A stretch of 64,000 nt of DNA from Solimonas variicoloris DSM 15731 (GTDB lineage Bacteria > Pseudomonadota > Gammaproteobacteria > Nevskiales > Nevskiaceae), in the NCBI RefSeq assembly GCF_000382285.1, contig NZ_KB907931.1, forward strand, positions 62,001 through 126,000, written 5' to 3'. Made by a program: the position numbers and the translations under genes. How positions within the stretch are numbered: the stretch's first letter is position 1; each line of letters starts with the position of its first letter. Positions 1-64,000 of this stretch are shown one piece after another. Below the pieces are notes generated by a model, which worked only from the letters and a program-made list of their open reading frames with translations, was not told the origin of the DNA and did no database searches.

Positions 1-1002
1 AACATCACCTTCGGCCTGCCGAAGGAGAACGCGCCGAACTCGTCGATCCCGCGCGAACACGACCGCACGCCGAGCAAGAGCGGCCAGTTCGGCGGCAAGA
101 TCAGCTTCTTCATCTCGGCGCTGAACGACATGGACCTGTCGTTCTACGCGATGAACTACCACAGCCGCCTGCCGCTGGTCAGCGGCATCTCCAAGTCGAG
201 CTACGCGTCGACTTCGGAAACCGGCCGCTACTTCATCGAGTATCCGGAGGACATCCAGCTGTACGGCACCTCGTTCAACACGACGGTCGGCGCCTGGTCG
301 CTGCAGGGCGAATACAGCATGAAGGTCGATCAGCCGCTGCAGGTCGAGGACGTCGAGCTGCTGCTCGCCGGCGTCGGCCTGCCGAGCCAGATCACGCCGC
401 CGCCGGCGGCGCCGCTTGGCTCGGCGCTCGGCAACAAGTACCTGCGCGGCTACCGCCGGCACGATGTCAGCCAGGTCGATGTTTCGGTGACGCGACTGGC
501 CGGCCCGATGCGCTGGCTTGGTTCCGATCAGCTGCTGTTCCTTGCCGAAGCGGGCGCCGTCTATGTGCACGGCATGCCGTCGGAGAACGAGCTGCGCTAT
601 GAAGGGCCGGGTACGTACACGCCGGGCGACGCCGCAGTGGCGGCGCTGGTCTCGAGTGCGACACTGCCGGGATACGGCTATGCCGTGCCGCAGCAGACGG
701 ACGGTTACGCCACGGCCTTCTCGTGGGGCTACAAGCTGGTCGCGCGCGTGACGTACAACAACGTGTTCGGCAAGTTCCGTCTCGAGCCGACGCTGCGCTT
801 CGACCACGACGTGCACGGCGTCACGCCGACGCCGCTGCTGAACTTCGTCGAAGGCCGCAAGACGGCGACGGTATCGCTGCTCGGCTACTACCTGCAGTCG
901 TGGTCGGCGGAGCTGGGCTACACCGCTTACTTCGGCGGCGGTGATCGCAACCTGCTGTCGGATCGCGACTACGTCGACGCGGTGCTCAAGTACACCTTCT
1001 GA
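1..1002 (+). CDS. DUF1302 family protein, C-terminal part
   Basis: The gene is open at the left edge; the reading frame enters at base 1 and about 333 residues are visible. The sequence is a beta-rich, aromatic-rich protein ending in the outer-membrane-like C-terminus LKYTF. It is clearly paralogous to the complete DUF1302 protein at 37705-40044: both carry the MNxHSRLP segment, the EYPEDI block followed by SFNTTVG and WSL, a segment near FAWGYK/R and an FVEGR block. DUF1302 proteins are exported, porin-like proteins of unsettled function that usually sit beside DUF1329 genes. The start and any signal peptide lie outside the window. A strong terminator follows directly. Confidence 0.85.
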   Translation, partial: NITFGLPKENAPNSSIPREHDRTPSKSGQFGGKISFFISALNDMDLSFYAMNYHSRLPLVSGISKSSYASTSETGRYFIEYPEDIQLYGTSFNTTVGAWSLQGEYSMKVDQPLQVEDVELLLAGVGLPSQITPPPAAPLGSALGNKYLRGYRRHDVSQVDVSVTRLAGPMRWLGSDQLLFLAEAGAVYVHGMPSENELRYEGPGTYTPGDAAVAALVSSATLPGYGYAVPQQTDGYATAFSWGYKLVARVTYNNVFGKFRLEPTLRFDHDVHGVTPTPLLNFVEGRKTATVSLLGYYLQSWSAELGYTAYFGGGDRNLLSDRDYVDAVLKYTF

Positions 1003-1050
1003 GTTGTGGGAACGCGCTGGCGGCCGACAGGCCGCCCTCGCGGGGGCGAT

Positions 1051-1080
1051 GGGCCGGCCTTGTGCCGGCCCTGTTTTTTT
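1051..1080 (+). terminator. intrinsic terminator after the DUF1302 gene
   Basis: GGGCCGGC (1051-1058) pairs with GCCGGCCC (1064-1071) around a 5-nt loop, and a run of T follows to about 1080. It closes the transcription unit that enters from the left edge. Confidence 0.85.
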
Positions 1081-1720
1081 GTGCGTCCCGACTTTCCTCC
1101 TGCCGATCGCGCCTGATAAGCGCTCTATCAGAACGTCGCAAGTGACAGGTGCGACCGCTGCCGTCCGCGCCCATCTCCGACGTGTCCATGGCGCAGGACG
1201 GCCGTCTCGAAGCCTGCCTTAGAAGCACCGGGATGGGCGCGACGTCTATCGATGCCGCGCGAACTCCGCCCTCTTTGCGCGCATGAGTCGCCGCTCGGGC
1301 GCGCGCCGACGAAATTTCCTTCACGCGATCACTTGCCGGGTATGGCGAAGAGCGCCATCCGGTGGGTGCACCAGATTGAATCGGCATGCCCCAAGCCGGA
1401 AATCCGGCCTGCGCGGGCCATGCGAATTCAAGGTCTTGAAGTCACTCGCCACTCGGCATGCGCGCACCAAAAGGGCGTGCGCGCAGCGGAGTGTCCATCC
1501 GTGGCATCGCAAAGCGCCGGCAAGAAAAAGATGGCAGCGAATTTGCTCGTCGTTATATATAGACTTTTGAAATTGGATATGTATAGATATTAATAAGGTC
1601 GTGTGCCTGGACGGCATCGGGCACGGGGAAGTGAAGAGGAAATTCCTGGTGGGCTGCATCGCCGCCTGTCAGGCGCGGCGAGCGGTACGTAATCACTTAC
1701 TTATTGGGAGATCGAGGGCA
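1081..1720. other. intergenic leader region without a credible gene
   Basis: About 640 nt between the terminator and the TonB receptor start. Open frames here are short and overlap on both strands, and none has an RBS plus recognisable protein. The right half (about 1541-1600) is strongly AT-rich and holds the probable receptor promoter. A leader of about 120 nt then precedes the chosen ATG. Confidence 0.6.
1551..1600 (+). promoter_or_regulatory. AT-rich promoter region of the TonB receptor with an ATGTATAG element
   Basis: An abrupt AT-rich island in GC-rich DNA. A plausible -35 is TTGAAA (1567-1572), with a -10 in TTAATA (1590-1595). ATGTATAG at 1579-1586 is identical to the core of the element in the hutI/hutF promoter (13453-13460) and close to ATGTACAG at 16731-16738. 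This suggests a shared regulator, possibly HutC. Confidence 0.45.
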
Positions 1721-4699
1721 ATGGTTCCGAGCGATTCGAAACTGGAGGCATGCGACGGTAAGCGTGTCGCCGAATGCGTAGGCGAGAGAACGCAGGAGGG
1801 CCGACGTCGAGCGGCTCTGGCAGGCGGCGCAGCCGCATTGCTTGGAGTGGCATCGCTTGCAGCCACTCAGGCCGCGTCGGCGCAGGCGACCGAGGCCGCT
1901 CCAGCGCAGGAAGAAACCGCCGTGGAAGAAGTCGTCGTCACCGGCACGCGTATCGTCCGTGACGGCTACAGCGCGCCGACGCCGGTGACGGTGATGGGGG
2001 CGGAGCAGCTGCAGTCGTTCGCGTCGCCGAACATCGCCGATGCACTCAACACGATGCCGGAGCTGTCGGGCAGCGCCACGCCGGCCACCTCGGTGGCCAC
2101 TGCCAGCACCGGTGCCTCGAACATCAACGCGCTGAACCTGCGCGCGCTGGGCACCAACCGCACGCTGGTGCTGGTCGATGGCCGGCGCGCGGTGGCTTCA
2201 TCGATGTCGGGCATGGTCGACGTCAACCTGATCCCTCAGGATCTGGTCCGCAGCGTCGAGGTCGTGACCGGCGGGGCCTCCGCGGCCTACGGTTCGGACG
2301 CGCTCAGCGGTATCGTCAATTTCGTCCTCGACAAGAACTACACCGGCACCAAGCTGACCGCGCAGACCGGTGCCACTACGTACGGCGATGGCGACAACTG
2401 GATGGGCGGCCTGACCTACGGCACGCCGTTCGGCGAAGGCCGCGGCCACTTCTTGTTCAGCGCCAACTACCGCCACCAGGACGCGATTCCGATCAACGAT
2501 CGCGGCTGGAACCTGCAGGGCTGGCAGTTCATGGCCAATCCGAACTACAAGGTCGGAAATACTTACACCGGTGAGCCGCAATGGCTGCGGCTCAGCCAGG
2601 TTGGTCCGAGCAACGGCTTCGCCGGCGGCGTCATCACCGACACCGCCTTCCGTGGCACCGCGTTCGGTCCCGGCGGTACGCCGTACCAGATCGAGTTCGG
2701 CGATCTGGTTTCCGATCCCGACATGCACGGCGGCGACTGGAAACTCACGCAGGTGCGCGGTACGCGCGCCGGCACCAGCCTGCTCGGCGGCTCGAAGACG
2801 GTCAGCTTCTTCACGCGTGGTTCGTGGGACCTCACCGACGACATCAATGTCTTCGCGCAGGCTTCGTATGCACGCGATCGCAATCACAACTACGCGTTCT
2901 CGCTCGAAGATACCGGCAGAAGCATCACGCTCAGCGTCGAAAATGCGTTCCTGCCGGAGAACATCCGCCAGGCGATGATCGCGCAGGGCGTTTCGACGTT
3001 CCACATGGGCAGCATGCACACGGACTTGCCGATCGTCGACGCGACGAACGATCGCGACGTCACCAGCCTGCTCGCCGGCGCCGAAGGCAAGTTCGGCAAC
3101 GGCTGGAGCTGGGATACGTACTACCAGCGTGGCATCTCGAATTTCGAGAGCGTCGCCAAGGGCATGTACTACAAGCCGTACCTCGCCCTGGCCTATGACT
3201 CCGTCATCGATCCGGACACCGGCGCGCCGGTCTGCCGTTCGACGCTGACCGATCCGGGCAACGGCTGCAAGCCGTACAACCTCTTCGGCATCGGCGTGAA
3301 CACGCAGGGCGCCATCGACTACGTCACCGGTAACGGTGAGCAGATGTGGCGCAAGCAGCAGATGACGCAGGACGTTGCGGCCTTCACGCTGAACGGCACG
3401 CCGTTCGCGACCTGGGCCGGTGACGTTTCCGTCGCCACCGGCGTCGAGTGGCGCAAGGAAGCGATCGGCAAGGGGCGCAACGATTCGCTCTCGCCGACGC
3501 AGTACTGGTGGGTCGGCGGCTATCAGGTCAGCAAGGGTAGCTACAACGTCAAGGAAGCGTTCGTCGAAACGGTCGTGCCGCTCGCCAAGGATCTGCCGGC
3601 GCTGCAGGCCCTCGACTTCAGCGGTGCGTTCCGCGCCACCGACTACAGCACCTCGGGTAGCGTCGAGACCTGGAAGCTGGGCCTGAACTGGACGCCGATC
3701 GAGGATGTCCGCGTGCGTACGACGCTGTCGCGCGACATTCGTGCGCCGAACCTCGAAGAGCTGTTCAGCAACGGCGGCGGCGGCGCGCCGGCGGTCACCA
3801 ATCCGTGGATACTTGATCCGCTCACCGGCCTCCCAGTTAGCGAGAACATCAGCTCGCCCCGCATCGGCAATCCGGACCTGACGCCCGAAACGGCCGACAG
3901 CTTCGGCGGCGGTATCGTGCTGACGCCGCGCTTCATGCCGGGCTTCGCGATGTCGGTCGACTACTGGAAGATCGACATCGACGACGCGATCGGCCTGCCG
4001 GCGACGCAGGACATCATCGATGGCTGCCACAACGGACAGACGGACTTCTGCTCGGCGATCGATTTCAATGTCGATGCCGACGGTGCTCAGCATATCGCCG
4101 TGGTTCGCCGCAATCCGTTCAACTACACGACGCTGGCGGCGCGTGGTGTCGACTACGAAGCCTCGTACCGCTTCAGCATGAGCTCGATTTACTCGGCGCT
4201 GCCGGGCGTGGTGCAGGTGCGTGCGCTGGCGACGAACTACCTGAAGATGGCTTCGACCATCAACGGTGTGGTCGACGACACGGCGGGGCAGAACACCTCT
4301 TACGGCCCGCCGAGCTGGAAGTGGAATGCGTCGGTCAACTACGCGCTCGATGCGTTCCGCGGCTCGGTGACGGCGCGCGGCATCAGCTCCGGCGTCTATG
4401 ACAACGACTGGATCGTCTGCAGCACGAACTGCCCGCCCGTTCTGGATTCGAAGTACAGAACGGTCAACGACAATCACATCCCCAGCGCGATCTTCTGGGA
4501 TGCCTCGCTGACGTATGCCTTCGGTTTCAAGGATGCCGACGTCGAGAGCTTCGTCAATGTCCGCAACGTGTTCGATCGCGATCCGCCGATCGTTGCGCCG
4601 AACGCCGGCGGCTTCAACTACACGATGCCGTCGTCGAACGCGCAGCTGTACGACGTGCTCGGCCGCACCTTCACGGTGGGCCTGCGCATGAAGTTCTGA
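1721..4699 (+). CDS. TonB-dependent outer-membrane receptor
   Basis: A 992-residue outer-membrane active transporter. The ATG at 1721 is preferred over earlier in-frame starts because GGGAG and GAGGG lie just upstream and a signal-like N-terminus follows (RRRAALAGG to ASAQ, about residues 28-55). A TonB-box/plug start EEVVVTGTR is at residues 69-77. A plug domain follows with LRALGTNRTLVLVDGRR and the GGASAAYGSDALSGIVNF motif. The long beta-barrel ends in a terminal Phe (VGLRMKF). The substrate cannot be read from the sequence. Its promoter shares a short element with the hut promoters, so a histidine-related compound is possible; that is inference only. A hairpin (4715-4738) separates it from the next gene. 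Confidence 0.93.
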   Translation: MVPSDSKLEACDGKRVAECVGERTQEGRRRAALAGGAAALLGVASLAATQAASAQATEAAPAQEETAVEEVVVTGTRIVRDGYSAPTPVTVMGAEQLQSFASPNIADALNTMPELSGSATPATSVATASTGASNINALNLRALGTNRTLVLVDGRRAVASSMSGMVDVNLIPQDLVRSVEVVTGGASAAYGSDALSGIVNFVLDKNYTGTKLTAQTGATTYGDGDNWMGGLTYGTPFGEGRGHFLFSANYRHQDAIPINDRGWNLQGWQFMANPNYKVGNTYTGEPQWLRLSQVGPSNGFAGGVITDTAFRGTAFGPGGTPYQIEFGDLVSDPDMHGGDWKLTQVRGTRAGTSLLGGSKTVSFFTRGSWDLTDDINVFAQASYARDRNHNYAFSLEDTGRSITLSVENAFLPENIRQAMIAQGVSTFHMGSMHTDLPIVDATNDRDVTSLLAGAEGKFGNGWSWDTYYQRGISNFESVAKGMYYKPYLALAYDSVIDPDTGAPVCRSTLTDPGNGCKPYNLFGIGVNTQGAIDYVTGNGEQMWRKQQMTQDVAAFTLNGTPFATWAGDVSVATGVEWRKEAIGKGRNDSLSPTQYWWVGGYQVSKGSYNVKEAFVETVVPLAKDLPALQALDFSGAFRATDYSTSGSVETWKLGLNWTPIEDVRVRTTLSRDIRAPNLEELFSNGGGGAPAVTNPWILDPLTGLPVSENISSPRIGNPDLTPETADSFGGGIVLTPRFMPGFAMSVDYWKIDIDDAIGLPATQDIIDGCHNGQTDFCSAIDFNVDADGAQHIAVVRRNPFNYTTLAARGVDYEASYRFSMSSIYSALPGVVQVRALATNYLKMASTINGVVDDTAGQNTSYGPPSWKWNASVNYALDAFRGSVTARGISSGVYDNDWIVCSTNCPPVLDSKYRTVNDNHIPSAIFWDASLTYAFGFKDADVESFVNVRNVFDRDPPIVAPNAGGFNYTMPSSNAQLYDVLGRTFTVGLRMKF

Positions 4700-4714
4700 T
4701 AAGGGTCAGGTACA

Positions 4715-4738
4715 GCGGGGCGGCGAGAGCCGCCCCGC
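4715..4738 (+). other. perfect 10-bp hairpin without a U-tract
   Basis: GCGGGGCGGC (4715-4724) pairs with GCCGCCCCGC (4729-4738) around a GAGA tetraloop. No T-run follows, so it is more likely an mRNA-processing or attenuating hairpin than a full terminator between the receptor and the beta-propeller gene. Confidence 0.6.
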
Positions 4739-4797
4739 CATCCTGCTGATGGCGATTGCGTGCCTGGCGCACGCGTCAATTCCGGAGAGCCGATTTC

Positions 4798-5949
4798 ATG
4801 CTTCGCTCATTCATCCGCGCGCTGGGTTTGACCCTGGTGCTGCAGGCGTTCCTCCCCGTCGGTGCGCACGCTGCCGAGCCGGCGACGCCCAAGGTGCCCG
4901 AGTACGCACTCGATCCCACCTGGCCGAAGCTGCCGCTGCCGCATAACTGGGCACTCGGCCTCATCAACGGCATCTATGTCGATGCCAAGAATCATCTGTG
5001 GATCTACCACAGTCCCGAGCTGGTGCCGAAGTACGCACTCGGCGCCGCGCAGAATCCGCCGATCGGCAAGTGCTGTGTGCCGGCGCCGGCGATCATCGAA
5101 TTTGACGAGGCGGGCAATGTGCTGCGCGCCTGGGGCGGTCCCGAGGACGCCAAGGTTCAGGGCTACGACTGGCCGTCCGCCGGTCACGGCCTGTATGTCG
5201 ACTACAAGGGCAATATCTGGATCGGCGGCAGCCAGACGCGCGTCGGCGCCGATGGCAGCCAGCCGGATGGCCTGTATCTGAAGTTCAGTCCGGACGGGAA
5301 GTTCCTGCTGCAGATCGGCGGCAAGGGGCCGTCCAAGGGCAGCCTCGACACGACCATGCTCAGCGGTGCGGCGGCGGTCGACGTCGATCCGGCGACCAAC
5401 GAAGTCTTCATTGCCGATGGTTACGGCAATCATCGTGTGATCGTGTTCGACGCCGACAGCGGCGTGTTCAAGCGCCAGTGGGGCGCTTACGGCAAGCCGC
5501 CGACCGATCTGAACATCCCGCGCTATGACGGTGGCCCGGCACTGCCGAAGCAGTTCAATCTCGTGCACTGCATCCGCATTGCCAAGGACGGGCTGGTCTA
5601 CGTCTGCGATCGCCTGAACGATCGCCTCCAGGTCTTCAAGAAGGATGGCAGCTTCGTCATGGAGCACGTCTACGAGCCGATGACGCGCGGCTCGGGTTCG
5701 GTCGGCAACGTCAGCCTGTGGCCGGATGCCCAGCAGACCTTCATGGTGATGAACGATCCCGGCAACTTCCAGACCGTCATCCTGCGCCGCTCCGATCTGA
5801 GCGAGGTCGCGCGCTTCGGCCACTACGGCACCTGGGCGGGCGAGTATCACCGCAATCACCAGATGGAGTTCGACCTGAAGGGCAATATCTACACGTCGGA
5901 AGATCACCGCGTGCAGAAGCTCAGAATCGCGAACGGCGTGAAACCCTGA
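4798..5949 (+). CDS. secreted NHL-repeat/six-bladed beta-propeller protein
   Basis: 383 residues. The ATG at 4798 has GGAGAG at 4784-4789 and opens a clear signal peptide (RSFIRALGLTLVLQAF to AHA, cleavage near residue 25). The mature part repeats propeller-type segments (LYVDYKGNIWIGG, VDPATNEVFIADGYGNHRVIVFD, GLVYVCDRLNDRLQVFKKDG, LKGNIYTSEDHRVQKLRI), typical of NHL or peptidyl-alpha-hydroxyglycine lyase-like propellers. A CC pair lies in the KCCVPAPA segment. The enzymatic role is unknown; it may be a ligand-binding or hydrolytic periplasmic partner of the receptor upstream. It probably shares the receptor transcript. Confidence 0.8.
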   Translation: MLRSFIRALGLTLVLQAFLPVGAHAAEPATPKVPEYALDPTWPKLPLPHNWALGLINGIYVDAKNHLWIYHSPELVPKYALGAAQNPPIGKCCVPAPAIIEFDEAGNVLRAWGGPEDAKVQGYDWPSAGHGLYVDYKGNIWIGGSQTRVGADGSQPDGLYLKFSPDGKFLLQIGGKGPSKGSLDTTMLSGAAAVDVDPATNEVFIADGYGNHRVIVFDADSGVFKRQWGAYGKPPTDLNIPRYDGGPALPKQFNLVHCIRIAKDGLVYVCDRLNDRLQVFKKDGSFVMEHVYEPMTRGSGSVGNVSLWPDAQQTFMVMNDPGNFQTVILRRSDLSEVARFGHYGTWAGEYHRNHQMEFDLKGNIYTSEDHRVQKLRIANGVKP

Positions 5950-6156
5950 GCGTCAGCGCGGTCCGGTGCCTGGATCGCGCCGTTAGTTTTTCTAAAGAGT
6001 TAAGCAGAAGGGCTCGATGTTCTTGCATCGCGCAAGTCTCGACAATGCGCGGTCCGATCCCCGGTCCGTGCCGCTGGCTTGCAGACGTGCGCTGCGGACG
6101 AGGGCATGGCGCCGTGTTCGCCCCCGCTGGGGCGAGCCACCGAACGGAGATGAGCG

Positions 6157-7302
6157 TTGCTGAGCGGCAAAAAAATAGCGGCAAATCCCGAGCTGTACTT
6201 CAATCCTCATATCGCCGCCGTACCGAAGTACAACGCCGGGCTGGGGCTCGCGGCGGCGCGCGCCGCCAGTGGCCTGGAGCAGATCGCGCGTCTGGCCAGT
6301 AACGAGAATCCGTACGGCTGTTCCCCCGGGGTGCAGCAGGTGCTGTCGGGGAGCAGCGTCGAGCCCTGGCGGTATTCCGATCCGGCCTGCCAGCGTTTGC
6401 GGATGGCGCTTGGCGAGCGTCTGGGCGTCGATCCGGAGCGGATCGTGGTCGGCAATGGCTCGGAAGAAATGATCGCCGCGGCATCTCGCGCCTTTCTGTC
6501 GGAGGGCGCCGAGGCGCTGACCGTGGCGCCGTGCTTCGGTTTGCACGAGATCGAGCCGCTCGCGGTCGGTGCGCGCGTGACCAAGGTGCCGATGACGGCC
6601 GATTTCGGCTTCGACGTGCCGGCACTGGAAGCGGCGCTGGCGCGGGCGCCCAATGCCTTCTTTCTGCCGTCGCCGTGGAATCCGGTGGGCGCGGCGCTCG
6701 ATCATGAGCAACTGGCGCGGGTGATCGCGGCGACGCCGGAATCCACGTTGTTCGTGCTCGACGAGGCGTACCGCGAGTTCACCTCGGATGCGATTCCGGA
6801 CGGCTTCGAGATGCTGCGCGAGTCAGCCCGGTCGTACGTCGTCCTGCGCACGTTCTCCAAGGCCTTCGGTCTGGCAGGCTTGCGCGTCGGCTACGCGATC
6901 TGCGCCAGCGTCGAAATCGCGCGGATGCTGTCGGCCGCGAAGACGCCGTTCAATGTCAATGCGGTCGCGCAGGCGGCGGCTGTCGCGGCGCTCGATGACC
7001 AGGCCTGGATGCAGGCTGCGGTCGCGCGAATTTGCGCGGAGCGTGAGCGTGTGGCGGGCGAGCTGCGTGCGCTCGGCCTTCGGGTCGCCCGCTCGGAAGG
7101 CAATTTCCTCTTCTTCAGCGTGGGGCGCTCCAGCGCCGAGGTGGCGGCCGAATTGCTGAAGGCCGGGGTGGTGGTGAAGCCCTGGGTCGAGGCGCAGTAT
7201 CAGGCTTTCATCCGCGTCTCGATCGGCGCGCCGATCGAGAACGATCAGTTTCTCGCGGCGCTCGCCGCGATTCTGCGTCCGGCTGCCGCCGGCGCTGCCT
7301 GA
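6157..7302 (+). CDS. hisC: histidinol-phosphate aminotransferase-like PLP enzyme
   Basis: 381 residues, fold-type I aminotransferase. It shows SNENPYG near residue 50, the FVLDEAYREF aspartate segment and the PLP lysine in TFSKAFGLAGLRVGY (K235). Length and motifs fit HisC. The start is TTG at 6157, with ACGGAGA six bases upstream; an ATG at 6150 is out of frame. No other histidine-biosynthesis gene is near. It lies convergent to the histidine-degradation genes, so it may transaminate histidine or another amino acid rather than serve biosynthesis. The specific substrate is uncertain. Confidence 0.8.
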   Translation: MLSGKKIAANPELYFNPHIAAVPKYNAGLGLAAARAASGLEQIARLASNENPYGCSPGVQQVLSGSSVEPWRYSDPACQRLRMALGERLGVDPERIVVGNGSEEMIAAASRAFLSEGAEALTVAPCFGLHEIEPLAVGARVTKVPMTADFGFDVPALEAALARAPNAFFLPSPWNPVGAALDHEQLARVIAATPESTLFVLDEAYREFTSDAIPDGFEMLRESARSYVVLRTFSKAFGLAGLRVGYAICASVEIARMLSAAKTPFNVNAVAQAAAVAALDDQAWMQAAVARICAERERVAGELRALGLRVARSEGNFLFFSVGRSSAEVAAELLKAGVVVKPWVEAQYQAFIRVSIGAPIENDQFLAALAAILRPAAAGAA

Positions 7303-7315
7303 GGGCATCGAGGCC

Positions 7316-7348
7316 CGCCGCCGCCGTCAGGGCGGCGGCGAGCTTTTT
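7316..7348 (+). terminator. terminator between hisC and hutD
   Basis: CGCCGCCGCC (7316-7325) pairs with GGCGGCGGCG (7331-7340), followed by AGCTTTTT. It closes the plus-strand unit where it meets the minus-strand hut operon. The remaining bases to 7490 show nothing else. Confidence 0.75.
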
Positions 7349-7490
7349 CTGTGGCGCCGGAGCGACGGGATATCGCGCGATGTCGCTCGGTCCGGGTGCT
7401 GCGCAGAGCGACGCAGGCGCCGGGTGAACGCGCCGGGCGTCGACGATTCCGGATGGCGGCGGCGTTGCGGCCGGCCGATGACGGCAGGCG

Positions 7491-8090
7491 CTAAAGCAGA
7501 CACTCGATCTCGATCAGCAGGGCCGACGCCGCCGCTGCGTCCGTGCTGAAGAGCGTCAACGCGCGCGGATCTTGCGGGCCCTGCAGGACGACGCAATCGT
7601 GCGTGCCGAGCTCGGCTTCCGCGCCTTCGTTCGTGTGCACGCGTATGCGGCCGCTGGTGCAGAAGACGAGCAGGGCCTCCGCATCATCTTGCGTCCGCAG
7701 GATCTCGCCGATCGGCGCGCGGCTTACGGTGTGCCGGTAACGGCCGCGCCGCGTCATCGTGTTCAGGTCGGTGACCGCTGCGCCCAGCAGCTGCGCCTGC
7801 ACCGGCCGATCGGCGTCGAAGGCGAAGGGCGGCGCGGCGCGGTCCAGCGTGCGGACGCTGCCGTCGTCGGCGAAGGCGAGGCGCAGGCCTTCGCCTTCGA
7901 GCACGCAGAGCGTGCGGTCGATATCGGCAAAGCGGGAAAAAGGTCCGTCGCCGGCGACGACGGCCATGCTGACGCGCCAGTCCAGCGTGTCGAGGCTCGC
8001 CGCCGGCGGAGAGACCGCGATTTCGAAGGTCTCTCCGCCGCCGTTCTTCCACGGCATGCGCTGGTAATTGGACGAGCGCAGGATGCGCAT
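7491..8090 (-). CDS. hutD: HutD/Ves family protein
   Basis: 199 residues with the family start MRILRSSNYQRMPWKNGGGETFEIAVSP (abridged) and a cupin-like fold typical of HutD (DUF886/Ves). HutD accompanies hut operons and is thought to limit or fine-tune Hut flux in Pseudomonas; it is not one of the catabolic steps. It is the last gene of hutI-hutH-hutG-hutU-hutD, 15 nt after hutU. Confidence 0.85.
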   Translation of the reverse strand: MRILRSSNYQRMPWKNGGGETFEIAVSPPAASLDTLDWRVSMAVVAGDGPFSRFADIDRTLCVLEGEGLRLAFADDGSVRTLDRAAPPFAFDADRPVQAQLLGAAVTDLNTMTRRGRYRHTVSRAPIGEILRTQDDAEALLVFCTSGRIRVHTNEGAEAELGTHDCVVLQGPQDPRALTLFSTDAAAASALLIEIECLL

Positions 8091-8105
8091 GCCGTGTCCC
8101 CGGCC

Positions 8106-9776
8106 TCAGCCGCCGAGAATGCCGGGCAGGTCGAGATGCTTTTCCCGCGCGCAGTCGAGCGCGATGTCATAGCCGGCATCGGCATGGCGCATCACGCCGG
8201 TGGCCGGGTCGTTCCACAGCACGCGCGCGAGCCGTGCATCGGCCTCGGCCGTTCCGTCGCAGACGATGACCATGCCGGCGTGCTGCGAGAAGCCCATGCC
8301 GACGCCGCCGCCGTGATGCAGCGACACCCAGGTCGCTCCCGAGGCGGTGTTCAGCAGCGCATTGAGCAGCGGCCAGTCGGAGACCGCATCCGAGCCGTCC
8401 TGCATCGCCTCGGTTTCCCGGTTCGGCGACGCGACCGAGCCCGAGTCGAGGTGGTCGCGGCCGATCACGATCGGCGCCTTCAGTTCACCCGAAGCCACCA
8501 TCTGATTGAAGGCGCGGCCGAGGCGGTCGCGATCGCCGAGGCCGACCCAGCAGATGCGCGCCGGCAGGCCCTGGAAGTGAATGCGCTCACGCGCCATGTC
8601 GAGCCAGTTGTGCAGATGCGGATCATCGGGGATCAGCTCCTTGACCTTCTGGTCGGTCTTGTAGATGTCTTCGGGATCGCCCGACAGCGCGGCCCAGCGG
8701 AACGGGCCGACGCCGCGGCAGAACAGGGGGCGGATGTACGCCGGCACGAAGCCGGGGAAGGCGAAGGCGTCCTTCACGCCGCGGTCGAGCGCGACCTGGC
8801 GGATGTTGTTGCCGTAGTCGAAGGTCGGGATGCCCTGCTGGTGGAACTCGAGCATCGCGCGAACGTGGACTGCCATCGAGTCCTTCGCGGCCTCGGCAAC
8901 GGCGGCCGGCTCGGTCGCGCGTCGTGCTTCCCATTCCTCGATCGACCAGCCGATCGGCAGGTAGCCGTTGACCGGGTCGTGGGCCGAAGTCTGGTCGGTC
9001 ACGGCATCCGGCTTCACGCCGCGGCGCAGCAGCTCCGGCAGCACTTCGGCCGCGTTGCCGCGCAAGGCGACCGAGATCGCCTTGCCGGTCTTCTTCGCGT
9101 CATCGAGGATCGCCAGTGCTTCGTCGAGGTCCTTGGCGCAAACATCGACATAGCCGGTGCGCAGGCGGAAGTCGATGCTCGATTGCCGGCATTCGATCGC
9201 CAGGCAGCTGGCACCGGCCATGGTCGCAGCGAGCGGCTGGGCGCCGCCCATGCCGCCGAGGCCGGCGGTCAGGATCCAGCGGCCCTTCAGAGTGCCGCCG
9301 TAGTGGCGGCGACCCATTTCGACGAAGGTTTCGTAGGTGCCCTGGACGATGCCCTGCGAGCCGATGTAGATCCATGAGCCGGCCGTCATCTGGCCGTACA
9401 TCATCAGGCCCTTCTGATCGAGCTCGCTGAAGTGCTCCCAGTTTGCCCAGTGCGGCACGAGATTGGAGTTGGCGATCAGCACGCGCGGCGCGTCGCGGTG
9501 CGTGCGGAACACGCCGACCGGCTTGCCGGATTGCACGAGCAGCGTCTCGTCGTCGCCGAGACGCTTTAGCGTCGCAACGATGCGGTCGAAGCTCTCCCAG
9601 TCGCGTGCGGCGCGGCCGATGCCGCCGTAGACGACCAGTTCCTCGGGACGTTCGGCGACGTCCGGATCGAGGTTGTTCATCAGCATGCGCAGCGGCGCTT
9701 CCGTGAGCCAGCTGCGGGCACTCAGCGTCGATCCGTGCGGAGCTCGGATAACGCGCGACTTGTCGATTCGAAGCAT
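8106..9776 (-). CDS. hutU: urocanate hydratase (urocanase)
   Basis: 556 residues, normal length for urocanase. It converts urocanate to 4-imidazolone-5-propionate in the cytosol using tightly bound NAD+. Visible family blocks are [19 protein letters not shown], the glycine-rich [16 protein letters not shown], and [15 protein letters not shown] with conserved neighbours. The ATG at 9776 is chosen because AGGTGG lies five bases upstream; the longer GTG at 9785 would fall inside that RBS. It follows hutG by 29 nt and precedes hutD by 15 nt. Confidence 0.97.
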
Positions 9777-9805
9777 GTCTACCACCTGATGTTGAAGCCT
9801 TATCT

Positions 9806-10636
9806 TTAGGCTGATGGGCTCTGGGCGAATTCGATGCAGCGAGCCAGCACGGTTTCCAGGACCGTGCGCAGCGGCATCGCGAAATCGGGCACGAACGGCG
9901 TCGGCCAGTTGTCCGGCGTCGGCGCGCTATCCGGCTCGCGCATGTAGCCTCGGCATCCGAGTTCCATTTGCAGGGCGTGGACACCCGTCTCCGGCTGGCC
10001 GAAGGCGCGCGTGATGTAACCGCCCTTGAAGCGGCCGTTCACGACATGGCTGTAAGGCGTGTCGGCACAGACCGCGGCCACCGCGTCGCTGAGCGCCGCA
10101 GCGCAGGCGCGGCCATCGTTGCTGCCGATGTTGAACTGCGGCAGCTCGCCGTCGAACAGACGCGGAATGCGCGAGCGGATCGAATGGCAGTCGTAGATCA
10201 CGACGCGCGGATGGCGCTCGCGCAGGCGCGAAATTTCTTCACGCAGCGCGGTGTGGTAGGGATCGAAATACCGCGCGCGCCGGCGGGCGATTTCGTCCGG
10301 CGTCAGCGGCGAGTCCGCCGGGTAAAGCGGTTCGCCGTCGAAGGTCGTGGTCGGGCAGATCTCGGTGGTGGCGAGCCCGGGATACAGGGAATGACCGGAC
10401 GGATCGCGATTGACGTCGATGACGCTGCGCGAGACCGCGGTGTGGACGATGGTGGCGCCGAGGCCGGCGGCGAAGCCGTACAGCTGCGGCAGCCACCAGT
10501 CGGCGTCCTTGCGCGCCAGCCACGGCGACACGAATCGCGCTTCGAGCTCGCGCAGATCGGTACCGGCGTGCGGGATGCTGAGCAGCAGCGGCGCATCGCC
10601 GCGCGTAATGGACAGCCAGTCGGACATGCGGCTCAT
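9806..10636 (-). CDS. hutG: N-formylglutamate deformylase
   Basis: 276 residues of the N-formylglutamate amidohydrolase family. It hydrolyses N-formyl-L-glutamate to glutamate and formate, the last step of the five-step Hut route. Seen: [36 protein letters not shown] and [13 protein letters not shown], the usual metal/substrate segments. The ATG at 10636 overlaps the hutH stop as ATGA, showing translational coupling. Presence of hutF and this gene together, without formimidoylglutamase, defines the formate-producing variant of the pathway. Confidence 0.95.
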
Positions 10637-12171
10637 GCCTCCAGCAAGACCTGCGGCAGCGGCACGCCGGCTGCGGACGCGATCGAGCCGCTGCGCACGA
10701 GCGCGATCGCTTCCTCCATGTCCGGATGCATGTAGCGGTCGTTGTCGAGCATCGGTACGCGTGCACGCAGTGCCGTACGCGCCGATTCGAGCGGGACGCT
10801 GGATTTGAGCGGGCTGCGGAAATCGCAGGCCTGCGCCGCCATCAGCAGCTCGATGGCGATGACCGCGGTCGCGTTCTCGATCATCGGCAGCACGCGGCGC
10901 GCGCCGTGCGCCGCCATCGACACGTGGTCTTCCTGATTCGCCGAAGTCGGGATGGAGTCGACGCTGGCCGGGTAGGCGCGCTGCTTGTTCTCGGATACGA
11001 GCGCCGCGGCCGTCACCTGCGGAATCATGAAGCCGGAGTTGAGGCCCGGCCGCGGCGTCAGGAAGGCCGGCAGGCCGGAGAGCGCGGGGTCGATCAGCAT
11101 CGCGATGCGGCGTTCCGCCAGAGAGCCGATCTCGCAGACAGCGATGGCGATCATGTCGGCGGCGAAGGCGACGGGCTCCGCATGGAAGTTGCCGCCCGAC
11201 AGCGCCTCGCCGGTATCGGCGAAGATCAGCGGATTGTCCGATACGCCGTTGGCCTCGGTCGCAAGAAAGCTGGCGGCGTGACGCAGCATGTCGAGACAGG
11301 CACCCATCACCTGCGGCTGGCAACGCAGGCAGTAGGGGTCCTGCACGCGGTCGTCGTCGACCAGATGCGAGGCGCGCAGCGCGCTGCCCGCCATCAGCTC
11401 GCGCAACGCCGCCGCCGCTTCGATCTGGCCCTGGTGCCGACGCAACGCGTGGATGCGCGGGTCGAACGGCGTATCGGTGCCGCGAGCGGCATCGGTGGTG
11501 AGCGCACCGGTGATCAGCGCCGACTGGAAGAGGATTTCCGCTTCGAACAGCGCCGCGAGGCACACGGCCGTCGAGAACTGCGTGCCGTTCAGCAGCGCGA
11601 GCCCTTCCTTCGGGCCGAGCGTCAGCGGCTGCAGGCCGGCGGCGGCGAGCCCCTCGGTAGCGGGCACGCGTCCCGCGGGAGTATCCACTTCGCCGACGCC
11701 GATCATTGCCGCCGCCATGTGCGCCAGCGGCGCGAGGTCGCCGGACGCGCCGACGGAGCCTTGCGACGGCACGACGGGAATGATGTTCGCCGCAAGCAGG
11801 GCTTCGAGGAACGACAAGGTCCACGGCCGCACGCCGGACGCGCCCTGGCCGAGGCTTGCGAGCTTGAGCGCCATCATCAGGCGGACCACGTGCGTCGGCA
11901 GCGGAGCGCCGGTCCCCGCCGCGTGGGACAGCACGATGTTCTGCTGCAAGCGATCGAGATCCGCGTCTTCGATGCGAACCGTCGCCAGCTTTCCGAATCC
12001 GGTATTGATGCCGTAGACCGGCTTGCCATCGGCGAGGATGCGCGAGATCGCCGAAGCGCCGCTCTCCACGGCGCTGCGGCAGGAGGCATCGAGTCTCGGG
12101 GTGGCGCCCCGGTAGACCGCTCTCCAGTCGTCGAGCGACGTGAATCCAGGCTTCAACACAATCGTGATCAT
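10633..12171 (-). CDS. hutH: histidine ammonia-lyase
   Basis: 512 residues, standard for HAL. It deaminates L-histidine to trans-urocanate. The Ala-Ser-Gly triad that forms the MIO electrophile is at residues 142-144 within [25 protein letters not shown] lies near residue 53 and an [10 protein letters not shown]-type block further on. The ATG at 12171 overlaps the hutI stop as ATGA and has GGAGAGG just upstream; the longer TTG at 12183 is therefore rejected. Confidence 0.97.
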
Positions 12172-13406
12172 CGACCTCTCCAAATGCGGGAATGCAGGGG
12201 ATTGAAGCCCATGCGGTAGACGAGCTCCGCCGGCGCTTCGATGTTCCAGATGGCGAAATCGGCGAATTTGCCGACTTCGAGCGTGCCGGCATCACGTTCC
12301 ATGCCCAGGGCGCGCGCGGCATGGCGCGTTGCGCCGAGCAGGCATTCCTCGACCGTAAGGCGGAACTGCGTGGCGGCCATGTTGAGTGCAAGCAACAGCG
12401 ATGTGAGCGGTGAGGTGCCGGGGTTCGAATCGGTCGAGACGGCGATGGCAACCCCGTGGCGCCGCAACAGTTCGACCGGGGGTGGTGTCTTCTCGCGCAG
12501 GAAGTAGAACGCGCCCGGCAGCAGGACGGCGACGGTGCCTGCGCGGGCAAGCGCTGCGGCTCCGGCTTCGTCAGTGAATTCGAGATGATCCGCCGACAGT
12601 GCGCCGTGTTCCGCAGCCAGACGCGCGCCGCCCAGGTTGGACAGCTGGTCGGCGTGCAGACGCACACGCAGCCCGAGCGCAGCCGCGGCGACGAAGAGGC
12701 GCTCGATCTGCTGCGGCGAGAAGGCAATGCTCTCGCAGAAGCCGTCCACCGCATCAACGAGCCCTTCTGCGGCGAGCGCCGGCAGCATGTCCGCGATCAG
12801 GCGATCGATGTAGATGTCGGCATTGCCGGCCATCTCGGGCGGCACGGCGTGGGCGCCGAGAAAGCTCGTGCGTACGTCGATCGCACGCAGCCGCCCCAGT
12901 TCGCGTGCGGCGAGCAGCATCCGGCGTTCGGTTTCCAGGTCGAGGCCGTAGCCGGACTTGATTTCGATCGTCGTGACGCCTTCTGCGATCAGCGCATCAA
13001 GCCGCGGCAGAGCCATGGCGATGAGGTCGGCCACGGACGCCGCGCGGGTGGCACGCAGCGTCGACAGGATGCCGCCGCCGGCGGCGGCGATTTCCTGATA
13101 AGTCGCGCCGCGCAGCCGCAACTCGAACTCCATCGCGCGGTTGCCGCCATAGATCAGGTGCGTGTGGCAGTCGATCAGGCCGGGCGTGATCCAGCGGCCG
13201 GCGCAGTCGATGACGTCCGCGGTTTCGGCCGCGTGCTGCGGCAGCTCGGATTCCGGCCCGGCGAAGACGATGCGTTCGCCGCGCGTCAGGATCGCGCCCT
13301 GCGGCACGACGCCGATGCCGCCGGCGCTGTCGGCCATGGTCGCGAGTCTCGCGTTGCGCCATAGGCGTTCCCGCGAGTGACGCTGAGTGATCGTCCCGGT
13401 GGTCAT
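12168..13406 (-). CDS. hutI: imidazolonepropionase
   Basis: 412 residues, amidohydrolase superfamily. It opens 4-imidazolone-5-propionate to N-formimino-L-glutamate. Metal-binding and substrate segments are [42 protein letters not shown] and ADHLEFTDE, with a late [11 protein letters not shown] block. It is the first gene of the minus-strand hut operon, divergent from hutF. The 108-nt gap between the two starts holds the candidate HutC site at 13450-13469. Confidence 0.96.
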
Positions 13407-13449
13407 TTCAAAACAGCTTCCGCAAAAATTCGGCAGTCACTTTCTGTCG

Positions 13450-13469
13450 TTAATGTATAGTCATATAAT
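13450..13469. promoter_or_regulatory. candidate HutC operator and hutF promoter core
   Basis: TTAATGTATAGTCATATAAT lies between divergent hutI and hutF and includes a consensus -10 TATAAT (13464-13469) reading towards hutF. A near-identical 20-mer (16 of 20) is at 16728-16747. GntR/HutC-type repressors bind TGTATA-rich palindromes, so this is the natural place for autoregulated repression relieved by urocanate. The regulator assignment is inference. Confidence 0.55.
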
Positions 13470-13514
13470 CGCGGAAAGCAAGTGTGTCTACCGGCGGTGA
13501 CGGAGTTCGAATCG

Positions 13515-14870
13515 ATGACTGTTCTGCATGTAGAGAATCTGTTGACCGCCGACGGCTGGGTGAAGTCGGCGCGTCTTTTTCTTGCAGGGCAACGGATTGC
13601 GAAAATCCAGGTGGGCGCTTCGGCGGAGCCGGGTGATGAGCGGCATGCCGTCGTCGTTCCGGCGCTGTCGAATCTTCACAGCCATGCTTTCCAGCGCGGC
13701 ATGGCGGGGCTGGCCGAAGTGCGCGGCGCATCGACCGACAATTTCTGGAGCTGGCGCGAGCTCATGTACCGCTTCGCGTCGCGCATGTCGCCGGAGCAAC
13801 TGGAAGCGATCGCGGCCCAGGCCTACGTGGAGATGTTGGAGGCCGGTTTCTGCAGGGTGGGGGAATTCCACTATCTTCATCACGACATCGACGGGCGACG
13901 GTTCGCGGATCCCGGCGAAATGGCGGCCCGTATCGTCAATGCCGCTGGCATGACCGGCATCCATCTCACGCTGCTGCCGGTGTTCTACGCGCATGCTTCC
14001 TTCGGCGGAAAGGCGCCGAACCCGGGGCAGAGCCGGTTCGTCCACGATCTGGACGGCTACGCGCGTCTCGTCGATCGCTGCCGGGAACTCGTGGCAATGA
14101 CGAGTCTCGGCGTCGTCGGCGTTGCGCCGCACAGCATGCGCGCGGTGACACCGGAAGAACTCGGGCAGGTCGTGCGTCTGCTTCCCGATGCGCCCGTCCA
14201 CATTCACATTGCCGAACAACTCGGTGAAGTTCGCGACTGCATCGCGTGGTCGGGATCGCGGCCGGTCCGCTGGCTGCTGGATCACGCGCCGGTCGACGAG
14301 CGCTGGTGTCTGGTGCACGCCACCCACATCGACAAGGATGAAATCGCGGGGATCGCCCGCAGCGGCGCGAGCGTCGGCCTGTGCCCGGTTACTGAAGCGA
14401 ATCTCGGTGACGGGATCTTCCCTGTGCTGGAGTTCCTTGCCGAAGGCGGGCGCTTTGGCATCGGCACCGACTCGAACGTCTGCATCAGCCTGGCCGGCGA
14501 GCTTTCATTGCTCGAATACTCGCAACGACTTTCGCGTAAAGTTCGTAACGTCGTCAGCTTGGGAGGATGCTCGACCGGCATGGCCTTGTACCGGTATGCA
14601 CTGGAAGGCGGTGCCCGGGCGCTCGGCGTCGCGTCGGACGGTCTCGGCGAAGGTGCGGTAGCCGATTTCGTGAGTCTGTCGGTGGACGAGCCGGCAACGG
14701 TCTGTCGCGCCGGGGACGCGATGCTCGACTCCTGGCTGTTTGCCAGCACCGCCGGCGTCGTGGACTGCGTCTGGGTGGGCGGCGCGAAGCAAGTCGAACG
14801 CGGCCGGCACCGGCATCGGGATCAGGTGCGCAGCGTCTACAAGAATGCAATCAGGGAGTTGTGCGCTTGA
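13515..14870 (+). CDS. hutF: formimidoylglutamate deiminase
   Basis: 451 residues, amidohydrolase superfamily. It deiminates N-formimino-L-glutamate to N-formylglutamate and ammonia, feeding HutG. Seen: SNLHSHAFQRGMAGL (metal site), the NFWSWRELMYRF segment typical of HutF, VGEFHYLHHD, HIHIAEQ, HATHIDKDE and GIGTDSNVCIS. The ATG at 13515 has CGGAG at 13501-13505; an in-frame GTG at 13482 adds eleven residues without an RBS. Its stop overlaps the hutC start region. Confidence 0.95.
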   Translation: MTVLHVENLLTADGWVKSARLFLAGQRIAKIQVGASAEPGDERHAVVVPALSNLHSHAFQRGMAGLAEVRGASTDNFWSWRELMYRFASRMSPEQLEAIAAQAYVEMLEAGFCRVGEFHYLHHDIDGRRFADPGEMAARIVNAAGMTGIHLTLLPVFYAHASFGGKAPNPGQSRFVHDLDGYARLVDRCRELVAMTSLGVVGVAPHSMRAVTPEELGQVVRLLPDAPVHIHIAEQLGEVRDCIAWSGSRPVRWLLDHAPVDERWCLVHATHIDKDEIAGIARSGASVGLCPVTEANLGDGIFPVLEFLAEGGRFGIGTDSNVCISLAGELSLLEYSQRLSRKVRNVVSLGGCSTGMALYRYALEGGARALGVASDGLGEGAVADFVSLSVDEPATVCRAGDAMLDSWLFASTAGVVDCVWVGGAKQVERGRHRHRDQVRSVYKNAIRELCA

Positions 14871-15661
14871 AGGAAAAGAGGAAGCAGGTGGGCAAGGGGA
14901 AGCCGGTTTCTGCCCGCGACGAAGGGCGTGCCGAACACGGAGTCACTTCGCTGCACCAGCGCATTCTCTCGGACATCCAGGGCAACATCATGTCGGGGCG
15001 CTGGGAGCCCGGACAGCGGATTCCCGTCGAACACGAACTGATGCTGCAGTACGACTGTTCGCGGATGACGGTCAACAAGGTTCTGACGCAGCTCGCTCGC
15101 GAGGGCATCATCGAGCGTCGACGCAAAGTCGGCAGTTTCGTGTGCCGGCCGCAGTCGCAGTCGGCGATCCTGCCGATCGCGGACATCAAGCTGGAGGTTG
15201 AAGCGCTTGGCCTCCCGTATCGCTTCGAGATCCTGCAGCGGCACAAACGCCGAGCGACCCGGGCAGACCGGACGCTGCTGCGCGCCGAGGAAGCTCTGCC
15301 GATGCTGGAGCTGGTGTGCCGGCATTTTGCCAAGGATGAGCCGTTCTGCGACGAGTACCGGCTGATCAACCTCCAGGCGGTGCCGGGCGCGGCTGCCGAG
15401 GACTTTTCGCTCATATCTCCGGGTGCGTGGCTGCTCCGGCAGGTGCCGTGGAACGAGGCGGAAAATCGCATTCGTGCGTCCGGCGCTGCCCCGGACGTGG
15501 CTGCACGGCTGAAGATCAAGTCGGGCAGCCCCTGTCTCATCGTCGAGCGCACCACGCGCAGCATGGCGGCGGCGCCGATCACCTTTGTCCGGCTGACCTA
15601 TCCGGGCAATCTCCACGAACTGGTCGCGACCTTCACCGCATTGACGCCCGCCACCAAGTAG
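14861..15661 (+). CDS. hutC: GntR-family histidine utilisation repressor
   Basis: About 266 residues. The N-terminal winged helix (SLHQRILSDIQGNIMSG to GIIERRRKVGSFV) is of GntR/HutC type and is followed by a UTRA ligand-binding domain. HutC proteins repress hut genes and are released by urocanate. There is no ATG start; GTG at 14861 or TTG at 14867 (GGGAG at 14854-14858, TTGA overlap with hutF) both fit, so the N-terminus is uncertain by two residues. The gene is coupled to hutF. Likely targets are the elements at 13450 and 16728-16763. Confidence 0.9.
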   Translation: MRLKEKRKQVGKGKPVSARDEGRAEHGVTSLHQRILSDIQGNIMSGRWEPGQRIPVEHELMLQYDCSRMTVNKVLTQLAREGIIERRRKVGSFVCRPQSQSAILPIADIKLEVEALGLPYRFEILQRHKRRATRADRTLLRAEEALPMLELVCRHFAKDEPFCDEYRLINLQAVPGAAAEDFSLISPGAWLLRQVPWNEAENRIRASGAAPDVAARLKIKSGSPCLIVERTTRSMAAAPITFVRLTYPGNLHELVATFTALTPATK

Positions 15662-15699
15662 GCAGGACCGTCTCGACGCGGATGTCGTGAGCCTGCAGT

Positions 15700-16650
15700 T
15701 CAGTCCGCCGAAAGGTGCTGCTGCTGATGGCCTGCAGCGACGAGCGCATTGCGGAAATCCGCGCACGTGGGCAGATCCAGCGCGTCCCGTTCCCAGGCGA
15801 GGAAGTAGGGTTCAGGCAGCCTGAGGCGTCGATCGATCGGTGCAACCAGACGCCCGCTGCGGATCAGCTCGGCGACGATCGATATCTGGCCGAGAGCGAA
15901 TCCGGCGCCCTCTGCAGCCGCGTCGATGGCGGCGCTGGGCAGCGAAAACGACAAGCGGCTGGCCCGCTTCGGCGGGCCGAGCCCGGCGGACCATGCCCAG
16001 TCGGCCCAAGACGGCGGTGGCCGGTGCCGACTGTCCCAGGTGATATCGAGCAGCGGGGCGGCCAGCAGGTCGGCCTCATTCGCGACGGGATGCGCGCGCA
16101 GAAAGTCTGGGGAACAGACTGGCACCACTGCATCGCGGAACAATTCGGAGAAGCGATCGTAGCGGCGTACGTCGGTGCCGTAGCAGAGTCGAAAATCGAT
16201 GCCTTCATCCTGCAGTTCGGGTTCCTTCTCGGAGCCGATCAGGCGAAGGCTGACCGTTGGATTGGCGCTACTCCATTCCAGCAACGGGCGCTTCAACCAG
16301 CTCGCCAGTGATGCGGGGGCACTGAGCACGATGCCCTGCTTGCTGCGCGCCACCTGCAGACGATGCTGCGCGCGGCGTAATTCGTCGAAGGCGACGCGCA
16401 CCTGCTCGTAGTAGATGCGGCCCCAGGACGTCAGCGTCAGCGAACGTCCGTCGCGTTTCAGCAGCCTGACATTGAGTTCATTTTCGATTTTGCGCAGCTG
16501 CTGGCTCACGGCGCCGGACGAGACACCGAGTTCGTCCGCCGCCGCGGCGACGCTGCCGCAGCGCACGATCGCCTCGAACGCCTGAATCGCCCGGACGGGC
16601 GGGAGTGCGTTGTCGCCGGCGCTCGATGGGTCGTGCGATTGATCAGGCAT
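15700..16650 (-). CDS. LysR-family (GcvA-like) transcriptional regulator
   Basis: 316 residues. The N-terminal HTH (PPVRAIQAFEAIVRCGSVAAAADELGVSSGAVSQQLRKIE, abridged) is followed by a substrate-binding domain whose WSSANPTVSLRL/DFRLCYG pattern is GcvA-like. The ATG at 16650 is preferred to a TTG at 16659. It ends close to hutC, tail to tail, and diverges from the triheme cytochrome gene. The 178-nt gap between them holds two candidate operators, so it may control the cytochrome gene, itself or both. The ligand is unknown. Confidence 0.88.
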   Translation of the reverse strand: MPDQSHDPSSAGDNALPPVRAIQAFEAIVRCGSVAAAADELGVSSGAVSQQLRKIENELNVRLLKRDGRSLTLTSWGRIYYEQVRVAFDELRRAQHRLQVARSKQGIVLSAPASLASWLKRPLLEWSSANPTVSLRLIGSEKEPELQDEGIDFRLCYGTDVRRYDRFSELFRDAVVPVCSPDFLRAHPVANEADLLAAPLLDITWDSRHRPPPSWADWAWSAGLGPPKRASRLSFSLPSAAIDAAAEGAGFALGQISIVAELIRSGRLVAPIDRRLRLPEPYFLAWERDALDLPTCADFRNALVAAGHQQQHLSAD

Positions 16651-16727
16651 GGTGCACAAGGTGCGAAGTCATGGCACGGAACGGGCGGTCCTGCATCGTT
16701 TTTGCGCAGCAGTGCCGTCCACGTAAT

Positions 16728-16768
16728 TTAATGTACAGTCAAATCAATCAGTTTGTATATACGTTATA
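16728..16768. promoter_or_regulatory. operator cluster in the LysR/cytochrome divergent promoter
   Basis: TTAATGTACAGTCAAATCAA (16728-16747) matches the hut element at 13450-13469 in 16 of 20 positions. It is followed by TTTGTATATACG, containing the perfect palindrome GTATATAC (16755-16762). The patch is AT-rich against GC-rich surroundings. Either HutC or the LysR protein could act here. Confidence 0.5.
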
Positions 16769-16828
16769 GAAGGCGCGAATCTTGCACAAAGACCCGGCGA
16801 GCGGACTTCGCTCGGCAAGGGGGTGTAC

Positions 16829-18061
16829 ATGTTTTCGCTGAGGCGCGCGTTCCGGTTCGTGGTCTGGCTTGGTGTCCTGCTGCCGCTCAAGGCGTTCTGC
16901 GCCGAGGCCGAAGCCGGGCGCGGCGAGTATCTGGTTCGCGCTGCGAACTGCGTGAGCTGCCATACCGCGCCCGGCGGCCCCGTATTCGGCGGCGGCGTGC
17001 CGTTCCCGACCGACTTCGGCACGATCTATTCGACGAACATCACGCCGGACGCGAAGACCGGCATCGGCGGCTGGACCTTCGAGCAGTTCGAAGCCGCGAT
17101 GCGCCGCGGCCTGCGGCCGGATGGCGCGCATCTGTATCCAGCGTTTCCTTACACGAATTTCACCAAGATCGACGACGCCGACCTGCGCGCGCTGTACGCG
17201 TACTTCATGAACCTCAAGCCGGTTCACGCGCCGGCGCGCGAGAACGAGCTGTCGTTCCCGTTCAGCGAGCGCAGGCTCATGGCGGTGTGGAACGCGCTGT
17301 TCTTCGAAGAAGGCCGATTCGTTGCGGATCCCAAGCGTTCGGCGCAATGGAATCGCGGCGCCTATCTGGTCGAGTCGCTCGCGCACTGCAGCGCCTGCCA
17401 CTCGCCGCGCAACCTGCTCGGCGCGGAGAAGGGCGATGCGCTGTACACCGGCGGATCGTTCGCCGAGTTCGACGAGGACCGCGGCATCGTGACGCGCGGC
17501 GCGCCGAACCTGACGACGTCGCGGCACGGCCTCGGCGCCTGGTCAGAGGACGACATCGCGTCCTACCTGAAATCCGGCATCAGCACGCACGCGCGCCTGA
17601 TCGGCACCATGAACGAGGTCGTGCTCAACAGCACGCGCTACCTGAGCGACGGCGATACGCGGGCGATGGCCGTGTATCTGAAGAGTCTCGCGCCGGCCGG
17701 CGTCGACGTTCGCAAGCCCGATGAAAGGACCATGGCGCTCGGGGCGAAGCAGTACGACATCCACTGCGGCACCTGCCATCTGCCGACCGGCCTCGGCGCC
17801 GAGGACACCGCGCCGCCGCTCGCCGGCAGCACGTTCGCGCAGGCGCCCGATCCGTCATCGCTGATCGATCTCGTCATCAACGGCCCGCGCCTGCCGCAGG
17901 AGGCGCCGTCGCTGGCCTGGCAGCGCCCGTGGCAGCCGATGAAGCCGTTCCGCCAGAAGCTCAGCGACGAGCAGGCCGCGGCGCTGCTGACTTTCGTGCG
18001 CAATTCCTGGGGCAATGCGGCGCCCGCCGTCACGCCCGAGGACGTCGGCCGCATGCGGTGA
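16829..18061 (+). CDS. triheme cytochrome c, dehydrogenase electron-acceptor subunit type
   Basis: 410 residues with a signal peptide (hydrophobic residues 8-24). Three c-type heme motifs are CVSCH (41-45), CSACH (187-191) and CGTCH (313-317), giving three cytochrome c domains. This is the layout of the cytochrome subunit of membrane alcohol/aldehyde/gluconate dehydrogenases, which passes electrons to ubiquinone or oxidase. The ATG at 16829 is preferred to GTG at 16823 because AAGGGGG ends five bases upstream. No dehydrogenase subunit is adjacent, so its electron donor is unknown. Confidence 0.9.
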   Translation: MFSLRRAFRFVVWLGVLLPLKAFCAEAEAGRGEYLVRAANCVSCHTAPGGPVFGGGVPFPTDFGTIYSTNITPDAKTGIGGWTFEQFEAAMRRGLRPDGAHLYPAFPYTNFTKIDDADLRALYAYFMNLKPVHAPARENELSFPFSERRLMAVWNALFFEEGRFVADPKRSAQWNRGAYLVESLAHCSACHSPRNLLGAEKGDALYTGGSFAEFDEDRGIVTRGAPNLTTSRHGLGAWSEDDIASYLKSGISTHARLIGTMNEVVLNSTRYLSDGDTRAMAVYLKSLAPAGVDVRKPDERTMALGAKQYDIHCGTCHLPTGLGAEDTAPPLAGSTFAQAPDPSSLIDLVINGPRLPQEAPSLAWQRPWQPMKPFRQKLSDEQAAALLTFVRNSWGNAAPAVTPEDVGRMR

Positions 18062-18188
18062 GCGTGCGCCGCGACGGCAGGGTGGCGCGGCCCGGCGGAC
18101 GGCAGCATTTAGCACCGCTAAAGCGTATCGATCCAGGTCTCATTGATCTGCAGACGTTGAACCAAAGAAGCTTTAAGGACGGACAGCC

Positions 18189-18296
18189 ATGGTCGTGCAG
18201 CACGTGATGTTGAAGCAGGGCAAAGCGGTTTCGAACACGGCGACGCCTGCGTCGGCCTGTCCGGTCGGGTCTGCACCCGCGCTGCGGGGGGAGTGA
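18189..18296 (+). CDS. 35-residue small ORF coupled to the symporter gene
   Basis: An ATG at 18189 is preceded by AAGGA (18175-18179). The ORF ends in TGA two bases before the symporter ATG, so it could act as a translational coupler or leader peptide. The peptide starts MVVQHVMLKQGKAV and contains one Cys in SACPVG. It has no membrane segment or known precursor motif (no E-x3-Y as in PqqA). It may be expressed or only a chance frame. Confidence 0.35.
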   Translation: MVVQHVMLKQGKAVSNTATPASACPVGSAPALRGE

Positions 18297-18297
18297 C

Positions 18298-19767
18298 ATG
18301 GATCTGCTCGTCATCGCGCTGTACATGGCCGGCATGATCGGCATCGGCTGGTACGCCAAGCTGCGTGCGCGCACCCAGTCGGAATTCCTCGTCGCCGGGC
18401 GCCGGCTCGGGCCGGCATTCTATGCCGGCACGCTTGCGGCGCTGGTGATGGGCGGCGGCGCCACACTCGGCGGCATCGGGCTCGGCTACCAGCACGGCCT
18501 GTCCGGCGTATGGCTGGTGTTCTCGATGTCGGCCGGCGTCGGCGCCATCAGCCTGATCCTCGCGCCGCTGATCAATCGCCTGCGCGTCTACACCGTCAGC
18601 CAGATGCTCGAGCTGCGCTACGGCGAAATGGGCACCCGCGTGTCCGGCATCGTCATGCTCGCGTACACGCTGATGATCTCGGTGACATCGACGATCGCCT
18701 ACGGCGTGATCTTCTCGGTGCTGTTCGACATCGGCAAGGTGCCGGCGATCCTGCTCGGCAGCAGCGTGGTGATCATCTACGCGGTGCTCGGCGGCATGTG
18801 GTCGATCACGCTGACCGACATGGTCCAGTTCGTCCTCAAGACCATCAGCATCTTCGCGATCCTGCTGCCGGCGGCGCTGATCAAGGCCGGCGGCTTCGAA
18901 GGCCTGCACGCGAAGCTGCCGGCAGAGGCGTTCGAGTGGACCGCAATCGGTGCCGGCAGCATCTTCACCTACGTGATCCTCTACGTGCCGACCATGGTGA
19001 TCGGCCAGGATCTGTGGCAGCGCGTGTTCACCGCGCGCAGCGATGGCGTGGCGCGCTGGGCCGGCCTCGCCGCGGCGGGCTACGGCTTCGCGTACGGCAT
19101 CGCCGGCGCGCTGATCGGCATGGCGGCCAAGGTGCTGCTGCCCGATCTCGTCGGGCGCGACGCGGTCTACACCGAGATCGTCCGCCACGTACTGCCGGTC
19201 GGCGTCGCCGGCCTCGTCGTCGCCGGTGCGCTGTCGGCGATCATGTCGACGTCGAGCGGCTGCCTGATCGCCACCGCGACGGTCGCCGCCGAGGACATCC
19301 GCGGCCGCCGCCGCGGTGCCGGCGAGCACGACGAGATCGCGCACACGCGGCGCTACATCCTGTTCTTCGGCATCGTCATGGCGACCATCGCCTGCCTGCT
19401 GCAGGACGTCATCGCCGGCCTGACGATCGCCTCCGACATCCTCGTCGGCGGCCTCATGGTCGCCGTGCTCGGCGGCATGATCTGGCGCCGCGCGACGGCG
19501 CGCGGCGCGATCGCCAGCATCTTCGCCGGCATCGTCGGCACGATCGGCACGATGTTCGTGCTGCGCGACATTTACGCGAACCTGCCGATCTACGTCGGTC
19601 TCGGCGCCAGCCTCGCGTTCTTCATCGTCTTCAGCCTACTCGATCAGCCGACGCCGTCCGCCGTGCTGGCGCGCTGGGACGAGCGCGTGCGCGCGAAGTC
19701 GCGGCCGGCGGCGTCGTCCGGCGACGCGGCGGCCGAGCCGCTGCCGGCCGCGGGCACGCGCTCATGA
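18298..19767 (+). CDS. sodium:solute symporter (SSS family)
   Basis: 489 residues, highly hydrophobic with about 13 predicted membrane helices. The family signature region includes GRRLGPAFYAGTL, GGGATLGGIGLGYQHG, the LGGMWSITLTDMVQF segment and MSTSSGCLIATATVAAEDI. The start has GGGGGGAG immediately upstream. The substrate (amino acid, carboxylate or other) cannot be assigned. It heads a coupled operon; its stop overlaps the next gene by ATGA. The hydrophilic C-terminal tail of about 30 residues is rich in Ala/Pro/Arg. Confidence 0.9.
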   Translation: MDLLVIALYMAGMIGIGWYAKLRARTQSEFLVAGRRLGPAFYAGTLAALVMGGGATLGGIGLGYQHGLSGVWLVFSMSAGVGAISLILAPLINRLRVYTVSQMLELRYGEMGTRVSGIVMLAYTLMISVTSTIAYGVIFSVLFDIGKVPAILLGSSVVIIYAVLGGMWSITLTDMVQFVLKTISIFAILLPAALIKAGGFEGLHAKLPAEAFEWTAIGAGSIFTYVILYVPTMVIGQDLWQRVFTARSDGVARWAGLAAAGYGFAYGIAGALIGMAAKVLLPDLVGRDAVYTEIVRHVLPVGVAGLVVAGALSAIMSTSSGCLIATATVAAEDIRGRRRGAGEHDEIAHTRRYILFFGIVMATIACLLQDVIAGLTIASDILVGGLMVAVLGGMIWRRATARGAIASIFAGIVGTIGTMFVLRDIYANLPIYVGLGASLAFFIVFSLLDQPTPSAVLARWDERVRAKSRPAASSGDAAAEPLPAAGTRS

Positions 19768-20321
19768 CGACGCGACTCGCCGCCGCGCTCTGGCTGCTCG
19801 GATCGGCGCTGCCCGCGTCGGCCGCTTCCGCGCCGGCGCCGATCGATGCCTGCGCGCTGCTCGATGCGGCACAGATCGAGCAGGCGCTCGGGCAGCCGGT
19901 CGCGGCCGGCTCGCGCCACGACGCCGGCATCGAAAGCAATGGCGCGTGGTCGTCGTCCTGCGTCTGGAAGCTCGCCACCTCGTCAGCGGGCGAGCGCGGC
20001 GGCTTCGTGATCCTCAACGCGATGCGCTGGCCGGCCGGTAGCGGCCGCGCGCGCGAATTTCTCGATTCGTTCCGCGACGCCGCCACGCAGGGCGTGCTGG
20101 CGCGCGCGCCGGTCGAGCGCGCGTTCGGCGACGAAGCGCTGTGGTGGGGTGACGGCCTCGCTGTGCGCCGCGGCGACGTCAGCTTTGGCCTGTCTGTGCA
20201 TGCGCCGCGCGTGCCATCGGTGGCGCCCGGCGCCGCCGAAGCGCGGCTCGCCCCCCTCGTCCTGGACCGGCTCGGCGCGCAGCCCGGCCGGTCCCGTCAG
20301 AAGAATTCCGTGAGGTCCTGA
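19764..20321 (+). CDS. small secreted protein, DUF3558-like
   Basis: 185 residues with a signal peptide (LAAALWLLGSALPASA). The mature part begins with CALLDAAQIEQALGQPV, and a second Cys follows in SSCVWKL. This pattern is seen in small exported proteins of the DUF3558/sensor-like type. Function is unknown. It is translationally coupled to the symporter (ATGA) and followed by the DUF1592 gene after 5 nt, so it belongs to the operon. It could be a ligand-binding accessory to the symporter. Confidence 0.65.
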   Translation: MTTRLAAALWLLGSALPASAASAPAPIDACALLDAAQIEQALGQPVAAGSRHDAGIESNGAWSSSCVWKLATSSAGERGGFVILNAMRWPAGSGRAREFLDSFRDAATQGVLARAPVERAFGDEALWWGDGLAVRRGDVSFGLSVHAPRVPSVAPGAAEARLAPLVLDRLGAQPGRSRQKNSVRS

Positions 20322-20326
20322 ACAAC

Positions 20327-22072
20327 ATGCTGCAACGCTTGCTGGGTGGTGGTCCGCAGTCGCGGAAGAAGAAGGTCCTGCTGGGCGGTGGCGCGCTCGC
20401 GGCGGTGCTGCTGGCGGCGGTCGTCGTCGGCGCCATGCGTGGCCCGGCGGAGCCGCAGTCGAAGGGCACGCCGAGGAGCATGCGGCTGCTCACGCAGGAC
20501 CAGTACCTGAATACGGTCGCCTACGTCTTCGGCCCGAACGTGCAGCCGACGACGCGCTTTGCGGCGCTGCCGCGCATCGACGGCCTGCTCGCCAGCGGCG
20601 CCGCGATCGCCGGCCTCAGCGACGCGCAGCTGGAGACGTATCAGAAGACGGCGACGAAGGTCGCGGCGCAGATCGTCAGCGAGGACAGCCGTCCGTATCT
20701 GATCCCCTGCGAGCCGGCCGCCACCGATGCCGCCGATCCGCAGTGCGCGAAGGAGTTTCTCGCGCAGGTCGCACCGCTGCTGTACCGCCGCGCGCTGTCC
20801 GAGGAGCAGATCGACAGGTTCGTCGCCGCCGCCAACCAGTCCGCCGACGCGCTGCACGATTTCTACCAGGGCCTCAGCGTCGTCGTCGAAGGCATCCTGA
20901 TGAGCCCGAACGTGCTGTTGGTGGCGGAAGTCAGCGAGCCCGATCCGGATCATCCGGGCGAGACGCGGCTCGACAGCTGGTCGCTGGCGACGCGCCTCAG
21001 CCTGTTCCTGTGGAACGCCGCACCGGACGCCGAGCTGCTTGCCGCCGCGCAGAGCGGCGCGCTGCAGACGAAGAAGGGCCTCGCCGCGCAGGTCGACCGC
21101 ATGCTCGCGAGTCCGCGACTCGAAACCGGCGTGCGCGCGCTGTTCGACGACATGTTCGCGTTCGAGGACTTCAACCGTCTCGCCAAGGACAACACCATCT
21201 ATCCGGCGTTCACCGGCGAGACGGCGGTCGACGCGCGCGAGCAGACGCTGCGCACGGTCGTCGACCATCTGCTCGTGCGCCGCGCCGACTATCGCGACCT
21301 GTTCACGACGCGCAAGACCTTCATGTCGCCGTCGCTCGCGCCGATCTACAAGGTCGCCGCGCAGGGGCCGGGCTGGACGCCCTACGAATTTCCGGCGGAC
21401 GACCCGCACGCCGGCCTGCTGACGCACGTGAGCTTCGAGGCGCTGCACTCGCATCCGGGCCGCAGCTCGCCGACGCTGCGTGGCAAGGCGCTGCGCGAGG
21501 TCATGCTCTGCCAGACCGTGCCGCGTCCGCCCGCGAACGTCGATTTCTCCAAGGTCCAGAACCCGGACGGCAGCGTCAAGACGGCGCGCGAGCGCATCGA
21601 CTTCCATCTGCAGAATCCGTCGTGCGCCGGCTGCCACCGCATCATGGATCCGATGGGCCTGTCGATGGAGGCCTTCGACGGTGCCGGCACGTTCCGCCAC
21701 GAGGAGAACGGCGTTCCGATCGACACCAGCGGCAACCTCGACGGCGTCGAGTTCACCGACATCGTCGGTCTCGCCAAGGCGCTGCGCGACAACCCGCAGG
21801 TGCCGTGGTGCGCGGTGCGGCGCACCTTCGCCTACGGCACCGGCACGCCGGCCGACAGCAACGACCGCCGCGTCCTCGAATACCTGTCCGCGGAATTCGC
21901 CGGGCAGGGCTACGTCTTTCCGGAACTGCTGCGCGACATCGCGCTGAGCCGCGCGTTCCGCAAGGTCTACGAGCCGCACCTGCGCAAGACCTTCCCGCTG
22001 CCCGACCTGAAGTCCGCCGAGCGGCCGCAGCAGACCGCATCTGCCGAACCCGCTTCAGCCATCCATCCGTGA
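20327..22072 (+). CDS. DUF1587/1595/1592/1588/1585 multidomain cytochrome-like protein
   Basis: 581 residues with one N-terminal membrane segment (about 20-37), so anchored facing the periplasm. Domains in order by pattern: DUF1587 (about 50-115), DUF1595 (about 135-200), DUF1592 (about 215-340), DUF1588 (about 365-465) with a single heme motif CAGCH, and DUF1585 (about 490-560). This set is best known from planctomycete and myxobacterial proteins and is functionally uncharacterised. The one CxxCH suggests a redox role. It is followed by its usual partner type, DUF1552, as in other genomes. Confidence 0.88.
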   Translation: MLQRLLGGGPQSRKKKVLLGGGALAAVLLAAVVVGAMRGPAEPQSKGTPRSMRLLTQDQYLNTVAYVFGPNVQPTTRFAALPRIDGLLASGAAIAGLSDAQLETYQKTATKVAAQIVSEDSRPYLIPCEPAATDAADPQCAKEFLAQVAPLLYRRALSEEQIDRFVAAANQSADALHDFYQGLSVVVEGILMSPNVLLVAEVSEPDPDHPGETRLDSWSLATRLSLFLWNAAPDAELLAAAQSGALQTKKGLAAQVDRMLASPRLETGVRALFDDMFAFEDFNRLAKDNTIYPAFTGETAVDAREQTLRTVVDHLLVRRADYRDLFTTRKTFMSPSLAPIYKVAAQGPGWTPYEFPADDPHAGLLTHVSFEALHSHPGRSSPTLRGKALREVMLCQTVPRPPANVDFSKVQNPDGSVKTARERIDFHLQNPSCAGCHRIMDPMGLSMEAFDGAGTFRHEENGVPIDTSGNLDGVEFTDIVGLAKALRDNPQVPWCAVRRTFAYGTGTPADSNDRRVLEYLSAEFAGQGYVFPELLRDIALSRAFRKVYEPHLRKTFPLPDLKSAERPQQTASAEPASAIHP

Positions 22073-22097
22073 TTCCGAGACCGAGGAGGTTTCTCTC

Positions 22098-23444
22098 ATG
22101 AAAGTCAAAAACCTGAGCCGCCGCCACGTTCTGCGCGGCCTGCTCAATGGCGGCGTGGTGGCGGTGGCGCTGCCGGTGCTCGACTGCCTGCTGGACGACA
22201 ACGGCGCGGCCTGGGCCGCGACCGGCGAATCGCTGCCGCTGCGCTTCGGCACCTGGTTCTGGGGCCTGGGCGCGACGAACCGCATCTTCGTGCCGCAGAA
22301 GACGGGCGCCGGCTATGAAGTGCCGTCGCAGCTCGGGCCGGTCGCGCGCGTGCAGCAGCACGTCAACCTGTTCACCAATCTCAACGTGTTCCGCGACGGC
22401 GAACCGAACCTCTGCCACTACTCGGGCTGGATCGTCGGCCGCACCGGCAAGGCGCCGAAGACCACGGCCGAGCAGCCCGGCGAGACGCTGGACATCACCG
22501 TCGCCAACCAGATCGGCCGCACGACGCGCTTCCGCACGCTGACCGCGTCGGCGACCGGCGATTTCCGCAACACGGTGAGCTACGAGAACGCCAACACGCC
22601 GAATCCGCCGGAGATCTCGCCGCTCGAGTTCTACACGCGTCTGTTCGGTGCCGACTTCCAGGACCCGAACGCGCCGGTGTTCACGCCGAGCCCGCGCGTC
22701 ATGGTCCGCCGCAGCGTGCTGTCCGGCGTGCTCGACGAGATCAAGGCGATGGAGAAGACGGTCGGCGCCACCGACCGCCAGCGCCTCGACGAGTACTTCA
22801 CCGGCCTGCGCCATCTCGAGAAGCAGCTCGACCAGCAGCTCACCAAGCCGGAGCCGATCGCCGCCTGTCACGCGCCGCCGTCGGTGAGCATGGACCCGAA
22901 GATGGGCGTCGAGGTCGACATGGTGCAGAAGCGCCATCGCATGCTGACCGACCTGATGGTGATGGCGGTCGCCTGCGACCAGACGCGCGTCTTCAACATG
23001 GCTTATTCGAACGCGCAGGCCAACACCGTGAAGGAAGGCTACGAAAAGCCGCACCACACGACGACGCACGAGGAGCCGATCGACAGCCACTACGGCTACC
23101 AGCCGCAGTGCGCGTACTTCTCGTCGCGCGCGATCGAGGAGTGGGCGTACTTCGTCGAGGCCTTCACGAAGATCCGCGAAGGCGCCGGCACGCTGCTCGA
23201 CAACATGCTGATCTACGCCAACACCGATCACGGCGAGGCGCGCATCCATTCGCTCGATGGTCTGGTCGCGTTCACAGCGGGCCGCGCCGGCGGCCGCGTG
23301 AAGACCGGCCTGCACGTCGATGCCGGCGCCACCGGCGTGACGCGCGTGGCCTACACGGCGATGCGCGCGATGGGCATCGAACTGCCGAACTGGGGGGTCA
23401 AGAGCAACATGACCTCGAACGCATTCAGCGAGATCCTGGCGTGA
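22098..23444 (+). CDS. Tat-exported DUF1552 protein
   Basis: 448 residues. The N-terminus carries a twin-arginine signal (SRRHVLRGLLNGGVVAVALPVLD, abridged) ending near AAWA, so it is probably exported folded, possibly with a cofactor. DUF1552 pattern blocks are WFWGLGATNRIFVP, ARVQQHVNLFTNLNVF, MVMAVACDQTRVFNM and NMLIYANTDHGEARIH, resembling sulfatase/alkaline-phosphatase-like folds. A strong RBS GAGGAGGT lies at 22083-22090. Its stop overlaps the next gene as GTGA. Function is unknown; it pairs with the DUF1592-type protein. Confidence 0.88.
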   Translation: MKVKNLSRRHVLRGLLNGGVVAVALPVLDCLLDDNGAAWAATGESLPLRFGTWFWGLGATNRIFVPQKTGAGYEVPSQLGPVARVQQHVNLFTNLNVFRDGEPNLCHYSGWIVGRTGKAPKTTAEQPGETLDITVANQIGRTTRFRTLTASATGDFRNTVSYENANTPNPPEISPLEFYTRLFGADFQDPNAPVFTPSPRVMVRRSVLSGVLDEIKAMEKTVGATDRQRLDEYFTGLRHLEKQLDQQLTKPEPIAACHAPPSVSMDPKMGVEVDMVQKRHRMLTDLMVMAVACDQTRVFNMAYSNAQANTVKEGYEKPHHTTTHEEPIDSHYGYQPQCAYFSSRAIEEWAYFVEAFTKIREGAGTLLDNMLIYANTDHGEARIHSLDGLVAFTAGRAGGRVKTGLHVDAGATGVTRVAYTAMRAMGIELPNWGVKSNMTSNAFSEILA

Positions 23445-24805
23445 CACATCATTCGATCCTCAAGCCTCTGCTGTTGCTGTGTCTGGCGGGCGCGCCGCTG
23501 CTCGCGCAGGCGGACGGGCGTTCGCCGTGGCCGGATTCGCCGGCCAGGGACAAGGAGCAGTACGAGCCGGTGAAAATGCCGCCCGGCTTCCAGATCGTCG
23601 TCACCGAACAGGAAGGGCCGGTGTTCGCCGACGCGCGCGGCCACACGCTGTACACCTGGCCGGTGCGGCAGCTGCGCAACGGCCCGGTCGGCGAGCGCAA
23701 GGGCGCGCCGAGCTGTGACGGCACGAAGTACACGGAGAACGCCGGCCTGATGAGCCCGTATCCGGCCGGCTTCGAACTGCCGGAAGTGGCGACGCGGCCG
23801 AGCTGCATCGACGTCTGGCCGATCGTCGTCGCCGACCAGGACGCAAAGCCGGTCGGCAAGTGGACGATCGTGCAGCGCAAGGACGGCATCAGCCAGTGGG
23901 CCTATGACGGCTACGCGCTCTACACCTCGGTGCTCGACGCCAAGCCGGGCGAGGTCAACGGCGCGCATACGCAGGCGTCCGGCGAAGTCGGCGTGCGCAA
24001 GCCGGCCGAGGCGCCGTCGATGGTGCCGCCGCAGTTCAAGGTCGATACCAATCTGGTCGGCCGCATGCTGCTGACCAGCGACAACTACTCGGTCTACGCC
24101 AGCCAGCAGGACGCGCCGGATCGCTCGAACTGCAAGGGCAGCTGCCTCGACGCCTGGAAGCCGATCGAGGCGCCGGCCTACGCCAAGCCGCGCGGCGAGT
24201 TCGGCATCATCGAGCGCTCGCCCGGTATCCGGCAGTGGACCTTCCGCCGGCAGCCGCTGTACACGCACGTCGGCGAGCCGACCAAGAAGATGTACGGCAG
24301 CGACGTGCCCGGCTGGTACAACGTCTACGCGCAGTACACGCCGAAGCCGCCGGCCGACTTCACGGTGCAGGACAGCCCGACGGGCCTGGTGCTCGCCGAC
24401 AAGGCCGGCAAGACCGTCTACGTCTACAACTGCGCCGACGACGCGCTCGACCAGCTCGCCTGCGATCATCCGGACTCGCCGCAGATCTACCGCTTCACCG
24501 TCTGCGGCGGCGGCGATCCCAAGCGTTGTGTCGAGCGCTTCCCGTACGTGCCGGTCTCCAAGGGCGTCAAGAGCGACAGCCTGCTGTGGACCGCGATGTG
24601 GATTGACCCGATGACCGGCAAGGAGGCGAAGCCCGACGCGCCCGGCGCGCTCCACGTGTGGGCCTATCGCAAGCGCCCGGTGTACACGCATTACCGCGAC
24701 CGCGGACCCGGCGACATGACCGCCGACCAGTGGGGCGAGTTCTACGGCTATCGCAACGGCTACAAGGCCTTCTGGCTGCGTTCCGATTTTGGACGGGGTG
24801 CATGA
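23441..24805 (+). CDS. periplasmic protein with repeated Yx(FWY)xxD-type domains
   Basis: 454 residues with GTG start at 23441 overlapping the DUF1552 stop, and a signal peptide ending AQA. At least four related segments follow: HTLYTWPVRQ, YALYTSVLDA, YSVYASQQDA and KTVYVYNCADD, plus QPLYTHVGE and RPVYTHYRD. These resemble the secreted repeat of unknown function/lipoprotein Yx(FWY)xxD family. Several Cys pairs are spaced within repeats (SCDG, SCIDVWP, NCKGSCLDAW). It may bind a small redox molecule or metal, but no function is established. Confidence 0.75.
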   Translation: MTHHSILKPLLLLCLAGAPLLAQADGRSPWPDSPARDKEQYEPVKMPPGFQIVVTEQEGPVFADARGHTLYTWPVRQLRNGPVGERKGAPSCDGTKYTENAGLMSPYPAGFELPEVATRPSCIDVWPIVVADQDAKPVGKWTIVQRKDGISQWAYDGYALYTSVLDAKPGEVNGAHTQASGEVGVRKPAEAPSMVPPQFKVDTNLVGRMLLTSDNYSVYASQQDAPDRSNCKGSCLDAWKPIEAPAYAKPRGEFGIIERSPGIRQWTFRRQPLYTHVGEPTKKMYGSDVPGWYNVYAQYTPKPPADFTVQDSPTGLVLADKAGKTVYVYNCADDALDQLACDHPDSPQIYRFTVCGGGDPKRCVERFPYVPVSKGVKSDSLLWTAMWIDPMTGKEAKPDAPGALHVWAYRKRPVYTHYRDRGPGDMTADQWGEFYGYRNGYKAFWLRSDFGRGA

Positions 24806-25962
24806 TGAACAACGTGAACGATCGGCAGTCGCGGTCCGTACCGAAGCGCGCGGCGCTCGGCCTGACGGCGCTTGCCTGGCTGCCGCTGCTGCTCGGTGGC
24901 AGCGTGACGGCGGCCGAGCCGGCCGCGGCGCCGGCGACGAAGTCTGCGGCCAAGGCTGCGGACGGCAAGGACTGGGCGCCACCCGGCGGACGCATCGGCT
25001 ATGTGCTCTGGGACGAGGTGTCCTGGGGCCTGCGCGAGACGCCGAACAAGGAAGAGTGCCCGAATGGCTTCAATATCGGCCCGCGCGAGCAGTTCGCCGA
25101 GGAATTCCCGAAGGACGGCAAGAAGCGCACGCTGGCCGAGACGCAGCTCAAGCGCGAGGCGGCGATCTGGGATCCGGACACCACGCCGGATGAGTTCCCG
25201 TTCCACGAGGCGACCGGCAAGTACGCGATCGGCGTCAATCTCGACGGCAAGGACACGCCGGAGGATTTCGAGAGCGACGACGGCCGCAAGGGCATCGACA
25301 ACCAGCTGTTCCGCGTCGTCGGCTGCGTCCGCAATTATCGCAAGGAAGGCGAGCTCGGCATCATCACCACGAAGTGGCGCGCGCAGAAGCCGTTCAACCG
25401 CGTGACCTTCGAGCTGACCGGCGTCGACAGCCTGAAGAACGATCCGGACGTCACGGTCTCGTACTACCGCACGCTCGACACGCTGCTCGCCGGACCGACC
25501 GGAAACTACCTGCCCGGCGGCTCGCAGCGCGTCGACACGCGCTGGGGCAAGCGCTTCATCATCAGCGCCAAAGGCCGCATCGTCGATGGTGTGCTGGAGA
25601 CCGAACCGTTCAAGGAGATCCTCGTACCCGAGGACGGCATGGGCGACCCGGCGATCAACATCTTCCGCAGCGCACAGCTGCGCCTGAAGCTGACGCCGGA
25701 ATCAGCCGAGGGCGTGCTCGCCGGCTTCATCGACGTGGAACAGTGGTACTACGCCATGAACACGGCCTGGGCGACGCACCATGCTGCCTACGGCCAGGCG
25801 TCGGCGGCCTCGATCTACAAGGCGCTGCGTCGCCTCGCCGACGGCTATCCCGATCCGAAGACCGGGCAGAACACGGCGATCTCCGGCGCGCTCGACATGA
25901 AGCTCACGCAGGTCTACGTCATTCATCCGGAGTCGGCGCCGCCGCTCTCCGCCGCGCGCTGA
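24802..25962 (+). CDS. secreted protein of unknown function
   Basis: 386 residues; ATG at 24802 overlaps the previous stop as ATGA. The N-terminal signal region (RAALGLTALAWLPLLLGGSVTAAEP, abridged) is followed by an Ala/Lys-rich linker and a soluble domain. That domain has acidic DGKDTPEDFESDDGRKGIDNQ and a repeated DPAINIFRSAQLRLKL-like pattern. Two Cys occur in the mature domain. I recognise no family. It is the last large gene of the operon, and a GC-rich hairpin without a T-run (about 25974-26000) follows. Confidence 0.75.
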   Translation: MMNNVNDRQSRSVPKRAALGLTALAWLPLLLGGSVTAAEPAAAPATKSAAKAADGKDWAPPGGRIGYVLWDEVSWGLRETPNKEECPNGFNIGPREQFAEEFPKDGKKRTLAETQLKREAAIWDPDTTPDEFPFHEATGKYAIGVNLDGKDTPEDFESDDGRKGIDNQLFRVVGCVRNYRKEGELGIITTKWRAQKPFNRVTFELTGVDSLKNDPDVTVSYYRTLDTLLAGPTGNYLPGGSQRVDTRWGKRFIISAKGRIVDGVLETEPFKEILVPEDGMGDPAINIFRSAQLRLKLTPESAEGVLAGFIDVEQWYYAMNTAWATHHAAYGQASAASIYKALRRLADGYPDPKTGQNTAISGALDMKLTQVYVIHPESAPPLSAAR

Positions 25963-26165
25963 GCGCTCCTGCCGCGCGGGCGCCATATGGGCGCCCGCGC
26001 AGGCTCGGTCGGTCGGGCTCCAGGGTCCGCGCGGACGTGTTGCGCTTCCGACCCTGTCCCGCCATGCCGCCGCGGCGTGACCTTCCATTTCGATCGAAAG
26101 CCTGACGATCCGCCCGGGCAGGGCACGGCCCTGCTCGGCGTCCACCCACACCCAAAAGAGCTGTC

Positions 26166-26438
26166 GTGAATAAGCGTTCGCTTCACTACAACCAGCTGTC
26201 GCCGCGCGAGATGCAGGCGTTGTACCTGCTGATCTGTGGGCGCTCGACCAGAGAAATGGCGGAGAGACTCCAGATCTCGGTGCATACCGCCCACCACCAT
26301 CGCCGCTGCGTGTACGAGAAGCTCAACGTGCACAACACGGCGCAGCTCATGCGCGAGGCCTTCCTGGAGGGCTGGCTGGTGCGGCGAGAGGACAGCAATG
26401 CGGCGCGCGGCGATCGGCGTCCGCGGCATCAGCCATAG
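26166..26438 (+). CDS. stand-alone LuxR/GerE-type HTH protein
   Basis: 90 residues, nearly all a LuxR-type helix-turn-helix: LSPREMQALYLLICGRSTREMAERLQISVHTAHHHRRCVYEKLNV (abridged). It has no sensor domain. Start is GTG at 26166 with AAAAGAG upstream. It sits 203 nt after the secreted-protein operon and may regulate it, much as GerE-like stand-alone HTH proteins do. The HHH run in the recognition helix region (TAHHHRR) is unusual. Confidence 0.8.
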   Translation: MNKRSLHYNQLSPREMQALYLLICGRSTREMAERLQISVHTAHHHRRCVYEKLNVHNTAQLMREAFLEGWLVRREDSNAARGDRRPRHQP

Positions 26439-26592
26439 CCGTGCGCGGCATCCTCGCCCTCCGTGAAACTCGGGGCAAGCCTCGCTGCGGGCGCGTCTCC
26501 GGGAGTGGTCCGGCTTCGCCCCTGCGGCCGCGCTGATGCGCGAAAGAGCGGGACGCGGGCAGCGGTGCGCCCTGTCGTCCGCCCCTCTTGCT

Positions 26593-27270
26593 TCAGGTTC
26601 CCGCCGAGTCCGGCGTCAGCTCGATGTGCTCGGGCTCGCCGAGGAACTTCGGTTCGGTGCTGAGCAGGAAGATGTCGAGGATCGCCTTGACGCGCGCGAA
26701 CACTTCGCGCGGCGGGTTGCGGCTGCCGTAGCCGCCATCACTGGTCGCCGGCGCGATGTAGGCGACGACCTTGAGGCCCAGCTTGCGGCCGATGAAGACG
26801 GCGCGGTACGAGTGGTAGCGCTGCGTGATGACGGTGAACTGCTTGAGGCCGAACACCGCCTCGGCGCGCACGATCGAGTCCAGCGTGCGGAAGCCGGCGA
26901 AGTCCATGGTGATCGCGGTGTCCGGCACGCCGGCCTTGATCAGCTCGCGGCGCATCGCGCGCGGCTCGTTGTAGGTCTCGTCGGGGTTCGCGCCGCTGAC
27001 GATCAGGTGCTTGAGCTTGCCGTTGCGGTACAGCTCCGCGGCCGCTTCGATGCGGCCGCGGAATTCCGGACTCGGCTTGCCGTTTTCCAGGTACTTGCTG
27101 GTGCCGAGCACGACACCGACGTCGTTTGCCGGCAGCAGCGCCCAGTCGCGGTAGATGTACGCGTCGGTGCTGTTGATGACCCAGCGGTTGCCGAGCAGCA
27201 CGATCAGCGCGAACGCGAGAAAGCCGGTGATCAGCCAGCGTTGCAGGAAGCGGCGAGTCCAGGGTTTCAA
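26593..27270 (-). CDS. SanA/YdcF-like DUF218 membrane-anchored protein
   Basis: 225 residues: one N-terminal membrane helix (WLITGFLAFALIVLLGN) and a DUF218 domain with VVLGTSKYLENGKPSPEFRGRIEAA, LIVSGAN and VITQRYHSYRAVFIGRKLGL. This matches SanA (vancomycin exclusion at high temperature) and relatives, which act in envelope barrier function. The start is TTG at 27270, overlapping the MAPEG stop as TTGA; no closer ATG exists. It is coupled to the MAPEG gene. Confidence 0.85.
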   Translation of the reverse strand: MKPWTRRFLQRWLITGFLAFALIVLLGNRWVINSTDAYIYRDWALLPANDVGVVLGTSKYLENGKPSPEFRGRIEAAAELYRNGKLKHLIVSGANPDETYNEPRAMRRELIKAGVPDTAITMDFAGFRTLDSIVRAEAVFGLKQFTVITQRYHSYRAVFIGRKLGLKVVAYIAPATSDGGYGSRNPPREVFARVKAILDIFLLSTEPKFLGEPEHIELTPDSAGT

Positions 27271-27668
27271 GTCGCAAGACCCCACAGCAGATACGCGAAC
27301 AGCGCGATCTGGATGACGTAGAAAGTCGCACGCACCATCACCAGTGCGACCGAGGTGCCGATCAGATGCACGACGCTCTGCGCGACGCGTGCGCCGAGCA
27401 CCCAGCAGCCGAGCGCATCGACGCCGGCGGTCTTGCCGAGCAGCTGCGCCGCCAGCACGATCACTGCGAACACCGGCAGGTTCTCGAGCACGTTCAGATG
27501 CGCGTGACCGGCGCGTTCGATGAAGGACGGTACGGCGATCGACGCGCCGCGGCCCCAGCTGTTGATGCGCTTGCCGCGCAGCACCTCGAACACGCGCCAC
27601 GTCAGCACGATGCCGACCAGCACCAGCGTCCACGCGGTATAGCCTAGCAGCGCCGTCATTCCCGTCAT
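27267..27668 (-). CDS. MAPEG family membrane protein
   Basis: 133 residues with four hydrophobic helices. The FEVLRGKRINSWGRG and ERAGHAHLNVLENLPVF segments are typical of MAPEG (membrane-associated eicosanoid/glutathione metabolism) proteins, which in bacteria are mostly glutathione-transferase-like and uncharacterised. The ATG at 27668 has GAGGGGA upstream. A second ATG at 27659 is possible. It is coupled to the SanA-like gene. Confidence 0.85.
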   Translation of the reverse strand: MTGMTALLGYTAWTLVLVGIVLTWRVFEVLRGKRINSWGRGASIAVPSFIERAGHAHLNVLENLPVFAVIVLAAQLLGKTAGVDALGCWVLGARVAQSVVHLIGTSVALVMVRATFYVIQIALFAYLLWGLAT

Positions 27669-27775
27669 GTTTCGTTTTCCCCTCGTTGTGAATCGTTTGG
27701 TATTGCGTCGCGGCCGTCGCGGCCGGCGGCGGTCGTCGGCAATTGTAGCCGCTGCGCCGGCGGGATCGCGCCGGC

Positions 27776-28954
27776 TCAGTGCGAGAGGCGGCGCATCGCC
27801 GCCTCGAGGCCCGACAGCGTCAGCGGGAACATGCGGCCCTGGCCGAGCAGTTCGTTGGTGACCTGCACCGACGGCGTGTATTCCCAGTGGTCCTCGCGTT
27901 CCGGGTTCAGCCAGACCAGGTTCGGGAACTGGTCATGGAGACGCTTGAACCAGACCGCGCCGGCCTCCTCGTTCCAGTGCTCGACGCTGCCGCCCGGATG
28001 GACGATCTCGTAGGGGCTCATGGTCGCGTCGCCGACGAACACGACCTTGTAGTCCGGCGTGTACTTGTGCAGCACGTCGAACAGCGGGATGCGCTCGCTG
28101 TGCCGGCGTGCGTTGTCCTTCCACACCGACTCGTAGACGAAGTTGTGGAAGTAGAAGTGCTCCAGATGCTTGAACTCGGTCTTGGCGGCGCTGAACAGTT
28201 CCTCGCAGACCTTGATGTGTGGGTCCATCGAGCCGCCGACGTCGAGGAACAGCAGTACCTTCACCGCATTGCGGCGCTCCGGCACCATCTTGATGTCGAG
28301 GTAGCCGGCGTTGCGCGCCGTCGAGCTGATGGTGTCGTCGATGTCGAGCACATCGGCGGCGCCTTCGCGCGCGAAGCGGCGCAGGCGGCGCAGCGCGATC
28401 TTGATGTTGCGGGTGCCGAGTTCGATGCTGTCGTCGAGGTTGCGGAAGTCGCGCTTCTCCCAGACCTTGACCGCCTTCTTCTGGCCGCCGGGTCCGCCGA
28501 TGCGGACGCCTTCCGGATTGAAGCCGCCGTGGCCGAACGGGCTGGTGCCGCCGGTGCCGATCCACTTGCTGCCGCCGTGGTGCTGTTCCTTCTGCTCTTC
28601 AAGGCGCTGCCGGAGCGTTTCCATCAGCTGGTCGAGCCCGCCGAGCGCCTGGATCTTGGCCAGTTCCTCCGGCGACAGATGCAGCTCGGCCTGCTTCTTC
28701 AGCCACTCCTCCGGGATCGAACCGAACAGCTCGCCGGTGACGGCTTCGATGCCCTTGAAGTACGCGGCGAACGCGCGGTCGAAGCGGTCGTACTGCGATT
28801 CGTCCTTGACCAGCGCCGCGCGCGACAGGTGGTAGAAGTCGTCGATCGAGAAGATCGCGACGTGCTTCGACAGCGCTTCCAGCAGCATCAGGAATTCGCT
28901 GAGGCTGGCCTTGACGCCGGCGGCGCGCAGGGTGAAGAAGAACGTGAAAAGCAC
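27776..28954 (-). CDS. VWA-domain CoxE-like protein
   Basis: About 392 residues. The N-terminus FTFFFTLRAAGVKASLSEFLMLLEAL is the usual start of CoxE-like VWA proteins, so GTG at 28954 is chosen despite no clear RBS. The MIDAS-like segment DVGGSMD is at about residues 239-245. A glycine-rich GTGGTSPFGHGGFNPEG stretch precedes it. Such proteins normally work with a MoxR-type AAA+ ATPase in metal insertion or complex maturation; no MoxR gene is in this window. It diverges from the alkA-like gene. Confidence 0.85.
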   Translation of the reverse strand: MLFTFFFTLRAAGVKASLSEFLMLLEALSKHVAIFSIDDFYHLSRAALVKDESQYDRFDRAFAAYFKGIEAVTGELFGSIPEEWLKKQAELHLSPEELAKIQALGGLDQLMETLRQRLEEQKEQHHGGSKWIGTGGTSPFGHGGFNPEGVRIGGPGGQKKAVKVWEKRDFRNLDDSIELGTRNIKIALRRLRRFAREGAADVLDIDDTISSTARNAGYLDIKMVPERRNAVKVLLFLDVGGSMDPHIKVCEELFSAAKTEFKHLEHFYFHNFVYESVWKDNARRHSERIPLFDVLHKYTPDYKVVFVGDATMSPYEIVHPGGSVEHWNEEAGAVWFKRLHDQFPNLVWLNPEREDHWEYTPSVQVTNELLGQGRMFPLTLSGLEAAMRRLSH

Positions 28955-29030
28955 GGGTGGCGGGGCAAGGGGTTTATGGCATTGTAGCGCCTCGTTCCCG
29001 TCCGTCCGCCAGCGCACCGCCGAGCCGACC

Positions 29031-29693
29031 ATGCCCGCTCCGACCCTCCGCGGTGCCGCCGCTTTCGTCCAGCAGGTGCGGGCCGCCGAACAGCATCTGT
29101 CCGGCGCCGATCCGGTGATGGCCGCAGTCATCGAGCGCCACGGTCCGTGCACGCTCGGCGCCACGCGCCGCGACCCGTTCCACACGCTGTGCGCGTCGAT
29201 CATCAGCCAGCAGCTGTCGAGCAAGGCGGCCGACACCATCCAGGCGCGGCTGATGGCCGGCATCGGCGCCGGGCGCCGCATCACGCCGCCGCTGCTGCTG
29301 GCGGCCAGCCACGAGGAATTGCGCGGCTACGGTCTGTCGACCGCCAAGGCGCGGTGGCTGCGCGCGCTCGGCGAGGCGGCCGCGGCCGGCACGCTGGATT
29401 TTCGTGCGCTCGGCCGGCTCGACGACGAGGCGGCGATCGCGGTGCTCGACGCGCTGCCCGGCATCGGCCGCTGGACCGCCGAGATGTTCCTGATGTTCGC
29501 GCTCAACCGTATCGACCTGTTCGCGATGGACGATGTCGGCCTGCGCCGCGGCGTGGCGATGCTCTACAACCGGGGCCGGCCGCTGTCCGACGCGCGCACC
29601 CTGAAGATCACGCGGCGCTGGGCGCCGTACCGCACGATCGCCAGCTGGTATCTCTGGCGCGTCGCCGACCCGGTCAACGAGATCTGGGTCTGA
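29031..29693 (+). CDS. DNA-3-methyladenine glycosylase II (HhH-GPD)
   Basis: 220 residues. It contains the helix-hairpin-helix LPGIGRWTAEMFLMF followed by the Gly/Pro-Asp region with IDLFAMDDVGLRRG, whose Asp is the expected catalytic residue. DPFHTLCASIISQQLSSKAADTI is the typical AlkA/Mag1 entry segment. It is the short AlkA form, lacking the N-terminal domain of E. coli AlkA and any methyl-transfer domain. It excises alkylated purines in base-excision repair. No strong RBS is seen before ATG 29031. Confidence 0.88.
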   Translation: MPAPTLRGAAAFVQQVRAAEQHLSGADPVMAAVIERHGPCTLGATRRDPFHTLCASIISQQLSSKAADTIQARLMAGIGAGRRITPPLLLAASHEELRGYGLSTAKARWLRALGEAAAAGTLDFRALGRLDDEAAIAVLDALPGIGRWTAEMFLMFALNRIDLFAMDDVGLRRGVAMLYNRGRPLSDARTLKITRRWAPYRTIASWYLWRVADPVNEIWV

Positions 29694-29708
29694 GCGCCGC
29701 GCGGCCGT

Positions 29709-30419
29709 TCAGGCCGCCGCCGGCACCGCCGCCTGCAGACGGCGCTGCGCGCGCCCGTACTTCTCGTCGATGCTGCGCAGCACGTACTGCTGGTGGAAGT
29801 AACGCTGCGCGCGCTGCTCGATGTACGCGCACGAGGCCGGCGAGGCGGTGTCGTAGTAGATGGTGAAGTCGAGCAGATCGTCACGGCCGAGCAGGTGCAG
29901 CGGCTCGTGGTCGACCGGCACCACGCCGAACTCGACGAAGTGCCGCAGCACCTGGTAGCGCGTCAGGCCGACGATGAAGTCGTAGCCGTGCGCCGCCGCG
30001 TGCAGCGCGCTGTGCCGCAGCAGCAGGCCGAGGGCGATGGTCGCGCGAAAGCGCGGCACGACGATCACGTTGTTGACTTCGAGCAGACGCAGCGGCGCGC
30101 CGTCGGCGCGCGTCGCGCGCGGCAGCACGCGGCGGAAATGATGATCGCCGTCGTCGACCGGCGTCAGCCGGAAGGTCGCCGCGGTCTGCGCGCCGAATTC
30201 GAGCAGGAAGCAGCGCGAATCGTCGGTCGGCCGCAGTCCGGCGAGCGGAAAGCCGAGCGCGCCGTAAGTCTGTTCGAGCAGCGCTTCGTAGGTGCGGCGC
30301 TGCAGCTGGCCGTCGATCTCGCGGATGCGGTAGCGCTCCGGGCGGTACAGATCGAGCGACGAATCGGCGGCGCCTGCCGACGGCAGGTCGGCGACGGCGG
30401 CGAGCGGAAGGCGGTTCAT
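29709..30419 (-). CDS. GNAT/autoinducer-synthase-like N-acyltransferase
   Basis: 236 residues. The fold pattern resembles LuxI/FeeM-type or PEP-CTERM-associated acyltransferases: RTYEALLEQTYGALGF (about 42-57), an AATFRLTP strand (about 80-87), LLEVNNVIVVPRFRATIALGLLLRHSALHAAAHGYDFIVGLT (abridged, about 112-152) with a conserved-type Glu114, and a C-terminal cap. Such enzymes transfer an acyl group to an amino acid or SAM. The gene has its own RBS (GGGGAG) and starts 12 nt after the oxidase gene, so the two form an operon. With the adjacent autoinducer-binding LuxR it may make the signal. Exact substrates are unknown. Confidence 0.65.
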   Translation of the reverse strand: MNRLPLAAVADLPSAGAADSSLDLYRPERYRIREIDGQLQRRTYEALLEQTYGALGFPLAGLRPTDDSRCFLLEFGAQTAATFRLTPVDDGDHHFRRVLPRATRADGAPLRLLEVNNVIVVPRFRATIALGLLLRHSALHAAAHGYDFIVGLTRYQVLRHFVEFGVVPVDHEPLHLLGRDDLLDFTIYYDTASPASCAYIEQRAQRYFHQQYVLRSIDEKYGRAQRRLQAAVPAAA

Positions 30420-30431
30420 GTCGGGCTCCCC

Positions 30432-31130
30432 TCAGGCGGCGCGCTGGTGGTCGTCGAAGAAGCGCTCGACGCTGCGCAGCACGTCGTCGTACAGCGCCCC
30501 GTAGTAGCGGAAGGTGTAGCGGCGCGCGCGAATCACCTCGTCGAGCACCTCGGGGGCGGCGGCATATTCGTTGACGGCGCGGCGCGCTTCCTCGAAGTGG
30601 CGGCGGTCGAACGAGGCGTGGCTGCGCAGGAAGGTGGTGGCCGTGTCCGGAATGCCGAGCCGGGCCGAGACCACGTCGGCCATGCGTCCGGCGAGTTCCA
30701 CGCCCATGCCCTCGGTCGCGGCGGCGACGCCGAGGATCGCGCCGGGACGGGCGTGCGTGGCGAGGAAGTAGTTCTGCGTGACCATGCCCCAGACGCCGGG
30801 GCCCGGCGCGCGCTGCACGATGCGCTCGGCGTCGAGCCCGAGCCGCTGCAGATCCTTGAGGCAGAACAGCTCGTGGCCGTGCTCCTCGTGCGCCTGTTCG
30901 AGCAGCCAGCCGCGCAGGCCGCGGTGCTCGTCGTCGAGCCGCGCGGCGGCGGTCGCCAGCGCGCGCGAGGTGTGACGCACGAGGTGGAAGGTTTCGCGCA
31001 GGAACAGCGCGTAGTGGTCGCGGCGCAGCTGGCCGGCCGCGAGTGCGGCCAGCAGCGGGTGGCCGAGGATCTGCGATTCGAAGTCGGCGCGGGTGGCGTC
31101 GAGCAACTGCGAGAACGGTTCCAAGCTCAT
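30432..31130 (-). CDS. heme-oxygenase-like diiron oxidase (iron-containing redox enzyme family)
   Basis: 232 residues, all-helical. Probable metal ligands come in the usual order: E46 and H53 (RETFHLVRH), the EEHGHE cluster at 82-87, E140, and H171/D175/H178 (SHASFDRRH). This fits the HDO superfamily, whose known members (UndA, BesC, SznF) use an unstable diiron site to decarboxylate, cleave or N-oxygenate fatty acids and amino acids. RBS GGGGAG lies six bases before ATG 31130. It sits between luxR and the acyltransferase, so it may modify the acyl or amino moiety of the signal. Confidence 0.75.
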   Translation of the reverse strand: MSLEPFSQLLDATRADFESQILGHPLLAALAAGQLRRDHYALFLRETFHLVRHTSRALATAAARLDDEHRGLRGWLLEQAHEEHGHELFCLKDLQRLGLDAERIVQRAPGPGVWGMVTQNYFLATHARPGAILGVAAATEGMGVELAGRMADVVSARLGIPDTATTFLRSHASFDRRHFEEARRAVNEYAAAPEVLDEVIRARRYTFRYYGALYDDVLRSVERFFDDHQRAA

Positions 31131-31192
31131 CGGTTTCTCCCCCTGGCAGTCTTGCCTGCGGTGGAGTCTCGACCCGTGCCGATGCGGGGCGC

Positions 31193-31212
31193 ACCTGCCG
31201 CAACGGACAGGT
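31193..31212. promoter_or_regulatory. lux-box-like inverted repeat before the oxidase/acyltransferase operon
   Basis: ACCTGCCGCAACGGACAGGT is a 20-bp imperfect palindrome with the outer ACCTG/CAGGT arms of classic lux boxes. It lies about 63 nt upstream of the oxidase ATG, in the 141-nt gap after luxR. A 16/20 match is at 37563-37582. Confidence 0.65.
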
Positions 31213-31271
31213 CGGCCGTCTTTCCGGAAAGGCGACGATCCCGATGCTGAGGATGCGATTGCGGCGGGGAT

Positions 31272-32045
31272 CTAGCCCCAGTCGATGAGCCCCTGCGAGA
31301 GGGCGATCGCCATCGCCTGCACGCGGTTGTTGGCCTGCAGCTTGCGCATGGCGTTTTCCAGATGGAACTTCACAGTGCGCGCGCCGATGCCCATCTGCAG
31401 CGAAATCTCCCAATCGGTCTTTCCGAATTTCGCCCAGTTCAGCGCCTCGCGCTCGCGGTCGCTGAGCACCGGCGCCTCCTTGAGCAGACCGAGATGGACC
31501 TTGGCCAGCGCTTCGTGCAGATGCGGGGTGAGGAACTCGATCATCACCGCGTGGCGGCGATGCCGCACCATCTCGCGCTCGTCGCAGATGCAGGTGAAGA
31601 AGCTCGCCGAGCTGGATTGCGAAAAGCGGGCGCCGAACGAGAAGCCCTCGTTCAGGCCGAAGTCGCGCGCGTCGGCGTAGAACTGCTTGGCACCGTCCAC
31701 GACATTGCGCTTGCGCAACTCGTGCCAGAGCAGCGGCCGGCCAGCGCCGAACAGTTCGCGCGCGACCGGATCGACGCGGAAGTATTCGCGCTCGCGGTAC
31801 TGGTTGAGCCACTCGAGCGGAAAATTGATGTGCATCTGCCGCGTGGTGGAAACGATGTTCGCGTCGGCATCGAGCGCGGCCACGCAGATGTGCACCTTCT
31901 CGAGCGGAATCAGCTCCGAGGCCAGATGCATGAGCCGCTTCATCTGTTGCTCGGAGCCGACGTGGCGCGCGGTATCGATGACGTCGAGCGCCTTGACCAG
32001 ATCCAGCTTCGACAGATGTCGGGCGATTTCGGTGGCCGTCGGCAT
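31272..32045 (-). CDS. LuxR-type regulator with autoinducer-binding domain (1)
   Basis: 257 residues. The N-terminal autoinducer-binding domain keeps the LuxR-family ligand-pocket residues W79, Y83, D92, P93 and W107. The C-terminal LuxR HTH (about 193-257) has LSDREREALNWAKFGKTDWEISLQMGI. ATG 32045 has GGGGGAG upstream. It is followed on the same strand by the oxidase and acyltransferase genes, with a lux-box-like site between. This is the arrangement expected of a signal receptor and its synthase operon, but with no canonical LuxI. Confidence 0.9.
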   Translation of the reverse strand: MPTATEIARHLSKLDLVKALDVIDTARHVGSEQQMKRLMHLASELIPLEKVHICVAALDADANIVSTTRQMHINFPLEWLNQYREREYFRVDPVARELFGAGRPLLWHELRKRNVVDGAKQFYADARDFGLNEGFSFGARFSQSSSASFFTCICDEREMVRHRRHAVMIEFLTPHLHEALAKVHLGLLKEAPVLSDREREALNWAKFGKTDWEISLQMGIGARTVKFHLENAMRKLQANNRVQAMAIALSQGLIDWG

Positions 32046-32199
32046 GTTTCTCCCCCATGGCTCGCAGCGCCGACAGTGTAGGCAAGTCGGAGCGCGCGCG
32101 GCGCCTGCGGTTTCGCGCTGCGCTGCAGCATCGCACCGCCGCTGCGGACGCCTGTCGATGCGATCGGCAGCGGTGGCCAGGGAAGGTCAGAACCACGTC

Positions 32200-32296
32200 T
32201 GTCATCGCGAGGCCGCGCCGCGGCCGCAGCGATCCGGAGACACAGCTTGCTTCCTGCGTCGCCGCGGCTTCTCGCCGCCGGCGCCTCGTCATGACG
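32200..32296. repeat. intergenic inverted-repeat element, copy 1
   Basis: The left arm begins GTCATCGCGAGGC and the right arm ends CCTCGTCATGACG; the middle has GCAGCGATCC and CGCCGCGG-type complements. It resembles the TCATTGCGAG-type dispersed repeats of many proteobacterial genomes and a second, diverged copy at 36245-36343. It lies upstream of luxR(1). Confidence 0.5.
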
Positions 32297-32320
32297 ATGG
32301 ATGGCGCGATGCAGAGGCGC

Positions 32321-32893
32321 CTAAAGCCCGAGCACGGCGCGCAGCGCGCGCGCATCGATCGTGCGCGGCGCATACAGCGGCCGCAGCAGCGTTGCCGCCG
32401 GCGCCGGCAGCGGCGCCTCGCCGTCGGCGTTGAGCAGGGCCGGATTGCGCGCGCGCGCCAGGCGGATCAGCGCCTGCTCGACGCAGGCGATCTCGGCGCC
32501 GGTGCCCGATGCCGGCAGGCCGCCGCAGTCGAGACGCCCGAGCAGGTGCAGGTGCGCGTCGAGACAGGGCATGCATGCCTGCGCCTGCGCGTAGATCCGC
32601 AGGCAGGCGTCGCTCAGGCAGACCTCGGCGAACGAGCCGCCGTCGGCACGGCCGACGTACCACGGCAGCGCCGCTGCGCGGCCGCGCAGGCTGAAGACGA
32701 AGCAGCCGCAGGCGGCGGCGAGGCCGTCTTCGCGCCCGGCGATGTCGGCCAGCACGCGTCGCCGCGCGGCCGGTGTCGCGTCGAAACCTCCGTCGGCGGC
32801 GAGCGGCAGCTCGAACGGGCCGAACACGGCGAATGCGGTGCCGGCCCATATCGCGCGCCGATGCCGCGTCCGCTTGCGTGTGGTGTCCGGCAT
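32321..32893 (-). CDS. hypothetical protein with a PWYVGxA segment (GIY-YIG-like?)
   Basis: 190 residues, no signal peptide. The central segment GCFVFSLRGRAAALPWYVGRADGGSF followed by a CLRIYAQAQ helix resembles the YxF...PWYVGK pattern of divergent GIY-YIG-like domains. It also has several Cys (CGCF, CLSDACL, ACMPCLDAH, DCGG, ACVEQA) that could bind metal. I cannot assign a function. The ATG at 32893 has AAGGA just upstream. It diverges from the TetR gene. Confidence 0.6.
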   Translation of the reverse strand: MPDTTRKRTRHRRAIWAGTAFAVFGPFELPLAADGGFDATPAARRRVLADIAGREDGLAAACGCFVFSLRGRAAALPWYVGRADGGSFAEVCLSDACLRIYAQAQACMPCLDAHLHLLGRLDCGGLPASGTGAEIACVEQALIRLARARNPALLNADGEAPLPAPAATLLRPLYAPRTIDARALRAVLGL

Positions 32894-32966
32894 GGGTCCT
32901 TGACCTTCCGCCGTCGGCGGTTCGGGGCAGGCACATCGATGCTCGCGGTCGGGGATTTCCCGACCA

Positions 32967-32998
32967 ACTGGCCATTAGGACAGTGCCCATTGTCACTG
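32967..32998. promoter_or_regulatory. overlapping inverted repeats upstream of the TetR gene
   Basis: ACTGGCCATTAGGACAGT (32967-32984) is lux-box-like, and its CTGGCC-N4-GGACAG core matches 37485-37500 in 14 of 16 positions. Overlapping it, GACAGTGCCCATTGTC (32979-32994) is a second inverted repeat that could be a TetR operator. The site lies about 54 nt before ATG 33037 and 75 nt before the divergent gene. Confidence 0.55.
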
Positions 32999-33036
32999 CG
33001 GCCTGCGAAGGTGGCGCTGTCATCCGAGCGACATCC

Positions 33037-33798
33037 ATGAAGCCCAAGTGCCATCCAGCCTCTCACGCGCATGCCGGGACGCGACCGGGTTCCGCCGGCA
33101 GCGAGCCCGGCCTCGCGCTGCAACGCGGCCCGCGCGCCGTCAATCGCGTCTACGGCGGCCGCGCCATGGCCGAGCTCAAGGCCGAGCGCCGCGAGCGCCT
33201 GATGAACGCGGCCTACGCGCTGATCGGCCGCGAGGGCTATGCGCGCCTGTCGATCGAGCGCACCTGCGCCGCGGCGCGCGTCGCTACACGCCATTACTAC
33301 GAGCACTTCCAGGGGCGCGAGGCCCTGCTGCACGGGCTGTTCGACCGTGTCGAGGCCGAACTCTGGCAGGCCGTCACGCGCGCCCTGACCGAGCCGGGCG
33401 TGGAAACCGGAGAACGCAGCGGCGCGGCGATCCGCGCTTTTGTGCGGCATGCGCTGTCCGATCCGATCCGGGCCCGCATCATGTGTCTGGAGAGCGTCGG
33501 CGTCAGTGCCGAACTCGAAGAAAAGCGGCGGCGCCTGATCCGTCGTTTCGCCGAGCTGATCCATCAGGTCTCGCGGCAGCTTGCGGCCGACGGCGTGCTG
33601 CCGGCCGCCGACTATCGGCTGTCCGGCATCGCCCTGGTCGGCGCGACCAACGAGCTGCTCGTCGAGTGGATCTCCGGCGGCATGCGTCTGACGGTCGAGG
33701 AAATGGAATTGCAGGTGCTCAACATCTTCCGCGCGCTGACCAAGGGCGCGGTCTATGCGCACCACGAGGCGGTGGGCTTGCCGATCCTGCCATGCTAG
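33037..33798 (+). CDS. TetR-family transcriptional regulator
   Basis: 253 residues. The subfamily entry motif RVYGG is followed by AERRERLMNAAYALIGREGYARLSIERTCAAARVATRHYYEHFQGREALL (abridged), a TetR HTH, and a helical ligand-binding domain. The long start at 33037 is chosen because the RVYGG motif lies upstream of the internal ATG at 33166. Its 5' region carries the overlapping palindromes at 32967-32998, so it may be both autoregulated and under LuxR control. The ligand is unknown. Confidence 0.85.
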   Translation: MKPKCHPASHAHAGTRPGSAGSEPGLALQRGPRAVNRVYGGRAMAELKAERRERLMNAAYALIGREGYARLSIERTCAAARVATRHYYEHFQGREALLHGLFDRVEAELWQAVTRALTEPGVETGERSGAAIRAFVRHALSDPIRARIMCLESVGVSAELEEKRRRLIRRFAELIHQVSRQLAADGVLPAADYRLSGIALVGATNELLVEWISGGMRLTVEEMELQVLNIFRALTKGAVYAHHEAVGLPILPC

Positions 33799-33831
33799 CG
33801 GTGTGCCGCGGGCGCGGGGATCAGCTTCCAA

Positions 33832-34605
33832 TCAGCCCCAGTCGACGAGACCTTGCGAGAGAGCGATGGCGATGGCTTGCACACGGTTGCTGGCCTGCAG
33901 CTTGTGCATGACGTTCTCGATATGGAACTTGACGGTGCGGGCGCTGCAGCCAATCTGAAGGGAAATTTCCCAGTCCGTCTTCCCGAACTTGGCCCAATGC
34001 ATGACCTCGCGCTCTCGCTCGGTGAGCACAGGCATTAGCTTGAGTAGGCCAAGCTGTATGCGGCCGAGTGCGGCGTGCAGGTGCGGGGTCAGATAGTCGA
34101 TGACAGCGAGATGGCGCTGGTGCCGTGGCAATTCGTGTGGATCGCATATGGCCGCGAATACGCTGTAGCCAGGGAAGTGCGAGAAGCGTGCGCCGAAGGT
34201 GAAGCCGTCACGCAGCCCGTAGGCGTTGGCGGCGGCATAGATACGCATCTGCTCGGGCGAGCGATGGCGCTGGCGTAAGTCGTGCCAGATGACGGCGCGG
34301 CCGGTTCGCATGAGCTCGTCCCAGGCGGGATCGACGGCGGCATAGTTACCCTCCAGGTATTCCTGCACGAATTGCGACGGGTAGTCGATCAGGATGTGGC
34401 GGCTGAAGCCGGAAATCTGGGACTGCTCGTCCAACGAAGCGAAGCAGACGTGCATGCGCTCGAGCGGGATCAGCCGCGAGGCAATCGCGACGAGCTGCCG
34501 GAACTGGTCTTCGGTACCGGCCTTGTCGGCCTTTTCGACGAGATCCAGCGTGTCGATCAGTTCGGCTTTCGAAAGGTACTTCGCGAGTTGCGAGGCATCA
34601 CGCAT
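33832..34605 (-). CDS. LuxR-type regulator with autoinducer-binding domain (2)
   Basis: 257 residues, exactly the length of LuxR(1), and the two align without gaps. Ligand-pocket equivalents are F79 (Trp in the paralogue), Y83, D92, P93 and W107. The HTH REREVMHWAKFGKTDWEISLQ is nearly identical to that of the paralogue, so both may read the same DNA site. ATG 34605 has GGGAGAAGG upstream. No synthase gene is directly attached; it diverges from the secreted-protein gene at 35177. Confidence 0.9.
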   Translation of the reverse strand: MRDASQLAKYLSKAELIDTLDLVEKADKAGTEDQFRQLVAIASRLIPLERMHVCFASLDEQSQISGFSRHILIDYPSQFVQEYLEGNYAAVDPAWDELMRTGRAVIWHDLRQRHRSPEQMRIYAAANAYGLRDGFTFGARFSHFPGYSVFAAICDPHELPRHQRHLAVIDYLTPHLHAALGRIQLGLLKLMPVLTEREREVMHWAKFGKTDWEISLQIGCSARTVKFHIENVMHKLQASNRVQAIAIALSQGLVDWG

Positions 34606-35176
34606 GTCCTTCTCCCAGGAATTAAGTGGGACAGTCGACGCCGCAGATAAAGAATACTGGCGTTCCCCGATCGGCGGGTTCGGCAAGTGTGGACGAACGG
34701 AAAGATAAAGCCGACTGATGCTGACGGAAGACCGCCGGCCGCCGATAGGACGTGGGCTGCAGTGGCGGGGATGGTGTGCAGCCCGTGCGTTCATAGCGTG
34801 AGCCGGACGTGGTGATGGCGCCCCGATTATGGGAAACCCGCTGCTCTCATTACGTTCAAGCAACGCCGGTCCCGTTGCAGTGTCGGCGCAACTTTAGATA
34901 GATCAGTCGATCCAGTAAAAAGAACTTGAAACATGAGCTTCGTTCCTCCCCTTTTATGAGGGCAACTGCCCTTTTGGACAATCGCGGCATTGTGAATCCG
35001 GTGGTACACAACCTGAGTCGGGCACGTTGACTCCGAAAACCGGAGTCAGCGATGTCCTGGGGGGCATTGCTATGCCGACCAGGGCCTGCTGCAGAGCATT
35101 GCTCCACGGTGCTACTTGCTCCGACATGGGCGTGACAAGGCGAGTTCATCGTTTCACTCAATGAGGAGAGATCATC
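34606..35176. other. divergent regulatory region between luxR(2) and a secreted-protein gene
   Basis: 571 nt with no credible gene and noticeably more A/T than the core genes. It contains a weak lux-box-like repeat CTGCCCTTTTGGACAA (34966-34981), which partly overlaps a small AGGGCA/TGCCCT hairpin with T-run. It also contains a perfect TGACTCCG/CGGAGTCA hairpin (35028-35048) in the probable 5' leader of the gene at 35177. Confidence 0.5.
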
Positions 35177-36163
35177 ATGGGGTTCATATCAAGGAGGTTG
35201 TCTGCGCCGCTATTGGGCAGCGTCGCCGCTGCCGCAAGCCTGGCCATGCTGGCCACGAATGCGCACGCGGTCACGTTGAACGGCGCTTGGGCGCCGTTCA
35301 CTCGCTGCCCAGTCGACAGCGCTGCGATGTTGGCGACCGATGGCATCAACACCAATAGCGTCTGCGTCGCCAATGATTCGACCAGCGGCTCGATCAAAAT
35401 TGGCAAAATGCAGCTGATCAAGCTGGGACCGATCCAGATCGGGAATGCTCCGGTCACGGCGGGACGCAGCAATCTGCAGATTGGCGCTGTGGAGATGACG
35501 GGCAATCTCACCGATATCGACGGCACCGTCTCGCCGCCGGGTGGCGCGGTGCTCTCCGATCCGGCTGAGGTCCCTGGTGGCCTTCTGGGCCTGATTTGCT
35601 CTGGCTACGATCCAGTGATCACGCCGCTGTGCAATCTCATTACCAACAACGACCTTAACCGAGTCACGGCGACGCTGGTCTCGGCGGGCGCGCCGTCGGA
35701 CCTGAACCTGATCGCGGCGACGCGAGTCGGTTTGCCGATCCTGACGCTGCCAGTGAAGATCAAGCTCAATCACTTCCTGCTGGGCAATAACTGCTTCATC
35801 GGCTCGGACAGCAATCCGATTCTCCTGCATCCACGGAATTCTCAGATCGCAGAGGCCTATGCCTCGACCTATGACCTGGATGGCAATGAGAATATCGATT
35901 CCGGCGTCCTGTACTCTGCGGCGGTCAAGTCGACGCAGCTCGATGACACATTCTCTGTGCCTGCGGCGAGCGGCTGCGGAACGATTCCGTTCGTGATTGA
36001 TGCGGTCCTCAACCTCAAGCAGGGCTTGCCCGCCGCGTCGGGCGTAAACCGCTTGGAGCTGAAAGACGTCTCGGGGGCGACCATTTTCGCGACGGCCCCC
36101 GATGGTACGGTGCCGGGCATCAATTTCATGAATGGCTGGAACTCGGCGATCATCTCGCCTTGA
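35177..36163 (+). CDS. secreted protein of unknown function
   Basis: 328 residues. Strong RBS GAGGAGAG (35163-35170) and a signal peptide (APLLGSVAAAASLAMLATNAHA, abridged). The mature part starts VTLNGAWAPFTRCPVDSAAM and is rich in Gly/Ser/Thr/Leu, beta-type, with several Cys (TRCPVD, SVCVAND, LICSGY, PLCNLI, NNCFIG, SGCGTI) that could form disulfides. I recognise no family. Local base composition is less GC-rich (about 58% in one 60-base line counted by eye) than the flanking core genes. It is followed by a strong terminator. Confidence 0.75.
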   Translation: MGFISRRLSAPLLGSVAAAASLAMLATNAHAVTLNGAWAPFTRCPVDSAAMLATDGINTNSVCVANDSTSGSIKIGKMQLIKLGPIQIGNAPVTAGRSNLQIGAVEMTGNLTDIDGTVSPPGGAVLSDPAEVPGGLLGLICSGYDPVITPLCNLITNNDLNRVTATLVSAGAPSDLNLIAATRVGLPILTLPVKIKLNHFLLGNNCFIGSDSNPILLHPRNSQIAEAYASTYDLDGNENIDSGVLYSAAVKSTQLDDTFSVPAASGCGTIPFVIDAVLNLKQGLPAASGVNRLELKDVSGATIFATAPDGTVPGINFMNGWNSAIISP

Positions 36164-36182
36164 TCAGGCAGACAGCCGTGTC

Positions 36183-36213
36183 GGCGGGGACCTTCGAGTC
36201 CCCGCCTTTTTTT
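36183..36213 (+). terminator. intrinsic terminator after the secreted-protein gene
   Basis: GGCGGGGAC (36183-36191) pairs with GTCCCCGCC (36198-36206) around CTTCGA, followed by seven T. Confidence 0.92.
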
Positions 36214-36244
36214 GCTCAAGGAATCTCTGAAAAAGTTCAGACCT

Positions 36245-36343
36245 CGTCATTGCGAGGAGCCGTAGGCAACGACGCCATCCCGGCGTGCGACACAAGCGGC
36301 GTCTCTGGATCGCTACAGCCGCTGCGCGGCGTCCCGATGACCG
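36245..36343. repeat. intergenic inverted-repeat element, copy 2
   Basis: The left arm is CGTCATTGCGAGGAGCCGTA followed by ACGACGCCATCC. The right arm is GGATCGCTACAGCCGCTGCG and ends CGATGACCG. The arms are imperfect reverse complements. It is a dispersed, REP-like element related to 32200-32296. The rest of the 36214-36550 interval shows no gene. Confidence 0.55.
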
Positions 36344-36550
36344 AGATTTCAGACCTTCCTCGAAGGCCTGAACGGCGAGGAGAGCCTTTCTCTCGCCTTG
36401 GATTCGGCAATGATTCGCGGTGGCGTGAGAGCGCCAGCTCGATGCTGGACGCCGAACCTCGCGTCAGGTTTTAAGCGCTCACCGGTGAATGCATCGAAGC
36501 GCCCGCCAGGCGATGGCTGTGGGTGACATGACTCGTGTTTGCGGTCGGGC

Positions 36551-36578
36551 AAAAAAGGGAGCGCCCTAAGGCGCTCCC
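36551..36578 (-). terminator. intrinsic terminator for the minus-strand secreted-protein gene
   Basis: GGGAGCGCC (36557-36565) and GGCGCTCCC (36570-36578) form a 9-bp stem. The A-run at 36551-36556 becomes the U-tract on the minus strand, about 60 nt after the stop at 36640. Confidence 0.9.
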
Positions 36579-36639
36579 ACGAGGAGCCGGGATGCATGCA
36601 GCCAATCTGGCGACGGGCTGTCCTGTCTGGGCCGATGCA

Positions 36640-37242
36640 TTAAGGCGAGGTGATGGATTGCGTCGGCGAAACCGTCAGGTTGATGTTGGCGACCGACGAG
36701 CAGTCAGGCGACATGCTCCAGGGATGCAGCAGCGTGAAGACGTGCGTGGTATTCGAATACTGCACGGGAATGTTGACCGGACCGCAGGTCGAGAGGCCCG
36801 GCGCCGTCAGGTAGACGCCTTTTAGCGTGCCACTGGTAATGGGCGAGCTGTAGCTGGTCAGGTCGGCTTTCAACGGGTTCGTCGCCGAGACTATGGACAG
36901 CGTGCCGCCGACCAGCACCCTGACTCGGGCGGCGGGGCAGACGATGGGATCGGTCCCGGAACTGCTCGTCGAGAACGTGACCTTAGTGATGGTCAGGAAG
37001 TCCACGCCGTTGCTGGAAGTTGCCGCCGGCATGCTGCCCTCGACGGCCATGTCGCACTTGATCGGCGTCGTCGGATCGTACGAGGTTTTCAGCACTTGCG
37101 CGGGGCTGCCGGCCGCAGTGCTGGCGGTGATGGAACCGCCCGGCGTCGCCGTGAAGTTGATGGCCATGGCCGGCAGCGACAGGGCCGTCGTGGCGAGCGC
37201 GGCGATGCCGTGAAGGCTGCGGATTGCGAGCTTCGATTTCAT
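36640..37242 (-). CDS. small secreted protein of unknown function
   Basis: 200 residues. RBS GAGGAG lies before ATG 37242; the signal peptide ends LSLPAMA. The mature domain INFTATPGGSITAST is Thr/Ser-rich and beta-type, with four Cys (IKCDM, IVCPA, STCGP, PDCSS), probably two disulfides. No family is recognised. It diverges from the DUF1302 operon across an intergenic region holding two lux-box-like sites, so it may belong to the same regulon. Confidence 0.72.
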   Translation of the reverse strand: MKSKLAIRSLHGIAALATTALSLPAMAINFTATPGGSITASTAAGSPAQVLKTSYDPTTPIKCDMAVEGSMPAATSSNGVDFLTITKVTFSTSSSGTDPIVCPAARVRVLVGGTLSIVSATNPLKADLTSYSSPITSGTLKGVYLTAPGLSTCGPVNIPVQYSNTTHVFTLLHPWSMSPDCSSVANINLTVSPTQSITSP

Positions 37243-37484
37243 CTTGAATCTCCTCTGGTAGTTGGTGCTCTTTCGAGCAGTCGCGTCATCGGCGGTGAAC
37301 GGCAATCCTCGGAGGCTCCCGGCGTGGAGGGCCGTTCCTGCTGGCGGCGCGTTGCGGTTTTTGAGCGAAGCGAGCGATCTGGTCAAACCGCTTTCCGATT
37401 TATTCGGCGCGACTTAAAAGTTATGGAAATCAAGGGCAGAAGACCCGAAAGCCGGCCATTCCTGGGGCGGACACACCGTTTCAG

Positions 37485-37500
37485 CTGGCCGTAAGGACAG
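37485..37500. promoter_or_regulatory. lux-box-like inverted repeat (distal) in the DUF1302 promoter region
   Basis: CTGGCCGTAAGGACAG is an imperfect palindrome with the same 6-4-6 layout as 32968-32983. It lies about 205 nt before the DUF1302 ATG and 243 nt before the divergent gene start. Confidence 0.55.
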
Positions 37501-37562
37501 GCCATCGCCCGATGAACGGCGCCCTTGCAGCGCGGCCGTGCTTGCCGAGGGTGCATAGCCCA

Positions 37563-37582
37563 GCCTGCCTAAACAGACAGGT
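37563..37582. promoter_or_regulatory. lux-box-like inverted repeat (proximal) upstream of the DUF1302 operon
   Basis: GCCTGCCTAAACAGACAGGT matches the site before the oxidase operon (31193-31212) in 16 of 20 positions. It lies about 123 nt before ATG 37705 and abuts the palindrome at 37580-37596. Confidence 0.65.
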
Positions 37583-37596
37583 CCGATCATCGGACC
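37580..37596. promoter_or_regulatory. perfect 17-nt palindrome adjoining the lux-box-like site
   Basis: GGTCCGATCATCGGACC: two 8-nt perfect arms around a central C, overlapping the last three bases of the preceding repeat. No T-run follows, so an operator is more likely than a terminator. The binding protein is unknown. Confidence 0.5.
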
Positions 37597-37704
37597 GGAC
37601 CGCCCATACTCCAACGAAGCCGCATCGGGAAAGTCGGCTTGTATGGAATCACAGGCCCCGCGGGGAGACCCCGACGGGAGCTGACCCAAAGAGGGAGGAG
37701 AGAG

Positions 37705-40044
37705 ATGGGCAAGAGCGGATGGGGCCGTACGGGCGGCCATGTATGCACGATGCTGGCCATCATGGCGGTATTCTTCGCCATGCCGGCATTCGCCGTGGAC
37801 TTCGACCTCACCAGCGACGACCTGGCGAAATGGGGCGATATTCATTTCAGCTGGACGAATCGCATCAGCGGCGGCGCCGCCATGCGTGTCGAGGATCGCG
37901 ACAACCGCATCGTCGGCAAGCAGAACGTGTCGGGCAATCAACTGCTCTGCACGTATGCGGGCAGCTATCATGGCGGCGACTGCCAGTCACTGAACGGCGA
38001 TCCCGAGCCGAGTCGCCGGCTGATCGCCGCGCCGGGCGGTTACAACATCAACGGTGACGACGGGAACCTCAATTACGACAAGGGTGACGTCACCTATTCC
38101 GGCGTTTCGCTACGCTCGACGCTGGGCGGCGAATGGCGCAACGTCAGCTTCAAGGTTGGCGGCATCGGCTACTACGATCCAGTCAACTCGAACTTCAAGA
38201 CGCACCTGCGCGACATGGACTATCCGAACCGTGGCACGCAGGCCAATCAAACGATCACGCTGAACCGCGACAACCATCGCCGCTCGGACCTCGAGGACGA
38301 GTCGGGCTGGAACGCGAAGCTGCTCGAAGCCTATGTCTCGACCGCCTTCAAGGTGGCGGACGACCATCAGCTGCGGCTGGCTGTCGGCCAGCAATACCTG
38401 CGCTGGGGCGAGAGCACCTTCATGCTGTTTAACAACCTTGCTCAGATTAATCCGCTGTCGGCGACCTTGTGGCGCCTGCCGGGCGCTGAAGTCAAGGACG
38501 CCTTCCTGCCGACGAACCTGGCGACGGCGGGTATCGATCTGGCGCCCAAGCTGAGCCTGAGCGGCTTCTATCAGCTGACTTGGAAGCGGACAGAGCCGGA
38601 TATCTCCGGCACCTACATGTCGGTGCAGGATGTCGCCGGCGCCGGCCACGGACCGGTGCCCATCTATCTTGGTTTCGACCAATACCCGGAGGATCCGCTG
38701 GGGCAGCTGCTCCCAGAGGGTTTCGCCAACACGATCGCTCGTAGCGACCGCACGGTTTATCTCGACCACGATCGTGAGCCGAGCAATGGCGGGCAGTTCG
38801 GCTTCCGGCTGGACTACTACGCGGACTGGCTGAACGGCGGCACCGAGATGAGCCTGTACGGCATGAACATCCACAGCCGCCTGCCGTACTTCAGCGCCGA
38901 AGCCGCCATGAAGGGTTGCTACGACATCGGTGCGTTCTATCCCGATCCCTATAGCGGAGGTTCAGTTTTCGGCCCCTGCCTGACGATGTACGGACTTGAT
39001 GAGAACAATCCAGACGATGCCAAAAAAATCTACGCCGACTACGCGGTGCCAGTGGGTTCGATCCGGCCGTTTCTCGAGTATCCGGAAGACATCCATATCT
39101 TCGGCGCCAGCTTCAACACGACGGTCGGTGACTGGTCGCTGGCTGGTGAACTGACATACAGCCCGAACCAGCCGGCACAGGTCAGCGTGGTCGATGTGGT
39201 CTACGCCGCCGAGCAGCCGGCATTCCCCGACACGCCGGCCGGCAACGGCATGGGCGGGGTGCCTAATAACTACGGTATCAGCAGGATGAATGTGCCGACC
39301 AACCGTGTCTATATCCCGGATTACATCGAAACGGTGTACCGGCGCGGCAATGGGCTATACGACACGGATGTCCAGAACCGCGTGCAGCCTGGCGACTACA
39401 TCCGCGGCTACGAGCGCCTTAAGGTGGGGCAGATCAGCTTCACCGGCATCCGCATCTTCTCGGGGAGCAACTGGATACGTGCCAACCAGATCCTTGCGGT
39501 CGGCGAGGTGGCGGCCGTACGGGTCTTCGACATGCCGTCGATTAGCCGTGTGCAGTTCGAAGGGGCTACCGGCCGCAACCTGCATTACAGCATGGGGCAG
39601 TCGGAGTACGACCCCGTGCGCGATGGCGTGCCGGGGCCGGTCGAATATGACGACGACGGGTATCCGATCATTCAGACGCCGGCCAACGGTGGCCGCATCG
39701 TCGGGCCGCTCGACGTCGCAAACCCCGAGCGCGCGAGCCGCAAGAGCTTTGCCACAGACTTTGCGTGGGGGTACCGCGCCCGTGTGACGGCGACGTACAA
39801 CGACGTGATCGGCGGCGTGGGCTTCACGCCAGGCATCGAGATCTGGCACGACGTCAAGGGTACCTCGATCTATCCGGCGCAGGATTTCGTCGAGGGCCGC
39901 ATCCAGACGACATTCTCCAACGAGTTCAAGTTCACTGAGAGCACGACCGCGCTGCTGCGCTATGTGATGTTCAGCGGCGGCGGCTACCGCAATACGCGCA
40001 TCGATCGCGACTATATCGAGCTGTCGTTCACAAACACGTTCTGA
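37705..40044 (+). CDS. DUF1302 family exported protein
   Basis: 779 residues. GAGGGAGGAGAGAG precedes ATG 37705; the signal peptide ends FAMPAFA. The mature protein begins VDFDLTSDDL and shows DUF1302 features (WTNRISGGAAMRVEDRD, RLAVGQQYLRWGES, FNTTVGDWSLAGEL, YIRGYERLKVGQIS) and ends in the outer-membrane-like LSFTNTF. It is paralogous to the partial gene at 1-1002. It heads the DUF1302-DUF1329-YCF48-RND operon and is preceded by two lux-box-like sites. Its role is probably an outer-membrane channel or lipid-related factor paired with DUF1329. Confidence 0.9.
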   Translation: MGKSGWGRTGGHVCTMLAIMAVFFAMPAFAVDFDLTSDDLAKWGDIHFSWTNRISGGAAMRVEDRDNRIVGKQNVSGNQLLCTYAGSYHGGDCQSLNGDPEPSRRLIAAPGGYNINGDDGNLNYDKGDVTYSGVSLRSTLGGEWRNVSFKVGGIGYYDPVNSNFKTHLRDMDYPNRGTQANQTITLNRDNHRRSDLEDESGWNAKLLEAYVSTAFKVADDHQLRLAVGQQYLRWGESTFMLFNNLAQINPLSATLWRLPGAEVKDAFLPTNLATAGIDLAPKLSLSGFYQLTWKRTEPDISGTYMSVQDVAGAGHGPVPIYLGFDQYPEDPLGQLLPEGFANTIARSDRTVYLDHDREPSNGGQFGFRLDYYADWLNGGTEMSLYGMNIHSRLPYFSAEAAMKGCYDIGAFYPDPYSGGSVFGPCLTMYGLDENNPDDAKKIYADYAVPVGSIRPFLEYPEDIHIFGASFNTTVGDWSLAGELTYSPNQPAQVSVVDVVYAAEQPAFPDTPAGNGMGGVPNNYGISRMNVPTNRVYIPDYIETVYRRGNGLYDTDVQNRVQPGDYIRGYERLKVGQISFTGIRIFSGSNWIRANQILAVGEVAAVRVFDMPSISRVQFEGATGRNLHYSMGQSEYDPVRDGVPGPVEYDDDGYPIIQTPANGGRIVGPLDVANPERASRKSFATDFAWGYRARVTATYNDVIGGVGFTPGIEIWHDVKGTSIYPAQDFVEGRIQTTFSNEFKFTESTTALLRYVMFSGGGYRNTRIDRDYIELSFTNTF

Positions 40045-40104
40045 AATTGAGGGCGGCGGCTTATTTGTAGCTGCCGCTGCAACCGGCATTCGATGGAGGG
40101 CGGC

Positions 40105-41523
40105 ATGCGAATCATCCGAGAAAAACTGGCGGCATCCCTATGCGTACTGTTGTTATGCGGCGCACCACTGGCGGCGAGCGCCAAGGTGAGCGAGGCGGAG
40201 GCCGAAAAGCTCGGCAAGGAGCTGACGCCGTTGGGAGCCGAACCCCAGGGCAGCAAGGACGGTACGATCCCCGAGTGGAAGGGTGCTGCGATATTCAACG
40301 ATGAGCAGAAGCACTACACATTCGCAAAGCTGCAGCAGTTGCGTAGTGCTGATCCGGACCGCCTGAACATGACGCGGACCGCGCAGGGCGAGGCGGTCGA
40401 CAAGCCGCTGTTCACGATCACGGCGCAGAACTACACGCAGTACGCCGAGCATCTGAGCGCCGGTCACCAGGAGATGTTCCGGCGCTATCCGGACTACAAG
40501 ATGATCGTCTATCCGTCGGTGCGCGGGCATTTCGCGCCGGAGGAGATCAACGAAGCGGTGAAGTACAACGCGACGCACGCCGAGCTGGACGGCACCGACG
40601 ACATCAGCGGCGCGCGCCTGGCGACGCCGTTCCCGATTCCGAAGAACGGCGCCGAGGTGATGTGGAACAACCGCCTGAAGTTCCGCGGTGTGTCGGCGGT
40701 GCGGCGCTACAACAACCAGGCGATCGTCGACGCCGACGGCAGCTTCCAGATCTCCAAGCTGATCGAGGACGTGCGCGTCGAGTACGGCAACCTCAAGGAC
40801 AAGAGCCGCGAGAACAACGTCATCGTCTACTACCTGCAGCGCACGCTGTCGCCGGCGCGCGTCGCCGGGCAGATCACGCTGGTGCACGAGATCTTCGGCA
40901 AGGGCACCAGCGGCCGCAACGCGTGGATCTACAACCCGGGGCTGGCGCGCGTGAACCGCGCGCCGGAAGTCGGCTTCGACAATCCCTCGCTCGGGTCGGA
41001 CGGCCTGCAGTTCAACGACCAGATCGACATGTTCAACGGCTCGCTGTCGCGCTACGACTGGAAGCTGATCGGCAAGCGGGAGATCTACATCCCCTACAAC
41101 GCGTACACGATGAGCGACCCGCGCTACAAGTACAAGGACATCATCCGCAAGGGGCACATCAACCAGGATCTGGCGCGCTATGAACTGCATCGTGTCTGGG
41201 TCGTCGAGGCCAATCTGCGTCCGGGCCACGCGCACCAGTTCAAGCGCCGCACCTTCTACCTCGACGAGGACTCGTGGGCGCTGACGCTGGTCGACTGCTA
41301 CGACAATCGCGACAAGCTGTGGAAGCTGCAGGAAGGTCACGTCATCACGCTGCCGTTCCTGCCCGGTTCGACCACCGTGCCGGAAGTGATTTACGACCTG
41401 CAGAGCGGCCGCTACTTCGTCACGGCGATGGTCAACGAGGACAGCGTCAACAACTTCGAGCTGAGCTTCGATCGCGAGTACTTCCTGCCGAAGAACCTGC
41501 GCAGCCTCGGCGAGCGCCGCTGA
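40105..41523 (+). CDS. DUF1329 family exported protein (outer-membrane lipoprotein-sorting-like)
   Basis: 472 residues. ATG 40105 is preferred to 40093 because GGAGGG (40095-40100) lies between them. The signal peptide ends LAASA. The mature start KVSEAEAEKLGKELTPLGAE and the blocks MIVYPSVRGHF, NNVIVYYLQRTLSPARVAGQITL, AWIYNPGLARVNRAPEVGFDNP and KREIYIPYNAY are typical DUF1329, a LolB-like-fold family. It is the standard neighbour of DUF1302. The gene follows DUF1302 by 60 nt. Confidence 0.93.
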   Translation: MRIIREKLAASLCVLLLCGAPLAASAKVSEAEAEKLGKELTPLGAEPQGSKDGTIPEWKGAAIFNDEQKHYTFAKLQQLRSADPDRLNMTRTAQGEAVDKPLFTITAQNYTQYAEHLSAGHQEMFRRYPDYKMIVYPSVRGHFAPEEINEAVKYNATHAELDGTDDISGARLATPFPIPKNGAEVMWNNRLKFRGVSAVRRYNNQAIVDADGSFQISKLIEDVRVEYGNLKDKSRENNVIVYYLQRTLSPARVAGQITLVHEIFGKGTSGRNAWIYNPGLARVNRAPEVGFDNPSLGSDGLQFNDQIDMFNGSLSRYDWKLIGKREIYIPYNAYTMSDPRYKYKDIIRKGHINQDLARYELHRVWVVEANLRPGHAHQFKRRTFYLDEDSWALTLVDCYDNRDKLWKLQEGHVITLPFLPGSTTVPEVIYDLQSGRYFVTAMVNEDSVNNFELSFDREYFLPKNLRSLGERR

Positions 41524-41543
41524 AGCGCAACGACGGAACGAAG

Positions 41544-42644
41544 ATGGACGATCGCATGAAGCGGAGAAGTCTTGCGGCACTGCTCGTGGCCGCGGTCTGG
41601 TTCGCCGCCGGCGCGGCGCGCGCCGATGATCCAACGCAGGAACCGGCACCGGCGCAGCGGGCGCCGCGCCCGGCGCTGATGGCGCGGCTCGCGGCGTCCG
41701 CGCCGCTGCTGGATCTGGCGCGGGCCGGGCCGCGGCTGGTGGCGGTCGGCGCGCGCGGCAACATCGTGGTCTCGGACGACGGCCGCGACTGGCGGCAGGT
41801 GCACAGCCCGGTCGACGTGATGCTGACGCGCGTGTTCTTCCTCGACGCGCGCCGGGGCTGGGCGGTCGGCCACGACGGCGTGATCCTGCAGACCGGCGAT
41901 GGCGGGCGGCACTGGTCGGTGCAGCGCTGGGTGCCGGATCGCGGGCCGCTGTACGACGTGCTGTTCCTCGATGCGCAGCGCGGCTTCGCGGTCGGCAGCT
42001 ATGGAGCGCTGCTGCACAGCGACGACGGCGGCGCGCACTGGCAGGAGATCGACAGCCCGATCCGCGAGCCGGGCCTGCACTTCAACGCGATCGCGCGGCT
42101 CGCCGACGGCACGCTGTTCATCGCCGGCGAGCGCGGCATGCTGGCGCGTTCGGCCGACGAGGGGGCGAGCTGGACGATGCTGGATTCGCCGTACCGCGGC
42201 TCGATGTTCGGCGTGCTGCCGCGCGGCGCGCACGGCGCGATGATCTTCGGTCTGCGTGGTTCGATCTATGTCACCGACGACGCGCGCGCCGTGCGCAGCA
42301 TCGCCGTCGACGGCTGGGACGAATTCGACCGCGAGACGGTGAGTGATCCGGCGGCGCTCGCCGCGCTCGGCTGGCGGCACGTCGACAGTCCGTCGCACGA
42401 GAGTCTGTTCCGCGGCATCGCCGACGGTGACCAGGCGCTGCTGACCGGCGTCAACGGCGTCGTGCTGCAGGTGCCGGACGATGGCGGCCCGGTCCGCGCG
42501 CTGGCCAGCGCCGAGAATGAAACGCTGTCGGGGCTGCAGCCGTTCGACGGACAGTGGATCGCCGTCGGCCTGCGTGGCGCGCGCGCGCTGCCGGTGGTCG
42601 CCGCCACGAGTCCGCGGCTGGCAACGGCGGGAGCGAAGCCATGA
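41544..42644 (+). CDS. periplasmic YCF48/BNR-type beta-propeller protein
   Basis: 366 residues. The signal peptide (LAALLVAAVWFAAGAARA, abridged) is followed by repeated propeller units of the form GNIVVSDDGRDWRQV, GVILQTGDGGRHWSV, GALLHSDDGGAHWQEI and GMLARSADEGASWTML. This is the photosystem-II-assembly/YCF48 pattern that accompanies RND/MMPL exporters in DUF1302/DUF1329 clusters. It probably scaffolds or gates the exporter. Its stop overlaps the RND start as ATGA. Confidence 0.9.
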   Translation: MDDRMKRRSLAALLVAAVWFAAGAARADDPTQEPAPAQRAPRPALMARLAASAPLLDLARAGPRLVAVGARGNIVVSDDGRDWRQVHSPVDVMLTRVFFLDARRGWAVGHDGVILQTGDGGRHWSVQRWVPDRGPLYDVLFLDAQRGFAVGSYGALLHSDDGGAHWQEIDSPIREPGLHFNAIARLADGTLFIAGERGMLARSADEGASWTMLDSPYRGSMFGVLPRGAHGAMIFGLRGSIYVTDDARAVRSIAVDGWDEFDRETVSDPAALAALGWRHVDSPSHESLFRGIADGDQALLTGVNGVVLQVPDDGGPVRALASAENETLSGLQPFDGQWIAVGLRGARALPVVAATSPRLATAGAKP

Positions 42645-45049
42645 GCGGGCCGGGCATGTCGCAGAACTCGGTGGCGCGGCACATCCTGCGCCTCGTCGAG
42701 CCGATCATCTTCGGGCATCGGCGGGCGCTGCTGATCGTGCTCGGCGTGGCGACGCTGCTGCTGGCCTGGCAGGCGTCGATGCTCAAGCCGCAGGCCGGCT
42801 GGCTGAAGATGGTCCCGCAGCAGCATCCGTACATGCAGGTCTTCCTCAAGCACTACGCCAGCTTCGGCGGCGCCAACACCGTCGTCGTCGCGCTCAAGGC
42901 CCGGCACGGCACCATCTACGAACCGCAGTTCATGGATCGACTGCGCCAGGTCACCGACGCGGTGTTCTTCGTGCCCGGCGTCGACCGCTCGCGCGTCAAG
43001 TCGATCTTCACGCCGAACACGATCTACGTCGACGTGATCGAGGACGGGCTTGCCGGCGCCACCGTCGTGCCCGGCGACTACGCGCCGACGCCGGAGATGG
43101 TCCGGCGCATTCGCGCCAACGTCGGCAAGGCCAACGTCATCGGCCGCCTGGTATCGGAAGACGAAACCTCGGCGCTGGTGCTGGCCGAACTGCAGGATCT
43201 CGATCCGGTCAGCCGTGCGCCGCTCGACTACGTCGCCGTCGGCCGGCAGCTCGAAAAGATCCGCGAGCAGTTCGAGGACGACCGGGTCAGCGTCGAGATC
43301 ATCGGCTTCGCCAAGGTCGTGCACGACATGACCGAGGCCTCGGTCGAGGTGGCGATGTTCTTCGTGGTCGCGCTGCTGTGCATGGCGCTGCTGCTGTGGA
43401 TCTACATCGGCTCGCTGTCGCTGGCGATGATCGTGCTGCTGACCTCGCTGGTCGCCTGCGTCTGGGAGCTGGGCCTGCTACACCTCGTCGGCTACGGGCT
43501 CGATCCGTTCGCGATGCTGGTGCCGTTCCTGATCATGGCGGTTTCGGTCAGCCACGGCGTGCAGTACGTCAACGCCTGGGCCAACGAGATCTCGACGCGC
43601 GGCGCGACCGGCTACCAGGCCTCGCTGGCGACCTTCCGCGCGCTGGCGATCCCCGGCGTGGTGGCGTTGCTGACCAACGTCGCCGGCTTCTCGACGATCT
43701 ATCTGATCGACATCGACGTGATCCGCGAGATGTCGATCAACGCCGCGTTCGGCATGGCCGGCGTGATTCTCGTCAACAAGGCCTTGCTGCCGGCGGTGCT
43801 CTCGTATCTGCGTCTGCCCAACGTCGAGAAATTCCGCCATGCGCAGGCGGTGCGCGAGCGCATCGGTGACGCGGTGTTCCGGCGCATGTCGGTGCTGACC
43901 GAGCGCGGTCCGGCGATCGCCGTGATCTGCGTCTGCATCGGCCTGGCCGTCTACGGCGCGCTGCGCTATCCGCAGGTGCAGATCGGCGATACCACCGAGG
44001 GCGTGCCGGAGCTGCGCCCGGATTCGCGCTTCAACCGCGACGCGCGGCAGATCGCGCGCGACTTCTGGCTCAGCACCGACATCTTCACGGTGGTGGCGGA
44101 GACCTTCCCGGACGCCTGCATCGACTATCGGGCGATGGCCGAGGCCGACCGCTTCGCCTGGTATCTGCGCAATACCGAAGGCGTGCGCGACGTTTTCACG
44201 CTGTTCGATATGTCGAAGCTCGCCTATGCCGGCCTCAACGAGGGGCGTCTCAACGCGCAGGTGATTCCGCGCGACAAGTACTCGCTGGCGCAGTCGACGG
44301 CGCTGGTGCCGACCACCACCGGCCTGCTGAACAAGGATTGCAGCGCCCTGGCGATCCAGGCCTACACGACCGACCACAAGGCCTCGACCCTGGCCGGCAT
44401 CGTCGAGGCGGTGAAGCGCTACGAAGCGGGCGAGAACCAGGACCGCCGCGTGCAGTTCCGGCTGGCGTCCGGCAACAACGGCGTGATGGCGGCGACCAAC
44501 GAGGAGGTTCACCGCAACGAGCTGCCGGTGGTGATCTACGTCTACGCGGTGGTGCTGCTGTTCCTGTGGCTGTCGTTCCGTACCGTGTCCGGCGTGCTCT
44601 GCGTCGGCCTGCCGCTGGCGCTGGTGACGCTGCTCGGCTACGCGGTGATGGTCGAGATGGGCATCGGACTGAAGGTGGCGACGCTGCCGGTGCTGGCCTT
44701 CGCCTGCGGCATCGGCGTCGACTACGGCATCTACAGCTACTCGACGGTCGCCGCCGGCATGCGGCGCGGCCTGAGCCTGCGCGACGCCTATTACGAGAAG
44801 ATGCGTTCGACCGGCAAGGCGACGCTGTTCACCGGCGTCGGCCTGGCCAGCGGCGTGGCGATGTGGATCTTCTCCAAGCTGCAGTTCCAGCGCGACATGG
44901 GCATCCTGCTGGTGTTCGGCTTCACCGCCAACATGATCGGCGCCATCGTCGTGCTGCCGGCGCTCGCGCACTTCCTGGCGCGCGAGGAATACCGGCACCG
45001 CAACAAGGACCTCACGGTCGGCGCCGAGGAGGCTTTCCAGCCGCGCTAG
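42641..45049 (+). CDS. RND/MMPL-family transporter
   Basis: 802 residues in two halves. Each half has one membrane helix, a large periplasmic domain and five clustered helices (residues about 250-400 and 640-790). There are duplicated export-type helices (VSVSHGVQYVNAW, GIGVDYGIYSYSTV). This is the MMPL/HpnN-like single-chain RND type, which moves lipids or hydrophobic compounds without a dedicated TolC partner in the operon. It is translationally coupled to the YCF48 gene. Export of an acyl-type signal or lipid is possible but unproven. It is convergent with mgtE. Confidence 0.92.
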   Translation: MSGPGMSQNSVARHILRLVEPIIFGHRRALLIVLGVATLLLAWQASMLKPQAGWLKMVPQQHPYMQVFLKHYASFGGANTVVVALKARHGTIYEPQFMDRLRQVTDAVFFVPGVDRSRVKSIFTPNTIYVDVIEDGLAGATVVPGDYAPTPEMVRRIRANVGKANVIGRLVSEDETSALVLAELQDLDPVSRAPLDYVAVGRQLEKIREQFEDDRVSVEIIGFAKVVHDMTEASVEVAMFFVVALLCMALLLWIYIGSLSLAMIVLLTSLVACVWELGLLHLVGYGLDPFAMLVPFLIMAVSVSHGVQYVNAWANEISTRGATGYQASLATFRALAIPGVVALLTNVAGFSTIYLIDIDVIREMSINAAFGMAGVILVNKALLPAVLSYLRLPNVEKFRHAQAVRERIGDAVFRRMSVLTERGPAIAVICVCIGLAVYGALRYPQVQIGDTTEGVPELRPDSRFNRDARQIARDFWLSTDIFTVVAETFPDACIDYRAMAEADRFAWYLRNTEGVRDVFTLFDMSKLAYAGLNEGRLNAQVIPRDKYSLAQSTALVPTTTGLLNKDCSALAIQAYTTDHKASTLAGIVEAVKRYEAGENQDRRVQFRLASGNNGVMAATNEEVHRNELPVVIYVYAVVLLFLWLSFRTVSGVLCVGLPLALVTLLGYAVMVEMGIGLKVATLPVLAFACGIGVDYGIYSYSTVAAGMRRGLSLRDAYYEKMRSTGKATLFTGVGLASGVAMWIFSKLQFQRDMGILLVFGFTANMIGAIVVLPALAHFLAREEYRHRNKDLTVGAEEAFQPR

Positions 45050-45058
45050 CGCCGCCGC

Positions 45059-46411
45059 TCAGAGCAGGATCAGCGTGCCGAGCGCCAGCAGGCTGAAGAA
45101 GCCGCAGACGTCGGTGAAGGTGGTCAGGATCACGCTGCCGGCGAGCGCCGGGTCGACGCCGAAGCGCTTGAGCGTGAGCGGTACGAAGATGCCGGCGAGC
45201 GCGGCAACGGTCTGGTTGATGACGATGGCCAGACCGACGACCAGCGCGAGCATCGGATCGCGGAACCACAGCCAGGCGGTGGCGCCGACCACCGCGGCCC
45301 ACAGCACGCCGTTGACCAGCGCCACGGCGAGCTCCTTGCGCAGCAGCGGCCGCCAGTTGTGGTAGCCGATCTGGCCGAGCGCGAGGCCGCGGATCATCAG
45401 CGTCAGGGTCTGGCTGCCGCCGATGCCGCCCATGCTGGCGACCACCGGCATCAGCACGGCGAGCGCGACCACGCGGCTGATCGTGCCCTGGAACAGATCG
45501 ACGACGGAGGACGCGAGGAAGGCGGTCAGCAGATTGATGCCGAGCCAGATCGCGCGGCGCCGCGCGGCGCCGCGCACCGGCGCGAAGATATCCTCGTCCT
45601 CGTGCAGGCCGGCCATCGACAGCAGTTTGTGCTCGGCGTCGCGGCGGATGACGTCGACGACGTCGTCGACGGTGATGCGGCCGATCAGGCGGTTGCGTTC
45701 GTCGACCACCGGCGCCGACACCAGGTCGGCGTCCTGGAAGCGCTGCGCGACGCGCTCGTCGGGCAGCGAGGCCGGCATCGTCTCGCGTTCACGCTCCATC
45801 ACGTTCGACACCAGCTCCTCCGCGCCGCGCGTGAGGATGCGCGCCAGCGGCAGCGCGCCGAGGTAGTGGCTGTAGCGGTCGACGACGTACAGCGCGTCGG
45901 TGTGATTCGGCAGCTCGCCGCGCAGGCGCAGGTAGCGCTGCACGACGTCGAGCGTGACGTCGGGGCGCACCGTCACCGTGTCGGTGTTCATCAGGCCGCC
46001 GGCGGTGTCGGGCTCGTAGGCGAGCACGGATTCCAGGCGCGCGCGGTCGTCGGCATCGAGCGCCTTGAGCACCTGCTGCGTGACCGTCTCCGGCAGGTGC
46101 TCGACGAAGTCGGCGAGGTCGTCGATGTCGAGTTCGCCGGCGGCGGCGACCAGCTCGTTGACGTCCATCTGCCGGATCAGCTCGGCGCGGACGTCGTCGC
46201 CCAGATGCAGCAGCACCTCGCCGTCGTCCTCCGGGCTGACCATGTTCCAGACGATTGCGCGCTGCCGCGGCGGCAGCGATTCGAGCAGGCCGGCGATCTC
46301 GGCCGGATTGAGCGCGTGCAGCGCGCGGCGCGCCGGCAGCAGGCGGCCGCTGCTCAGCCGCTCGCGCAGCAGGGCGACCGCGTCGTGATTCGCCTGTTCG
46401 CGTTCGGACAC
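45059..46411 (-). CDS. mgtE: magnesium transporter MgtE
   Basis: 450 residues: an N-terminal superhelical Mg-sensing domain (ALHALNPAEIAGLLESLPPRQRAIVW, abridged), two CBS domains (YEPDTAGGLMNTD to MAGLHEDEDIFAPV) and five membrane helices with the GGIGGSQTLTLMIRGLALG pore segment. GTG at 46411 is chosen over TTG 46417 because GGAG is eight bases upstream. It imports Mg2+ with gating by cytosolic Mg. Confidence 0.94.
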   Translation of the reverse strand: MSEREQANHDAVALLRERLSSGRLLPARRALHALNPAEIAGLLESLPPRQRAIVWNMVSPEDDGEVLLHLGDDVRAELIRQMDVNELVAAAGELDIDDLADFVEHLPETVTQQVLKALDADDRARLESVLAYEPDTAGGLMNTDTVTVRPDVTLDVVQRYLRLRGELPNHTDALYVVDRYSHYLGALPLARILTRGAEELVSNVMERERETMPASLPDERVAQRFQDADLVSAPVVDERNRLIGRITVDDVVDVIRRDAEHKLLSMAGLHEDEDIFAPVRGAARRRAIWLGINLLTAFLASSVVDLFQGTISRVVALAVLMPVVASMGGIGGSQTLTLMIRGLALGQIGYHNWRPLLRKELAVALVNGVLWAAVVGATAWLWFRDPMLALVVGLAIVINQTVAALAGIFVPLTLKRFGVDPALAGSVILTTFTDVCGFFSLLALGTLILL

Positions 46412-46484
46412 GCGCAAAGCTCCGGGGTGGGACGGTCGAAAGTGTAGGGGGATGCTCTGAGCGCGATCTGAACGAGGCGGCCCG

Positions 46485-48215
46485 CTACAGGTCGTCGAGC
46501 GCCGCGATGCGGTCGCGCATGTCCTGCAGCTCGGTGCAGCGCAACAGCTCGGCGACGGCGGCGCGCAGGCGGCCGACGTCGGCGTCGATGATGTTGCGCT
46601 TGATCTCCAGCACGCTGGCCGGATGCATCGAGAACTCGGTCAGGCCGAGGCCGAGCAGCAGGCGCGTGTAGCGCGGATCGCCGGCCATCTCGCCGCACAT
46701 CGCCACCGGGATGGCGGCGCCGGCGCCGGCCTCGATGGTGCGGCTGATCAGTTGCAGCACCGCCGGATGCAGCGGGTCGTACAGATAGTTGACCTCGTCG
46801 TCGACGCGGTCGATCGCCAGGGTGTACTGGATCAGGTCGTTGGTGCCGATCGAGAAGAAGCGCGCGTGGCGGGCGAGCATCGGCGAGGCCAGCGCTGCGG
46901 CCGGCACCTCGATCATCACGCCGATCGCGACGTCGTCGCCGATCTCGCGGCCTTCGCCGAGCAGTTCGTCGCGGGCGGCCGCGATCACGGCGCTGGCCTG
47001 ACGCAGCTCCTGCAGGTTGGAGATCATCGGCAGCATGATCTGCATGCGGCCGAGGCGCGAGGCGCGCAGCAGGGCGCGGACCTGGGTGCGGAACAGCTCC
47101 GGTTCCTTCAGGCACAGGCGGATCGCGCGCAGGCCGAGCGCCGGATTGTTCGGCGTCGGCCCCGGCGAGCGGCCGGAGTCGACCTGCTTGTCGGCGCCGA
47201 GGTCGAGCGTGCGGATCGTGATCGGTCCTGAAGTCGCCGAGACGATGCGCGCGTAGGCGTCGAGCTGTTCGTCCTCGCTCGGCAGATCCTTGCGGTTCAT
47301 GTAGAGGAATTCGGTGCGGTACAGGCCGACGCCCTCGGCGCCGTTCTCCTCCGCCACCCTGGCGTCCTCCGGCAGCTCGATGTTGGCGAGCAGCTTCACG
47401 CGCACGCCGTCGCGCGAGACCGCGTCGCGACCGCGCAGGCGCACGAGGCCGGCGCGGTACTGCGCCTGGCGGCGCTGCTTGGCGCGATAGAAGTCGAGCG
47501 CGATGTCGTCCGGCGTCGCCAGCACGTGGCCGGCCTCGCCGTCGACGATGATCTCCTCGCCCTCGCGCAGCAGGCGGCGCGCGTCGCGCAGGCCGACGAT
47601 CGCCGGAATGCCGAGGCTGCGGGCGAGGATCGCGGTATGCGACAGCGGACCGCCGTACTCGGTGACGAAGGCGGCGACGTGCTGCTGCGCGAGCAGGATG
47701 ATGTCGGCCGGCGTGATGTCGTCGGCGACCGTGATGTAGGGCTCGGTGCCGCTCTTCTGCGGCAGCTGGCGCTCGGATTTGAGCAGCACGCGCTGGATGC
47801 GCGCGCAGACGTGCTCGACGTCGTCCTTGCGCGTGCGCAGGTACGGATCGTCCATCTGCTCGAAGACGGCGATCAGCGCGTCCTTGGTCTTGCGCAGTGC
47901 CGCTTCGGCGTTGATGTGCTGGTTGCGGATGTGCGCGATCGTGGTGTCGGTGATCGAGCGGTCATCGAGCATCAGGATGTGCGTGTCGATGAACGCGGCG
48001 ATATCGCCCGGCGTGCCGGCCGGAATCTTTTCGCGCACCTCGCGCAGCTGCTCGCGGGCACGGCGCTGGGCGCCGACGAAGCGCACGATCTCGCCTTCGA
48101 TGTCGCCGGGCGCGAGCGTGCGTTCGGGGATGTCGAGTTCGCCCGCATGCAGCTTCTGCACGCGGGCGATGACGATGCCGCGCGAGACGCCGACGCCGGA
48201 AAGCCAGAGGCTCAT
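46485..48215 (-). CDS. ptsI: PEP-protein phosphotransferase (enzyme I)
   Basis: 576 residues. The phospho-His segment is GGPLSHTAILARSLGIPAIVG; the PEP-binding barrel has RTEFLYMN, ARFFSIGTNDLIQYTLAIDR and AMCGEMAGDPRYTRLLLGLGL, abridged. It transfers phosphate from PEP to HPr. It follows ptsH by 9 nt. No sugar permease (EIIBC) is present nearby, so the system here is regulatory. Confidence 0.96.
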   Translation of the reverse strand: MSLWLSGVGVSRGIVIARVQKLHAGELDIPERTLAPGDIEGEIVRFVGAQRRAREQLREVREKIPAGTPGDIAAFIDTHILMLDDRSITDTTIAHIRNQHINAEAALRKTKDALIAVFEQMDDPYLRTRKDDVEHVCARIQRVLLKSERQLPQKSGTEPYITVADDITPADIILLAQQHVAAFVTEYGGPLSHTAILARSLGIPAIVGLRDARRLLREGEEIIVDGEAGHVLATPDDIALDFYRAKQRRQAQYRAGLVRLRGRDAVSRDGVRVKLLANIELPEDARVAEENGAEGVGLYRTEFLYMNRKDLPSEDEQLDAYARIVSATSGPITIRTLDLGADKQVDSGRSPGPTPNNPALGLRAIRLCLKEPELFRTQVRALLRASRLGRMQIMLPMISNLQELRQASAVIAAARDELLGEGREIGDDVAIGVMIEVPAAALASPMLARHARFFSIGTNDLIQYTLAIDRVDDEVNYLYDPLHPAVLQLISRTIEAGAGAAIPVAMCGEMAGDPRYTRLLLGLGLTEFSMHPASVLEIKRNIIDADVGRLRAAVAELLRCTELQDMRDRIAALDDL

Positions 48216-48224
48216 GCGGGGCGC

Positions 48225-48491
48225 CTAGTTTTCTTCGTCGAACTTGTTGGCGATCAGCGCCGCCAGTTCGTCGAGCGCCTGCTGCTCATCCGGCCCTTCG
48301 GCGATCAGGGTGATCTGCGAGCCCTTGGCGGCGGCCAGCATCATGACGCCCATGATCGACTTGCCGCTCACCTCGCGGGCGTCCTTGCGCACGCGGATCT
48401 CGGATTCGAACTTGGAGGCCAGCGTCACCAGGCGCGCCGCGGCGCGCGCGTGCAGGCCGAGCAGGTTGACGATCGTGACGGTACGTTCCAC
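48225..48491 (-). CDS. ptsH: phosphocarrier protein HPr
   Basis: 88 residues. His15 lies in GLHARAAARL and the regulatory Ser46 in KSIMGVMML, the residue phosphorylated by HprK. It lies between the EIIA-Man-type gene and ptsI, with spacings of 11 and 9 nt. Confidence 0.96.
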   Translation of the reverse strand: MERTVTIVNLLGLHARAAARLVTLASKFESEIRVRKDAREVSGKSIMGVMMLAAAKGSQITLIAEGPDEQQALDELAALIANKFDEEN

Positions 48492-48502
48492 GGATGGTGT
48501 TC

Positions 48503-48907
48503 CTATGAGCCCGGCGCGGCCGGGTGGCTGACGACGATGCCGCGCGTGCCGCCTTCGACGGCGTTGCGGACCATCTCCGGCAGCGCGAGCTTGGGATAGT
48601 TGAAGATGCGCACCAGCATCGGCAGGTTGACGCCGGCGATGACGGCGGTGCGCTCGTCGCCGGCGAGCTTGTTGGCGATGTTGCTGGGCGTCGAGCCGAA
48701 GGCGTCGGTCAGCATCAGCACGCCGGCGCCGGAGTCGAGCCGCTCGATCATCTTGCGGCCCTGGTTGATCAGCACCTCGTGCGCCTGCACGCGCCGCACT
48801 TCGAGCACGTCGGCGGCCAGCGGCAGCTCGCCCATCATGTCGCGCAGCGTGTCGAGCAGGTGGTGCCCGAGCTTGCCGTGCATGACCAGCAGCACGCCGA
48901 CGCTCAT
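48503..48907 (-). CDS. PTS EIIA component, mannose family
   Basis: 134 residues with the EIIA-Man start SVGVLLVMHGKLG, whose His10 is the phosphorylation site, followed by LMLTDAFGSTPSNIA. There is no partner EIIB/EIIC, so it probably plays a regulatory role as in other proteobacterial PTS-Ntr clusters. It follows rapZ by 55 nt. Confidence 0.93.
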   Translation of the reverse strand: MSVGVLLVMHGKLGHHLLDTLRDMMGELPLAADVLEVRRVQAHEVLINQGRKMIERLDSGAGVLMLTDAFGSTPSNIANKLAGDERTAVIAGVNLPMLVRIFNYPKLALPEMVRNAVEGGTRGIVVSHPAAPGS

Positions 48908-48962
48908 GCGCGGTTGCCGCGACAGCGGCGGCGTGGCGGGACGGAAGAAGGCGTCATGCGGA

Positions 48963-49850
48963 TCACGGAGTCTTGGCGCCGGCGTCGCCGAGGCGGGTCC
49001 ACAGCTCGCGGTGGCGGATCGCGAGATTATCGAATCGGCCGCGGAACGTCTCGCCGAGCTTCTCGACGAAGTAGACGCTGCGGTGCTGGCCGCCGGTGCA
49101 GCCGATCGCGACCGTCAGGTAGGCACGGTCCTGCTTCTGGTATTCGGGCAGCCAGCGTTCGAGGAAGCCGCGGATGTCGGCGTACAGGCGCGCGGTGATG
49201 TCGTGCCGCTCCAGCCATTCGACGACCGGCGCGTCGCGGCCGGTGAGCTTGCGCAGCTCGGGCTGCCAGTGCGGGTTCGGCAGCGTGCGGATGTCGAACA
49301 CGAAATCGGCGTCCTCGGGAATGCCGTTCTTGAAGCCGAACGACATGAACATCAGCGACAGCTTGCCGCCGCCGCCGGGCACCAGGCCCTGGATTTCCTC
49401 GCGCAGCGCATGCAGGTTTTTCAGCGAGGTGTCGATCGTGGCGTCGGCGGCGTTGGCGATCGGCGCCAGCAGCTGGCGCTCCCGGCGGATCGCCTCGGTC
49501 AGCGAGCAGTCGCCCTGCGCGAGCGGGTGACGGCGCCGGGTCTCGGAGTAGCGCTGCAGCAGCACCGAATCGTCGGCGCGCAGGAAGATCACGCTGACTT
49601 CGATACCCTGCGCGCGCAGCGACTCGAGGTACTTGGGGAAGCGGGCGATCTCGCGCGGGCTCTCGCGGGCGTCGATGCCGATCGCGAGGCGCTCGTAGCG
49701 TCCGTCGCTGCGGCGCAGCGCGCGGCGGATGAACGGGCCGACCAGCTGCAGCGGCAGATTGTCGATGCAGTAGTAGCCGATATCCTCGTACTGCTTGAGG
49801 GCGACGGTCTTGCCGGCGCCGGACAGACCACTGACGAAGACCAGTTTCAT
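48963..49850 (-). CDS. rapZ: RNase adapter protein RapZ
   Basis: 295 residues. Walker A GLSGAGKT is near the N-terminus, and YCIDNLPLQLV and GCTGGQHRSVYFVEKL are family hallmarks. In E. coli RapZ directs RNase E to GlmZ and so controls GlmS. It lies between hprK and the EIIA-Man gene, as in beta/gamma-proteobacterial rpoN-pts clusters. Confidence 0.96.
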   Translation of the reverse strand: MKLVFVSGLSGAGKTVALKQYEDIGYYCIDNLPLQLVGPFIRRALRRSDGRYERLAIGIDARESPREIARFPKYLESLRAQGIEVSVIFLRADDSVLLQRYSETRRRHPLAQGDCSLTEAIRRERQLLAPIANAADATIDTSLKNLHALREEIQGLVPGGGGKLSLMFMSFGFKNGIPEDADFVFDIRTLPNPHWQPELRKLTGRDAPVVEWLERHDITARLYADIRGFLERWLPEYQKQDRAYLTVAIGCTGGQHRSVYFVEKLGETFRGRFDNLAIRHRELWTRLGDAGAKTP

Positions 49851-49878
49851 GGGCGATGGACGGTCACGCGGTGGCGGT

Positions 49879-50457
49879 TCAGGTCGGCGTGTCGTGCTTG
49901 CGTTCTTCGCGCAGTTCCTGCTTGCGGATCTCGCGCGACTGCCGCTCGATCAGGTCGGCATCGGCGCGATAGCCGGCGAGGCGCAGATGCAGGTCGCGAC
50001 AGGCCGCTTCGACGAGCACCGCCAGATTATGCCCGAGGCGGATCGGAATCGTGATCTCCGGCAGCTCGACGCCGAGGATGGTCGCCATGCTGCGCCGGCC
50101 GCCAAGTCGTTCGAGGCCACTGTCCCAGACCACGCGCGGCGCCTCGAGGCGCAGCACCAGATCGAGCTTGCAGTGGCCGGCGACACTGTGCGGTCCGTAC
50201 AGGCGGCTGATGTTGAGGATGCCGAGGCTGCGCGCCTCGAGGAAGCCGCGCAGCAGGCGCGGCGCGCGGCCGACGACAAAGCCGCGGCGCAACGAGAAGT
50301 CGACGGCATCGTCGGCGACCAGCTGGTGGCCGCGCGCCAGCAGTTCCAGCGCCAGCTCGCTCTTGCCGACGCCACTGGCGCCGGCCAGCAGCACGCCGGT
50401 GTCGTAGACGCGCATGAACACGCCATGCAGGGTTACGGCGGGAATGCTGCCGGGCAT
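49879..50457 (-). CDS. hprK: short HPr kinase/phosphorylase (catalytic domain only)
   Basis: 192 residues against about 310 for full-length HprK. The Walker A GASGVGKSELALELL is near residue 28, followed by the VADDAVDF segment and the LEARSLGILNI signature. The N-terminal domain is absent. Only 43 nt separate this start from the ptsN stop, so nothing upstream can encode it. Catalytic-domain-only HprK is known in Alphaproteobacteria. It should phosphorylate Ser46 of HPr. Confidence 0.9.
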   Translation of the reverse strand: MPGSIPAVTLHGVFMRVYDTGVLLAGASGVGKSELALELLARGHQLVADDAVDFSLRRGFVVGRAPRLLRGFLEARSLGILNISRLYGPHSVAGHCKLDLVLRLEAPRVVWDSGLERLGGRRSMATILGVELPEITIPIRLGHNLAVLVEAACRDLHLRLAGYRADADLIERQSREIRKQELREERKHDTPT

Positions 50458-50500
50458 GGGTGCGCCCTCGCGCCGGGAGCGGGCCGCGCGCGGCCGGCGC

Positions 50501-50959
50501 TCAGGCCGGCTTGTAGTCGCCGATCAGCTGAAACAGTGCGCGGTCGTCGGTCGCCTCGCGCGCCTTCTTGCAGAACGATTCGTCGGAGAACATCTCGGCG
50601 ATCGCGGCGAGATGCTTGAGATGGGCCTCGGTCGCGCCCTGCGGCACGAGCAGGCCGAAGATCAGATCGACCGGATGGCCGTCGTGGGCTTCGTAGTCGA
50701 GCGGGTGCTTGAGGCGCATGAAGGCGCCGACGCTGTCGCTGACGCCGGCGATGCGGCCGTGCGGAATGGCGACGCCATGGCCGAGGCCGGTGCTGCCCAG
50801 CTTTTCGCGGGCCGACAGGCTCGCCAGGATATCGGCCGCCGAGACACCTTCGGTACCGCGCGCCAGCAGCTGGGAGAGTTCCTCGAGCGCCTTCTTCTTG
50901 CTGGTGAAGGTGTGTCCGAGGCTGACCCGCTCAGCGGACAGGATGTCGGCGATCTTCAT
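50501..50959 (-). CDS. ptsN: nitrogen PTS EIIA component
   Basis: About 152 residues from MKIADIL. Active-site His lies in GHGVAIPHGRI. PtsN is the terminal phospho-acceptor of PTS-Ntr and regulates K+ and nitrogen-linked processes. An in-frame ATG at 50977 (six more residues) has GAGG in its own first codons, so the start is ambiguous. The hpf terminator T-run ends only six bases before 50977. Confidence 0.93.
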   Translation of the reverse strand: MKIADILSAERVSLGHTFTSKKKALEELSQLLARGTEGVSAADILASLSAREKLGSTGLGHGVAIPHGRIAGVSDSVGAFMRLKHPLDYEAHDGHPVDLIFGLLVPQGATEAHLKHLAAIAEMFSDESFCKKAREATDDRALFQLIGDYKPA

Positions 50960-50980
50960 TTTTGGGGGAGTCCTCATCCA

Positions 50981-51011
50981 ATAAAAAAGCCCGGCCCAGG
51001 GTGGGCCGGGC
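50981..51011 (-). terminator. intrinsic terminator between hpf and ptsN
   Basis: GCCCGGCCCA (50989-50998) and TGGGCCGGGC (51002-51011) form a 10-bp stem. On the minus strand it is followed by a U-run (50983-50988). Because ptsN starts immediately after, readthrough would decide how much of the downstream PTS block is made. Confidence 0.88.
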
Positions 51012-51027
51012 CTCGGAAACCCGGATT

Positions 51028-51351
51028 CTACTCAAGCGCCATGCGCTTGTGGGCTTCCTTCTGGCGGTGATCCCGCACCTTTTCCTTGTGGCGGCGGGTC
51101 TGCTGGTCGAGCTTGTCGGCCATCAAGTCGATCGCCGCGTACATGTCTTCCTCGATCGCGGCGGCGTGCAGGTTGGCGCCGCAGGCATGCACGGTGGCTT
51201 CGGCGCGCTGGCTGAGTTTGTCGATGGAGAGAATGACTTCCGCTGAAATCAGGTGGTCGAAGTGTCGTTCGAGTCGCTTGAGCTTCGTCATCACGTATTC
51301 GCGCATCGGATGGGTGACGTCGACATGGTGACCGGAGATGTTCAGGTTCAT
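51028..51351 (-). CDS. hpf: ribosome hibernation-promoting factor (short form)
   Basis: 107 residues, short HPF form: MNLNISGHHVDVTHPMREYV, with a basic tail RRHKEKVRDHRQKEAHKRM. It binds the 30S decoding region and promotes ribosome dimers in stationary phase. It lies 49 nt after rpoN, the usual order. Confidence 0.95.
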   Translation of the reverse strand: MNLNISGHHVDVTHPMREYVMTKLKRLERHFDHLISAEVILSIDKLSQRAEATVHACGANLHAAAIEEDMYAAIDLMADKLDQQTRRHKEKVRDHRQKEAHKRMALE

Positions 51352-51400
51352 CGATTCGCTCCTCTAGGCCTTGCGGCCATGCTGCCTCGGGGTGCCGGCG

Positions 51401-52888
51401 CTAGACCGGCGGTTTGCGCTCGTGCGAGGGGGGGATCCCCAGGCCTTCGCGGTACTTCGCTACCGTTCTCCTTGCAACCTGTATGCCTTCCTTCAAGAGC
51501 AGATCCGACAGCGTGGCGTCGGAAAGCGGACGCGACGTGTCCTCGGCGGAGATCATGCGCTTGATCATGGCCTGGATGGCCGTGGCCGAAGCGACGCCGC
51601 CGCCGGTCGTCTGCACGTGGCTGGAAAAGAAAAACTTGAGTTCGTACAGCCCACGCGGCGTGAGCATGTATTTGTTCGCTGTGGCTCTCGAAACGGTCGA
51701 TTCATGTATGCCCAGCTGTTCGGCGATGTCGCGCAGCACCATCGGTCGCATCGCCTCGGGTCCATAATCCAAGAAAGCGCGCTGCTCTTCAACTATCGAC
51801 TGTGCGACCCGCAACAGAGTTTCATTGCGCGCCTCCAGACTGTTCAGAAAGTACCGCGCCTCCTGCAGGTGCTGCTTCAGGACCACCTGATCGCGCGAGC
51901 TGTCGGCGCGGCGGATCATGCTCTGGTACTGGTTGTTGAGGCGCAGGCGCGGCGTGTGCTCCGGGTTCAGGCTGACGATCCAGCGGCCGTTCTTCTTGCT
52001 GACGAAGACGTCAGGCGTGACGTAATCGGGCTCGTGTGCCTGGAACGGCCGGCCCGGATGCGGCTGCAGGGTCTTGATCAGTGCCAGCGCCGGTTCGATC
52101 TCGGCCAGCGGCAGGCCGGTGGCTCGCGCCAGCGCCGCCGGGTCGCGGCGGGCGAGCAGGTTCAGCTGCTCGCCGATCAGCTTGAGCGCGGTGTTGATGC
52201 CGGGCGTGCGCGCCGGCATCAGCTCCAGCTGCAGGCGCAGGCACTCGCCGAGGTCGCGGGCGGCGACGCCGGTCGGCTCGAAGTCCTGGATCTTCTGCAG
52301 CACCGTCTCCAGTTCCTCCGGCGTGGCGCCGAAGTCGGCCTGCAGGCGCGCCGCCAGTTCCGGCCAGTCGTCGAGGTAGCCGTCCTCGTTGATCGAGTCG
52401 ATCAAATGCTCGGCGAGCTCGGCCTCGCGGGTCGTGAACGGCGCCGTGCGCGCCTGCTCGATCAGGTGCTCGTGCAGGCTCTTGCTGCTGTGCAGATTGG
52501 CTTCGAGGAAGTCGCGCAGCTCGTCGTCGTCGCCGCTGCTCTTGCCGCTGCCGGCCGAGCTCTCGTCGTAGACGTCGCCCCAGTCGGCGTCGACCGGCAT
52601 CTCGGCGGGAATCTCGGCGTTCTCGCTGCCGAGTTCGAGACTCTTCGGATCGCCGGCCGGTTCGGCCGCGGCCTCGCTCTCGCCGGCGGTTTCGCTGCTC
52701 GTGGCGGTGACTTCGGCTTCGAGCGGCTCGGCACCGTCCTCGCGTTCGAGCAGGATGTTGGATTCGAGCGCCTGTTCGATCTCCTGCTGCAGATCGAGGC
52801 TGGACAGCTGCAGCAGGCGGATCGCCTGCTGCAGCGCCGGGGTCATCGTCAGCGACTGCCCGAAGCGCAGGCCCAGCGTGGACTTCAT
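51401..52888 (-). CDS. rpoN: RNA polymerase sigma-54 factor
   Basis: 495 residues. The Gln/Leu-rich region I starts LRFGQSLTMTPALQQAIRLLQLSSLDL, an acidic region II follows, and the RpoN box ARRTVAKYREGLGIP lies near the C-terminus. It directs transcription from -24/-12 promoters. The usual upstream lptB is not here; an SDR gene lies upstream instead. Confidence 0.97.
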   Translation of the reverse strand: MKSTLGLRFGQSLTMTPALQQAIRLLQLSSLDLQQEIEQALESNILLEREDGAEPLEAEVTATSSETAGESEAAAEPAGDPKSLELGSENAEIPAEMPVDADWGDVYDESSAGSGKSSGDDDELRDFLEANLHSSKSLHEHLIEQARTAPFTTREAELAEHLIDSINEDGYLDDWPELAARLQADFGATPEELETVLQKIQDFEPTGVAARDLGECLRLQLELMPARTPGINTALKLIGEQLNLLARRDPAALARATGLPLAEIEPALALIKTLQPHPGRPFQAHEPDYVTPDVFVSKKNGRWIVSLNPEHTPRLRLNNQYQSMIRRADSSRDQVVLKQHLQEARYFLNSLEARNETLLRVAQSIVEEQRAFLDYGPEAMRPMVLRDIAEQLGIHESTVSRATANKYMLTPRGLYELKFFFSSHVQTTGGGVASATAIQAMIKRMISAEDTSRPLSDATLSDLLLKEGIQVARRTVAKYREGLGIPPSHERKPPV

Positions 52889-52922
52889 GCCTGGCGTCCG
52901 TGTGAAGCGGGGGACGGATCCT

Positions 52923-53693
52923 TCACTTCGCCGCCATGCGCAGCGCGCCGTCGAGGCGGATGCACTCGCCGTTGAGCATCGGGTTCTCGACGATGCTCTG
53001 CACGAGGCGGGCGTATTCGTCGGGGCGGCCGAGGCGCGGCGGGAACGGCACGGTCTTGCCGAGCGATTCCTGCACTTCGGGCGGCAGGCCCGCCATCATC
53101 GGCGTCTCGAAGATGCCCGGCGCGATCGTCATGCAGCGGATGCCGTAGCGCGCCAGTTCGCGGGCGAGCGGCAGCGTCATGCCGACGACGCCGGCCTTGG
53201 ACGCCGCGTAGGCCGGCTGGCCGATCTGGCCGTCGAAGGCGGCGACCGACGCGGTGTTGATCAGCACGCCGCGCTCGCCGTCGGCGTTCGGCGCCTGGCG
53301 GGCCATCTGCGCGGCGGCGACGCGCAGCATGTTGAAGCTGCCGACGAGGTTGATGTTGACGACGCGGGCGAAGCCGGCCAGCGGCGCGGCGCTGCCGTCG
53401 CGGCCGATCACCTTCTCGCCGGTGGCGATGCCGGCGCAGTTGACTAGGCCGTGCAGCGCGCCGAAGGCCTCGACGGCGGCGGTGACCGCGGCGGCGGCAT
53501 CGGCTTCGGCGCTGACGTCGCAGCGCGCGAAGCGCGCGCGCGGGCCGAGTTCGGCGGCGAGCGCCTCGCCGGTCGCGGCATTGAGGTCGGCGATGACGAC
53601 GCGCCCGCCGGCTTCATGAAGCCGGCGCACGGTGGCCGCGCCGAGGCCGGACGCGCCGCCGGCGACGAGGAAACAGCAATCGGAAATCTGCAT
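52923..53693 (-). CDS. SDR-family 3-hydroxyacyl-CoA dehydrogenase-like enzyme
   Basis: 256 residues. It has a Rossmann start ([19 protein letters not shown]), the NCAG segment, Ser in [14 protein letters not shown] and the YAASK catalytic pair. The [31 protein letters not shown] block matches HSD10/type-II 3-hydroxyacyl-CoA dehydrogenases. It probably oxidises 3-hydroxyacyl-CoA with NAD+. It starts in the cluster just upstream of rpoN (34 nt). Confidence 0.88.
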
Positions 53694-53747
53694 GGGGGAG
53701 CGTACCGAAGGTGCGGCGGCGGGGCGGCCGCCGCACTGTTTAAGGGC

Positions 53748-54233
53748 TTACTTGACGGTGATCGTGATCTTCTCGGACTGCACCGAGGGATTGAACGGCT
53801 GGTGCTTCCAGTCGGCGAACACCAGCTGCAGCGTGTGCTTGCCCGGCTTGAGCTCGAGGCTGGTCTCGGTCTGGCCGCCGCCGAAGTGCTTGACCTGGTC
53901 GCTGGCCGGCAGCGGCTTGGTGAAGTCGACCTCCGGGCTGTCGATCAGCAGGTGGTGGTGGCCGGTGTTTTCCTTGTTCACGCCGGCCGGTGCGACGCCG
54001 GCGCCGGACAGGCCGAACAGCACCTTCACCGGGCTGCTGACGGTATCGCCATCCTTGAGATTGACGAAGTAGACCTTGGCGTTGGCCGGCGCCGGCGTGG
54101 CCAGGCCGAGCTCCTCGGCGGCCTTGTCGGAGGCCTGCTGCTTGGCGGCGTTCTTGAGGTCCTTCCAGCTGTCGGCATGGGCGGGAAGCGCGGCGAGGGA
54201 GGCCAGAACGGCGAGGGCAAGCATCTTCTTCAT
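53748..54233 (-). CDS. periplasmic DUF4399 protein
   Basis: 161 residues; signal peptide ends LPAHA. The mature domain has AKVYFVNLKDGDTVSSPVKVLFGLSGAGVAPAG and TGHHHLLID, characteristic of DUF4399, with a His cluster that may bind metal. ATG 54233 has AGGA upstream. Function is unknown. Confidence 0.85.
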   Translation of the reverse strand: MKKMLALAVLASLAALPAHADSWKDLKNAAKQQASDKAAEELGLATPAPANAKVYFVNLKDGDTVSSPVKVLFGLSGAGVAPAGVNKENTGHHHLLIDSPEVDFTKPLPASDQVKHFGGGQTETSLELKPGKHTLQLVFADWKHQPFNPSVQSEKITITVK

Positions 54234-54512
54234 GAAATGTGTCCTGTTCGAATAAAGCATGTCCGGAGCGGCACGCGATTTGCGTATCGCCTGAGGCCAA
54301 GATTAGGTGAAACGCCGGCGCGCCGCTATACTGCGCGCCGCTTGTGAGGCGTCCACCGGTTGACGCGCTCGGACGAAGGCCTTGATCGGCCGACGATTTT
54401 CCGCTCCAGGCGCCGCTGGCGGTGCGACCGCCGGCGCTTTCTTCCCGAACAGCAATACGACCTGAACCGGTCCGTGGAGCGATCCGCGCAGCAGGCGTTC
54501 AGGAGTTTTTTC

Positions 54513-55937
54513 ATGTCATCCGAACCTTCTTCCTTTGCGGAGCTGGGCCTCGCGCCCGAACTGGTGCGCGCCGTCGCCGACGAGGGCTATGCCCAGCCGA
54601 CGCCGATCCAGGCCCGCGCCATCCCGCAGGTCATTGCCGGGCACGATCTGCTCGCCGCGGCCCAGACCGGCACCGGCAAGACCGCCGCCTTCACGCTGCC
54701 GCTGCTGAACCGCCTGCAGAAGGCCGGCAAGCGCGCCAGCCGCAAGCAGGTGCTGGCGCTGGTGCTGGTGCCGACGCGCGAACTCGCCGCCCAGGTGCAG
54801 GACAGCGTGCGCACCTACGGCCGCCACCTGCCGGGCATCCGCACCGTGCTGATCTTCGGCGGCGTCGGCATCAACCCGCAGATCGAGCAGCTCGCCGGCG
54901 GCGCCGAGATCGTCGTCGCCACGCCGGGCCGCCTGCTCGACCACGTCAGCCAGAAGACCATCGACCTGTCGCAGGTCCAGACGCTGATCCTCGACGAAGC
55001 CGACCGCATGCTCGACATGGGCTTCATCCACGACATCCGCCGCGTCATCGCCCTGCTGCCGAAACAGCGCCAGAACCTGTTGTTCTCGGCGACCTTCTCG
55101 CCGGACATCCGCAAGCTGGCCGAGGGCCTGCTCAACGCGCCGGTGACGATCGACATCGCGCCGCGCAACTCGGCGGTCGAGACCGTCGAGCAGCGCATCA
55201 TCTTCGTCGACAAGGCGCGCAAGACCGAGCTCCTGATCCATCTGGCCAAGGGCTACGACTGGCAGCAGACGCTGGTCTTCACGCGCACCAAGCACGGCGC
55301 CAACCGCCTCGTCGAGAAGCTGATCAAGGCCGGCATCAACGCCGCCGCGCTGCATGGCAACAAGAGCCAGAACGCGCGCACCAAGGCGCTCGCCGAGTTC
55401 AAGTCCGGCGTGGTGCGCATCCTGGTCGCCACCGACATCGCCGCGCGCGGTCTGGACATCGACCAGCTGCCGCACGTCGTCAACTATGAACTGCCGAACG
55501 TGCCCGAGGACTACGTGCACCGCATCGGCCGCACCGGCCGCGCCGGCAACGTCGGCGAGGCGTTCTCGCTGGTCAGTCCGGACGAGCGCGACGATCTGCG
55601 CGGCATCGAGAAGCTGCTGCGCAAGCAGCTGCCGGGCTTCGAGGTCGACGGCTTCGAGCGCGGCACGGTATCGTCGGAACCGGTCGAGCCGGAAGCGCCG
55701 CGTCCGCCGCGGCCGCAGCGCGGCGGCGGCCGCCACGCGGGCGGCGGGCAGGGCAAGGGCCAGGGCGGCCAGCCGCGCCAGGGTTCGTCGGCGCAGCCGC
55801 AGGGGCGTCAGGGTCACGGTGCCGGTCAGGGGCACGGGCAGGGGCACGGCCAGCAGCCGGGCAGCGGCCGGCGCCGCGGTCGTGGCGGCCGCGGCCGGGG
55901 CCAGGGCGGTGGCGGACGCAACGGAGGCAACGCGTAA
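54513..55937 (+). CDS. rhlE: DEAD-box RNA helicase (RhlE type)
   Basis: 474 residues. Motifs in order: [23 protein letters not shown] in [17 protein letters not shown], and [10 protein letters not shown]. The C-terminal 55 residues are Gly/Arg/Gln/His-rich (repeats GQGH, RGRG), an RNA-binding tail. ATG 54513 has AGGAG at 54501-54505; the upstream extension in frame lacks an RBS. It acts in cold adaptation/ribosome assembly in relatives. Confidence 0.93.
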
Positions 55938-55940
55938 TCC

Positions 55941-56102
55941 ATGAGCAAGGACGACGGCAAGAAGGCGGGCAAGCCCAGGCGCGAGCAGCCGCAGAAGAGC
56001 TACGGCCCGCCGTCGCGCTTCGGCGGCGGTGCGTACGGCAGCGGCGGACGCGCACAGAAATCGGCCGAGCATCGCGCCGGCAAGTCGCGCAAGGTCCACT
56101 GA
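55941..56102 (+). CDS. small basic Gly-rich protein
   Basis: 53 residues, about a third Lys/Arg/Gly, starting MSKDDGKKAGKPRREQ and ending KSRKVH. GGAGG at 55923-55927 may serve as RBS though distant. It starts three bases after the rhlE stop and is followed by a terminator, so it is probably co-transcribed with rhlE. It may be an RNA-binding accessory peptide. Confidence 0.5.
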   Translation: MSKDDGKKAGKPRREQPQKSYGPPSRFGGGAYGSGGRAQKSAEHRAGKSRKVH

Positions 56103-56140
56103 AGGCTTCGCCTGAGGCGGGTGCCCGATCGGGCTGCCGC

Positions 56141-56173
56141 AAAAAAGAAGGCCGCGCTCTGCGCGGCCTTTTG
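56141..56173. terminator. bidirectional terminator between rhlE and rpiA
   Basis: AAGGCCGCGC (56148-56157), loop TCT, GCGCGGCCTT (56161-56170), then TT. An A-run upstream gives a U-tract on the minus strand as well, serving the convergent rpiA. Confidence 0.85.
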
Positions 56174-56245
56174 CGTGGTGCGGCCGGAGCGGATCCGGGC
56201 CCGGAATCCCGAACCGGAATCCCGAACCGGACCCGGGCCTGGACT

Positions 56246-56911
56246 TCAGGGCTTGAGGGTCCTGGCCCCGTCCGGGGTGCCGACGATCAGCACGTCGGCC
56301 GGGCGGCGGGCGAACAGGCCGACGCAGACCACGCCGGTGATCAGGTTGATCTCGGTTTCGAGCTTGACCGGATCGACGATGCTCAGACCGTGCAGGTCGA
56401 TGATGACGTTGCCGTTGTCGGTGACGACGCCTTCGCGCAGCACCGGCCTGCCGAAGCGGACCAGCTCGCGGCCGACGTAGGACTGCGCCATCGGGATCAC
56501 TTCGATCGGCAGCGGGAACTTGCCGAGCACGTCGACCTGCTTGGACTGATCGACGATGCAGACGAACTTGCGGCTCGCCGCGGCGACGATCTTCTCGCGC
56601 GTCAGCGCCGCGCCGCCGCCCTTGATCAGCTGCAGGTGCCGGTTGGCCTCGTCGGCGCCGTCGACGTAGATCGACAGCGTGCCGGTCTTGTTGAGGTCGA
56701 GCACCGGAATGCCGATCTTCTTCAGGCGCTCGGTGCTGGCGTTCGACGACGACACCGCGCCCTTGACGTCCTGCGCGAGTTTCTTCTCGGCGAGCAGGTC
56801 GATGAAGAGGTTGACGGTCGAACCGGTGCCGACGCCGAGCACTTCGCCGGGTTCGACGTAGGCGAGGGCGGCTTCGGCGGCCTGGCGCTTGGCGAGATCT
56901 TGCGGATTCAT
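56246..56911 (-). CDS. rpiA: ribose-5-phosphate isomerase A
   Basis: 221 residues with [43 protein letters not shown] and [15 protein letters not shown], the substrate and catalytic segments of RpiA. It interconverts ribose-5-P and ribulose-5-P. The start at 56911 gives the normal length although no strong RBS is seen. Confidence 0.96.
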
Positions 56912-56997
56912 GATGTACCGGTTCGTGACGTGAAAGAGGGCGCCGCCATCGTCAGCGCGGCGCGGCGCGGCCGACCGGCGGCTGCGGCCGGCCGCCA

Positions 56998-57711
56998 TCA
57001 ATGCGGACGCGGCGCTTCGGCTTGCGCGCGCGGCCGCGATCCGAAGATCGCGGTGCCGATGCGGACCAGCGTCGAGCCTTCGGCGATCGCCGCCTCGAGA
57101 TCGTCCGACATGCCGGCCGAAAGTGTATCGAGTTCGAGCCCCTCGCGTTGCAGCGATGCGTAGAGCGCGTGCAGCGCGCGGAACGGCGCGTGCGGATCGC
57201 TGCCGTCGGCGGCTGGCGCCGGAATCGCCATCAGGCCGCGCAGGCGCAGCCGCGGCAGCGCCGCCACGGCGCGGCACAGCGCTGGCGCATCGGCCGGCGC
57301 GCAGCCGGATTTGCTCGCCTCGCCGGAGATGTTGACCTGCACGCAGACCTGCAGCGGCGGCAGCGACGGCGGGCGCTGCTCGGACAGGCGCAGCGCGATC
57401 TTCTCGCGGTCGATGCCGTGCACCCAGTCGAAGGACTCGGCGATCGCCCGCGTCTTGTTCGACTGAATCGGGCCGATGTAGTGCCAGACCAGCGCCAGGT
57501 CGGACAATTGCGCCCGCTTGTCGAGCGCCTCCTGCACATAGTTCTCGCCGAAGGCAGACTGGCCGGCGGCGTGCGCGGCGCGCACCGCGTTGGCGCCGAA
57601 CGTCTTGCTGACGGCCAGCAGCTGCACGGTATCCGCGGCGCGGCCGGCGGCGCGGCAGGCTGCGGCGATGCGGGCGCGTACGGCGGCGAGGTTGGATTCG
57701 ATGTCGGCCAT
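56998..57711 (-). CDS. yggS: PLP homeostasis protein (YggS family)
   Basis: 237 residues. The PLP lysine is in [42 protein letters not shown] and [31 protein letters not shown] (abridged) are family hallmarks. It is divergent from pilT, the common arrangement in Gammaproteobacteria. Confidence 0.96.
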
Positions 57712-57843
57712 GTTGATTGCGGTCGGGATTGCCGATAACGTCGTCGGCCTTGTATCGCCATCGAGCGTTGCCGGGCAGGGTCGCCTGGACGGGGCGACAT
57801 TAGACAACAGCTGACAGCGGTTTTGCCTCGGGGGCGTGCTTAA

Positions 57844-58887
57844 ATGGATATCGCGCAGTTGCTGACGTTCAGCGTCAAACAGGGCGCGTCCGATCTCCAT
57901 CTCTCGGCCGGCGTCGAGCCGATGATCCGCGTCGACGGCGACGTCAAGCGCATCAACCTGCCGGCGCTGGCGCACAAGGACGTTCATGACATGGTCTACG
58001 ACATCATGAACGACAAGCAGCGCAAGGCCTGGGACGAGTTCCTGGAGACCGACTTCTCGTTCGAGATTCCGGGCCTGGCGCGCTTTCGCGTCAACGCCTT
58101 CAACACCTCGCGCGGCGCCGGCGCGGTGTTCCGCACCATTCCGTCGAAGATCCAGACGCTCGAGGATCTGCGCTGCCCGGCGATCTTCAAGGACATCGCC
58201 GAGTATCCGCGCGGCATCGTTCTGGTCACCGGGCCGACCGGCTCCGGCAAATCGACGACGCTGGCGGCGATGGTCAACCACGTCAACGAGAACGAGTACG
58301 GGCACATCCTCACCGTCGAGGACCCGATCGAGTTCGTGCACCAGTCGAAGAAGTGCCTGATCAACCAGCGCGAAGTGCATCGCGACACGCTGGGCTTCAA
58401 CGAGGCCTTGCGCTCGGCGCTGCGCGAGGACCCGGACGTGATCCTGGTCGGCGAAATGCGCGATCTGGAGACGATCCGACTGGCGCTGACCGCCGCCGAG
58501 ACCGGCCATCTCGTGTTCGGCACGCTGCACACCTCGTCGGCCGCCAAGACCATCGACCGCGTCGTCGATGTGTTTCCCGCCGCCGAAAAGGACATGGTGC
58601 GTGCGATGCTGTCCGAGTCGCTGCGCGCGGTGATTTCGCAGACACTGCTGAAGAAGAAGGGTGGCGGCCGCGTCGCCGCGCACGAGATCATGATCGGTAC
58701 ACCGGCGATCCGGAACCTGATCCGCGAGAACAAGATCGCGCAGATGTACTCGGCGATCCAGACCGGCGGCAAGGAAGGCATGCAGACGCTCGACCAGTGC
58801 CTCAAGGAACTGGTCAAGAAGGGCATGACGACGATCGAGGAAGCGCGCCTGAAGTCGGCCGACCCGCGCAGCTTCTCGCTGAACTAA
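57844..58887 (+). CDS. pilT: type IV pilus retraction ATPase PilT
   Basis: 347 residues. Starts MDIAQLLTFSVKQGASDLHLS; Walker A GPTGSGKST, Asp-box ILTVEDPIEFVH, Walker B region VILVGEMRDLETIRLALTAAETGHLVF and the AIRNLIRENK segment of true PilT. It drives pilus retraction (twitching). Confidence 0.97.
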   Translation: MDIAQLLTFSVKQGASDLHLSAGVEPMIRVDGDVKRINLPALAHKDVHDMVYDIMNDKQRKAWDEFLETDFSFEIPGLARFRVNAFNTSRGAGAVFRTIPSKIQTLEDLRCPAIFKDIAEYPRGIVLVTGPTGSGKSTTLAAMVNHVNENEYGHILTVEDPIEFVHQSKKCLINQREVHRDTLGFNEALRSALREDPDVILVGEMRDLETIRLALTAAETGHLVFGTLHTSSAAKTIDRVVDVFPAAEKDMVRAMLSESLRAVISQTLLKKKGGGRVAAHEIMIGTPAIRNLIRENKIAQMYSAIQTGGKEGMQTLDQCLKELVKKGMTTIEEARLKSADPRSFSLN

Positions 58888-58909
58888 GACGCGGGACGGG
58901 GGAGACACG

Positions 58910-60076
58910 ATGGACCGCGAACAGGCAATCAAGCTCGTTCAGCAGCTGCTGACGATGATGAAGCAGAAGGGGGCTTCGGACCTCTTCATCTCGGCTGGCT
59001 TTCCGCCGGCGATCAAGCTCGACGGCCACATGACGCCGGTCACCGACAAGCCGCTGCCGCCCGAAGCCTCGGCGATGATCATGCGCGCCTTGATGAACGA
59101 CCGGCAAATCAAGGAGTTCGAGGCCAGCAACGAGTGCAATTTCGCGATCTCGCCGCCGGGCATCGGCCGTTTCCGCGTCAACGCCTTCGTGCAGCAGGGC
59201 CGCGTCGGCGGCGTGCTGCGCACGATCAACACCGAGATTCCGACTTTCGAGCAGCTCGGCTTGCCGCTGCAGATGCAGAAGATCGTCATGGAGAAGCGCG
59301 GCCTGGTGCTGATGGTCGGCGCGACCGGCTCGGGCAAGTCGACCTCGCTGGCGGCGATGGTCGGCTATCGCAACCAGAACTCGCGTGGTCATATCGTCAC
59401 GATCGAGGATCCGATCGAATACGTGCATCCGCACATCGGCTGCATGATCACGCAGCGTGAGGTCGGCACCGATACCTTCTCGTGGGAGGCGGCGCTGAAG
59501 AACACCCTGCGCCAGGCGCCGGACGTCATCCTGATCGGCGAAATCCGCACCCGCGAGGGCATGGAATACGCGGTGAACTTCGCCGAAACCGGCCATCTCG
59601 TGCTCGCCACGCTGCACGCCAACTCGGCGAACCAGGCGCTCGACCGTGTCATCAACTTCTTCCCCGAGGAGAAGCGCGAGCAGCTGCTGATGGACCTGTC
59701 GCTGAACCTCAGGGCCATCATCTCGCAGCGGCTCGTGCGCAAGGACGGCGGCGGCCGCGCCGCGGCGATCGAAATCATGATCAACTCGCCGCTGATCTCC
59801 GACATGATCTTCAAGGGCGAGGTCGCCGGCATCAAGGAAGTGATGGCGCGCTCCAACGAGCAGGGCATGATCACCTTCGATCAGTACCTGTTCAATCTGT
59901 TCGAGGCCGGCGTCATCAGCTACGAAGAAGCGGTCCGCAACGCCGACTCGCAGAACGAGTTGCGCCTGCGCGTCAAGCTCGAATCGACCCGCGCGCGCGC
60001 CAATCTGCTCGAGGACGAAGGCGTCAAGCGCATGCGCATGCTCGAAGACGACGGCGCCACGGTGATGCGCCGCTAG
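58910..60076 (+). CDS. pilU: PilT-dependent retraction ATPase PilU
   Basis: 388 residues; Walker A GATGSGKST, HIVTIEDPIEYVHPHIGCMITQREVG and the long C-terminal extension RVKLESTRARANLLEDEGVKRM typical of PilU. RBS GGGGGAGA lies before ATG 58910. It follows pilT by 22 nt. Confidence 0.95.
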   Translation: MDREQAIKLVQQLLTMMKQKGASDLFISAGFPPAIKLDGHMTPVTDKPLPPEASAMIMRALMNDRQIKEFEASNECNFAISPPGIGRFRVNAFVQQGRVGGVLRTINTEIPTFEQLGLPLQMQKIVMEKRGLVLMVGATGSGKSTSLAAMVGYRNQNSRGHIVTIEDPIEYVHPHIGCMITQREVGTDTFSWEAALKNTLRQAPDVILIGEIRTREGMEYAVNFAETGHLVLATLHANSANQALDRVINFFPEEKREQLLMDLSLNLRAIISQRLVRKDGGGRAAAIEIMINSPLISDMIFKGEVAGIKEVMARSNEQGMITFDQYLFNLFEAGVISYEEAVRNADSQNELRLRVKLESTRARANLLEDEGVKRMRMLEDDGATVMRR

Positions 60077-60124
60077 GAAGCGGCGCCCGACGCCGCCGCA
60101 ACCAGGTCATCCACGGGGAAGGGG

Positions 60125-61186
60125 ATGCTGAAAATCCTGCCGTACTTGAAGCTGTGCGTCGAAAAGAACGGTTCCGACCTGTTCTTCACTGCCAATGCGC
60201 CGGCGCAGATCAAGGTCGAAGGCGAGCTGTATCCGATCGGCAAGACGGCGCTGACCCGCGAATTCATCCGCGAACTGATCGACAGCATCCTGACGCCCGA
60301 GCAGCAGCACTACCTGGACCAGAACCTGGAGATCGATATCGCGACCGAGGCCGGCGGCCTCGGCCGCTTCCGCGTCAACATCTTCCACCAGCGCGGCTCG
60401 CTCGGCATGGTGATGCGCTACGTGCGCTCGCAGGTGCCCAGACTCGACGAAATTCCCGGCATGCCGCCGGTGCTCAAGGAGCTGATCGCGCAGAAGCGCG
60501 GCCTGATCCTGATGGTCGGCGCCACCGGATCGGGCAAATCGACGACGCTGGCGGCGATGATCAATCACCGCAACCAGACGCAGAGCGGACACATCCTGAC
60601 GATCGAGGACCCGATCGAGTTCATCCACCCGAACCAGCGCAGCATCATCAACCAGCGCGAGGTCGGGCAGGACACGGTCAGCTACGAGCGCGCGCTGAAG
60701 AGCTCGCTGCGCGAGGCGCCGGACGTCATCCTCGTCGGCGAGGTGCGCACCCGCGAGACCATGGACGCCTGCATCCAGCTCGCCAATACCGGTCACCTGG
60801 CGATTTCCACGCTGCACGCCAACAACGCCTATCAGGCGCTGCAGCGCATCGTCAATCTCTATCCCGACGATCTGCGCGAACAGCTGTACATGGACTTGTC
60901 GCTGACGCTGCGCGCGATCGTCTCACAGCGCCTGGTCCGGCAGAACGATGGCCGGCGCTGCGCGGCGATGGAGGTGATGGTCAACACGCCGTTCATCCAG
61001 GAACTGATCCTGCACAAGCGCATCGACGAGATCCGCGGCGCGATGGACCAGTCCTCGGACAAGGGCATGCAGACCTTCGACCAGTCGCTGCTGAACCTGT
61101 ACCGGCAGGGCACCATCTCGCTCGACGAGGCGCTGACCAACGCCGATTCGCGGACCAACCTAGAAGCGAAGATCAATTTCGGGTGA
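60125..61186 (+). CDS. third PilT/PilU-family ATPase
   Basis: 353 residues; starts MLKILPYLKLCVEKNGSDLFF, Walker A GATGSGKST, ILTIEDPIEFIHPNQRSIINQREVGQD, Walker B region VILVGEVRTRETMDAC. It is closer to PilU than PilT (RGLILMVGATGSGKS) but lacks the PilU C-terminal extension. It follows pilU by 48 nt with an RBS-like AAGGGG. A third consecutive retraction-type ATPase is less usual; it may modulate PilT like PilU or serve another pilus. Confidence 0.92.
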   Translation: MLKILPYLKLCVEKNGSDLFFTANAPAQIKVEGELYPIGKTALTREFIRELIDSILTPEQQHYLDQNLEIDIATEAGGLGRFRVNIFHQRGSLGMVMRYVRSQVPRLDEIPGMPPVLKELIAQKRGLILMVGATGSGKSTTLAAMINHRNQTQSGHILTIEDPIEFIHPNQRSIINQREVGQDTVSYERALKSSLREAPDVILVGEVRTRETMDACIQLANTGHLAISTLHANNAYQALQRIVNLYPDDLREQLYMDLSLTLRAIVSQRLVRQNDGRRCAAMEVMVNTPFIQELILHKRIDEIRGAMDQSSDKGMQTFDQSLLNLYRQGTISLDEALTNADSRTNLEAKINFG

Positions 61187-61270
61187 GCGCCCGGCCATGC
61201 CCGGCTGGGCCGGGGCGCGATTGCGGGGCGCCTGCCGCACCGGCGGCGGCGGCGCTCATCCGCCTCGCCC

Positions 61271-61299
61271 TTGCGCCCACTTCCCCCGCTCGCTAGAAT
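61271..61299 (+). promoter_or_regulatory. sigma-70 promoter of rplM-rpsI
   Basis: TTGCGC (61271-61276), 17-nt spacer, TAGAAT (61294-61299). It lies directly upstream of the structured leader. Confidence 0.65.
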
Positions 61300-61313
61300 C
61301 GCCCGCTTTTCGA

Positions 61314-61357
61314 GGTTCAGGAAAGCTCCAGCGACTCGCTGGACGCCGGCCTGAACC
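61314..61357 (+). promoter_or_regulatory. structured rplM leader (candidate L13 autoregulatory RNA)
   Basis: Outer stem GGTTCAGG (61314-61321) with CCTGAACC (61350-61357); inner stem CCAGCG (61328-61333) with CGCTGG (61337-61342); internal loops AAAGCT and ACGCCGG. L13 of E. coli represses its own rplM-rpsI operon through its leader mRNA. That precedent and the position suggest the same role here; the binding itself is inference. Confidence 0.6.
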
Positions 61358-61386
61358 GAACTATAACTACCGATAGGATTGGACCG

Positions 61387-61815
61387 ATGAAGACCATCTT
61401 CGCGAAGTCCGAGACCGTCAAGCGCGACTGGTACGTGATTGACGCGACGGACAAAACGCTCGGCCGTTTGGCCACCGAAGTGGCTCGCCGCCTGCGCGGC
61501 AAGCACAAGCCGGAATACACCCCGCACGTTGACACCGGCGACTACATCGTCATCGTCAACGCCGAGAAGGTGAAGGCGACCGGCAACAAGCTCAAGGACA
61601 AGGTCTACTACAGCCACTCGGAGTATCCGGGCGGCATCAAGTCGACCACCCTCGAGAAGATGCTGCAGAGCCACCCCGAGCGTGCGATCGAAAAGGCCGT
61701 GAAAGGCATGCTGCCGGGCGGCCCGCTGGGCTACGCGCAGTTCCGCAAGCTGAAGGTCTATGCCGGCGCGGAACATCCGCACACCGCGCAGCAGCCCAAG
61801 GTCCTCAACATCTGA
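61387..61815 (+). CDS. rplM: 50S ribosomal protein L13
   Basis: 142 residues, standard length. [43 protein letters not shown] (abridged) and [20 protein letters not shown] are L13 signatures. First gene of the rplM-rpsI pair. Confidence 0.99.
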
Positions 61816-61829
61816 TCGGGTCCAGCACC

Positions 61830-62228
61830 ATGGCCAAGAACATCGATTACAAGTACGGCACGGGTCGCCGCAAGACGGCAGCGGCGCGCGTGTTCCTCAA
61901 GCCGGGTTCCGGCGACATCAGCATCAACGGCAAGACCGTCGAAGCCTACTTCGGCCGCGAGACCTCGCGCATGCTGGTCCGCCAGCCGCTCGAAGTGACC
62001 GAGTCGGTCGGCCGCTTCGACCTCAAGGTGACGGTCGCCGGTGGCGGCCCGAACGGCCAGGCCGGCGCGATCCGTCACGGCATCACGCGCGCGCTGATCC
62101 AGTACGACGAAGAGTTCCGCAAGCCGCTGCGCGCTGCGGGTCTCGTCACGCGCGACGCCCGTGAGGTCGAGCGCAAGAAGGTCGGTCTGCACAAGGCCCG
62201 CCGCGGCACGCAGTACTCCAAGCGTTAA
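61830..62228 (+). CDS. rpsI: 30S ribosomal protein S9
   Basis: 132 residues. [17 protein letters not shown] near the start, [20 protein letters not shown], and the C-terminal [11 protein letters not shown] whose last Arg reaches the P site tRNA. It follows rplM by 14 nt. Confidence 0.99.
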
Positions 62229-62248
62229 TCCGGTTCGCCGGAGACCGC

Positions 62249-62276
62249 TTGGAATTCGGGGCGGCGTGTGTATACT
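62249..62276 (+). promoter_or_regulatory. promoter of the tRNA-Gln gene
   Basis: TTGGAA (62249-62254), 16-nt spacer, TATACT (62271-62276), 28 nt before the mature tRNA 5' end. The -10 sits between GGGCGGCG and CGCCGCCC arms. Confidence 0.6.
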
Positions 62277-62303
62277 CGCCGCCCTGCGATTTCCGCTTTC
62301 GGA

Positions 62304-62377
62304 TGGGGGATCGTCTAATGGCAGGACAACAGATTCTGACTCTGTTTATCTAGGTTCGAGTCCTAGTCCCCCAGCCA
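62304..62377 (+). tRNA. tRNA-Gln(CUG)
   Basis: Acceptor stem TGGGGGA/TCCCCCA, anticodon stem ACAGA/TCTGT around TTCTGAC (anticodon CTG), T-arm CTAGG-TTCGAGT-CCTAG, encoded CCA at 62375-62377. A terminator hairpin follows. Confidence 0.96.
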
Positions 62378-62391
62378 TCCGAGGTAGAGAA

Positions 62392-62417
62392 AAGCCCGCG
62401 CAAGCGGGCTTTTTTTG
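62392..62417 (+). terminator. terminator after tRNA-Gln
   Basis: AAGCCCGC and GCGGGCTT pair around GCAA, followed by a T-run to 62416. The following bases to 62705 (about 290) show only overlapping chance frames and no gene I can support. Confidence 0.9.
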
Positions 62418-62705
62418 TGGGCGCTGCCCGTCGATGCGATGGCCTGCGCGGTCGTGCGGCCGCTGCGGCGATTCCGGTCCGCTGGCGGCTTGCCGGACGG
62501 GCAGGTCGGGCGCGGACGGATCGGGACCGCGGTTGCCGCGCCGATCCGGCCACGCCGCAGCCGTCGGCGAGGGTGCTGTCTTTGCATCAGGACGCCTCGA
62601 CCTCCCGACTTCGGCGCGCCGCCGAGCGGCCGGGCGCGCGGCCGTGGCTGCACGGCTTGTTCGTCGACGTGCGATGCGCCCGAAGCGTGGCGGACGGGCG
62701 GCGGT

Positions 62706-63191
62706 TCAGGTCGCCGGGCGCCGTCGCGGCCATCCAGGCAGCAGCTCGCGGCGCAGGACGATCAGAATCGCCGCGCTGATCCAAACACCGCAGGCCAGCG
62801 CGAACAGTTCGCCGCCGTCGCTGCTGCCGTCGCCGTTGACGACCTCTACGCCGAGCGGTGTGCACAGGTGGAAGAAGATTGCGCCGCTGATGATCGCCAG
62901 CGCCAGCACCGCGCCGAGCGCCTGCAGGCGACGCCAGGCCGGCACGAAGCTGCCGGCGAGCAGCAGCAGCGAGGCGCCGAGTTCGGCGCTGCCGATCACA
63001 TGCGCGCTGAACAGTCCGCCCGGCGCGAACAGGCCGGGGAAGCCGAGGCTCGCCGCCCACGGGTCGAGCTTGGCCTGGAAGATGTAGACCGTCTCCGGCG
63101 CGTCCGTGAACTTGAAGAACAGCGACTGCACGAAGACGAAGGCGATGTAGAGGGCCGGCAACAGATGGCCGTGACGCTTGAGCAGGTCCAT
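62706..63191 (-). CDS. DoxX-like integral membrane protein
   Basis: 161 residues with four hydrophobic helices (LLPALYIAFVFVQSLFF, a segment around FSAHVIGSAELGASLLLLAGS, LGAVLALAIISGAIFFHL, LFALACGVWISAAILIVL, each abridged). This is the size and layout of DoxX/DUF417-like proteins. GGAG lies before ATG 63191. It is adjacent (13 nt) to the YHS-domain gene, so the pair is probably co-transcribed. Confidence 0.6.
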   Translation of the reverse strand: MDLLKRHGHLLPALYIAFVFVQSLFFKFTDAPETVYIFQAKLDPWAASLGFPGLFAPGGLFSAHVIGSAELGASLLLLAGSFVPAWRRLQALGAVLALAIISGAIFFHLCTPLGVEVVNGDGSSDGGELFALACGVWISAAILIVLRRELLPGWPRRRPAT

Positions 63192-63204
63192 GGCGCGCTC
63201 CGCT

Positions 63205-63663
63205 TCAGTGGCGCTGGCTGAGCGCCGGCCAGTTGCGGTCGGCAGCCTCGATGTAGCGGGCGCGGTCGGCGTCCCACTGCGCGCGGATTTTCGGCGAGTA
63301 GTTCAGGTAGAGCTTGCCGTCGACCACCGTGAACGCCTCGGGGTCGATGTCGACCAGCTCGTTCTTGGCGCCGACCGCGTACGCGCAGTAGCCGCCGTAC
63401 TGCGGCGCGTAGCGTTCGGGATCGGCCTTGAACGCGGCCAGGTGCGCGGCGCTCGCGAAGCGCCAGTGGGCGTCGTGCCAGCGCGTCTGGAACTCGGCCT
63501 TGCCTTCGACCGCGCGCTGTTCGGTCTGGTAGGCGACAACGTCGTAGCCGTCGACCGCGAGATGGCTGAACCGCGACTGATTGATCAGCGGCGCCGCGTG
63601 CGCGGCGAGCGCGGCGCCGGCCAGCAGCAGCGCGGCGGCGCGGGCGACGAAGGATCTGGACAT
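63205..63663 (-). CDS. exported YHS-domain protein
   Basis: 152 residues; signal peptide ends LAAHA. The YHS-type domain has DGYDVVAYQTEQRAVEGKAEFQTRWHDAHWRFAS followed by ERYAPQYGGYCAYAV (abridged), with one Cys in GGYCAYA. YHS domains often bind metals; function here is unknown. It forms a pair with the DoxX-like gene. Confidence 0.85.
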   Translation of the reverse strand: MSRSFVARAAALLLAGAALAAHAAPLINQSRFSHLAVDGYDVVAYQTEQRAVEGKAEFQTRWHDAHWRFASAAHLAAFKADPERYAPQYGGYCAYAVGAKNELVDIDPEAFTVVDGKLYLNYSPKIRAQWDADRARYIEAADRNWPALSQRH

Positions 63664-63768
63664 GGCGCGCTCCGGTTGAGGATGGCGCCATCGTAGGCCG
63701 CCGCCGGCGCGCTGCCTGCGTGCGCGCCGCCGCCGTTCATGCGCGATCGTTCAGGGGGGCGGTGCGCC

Positions 63769-64000
63769 TCAGAACCAGGCTTGGCCACGCCGCAGGTCGG
63801 CGCGGAAACGGCGCAGCAGTTCGAACGGCCCGGTCACCGGCGCGCCGCGCGTGGCGTTGGCGGCGCCGATCGCGAAGGCCAGCCGCCATTGCCGGAACAT
63901 CGAGGCGTAGCCGCGATGCAGCGGCGTGTCCGGATGGTAGATATGCGCGGCCTCGGCGGTGACGCCGTTGACTTCGAGGATGCGCAGCGCCGTGCCGGCG
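63769..64000 (-). CDS. ATP-grasp/carboxylate-amine ligase-like protein, C-terminal fragment
   Basis: The frame is open through the right edge, so only about 76 C-terminal residues are visible. ALRILEVNGVTAEAAHIYHP followed by YASMFRQWRLAFAIGAANATRG resembles the end of ATP-grasp ligase-like proteins, in which the ExN segment binds Mg-ATP. The stop is TGA at 63769-63771. The family call is from pattern only. Confidence 0.5.
   Translation of the reverse strand, partial: AGTALRILEVNGVTAEAAHIYHPDTPLHRGYASMFRQWRLAFAIGAANATRGAPVTGPFELLRRFRADLRRGQAWF

Follow-up and report, generated by a model that had tools for sequence, protein, structure and literature searches.

A CviR-like LuxR receptor, a haem-oxygenase-like diiron oxidase and a predicted GNAT-fold acyltransferase share a conserved, candidate signalling locus in Solimonas

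The stretch of DNA analysed here (the window) comprises 64,000 nucleotides of the 4.12 Mb genome of Solimonas variicoloris DSM 15731, and carries on its minus strand three genes transcribed in the order LuxR1, haem-oxygenase-like diiron oxidase (HDO), acyltransferase. All three reading frames are open over the coordinates given below, and their G+C content by codon position, mapped with a home-made gene caller, is of the coding type. A gap of 12 nt separates the HDO from the acyltransferase, and a convergent DNA-glycosylase-like gene (28911-29693) lies downstream of the latter. The part of the window from 26052 to 33770 is 96% identical to S. flava DSM 18980. The features considered are as follows.

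29709-30419, minus strand: acyltransferase of predicted GNAT fold, 236 aa; FeeM/LuxI-like fold in the model, without the LuxI active-site motif
30432-31130, minus strand: HDO, 232 aa; PF14518 at 1.6e-23; model with pLDDT 78.6
31193-31212: predicted lux-type operator ACCTGTCCGTTGCGGCAGGT (minus strand), differing at one position from the CviR site CTGNCCNNNNGGNCAG; its core lies 64 nt ahead of the HDO start
31272-32045, minus strand: LuxR1, CviR-like receptor, 257 aa; Autoind_bind 4.7e-20, GerE 3.7e-17
32321-32893, minus strand: gene without family assignment, 190 aa, behind a CviR-type site
32966-32985 (core 32968-32983): exact CviR-type site, 74 nt before the 190-aa gene
33832-34605, minus strand: LuxR2, paralogue of LuxR1, with pocket W changed to F and S/T to A
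37483-37502 (core 37485-37500): exact CviR-type site before the efflux cluster
37563-37582: another CviR-type site ahead of the same cluster, with two core mismatches, counted by reading
37639-45049, plus strand: putative regulated efflux cluster with DUF1302, DUF1329, a YCF48-type propeller and an MMPL/HAE3-like RND pump; layout like AmeABCD

The grouping of LuxR, HDO and acyltransferase genes described by a first-pass annotation is confirmed in the Solimonas window. All five of the receptor residues that it named (W79, Y83, D92, P93 and W107) are found in a protein with Autoind_bind and GerE domains, and the HDO follows on the same strand as claimed.

Among solved structures, a LuxR profile gave CviR (3qp5, E 1.5e-46) as the best relative of LuxR1, which combines autoinducer-binding and GerE domains as in AHL-type receptors. 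Assignment of LuxR1 as EpsA (TIGR03020) was rejected, with a score of 74.5 bits against an NCBIfam cut-off of 170 bits. In the available portion of a CviR docking study, W84 forms a bond with the lactone carbonyl and D97 one with the amide nitrogen, and Y80 and S155 both bond the acyl carbonyl (PMC6132053). In an alignment of the three operon-linked receptors, W84, D97 and S155 correspond to W79, D92 and T151 of the window; the two relatives have W, D and S there, and the Y80 position is F, Y and F in the three lineages. The equivalents of CviR Y88 and W111, the latter presumably with a role in CviR, are also kept in these receptors. Judging by sequence, an N-acyl amide that carries a second carbonyl could fit LuxR1; AHLs and N-acyl amino acid derivatives are of this kind. 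In LuxR2, both in the window and in S. flava, the contact positions hold F for W and A for S, and this paralogue could take another ligand or none.

With the AHL-type contacts retained, AHLs from neighbouring cells are a possible ligand of LuxR1. It is common for a LuxR to lack a partner LuxI, and for many such receptors no ligand is known. The main rival to the autoinduction circuit proposed below is that LuxR1 is a solo sensing AHLs of neighbours or of unrelated enzymes, and that the HDO-acyltransferase pair is an output, making an oxidised N-acyl metabolite (an antibiotic, surfactant or membrane aminolipid) that is exported by the AmeABCD-like pump and is not itself a signal. We regard this as a real possibility, if a somewhat doubtful one; conservation of the W, D and S/T contacts in LuxR1 speaks for it, as does the identity of the nearest solved relative, which is an AHL receptor.

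The oxidase is a member of the HDOs by its match to PF14518 (83.9 bits, cut-off 28.9) and by its fold, both of which it has in common with UndA, CADD and other HDOs. A Foldseek search with its model returned 3dde, CtCADD and UndA among the matches, with TM scores by query length of 0.77 to CtCADD and about 0.68 to UndA; the nearest solved structure is 3dde, an uncharacterised protein from Shewanella. The candidate metal ligands E83xxH86, E140 and H171xxxD175xxH178 are invariant in four aligned HDOs, the six positions having been mapped by what we take to be the UndA spacing. A 3His/3carboxylate set of metal ligands is described for HDOs in the accessible part of PMC13108848.

For the acyltransferase of the window, no Pfam or NCBIfam match was found at E<=0.1, and a sequence search of the PDB gave one marginal, unrelated match only. 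The FeeM family PF21926 was touched at E<=1 by two of the four members of the acyltransferase family (best 19.4 bits, below the cut-off of 27); the window protein itself had no match to PF21926, and the genome search with this model did not find it. Because a significant family match is lacking, the earlier label 'autoinducer-synthase-like' rests on an AlphaFold model of modest quality. FeeM and AHL synthases are among its structural matches, and so are ordinary GNATs. In a second look at the structural matches, FeeM came first but was tied with ordinary GNATs, with AHL synthases in the same list. The structure prediction suggested by the first-pass annotation returned a GNAT fold, and of its description the 12-nt gap and, by model, the GNAT fold stood, with the synthase likeness kept only through a model that ordinary GNATs match equally. 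We treat the enzyme as a GNAT-fold protein on the evidence of this model. It differs from the N-acyl amino acid synthase FeeM in scoring below the PF21926 cut-off and in its linkage to an HDO and a LuxR. Relatives of FeeM are reportedly linked to PEP-CTERM.

Among 85 genomes of the order, the acyltransferase was found in four: the Solimonas of the window (G000), S. flava (G040), a Nevskiales MAG (G046) and Sinimarinibacterium sp. CAU 1509 (G044). In all four the genes are adjacent in the order LuxR-HDO-acyltransferase, across three lineages at 48-57% protein identity, and so the linkage of the trio goes beyond chance. This neighbourhood survey of the oxidase-acyltransferase pair contradicts the possibility, raised with the original annotation, that the pair is never linked to LuxR. 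Strong HDO matches (E 2e-133 or better) occur in the same four carriers; 18 other genomes of the order have distant HDOs only (7e-36 or weaker), and inspection by eye showed no LuxR match within 20 kb of these, among the matches listed. With a search profile built from the carrier sequences, LuxR matches above 360 bits were confined to the same four of the 85 genomes, the next best reaching 88 bits. No genome of the order without the pair has a LuxR of the LuxR1 type, which argues against LuxR1 being a solo. The co-occurrence in four of four carriers supports the view that LuxR, HDO and acyltransferase have been inherited as a unit, as far as can be judged from these 85 genomes.

In the MAG and in Sinimarinibacterium, the trio is followed by a PF00487 protein with AlkB-like histidine boxes, read as AlkB-like through what we take to be the AlkB histidine-box signature, and by an alpha/beta hydrolase; relatives of the PF00487 protein in S. 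flava and the Solimonas of the window are only distant (215 bits or less vs 740). The presence of these two genes in two lineages would suit a pair that makes a metabolite as the output of a solo receptor. Wider samples gave no convincing further carrier: the acyltransferase search matched 2 of 369 genomes of the class (the window's own and one partial match at E 3.7e-4) and 1 of 398 genomes of the phylum, again the window's own. A tblastn search of plasmids gave no acyltransferase match. A search pattern was fitted by 59 stretches of viral contigs, none of them relatives, and by 364 stretches of genome contigs, including three relatives, and a search of PHROGs gave one marginal family.

The absence of a canonical LuxI, also claimed at the outset, holds for the Solimonas genome, where the sole match to Autoind_synth (PF00765; 26.8 bits) is an Acetyltransf_5 protein (1.2e-30) with OlsB as its best NCBIfam model, below cut-off. 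For the other three carriers the PF21926 search served as an indirect test: with this model LuxIs from three non-carrier genomes of the order score 35-44 bits, and in the carriers nothing above 24.3 bits was seen. These three other genomes each have a LuxR relative beside a true LuxI (mapped with the home-made gene caller). The true LuxIs of relatives score 114-123 bits with PF00765, and the N-terminal motif RxRYxVFHERLxW ... DGxExDxFDD is invariant in the three LuxIs of the order. The R/F/W and ExDxFD residues, which we take to be the LuxI active site, are absent from the acyltransferase, and there is no PF00765 match at E<=0.1, so the enzyme was rejected as a LuxI. The same two observations speak against a reading that we consider unlikely, in which a strongly diverged AHL synthase makes an otherwise ordinary AHL and the HDO modifies it.

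The consensus site of CviR is CTGNCCNNNNGGNCAG, as given in the part of PMC12114271 available, which cites Stauff and Bassler. Between LuxR and HDO, the MAG and Sinimarinibacterium (stretches L012 and L013) have a perfect copy of it, and the window and S. flava a copy that differs at one position, which supports an operator of the receptor's own type ahead of the HDO-acyltransferase operon in each of the three lineages. The match of these sites to the CviR consensus and the kinship of LuxR1 to CviR are new observations made here; the first-pass annotation also lacked the further sites, LuxR2, and the AlkB-like and hydrolase genes of the relatives. A receptor gene beside an operator that directly precedes the acyltransferase operon is the layout of an autoinduction loop, and speaks against LuxR1 being a solo. 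The lux-box-like palindrome previously noted between receptor and pair is present at 31193-31212, but as a bare palindrome it does not stand above shuffles (first-order resampling); the sites of the two relatives were reached by 33 and 17 of 1000 such shuffles. We accept the window operator because the relatives' sites and the CviR consensus support it.

At <=1 mismatch, the CviR consensus occurs at 10 places in the window vs 3.31 expected, a count reached by 0 of 100 shuffles. When sorted with hand-entered gene bounds, six of the ten places fall inside predicted genes and four are intergenic, all between 31.2 and 37.5 kb. Counts over the whole L012 and L013 stretches were not above chance. 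The site at 32966-32985 is present in S. flava too, but lies inside the 96% identical stretch and is not independent; the 190-aa gene behind it has no Pfam or NCBIfam match at E<=0.1. A 20-mer motif at <=3 mismatches was found 12, 5, 7 and 4 times in Sinimarinibacterium, the MAG, S. flava and the Solimonas of the window, respectively, compared to 3, 1, 0 and 0 times for the reversed pattern, and 8 times in all in five operon-less relatives vs 14 for the reversed pattern. The single such match within the window was equalled by 6 of 100 shuffles. At <=2 mismatches, Sinimarinibacterium (9) and the MAG (1) are the only carriers with matches, and there were none in the five operon-less relatives. 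The pattern ACCTGN10CAGGT at <=1 mismatch gave three places in the window, a number attained by 4 of 100 shuffles, one in L012 (36 of 100) and three in L013 (3 of 100). Taken against their shuffles, such looser counts give weak or mixed evidence.

Palindromes of this kind could also be LexA (SOS) boxes or chance repeats, with neighbours unrelated to LuxR1. The SOS-box core CTGTN8ACAG is present in eight of nine lexA-type promoters examined, one site lies before an integron integrase, and the window site is degenerate. However, the lexA-type promoters of five genomes differ in their outer and inner bases, being mostly ACTGTAT with AT-richer centres, and their best 20-mer within 300 nt is at least 6 mismatches from the motif; five operon-less relatives have no match at <=2 mismatches. 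We consider this explanation highly improbable, and the assignment as SOS boxes was rejected despite the shared core.

Sites of the CviR type also precede other genes. Two exact sites lie before the S. flava counterpart of the efflux cluster, and blastn aligns no DNA between the upstream regions of the two Solimonas clusters until the DUF1302 coding region. The window cluster resembles the AmeABCD efflux system of Castellaniella, in which, by the portion of PMC6394551 seen, a single cluster holds an outer-membrane gene, two periplasmic ones and one for an HAE3-type RND protein; this likeness is judged by domains and gene order only, and the pump scores 133 bits with the HAE3 model TIGR00921, below the cut-off of 352. 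The same sites before an efflux cluster would also fit a solo receptor with an exported metabolite.

Of 13 loci with sites, 9 were mapped with the home-made gene caller and L135 entered the S. flava alignment and the palindrome comparisons, leaving out L136-L138 (3-mismatch sites). In Sinimarinibacterium, we see exact or near sites before comEA (TIGR00426, 79 bits), before a DUF2846 lipoprotein and another lipoprotein, before an integron integrase (TIGR02249, 460 bits) and at two more places, which have their flank in common with the integrase site; other sites, near small genes or between gene ends, may be chance. Integron integrases are a classical SOS target, and this site may instead be of the LexA type, as the core CTGTN8ACAG is common to both. 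The MAG also has the comEA site, at a similar distance. Seven of nine genomes examined, including the trio carriers S. flava and the Solimonas of the window, lack it (6 or more mismatches). That genes as unrelated as comEA have such sites looks like a wider regulon, which would count against LuxR1 being a solo with the pair as its output.

Overall, we put at roughly 0.5 the probability that the locus is a CviR-type LuxR autoinduction circuit in which an HDO and an acyltransferase of FeeM/LuxI-like fold take the synthase slot instead of a LuxI. In such a circuit, LuxR1 with its ligand would dimerise on the CTGNCC-N4-GGNCAG site and switch on the HDO-acyltransferase operon. The acyltransferase would transfer a fatty acyl group, probably from acyl-ACP, to an amino acid or amine, and the HDO would oxidise the acylated product, or the amine beforehand; N-hydroxylation and oxidative decarboxylation to an enamide are examples of such a step. 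In two lineages, the AlkB-like oxygenase and hydrolase would act further on the product. LuxR1 would in turn bind the N-acyl product as its ligand, which would make the loop a positive one. The operator and the linkage are backed by sequence, and we infer that the operon product is the signal from the layout, the exclusive co-occurrence, the missing LuxI and the predicted fold. LuxR1, perhaps with LuxR2, would also drive the AmeABCD-like cluster in Solimonas and, in the relatives, comEA, the lipoproteins and perhaps the integron integrase.

In a few Solimonas-type bacteria, the receptor with its operator appears to control an enzyme pair placed where a signal synthase gene would normally lie, which suggests, short of proof, a new kind of bacterial signal. 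A more specific proposal, put forward tentatively and at a little short of even odds, is a new signal class. An HDO and an acyltransferase of FeeM/LuxI-like fold (with AlkB-like oxygenation in some species) would produce an oxidised N-acyl amino acid, amine or enamide. A CviR-type LuxR reading this product would control the synthase genes together with an efflux system, and in Sinimarinibacterium it would also govern DNA uptake through comEA and integron recombination. If this is true, diiron oxidases would take part in making LuxR ligands, and the Sinimarinibacterium operators before comEA and the integron integrase would tie a population signal to DNA uptake and rearrangement. As receptor, operator and candidate synthase are linked and conserved in three lineages, they could be moved together into E. 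coli for a ligand search.

The locus shares with CviI/CviR (CsuI/CsuR) of Chromobacterium a receptor closest to CviR among solved structures, the consensus site, which precedes the synthase gene in that system as well (PMC12114271, available part), and the contacts W84, D97 and S155, kept as W, D and S/T in the trio receptors (compared with the portion of PMC6132053 cited above). It differs in having an HDO and an acyltransferase of FeeM/LuxI-like predicted fold behind the operator, and no LuxI-type synthase. In the open literature searched, we found no paper combining a heme-oxygenase-like protein, a LuxR and an acyltransferase, which is not a claim of absence from print; a search on Solimonas quorum sensing or LuxR gave no paper holding Solimonas among the matches listed, and one on non-LuxI GNAT signal synthases gave no such locus by title or opening of abstract.

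LuxR solos for non-AHL signals, in which a LuxR is paired with a non-LuxI synthase, include PluR (photopyrone) and PauR (dialkylresorcinol). Their partner synthases are of the ketosynthase type, compared to a predicted GNAT fold and an HDO here. A part for a haem-oxygenase-like protein in signal making has a precedent in the ham system of valdiazen and fragin, since the text available (PMC5878181) describes HamA as a heme-like oxygenase and counts it with the ham genes that are not dispensable for the diffusible signal valdiazen. HamA is likened to the window HDO by description only, and the ham system works with an NRPS-like protein and an N-oxygenase of the AurF type, whereas here the HDO lies adjacent to a LuxR and an acyltransferase.

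CviR-type sites, i.e. palindromes matching the published operator consensus of CviR, the nearest solved relative of the receptor LuxR1, are found at several loci. Two lie upstream of an efflux cluster in the window, an arrangement also seen in S. flava.

Window 37483-45049: AmeABCD-like efflux cluster (DUF1302, DUF1329, YCF48, MMPL), including the upstream sites

An exact CviR-type site lies 74 nt upstream of a 190-aa gene (window 32321-32893), for which searches against Pfam and NCBIfam gave no match. This gene sits between both LuxR genes of the window. The second, LuxR2 (33832-34605), is a paralogue whose pocket has Phe in place of Trp and Ala in place of Ser/Thr; it may not respond to AHLs. 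Because identity to S. flava drops from 96% to about 70-79% at about 33770, the LuxR2-efflux side of the window may have a separate history from the rest.

Two carriers of the HDO-acyltransferase operon with its adjacent LuxR gene (together the trio), Sinimarinibacterium and the Nevskiales MAG, have a CviR-type site upstream of a comEA-like gene. No such site was found before this gene in seven other genomes examined, two of which have the trio.

L126 4625-4885 and 4971-4990: comEA-like competence gene and CviR-type site
L134 4528-4791 and 4875-4894: comEA-like competence gene and CviR-type site

A CviR-type palindrome also precedes an integron integrase, which may instead be under LexA control. 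The flank of this palindrome recurs at two more places in the same genome (L131 2548 and L128 4895).

L132 4001-4969: integron integrase (TIGR02249)
L132 5027-5046: CviR-type palindrome, 57 nt upstream of the integrase

Two lineages carry, after the acyltransferase, an AlkB-like PF00487 oxygenase and an alpha/beta hydrolase, neither of which is present in the Solimonas operon.

L006 10106-12120: oxygenase and hydrolase
L007 7456-9449: oxygenase and hydrolase

Elsewhere in the order, three genomes carry true LuxR-LuxI tandems.

L082 6797-8418: LuxR-LuxI tandem
L083 2858-4422: LuxR-LuxI tandem
L084 6641-8139: LuxR-LuxI tandem

Distant diiron oxidases (HDOs) were detected in 18 further genomes of the order, none of them seen near a LuxR gene among the matches listed. 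The S. variicoloris genome itself holds a second, distant HDO (L086 6473-8638).
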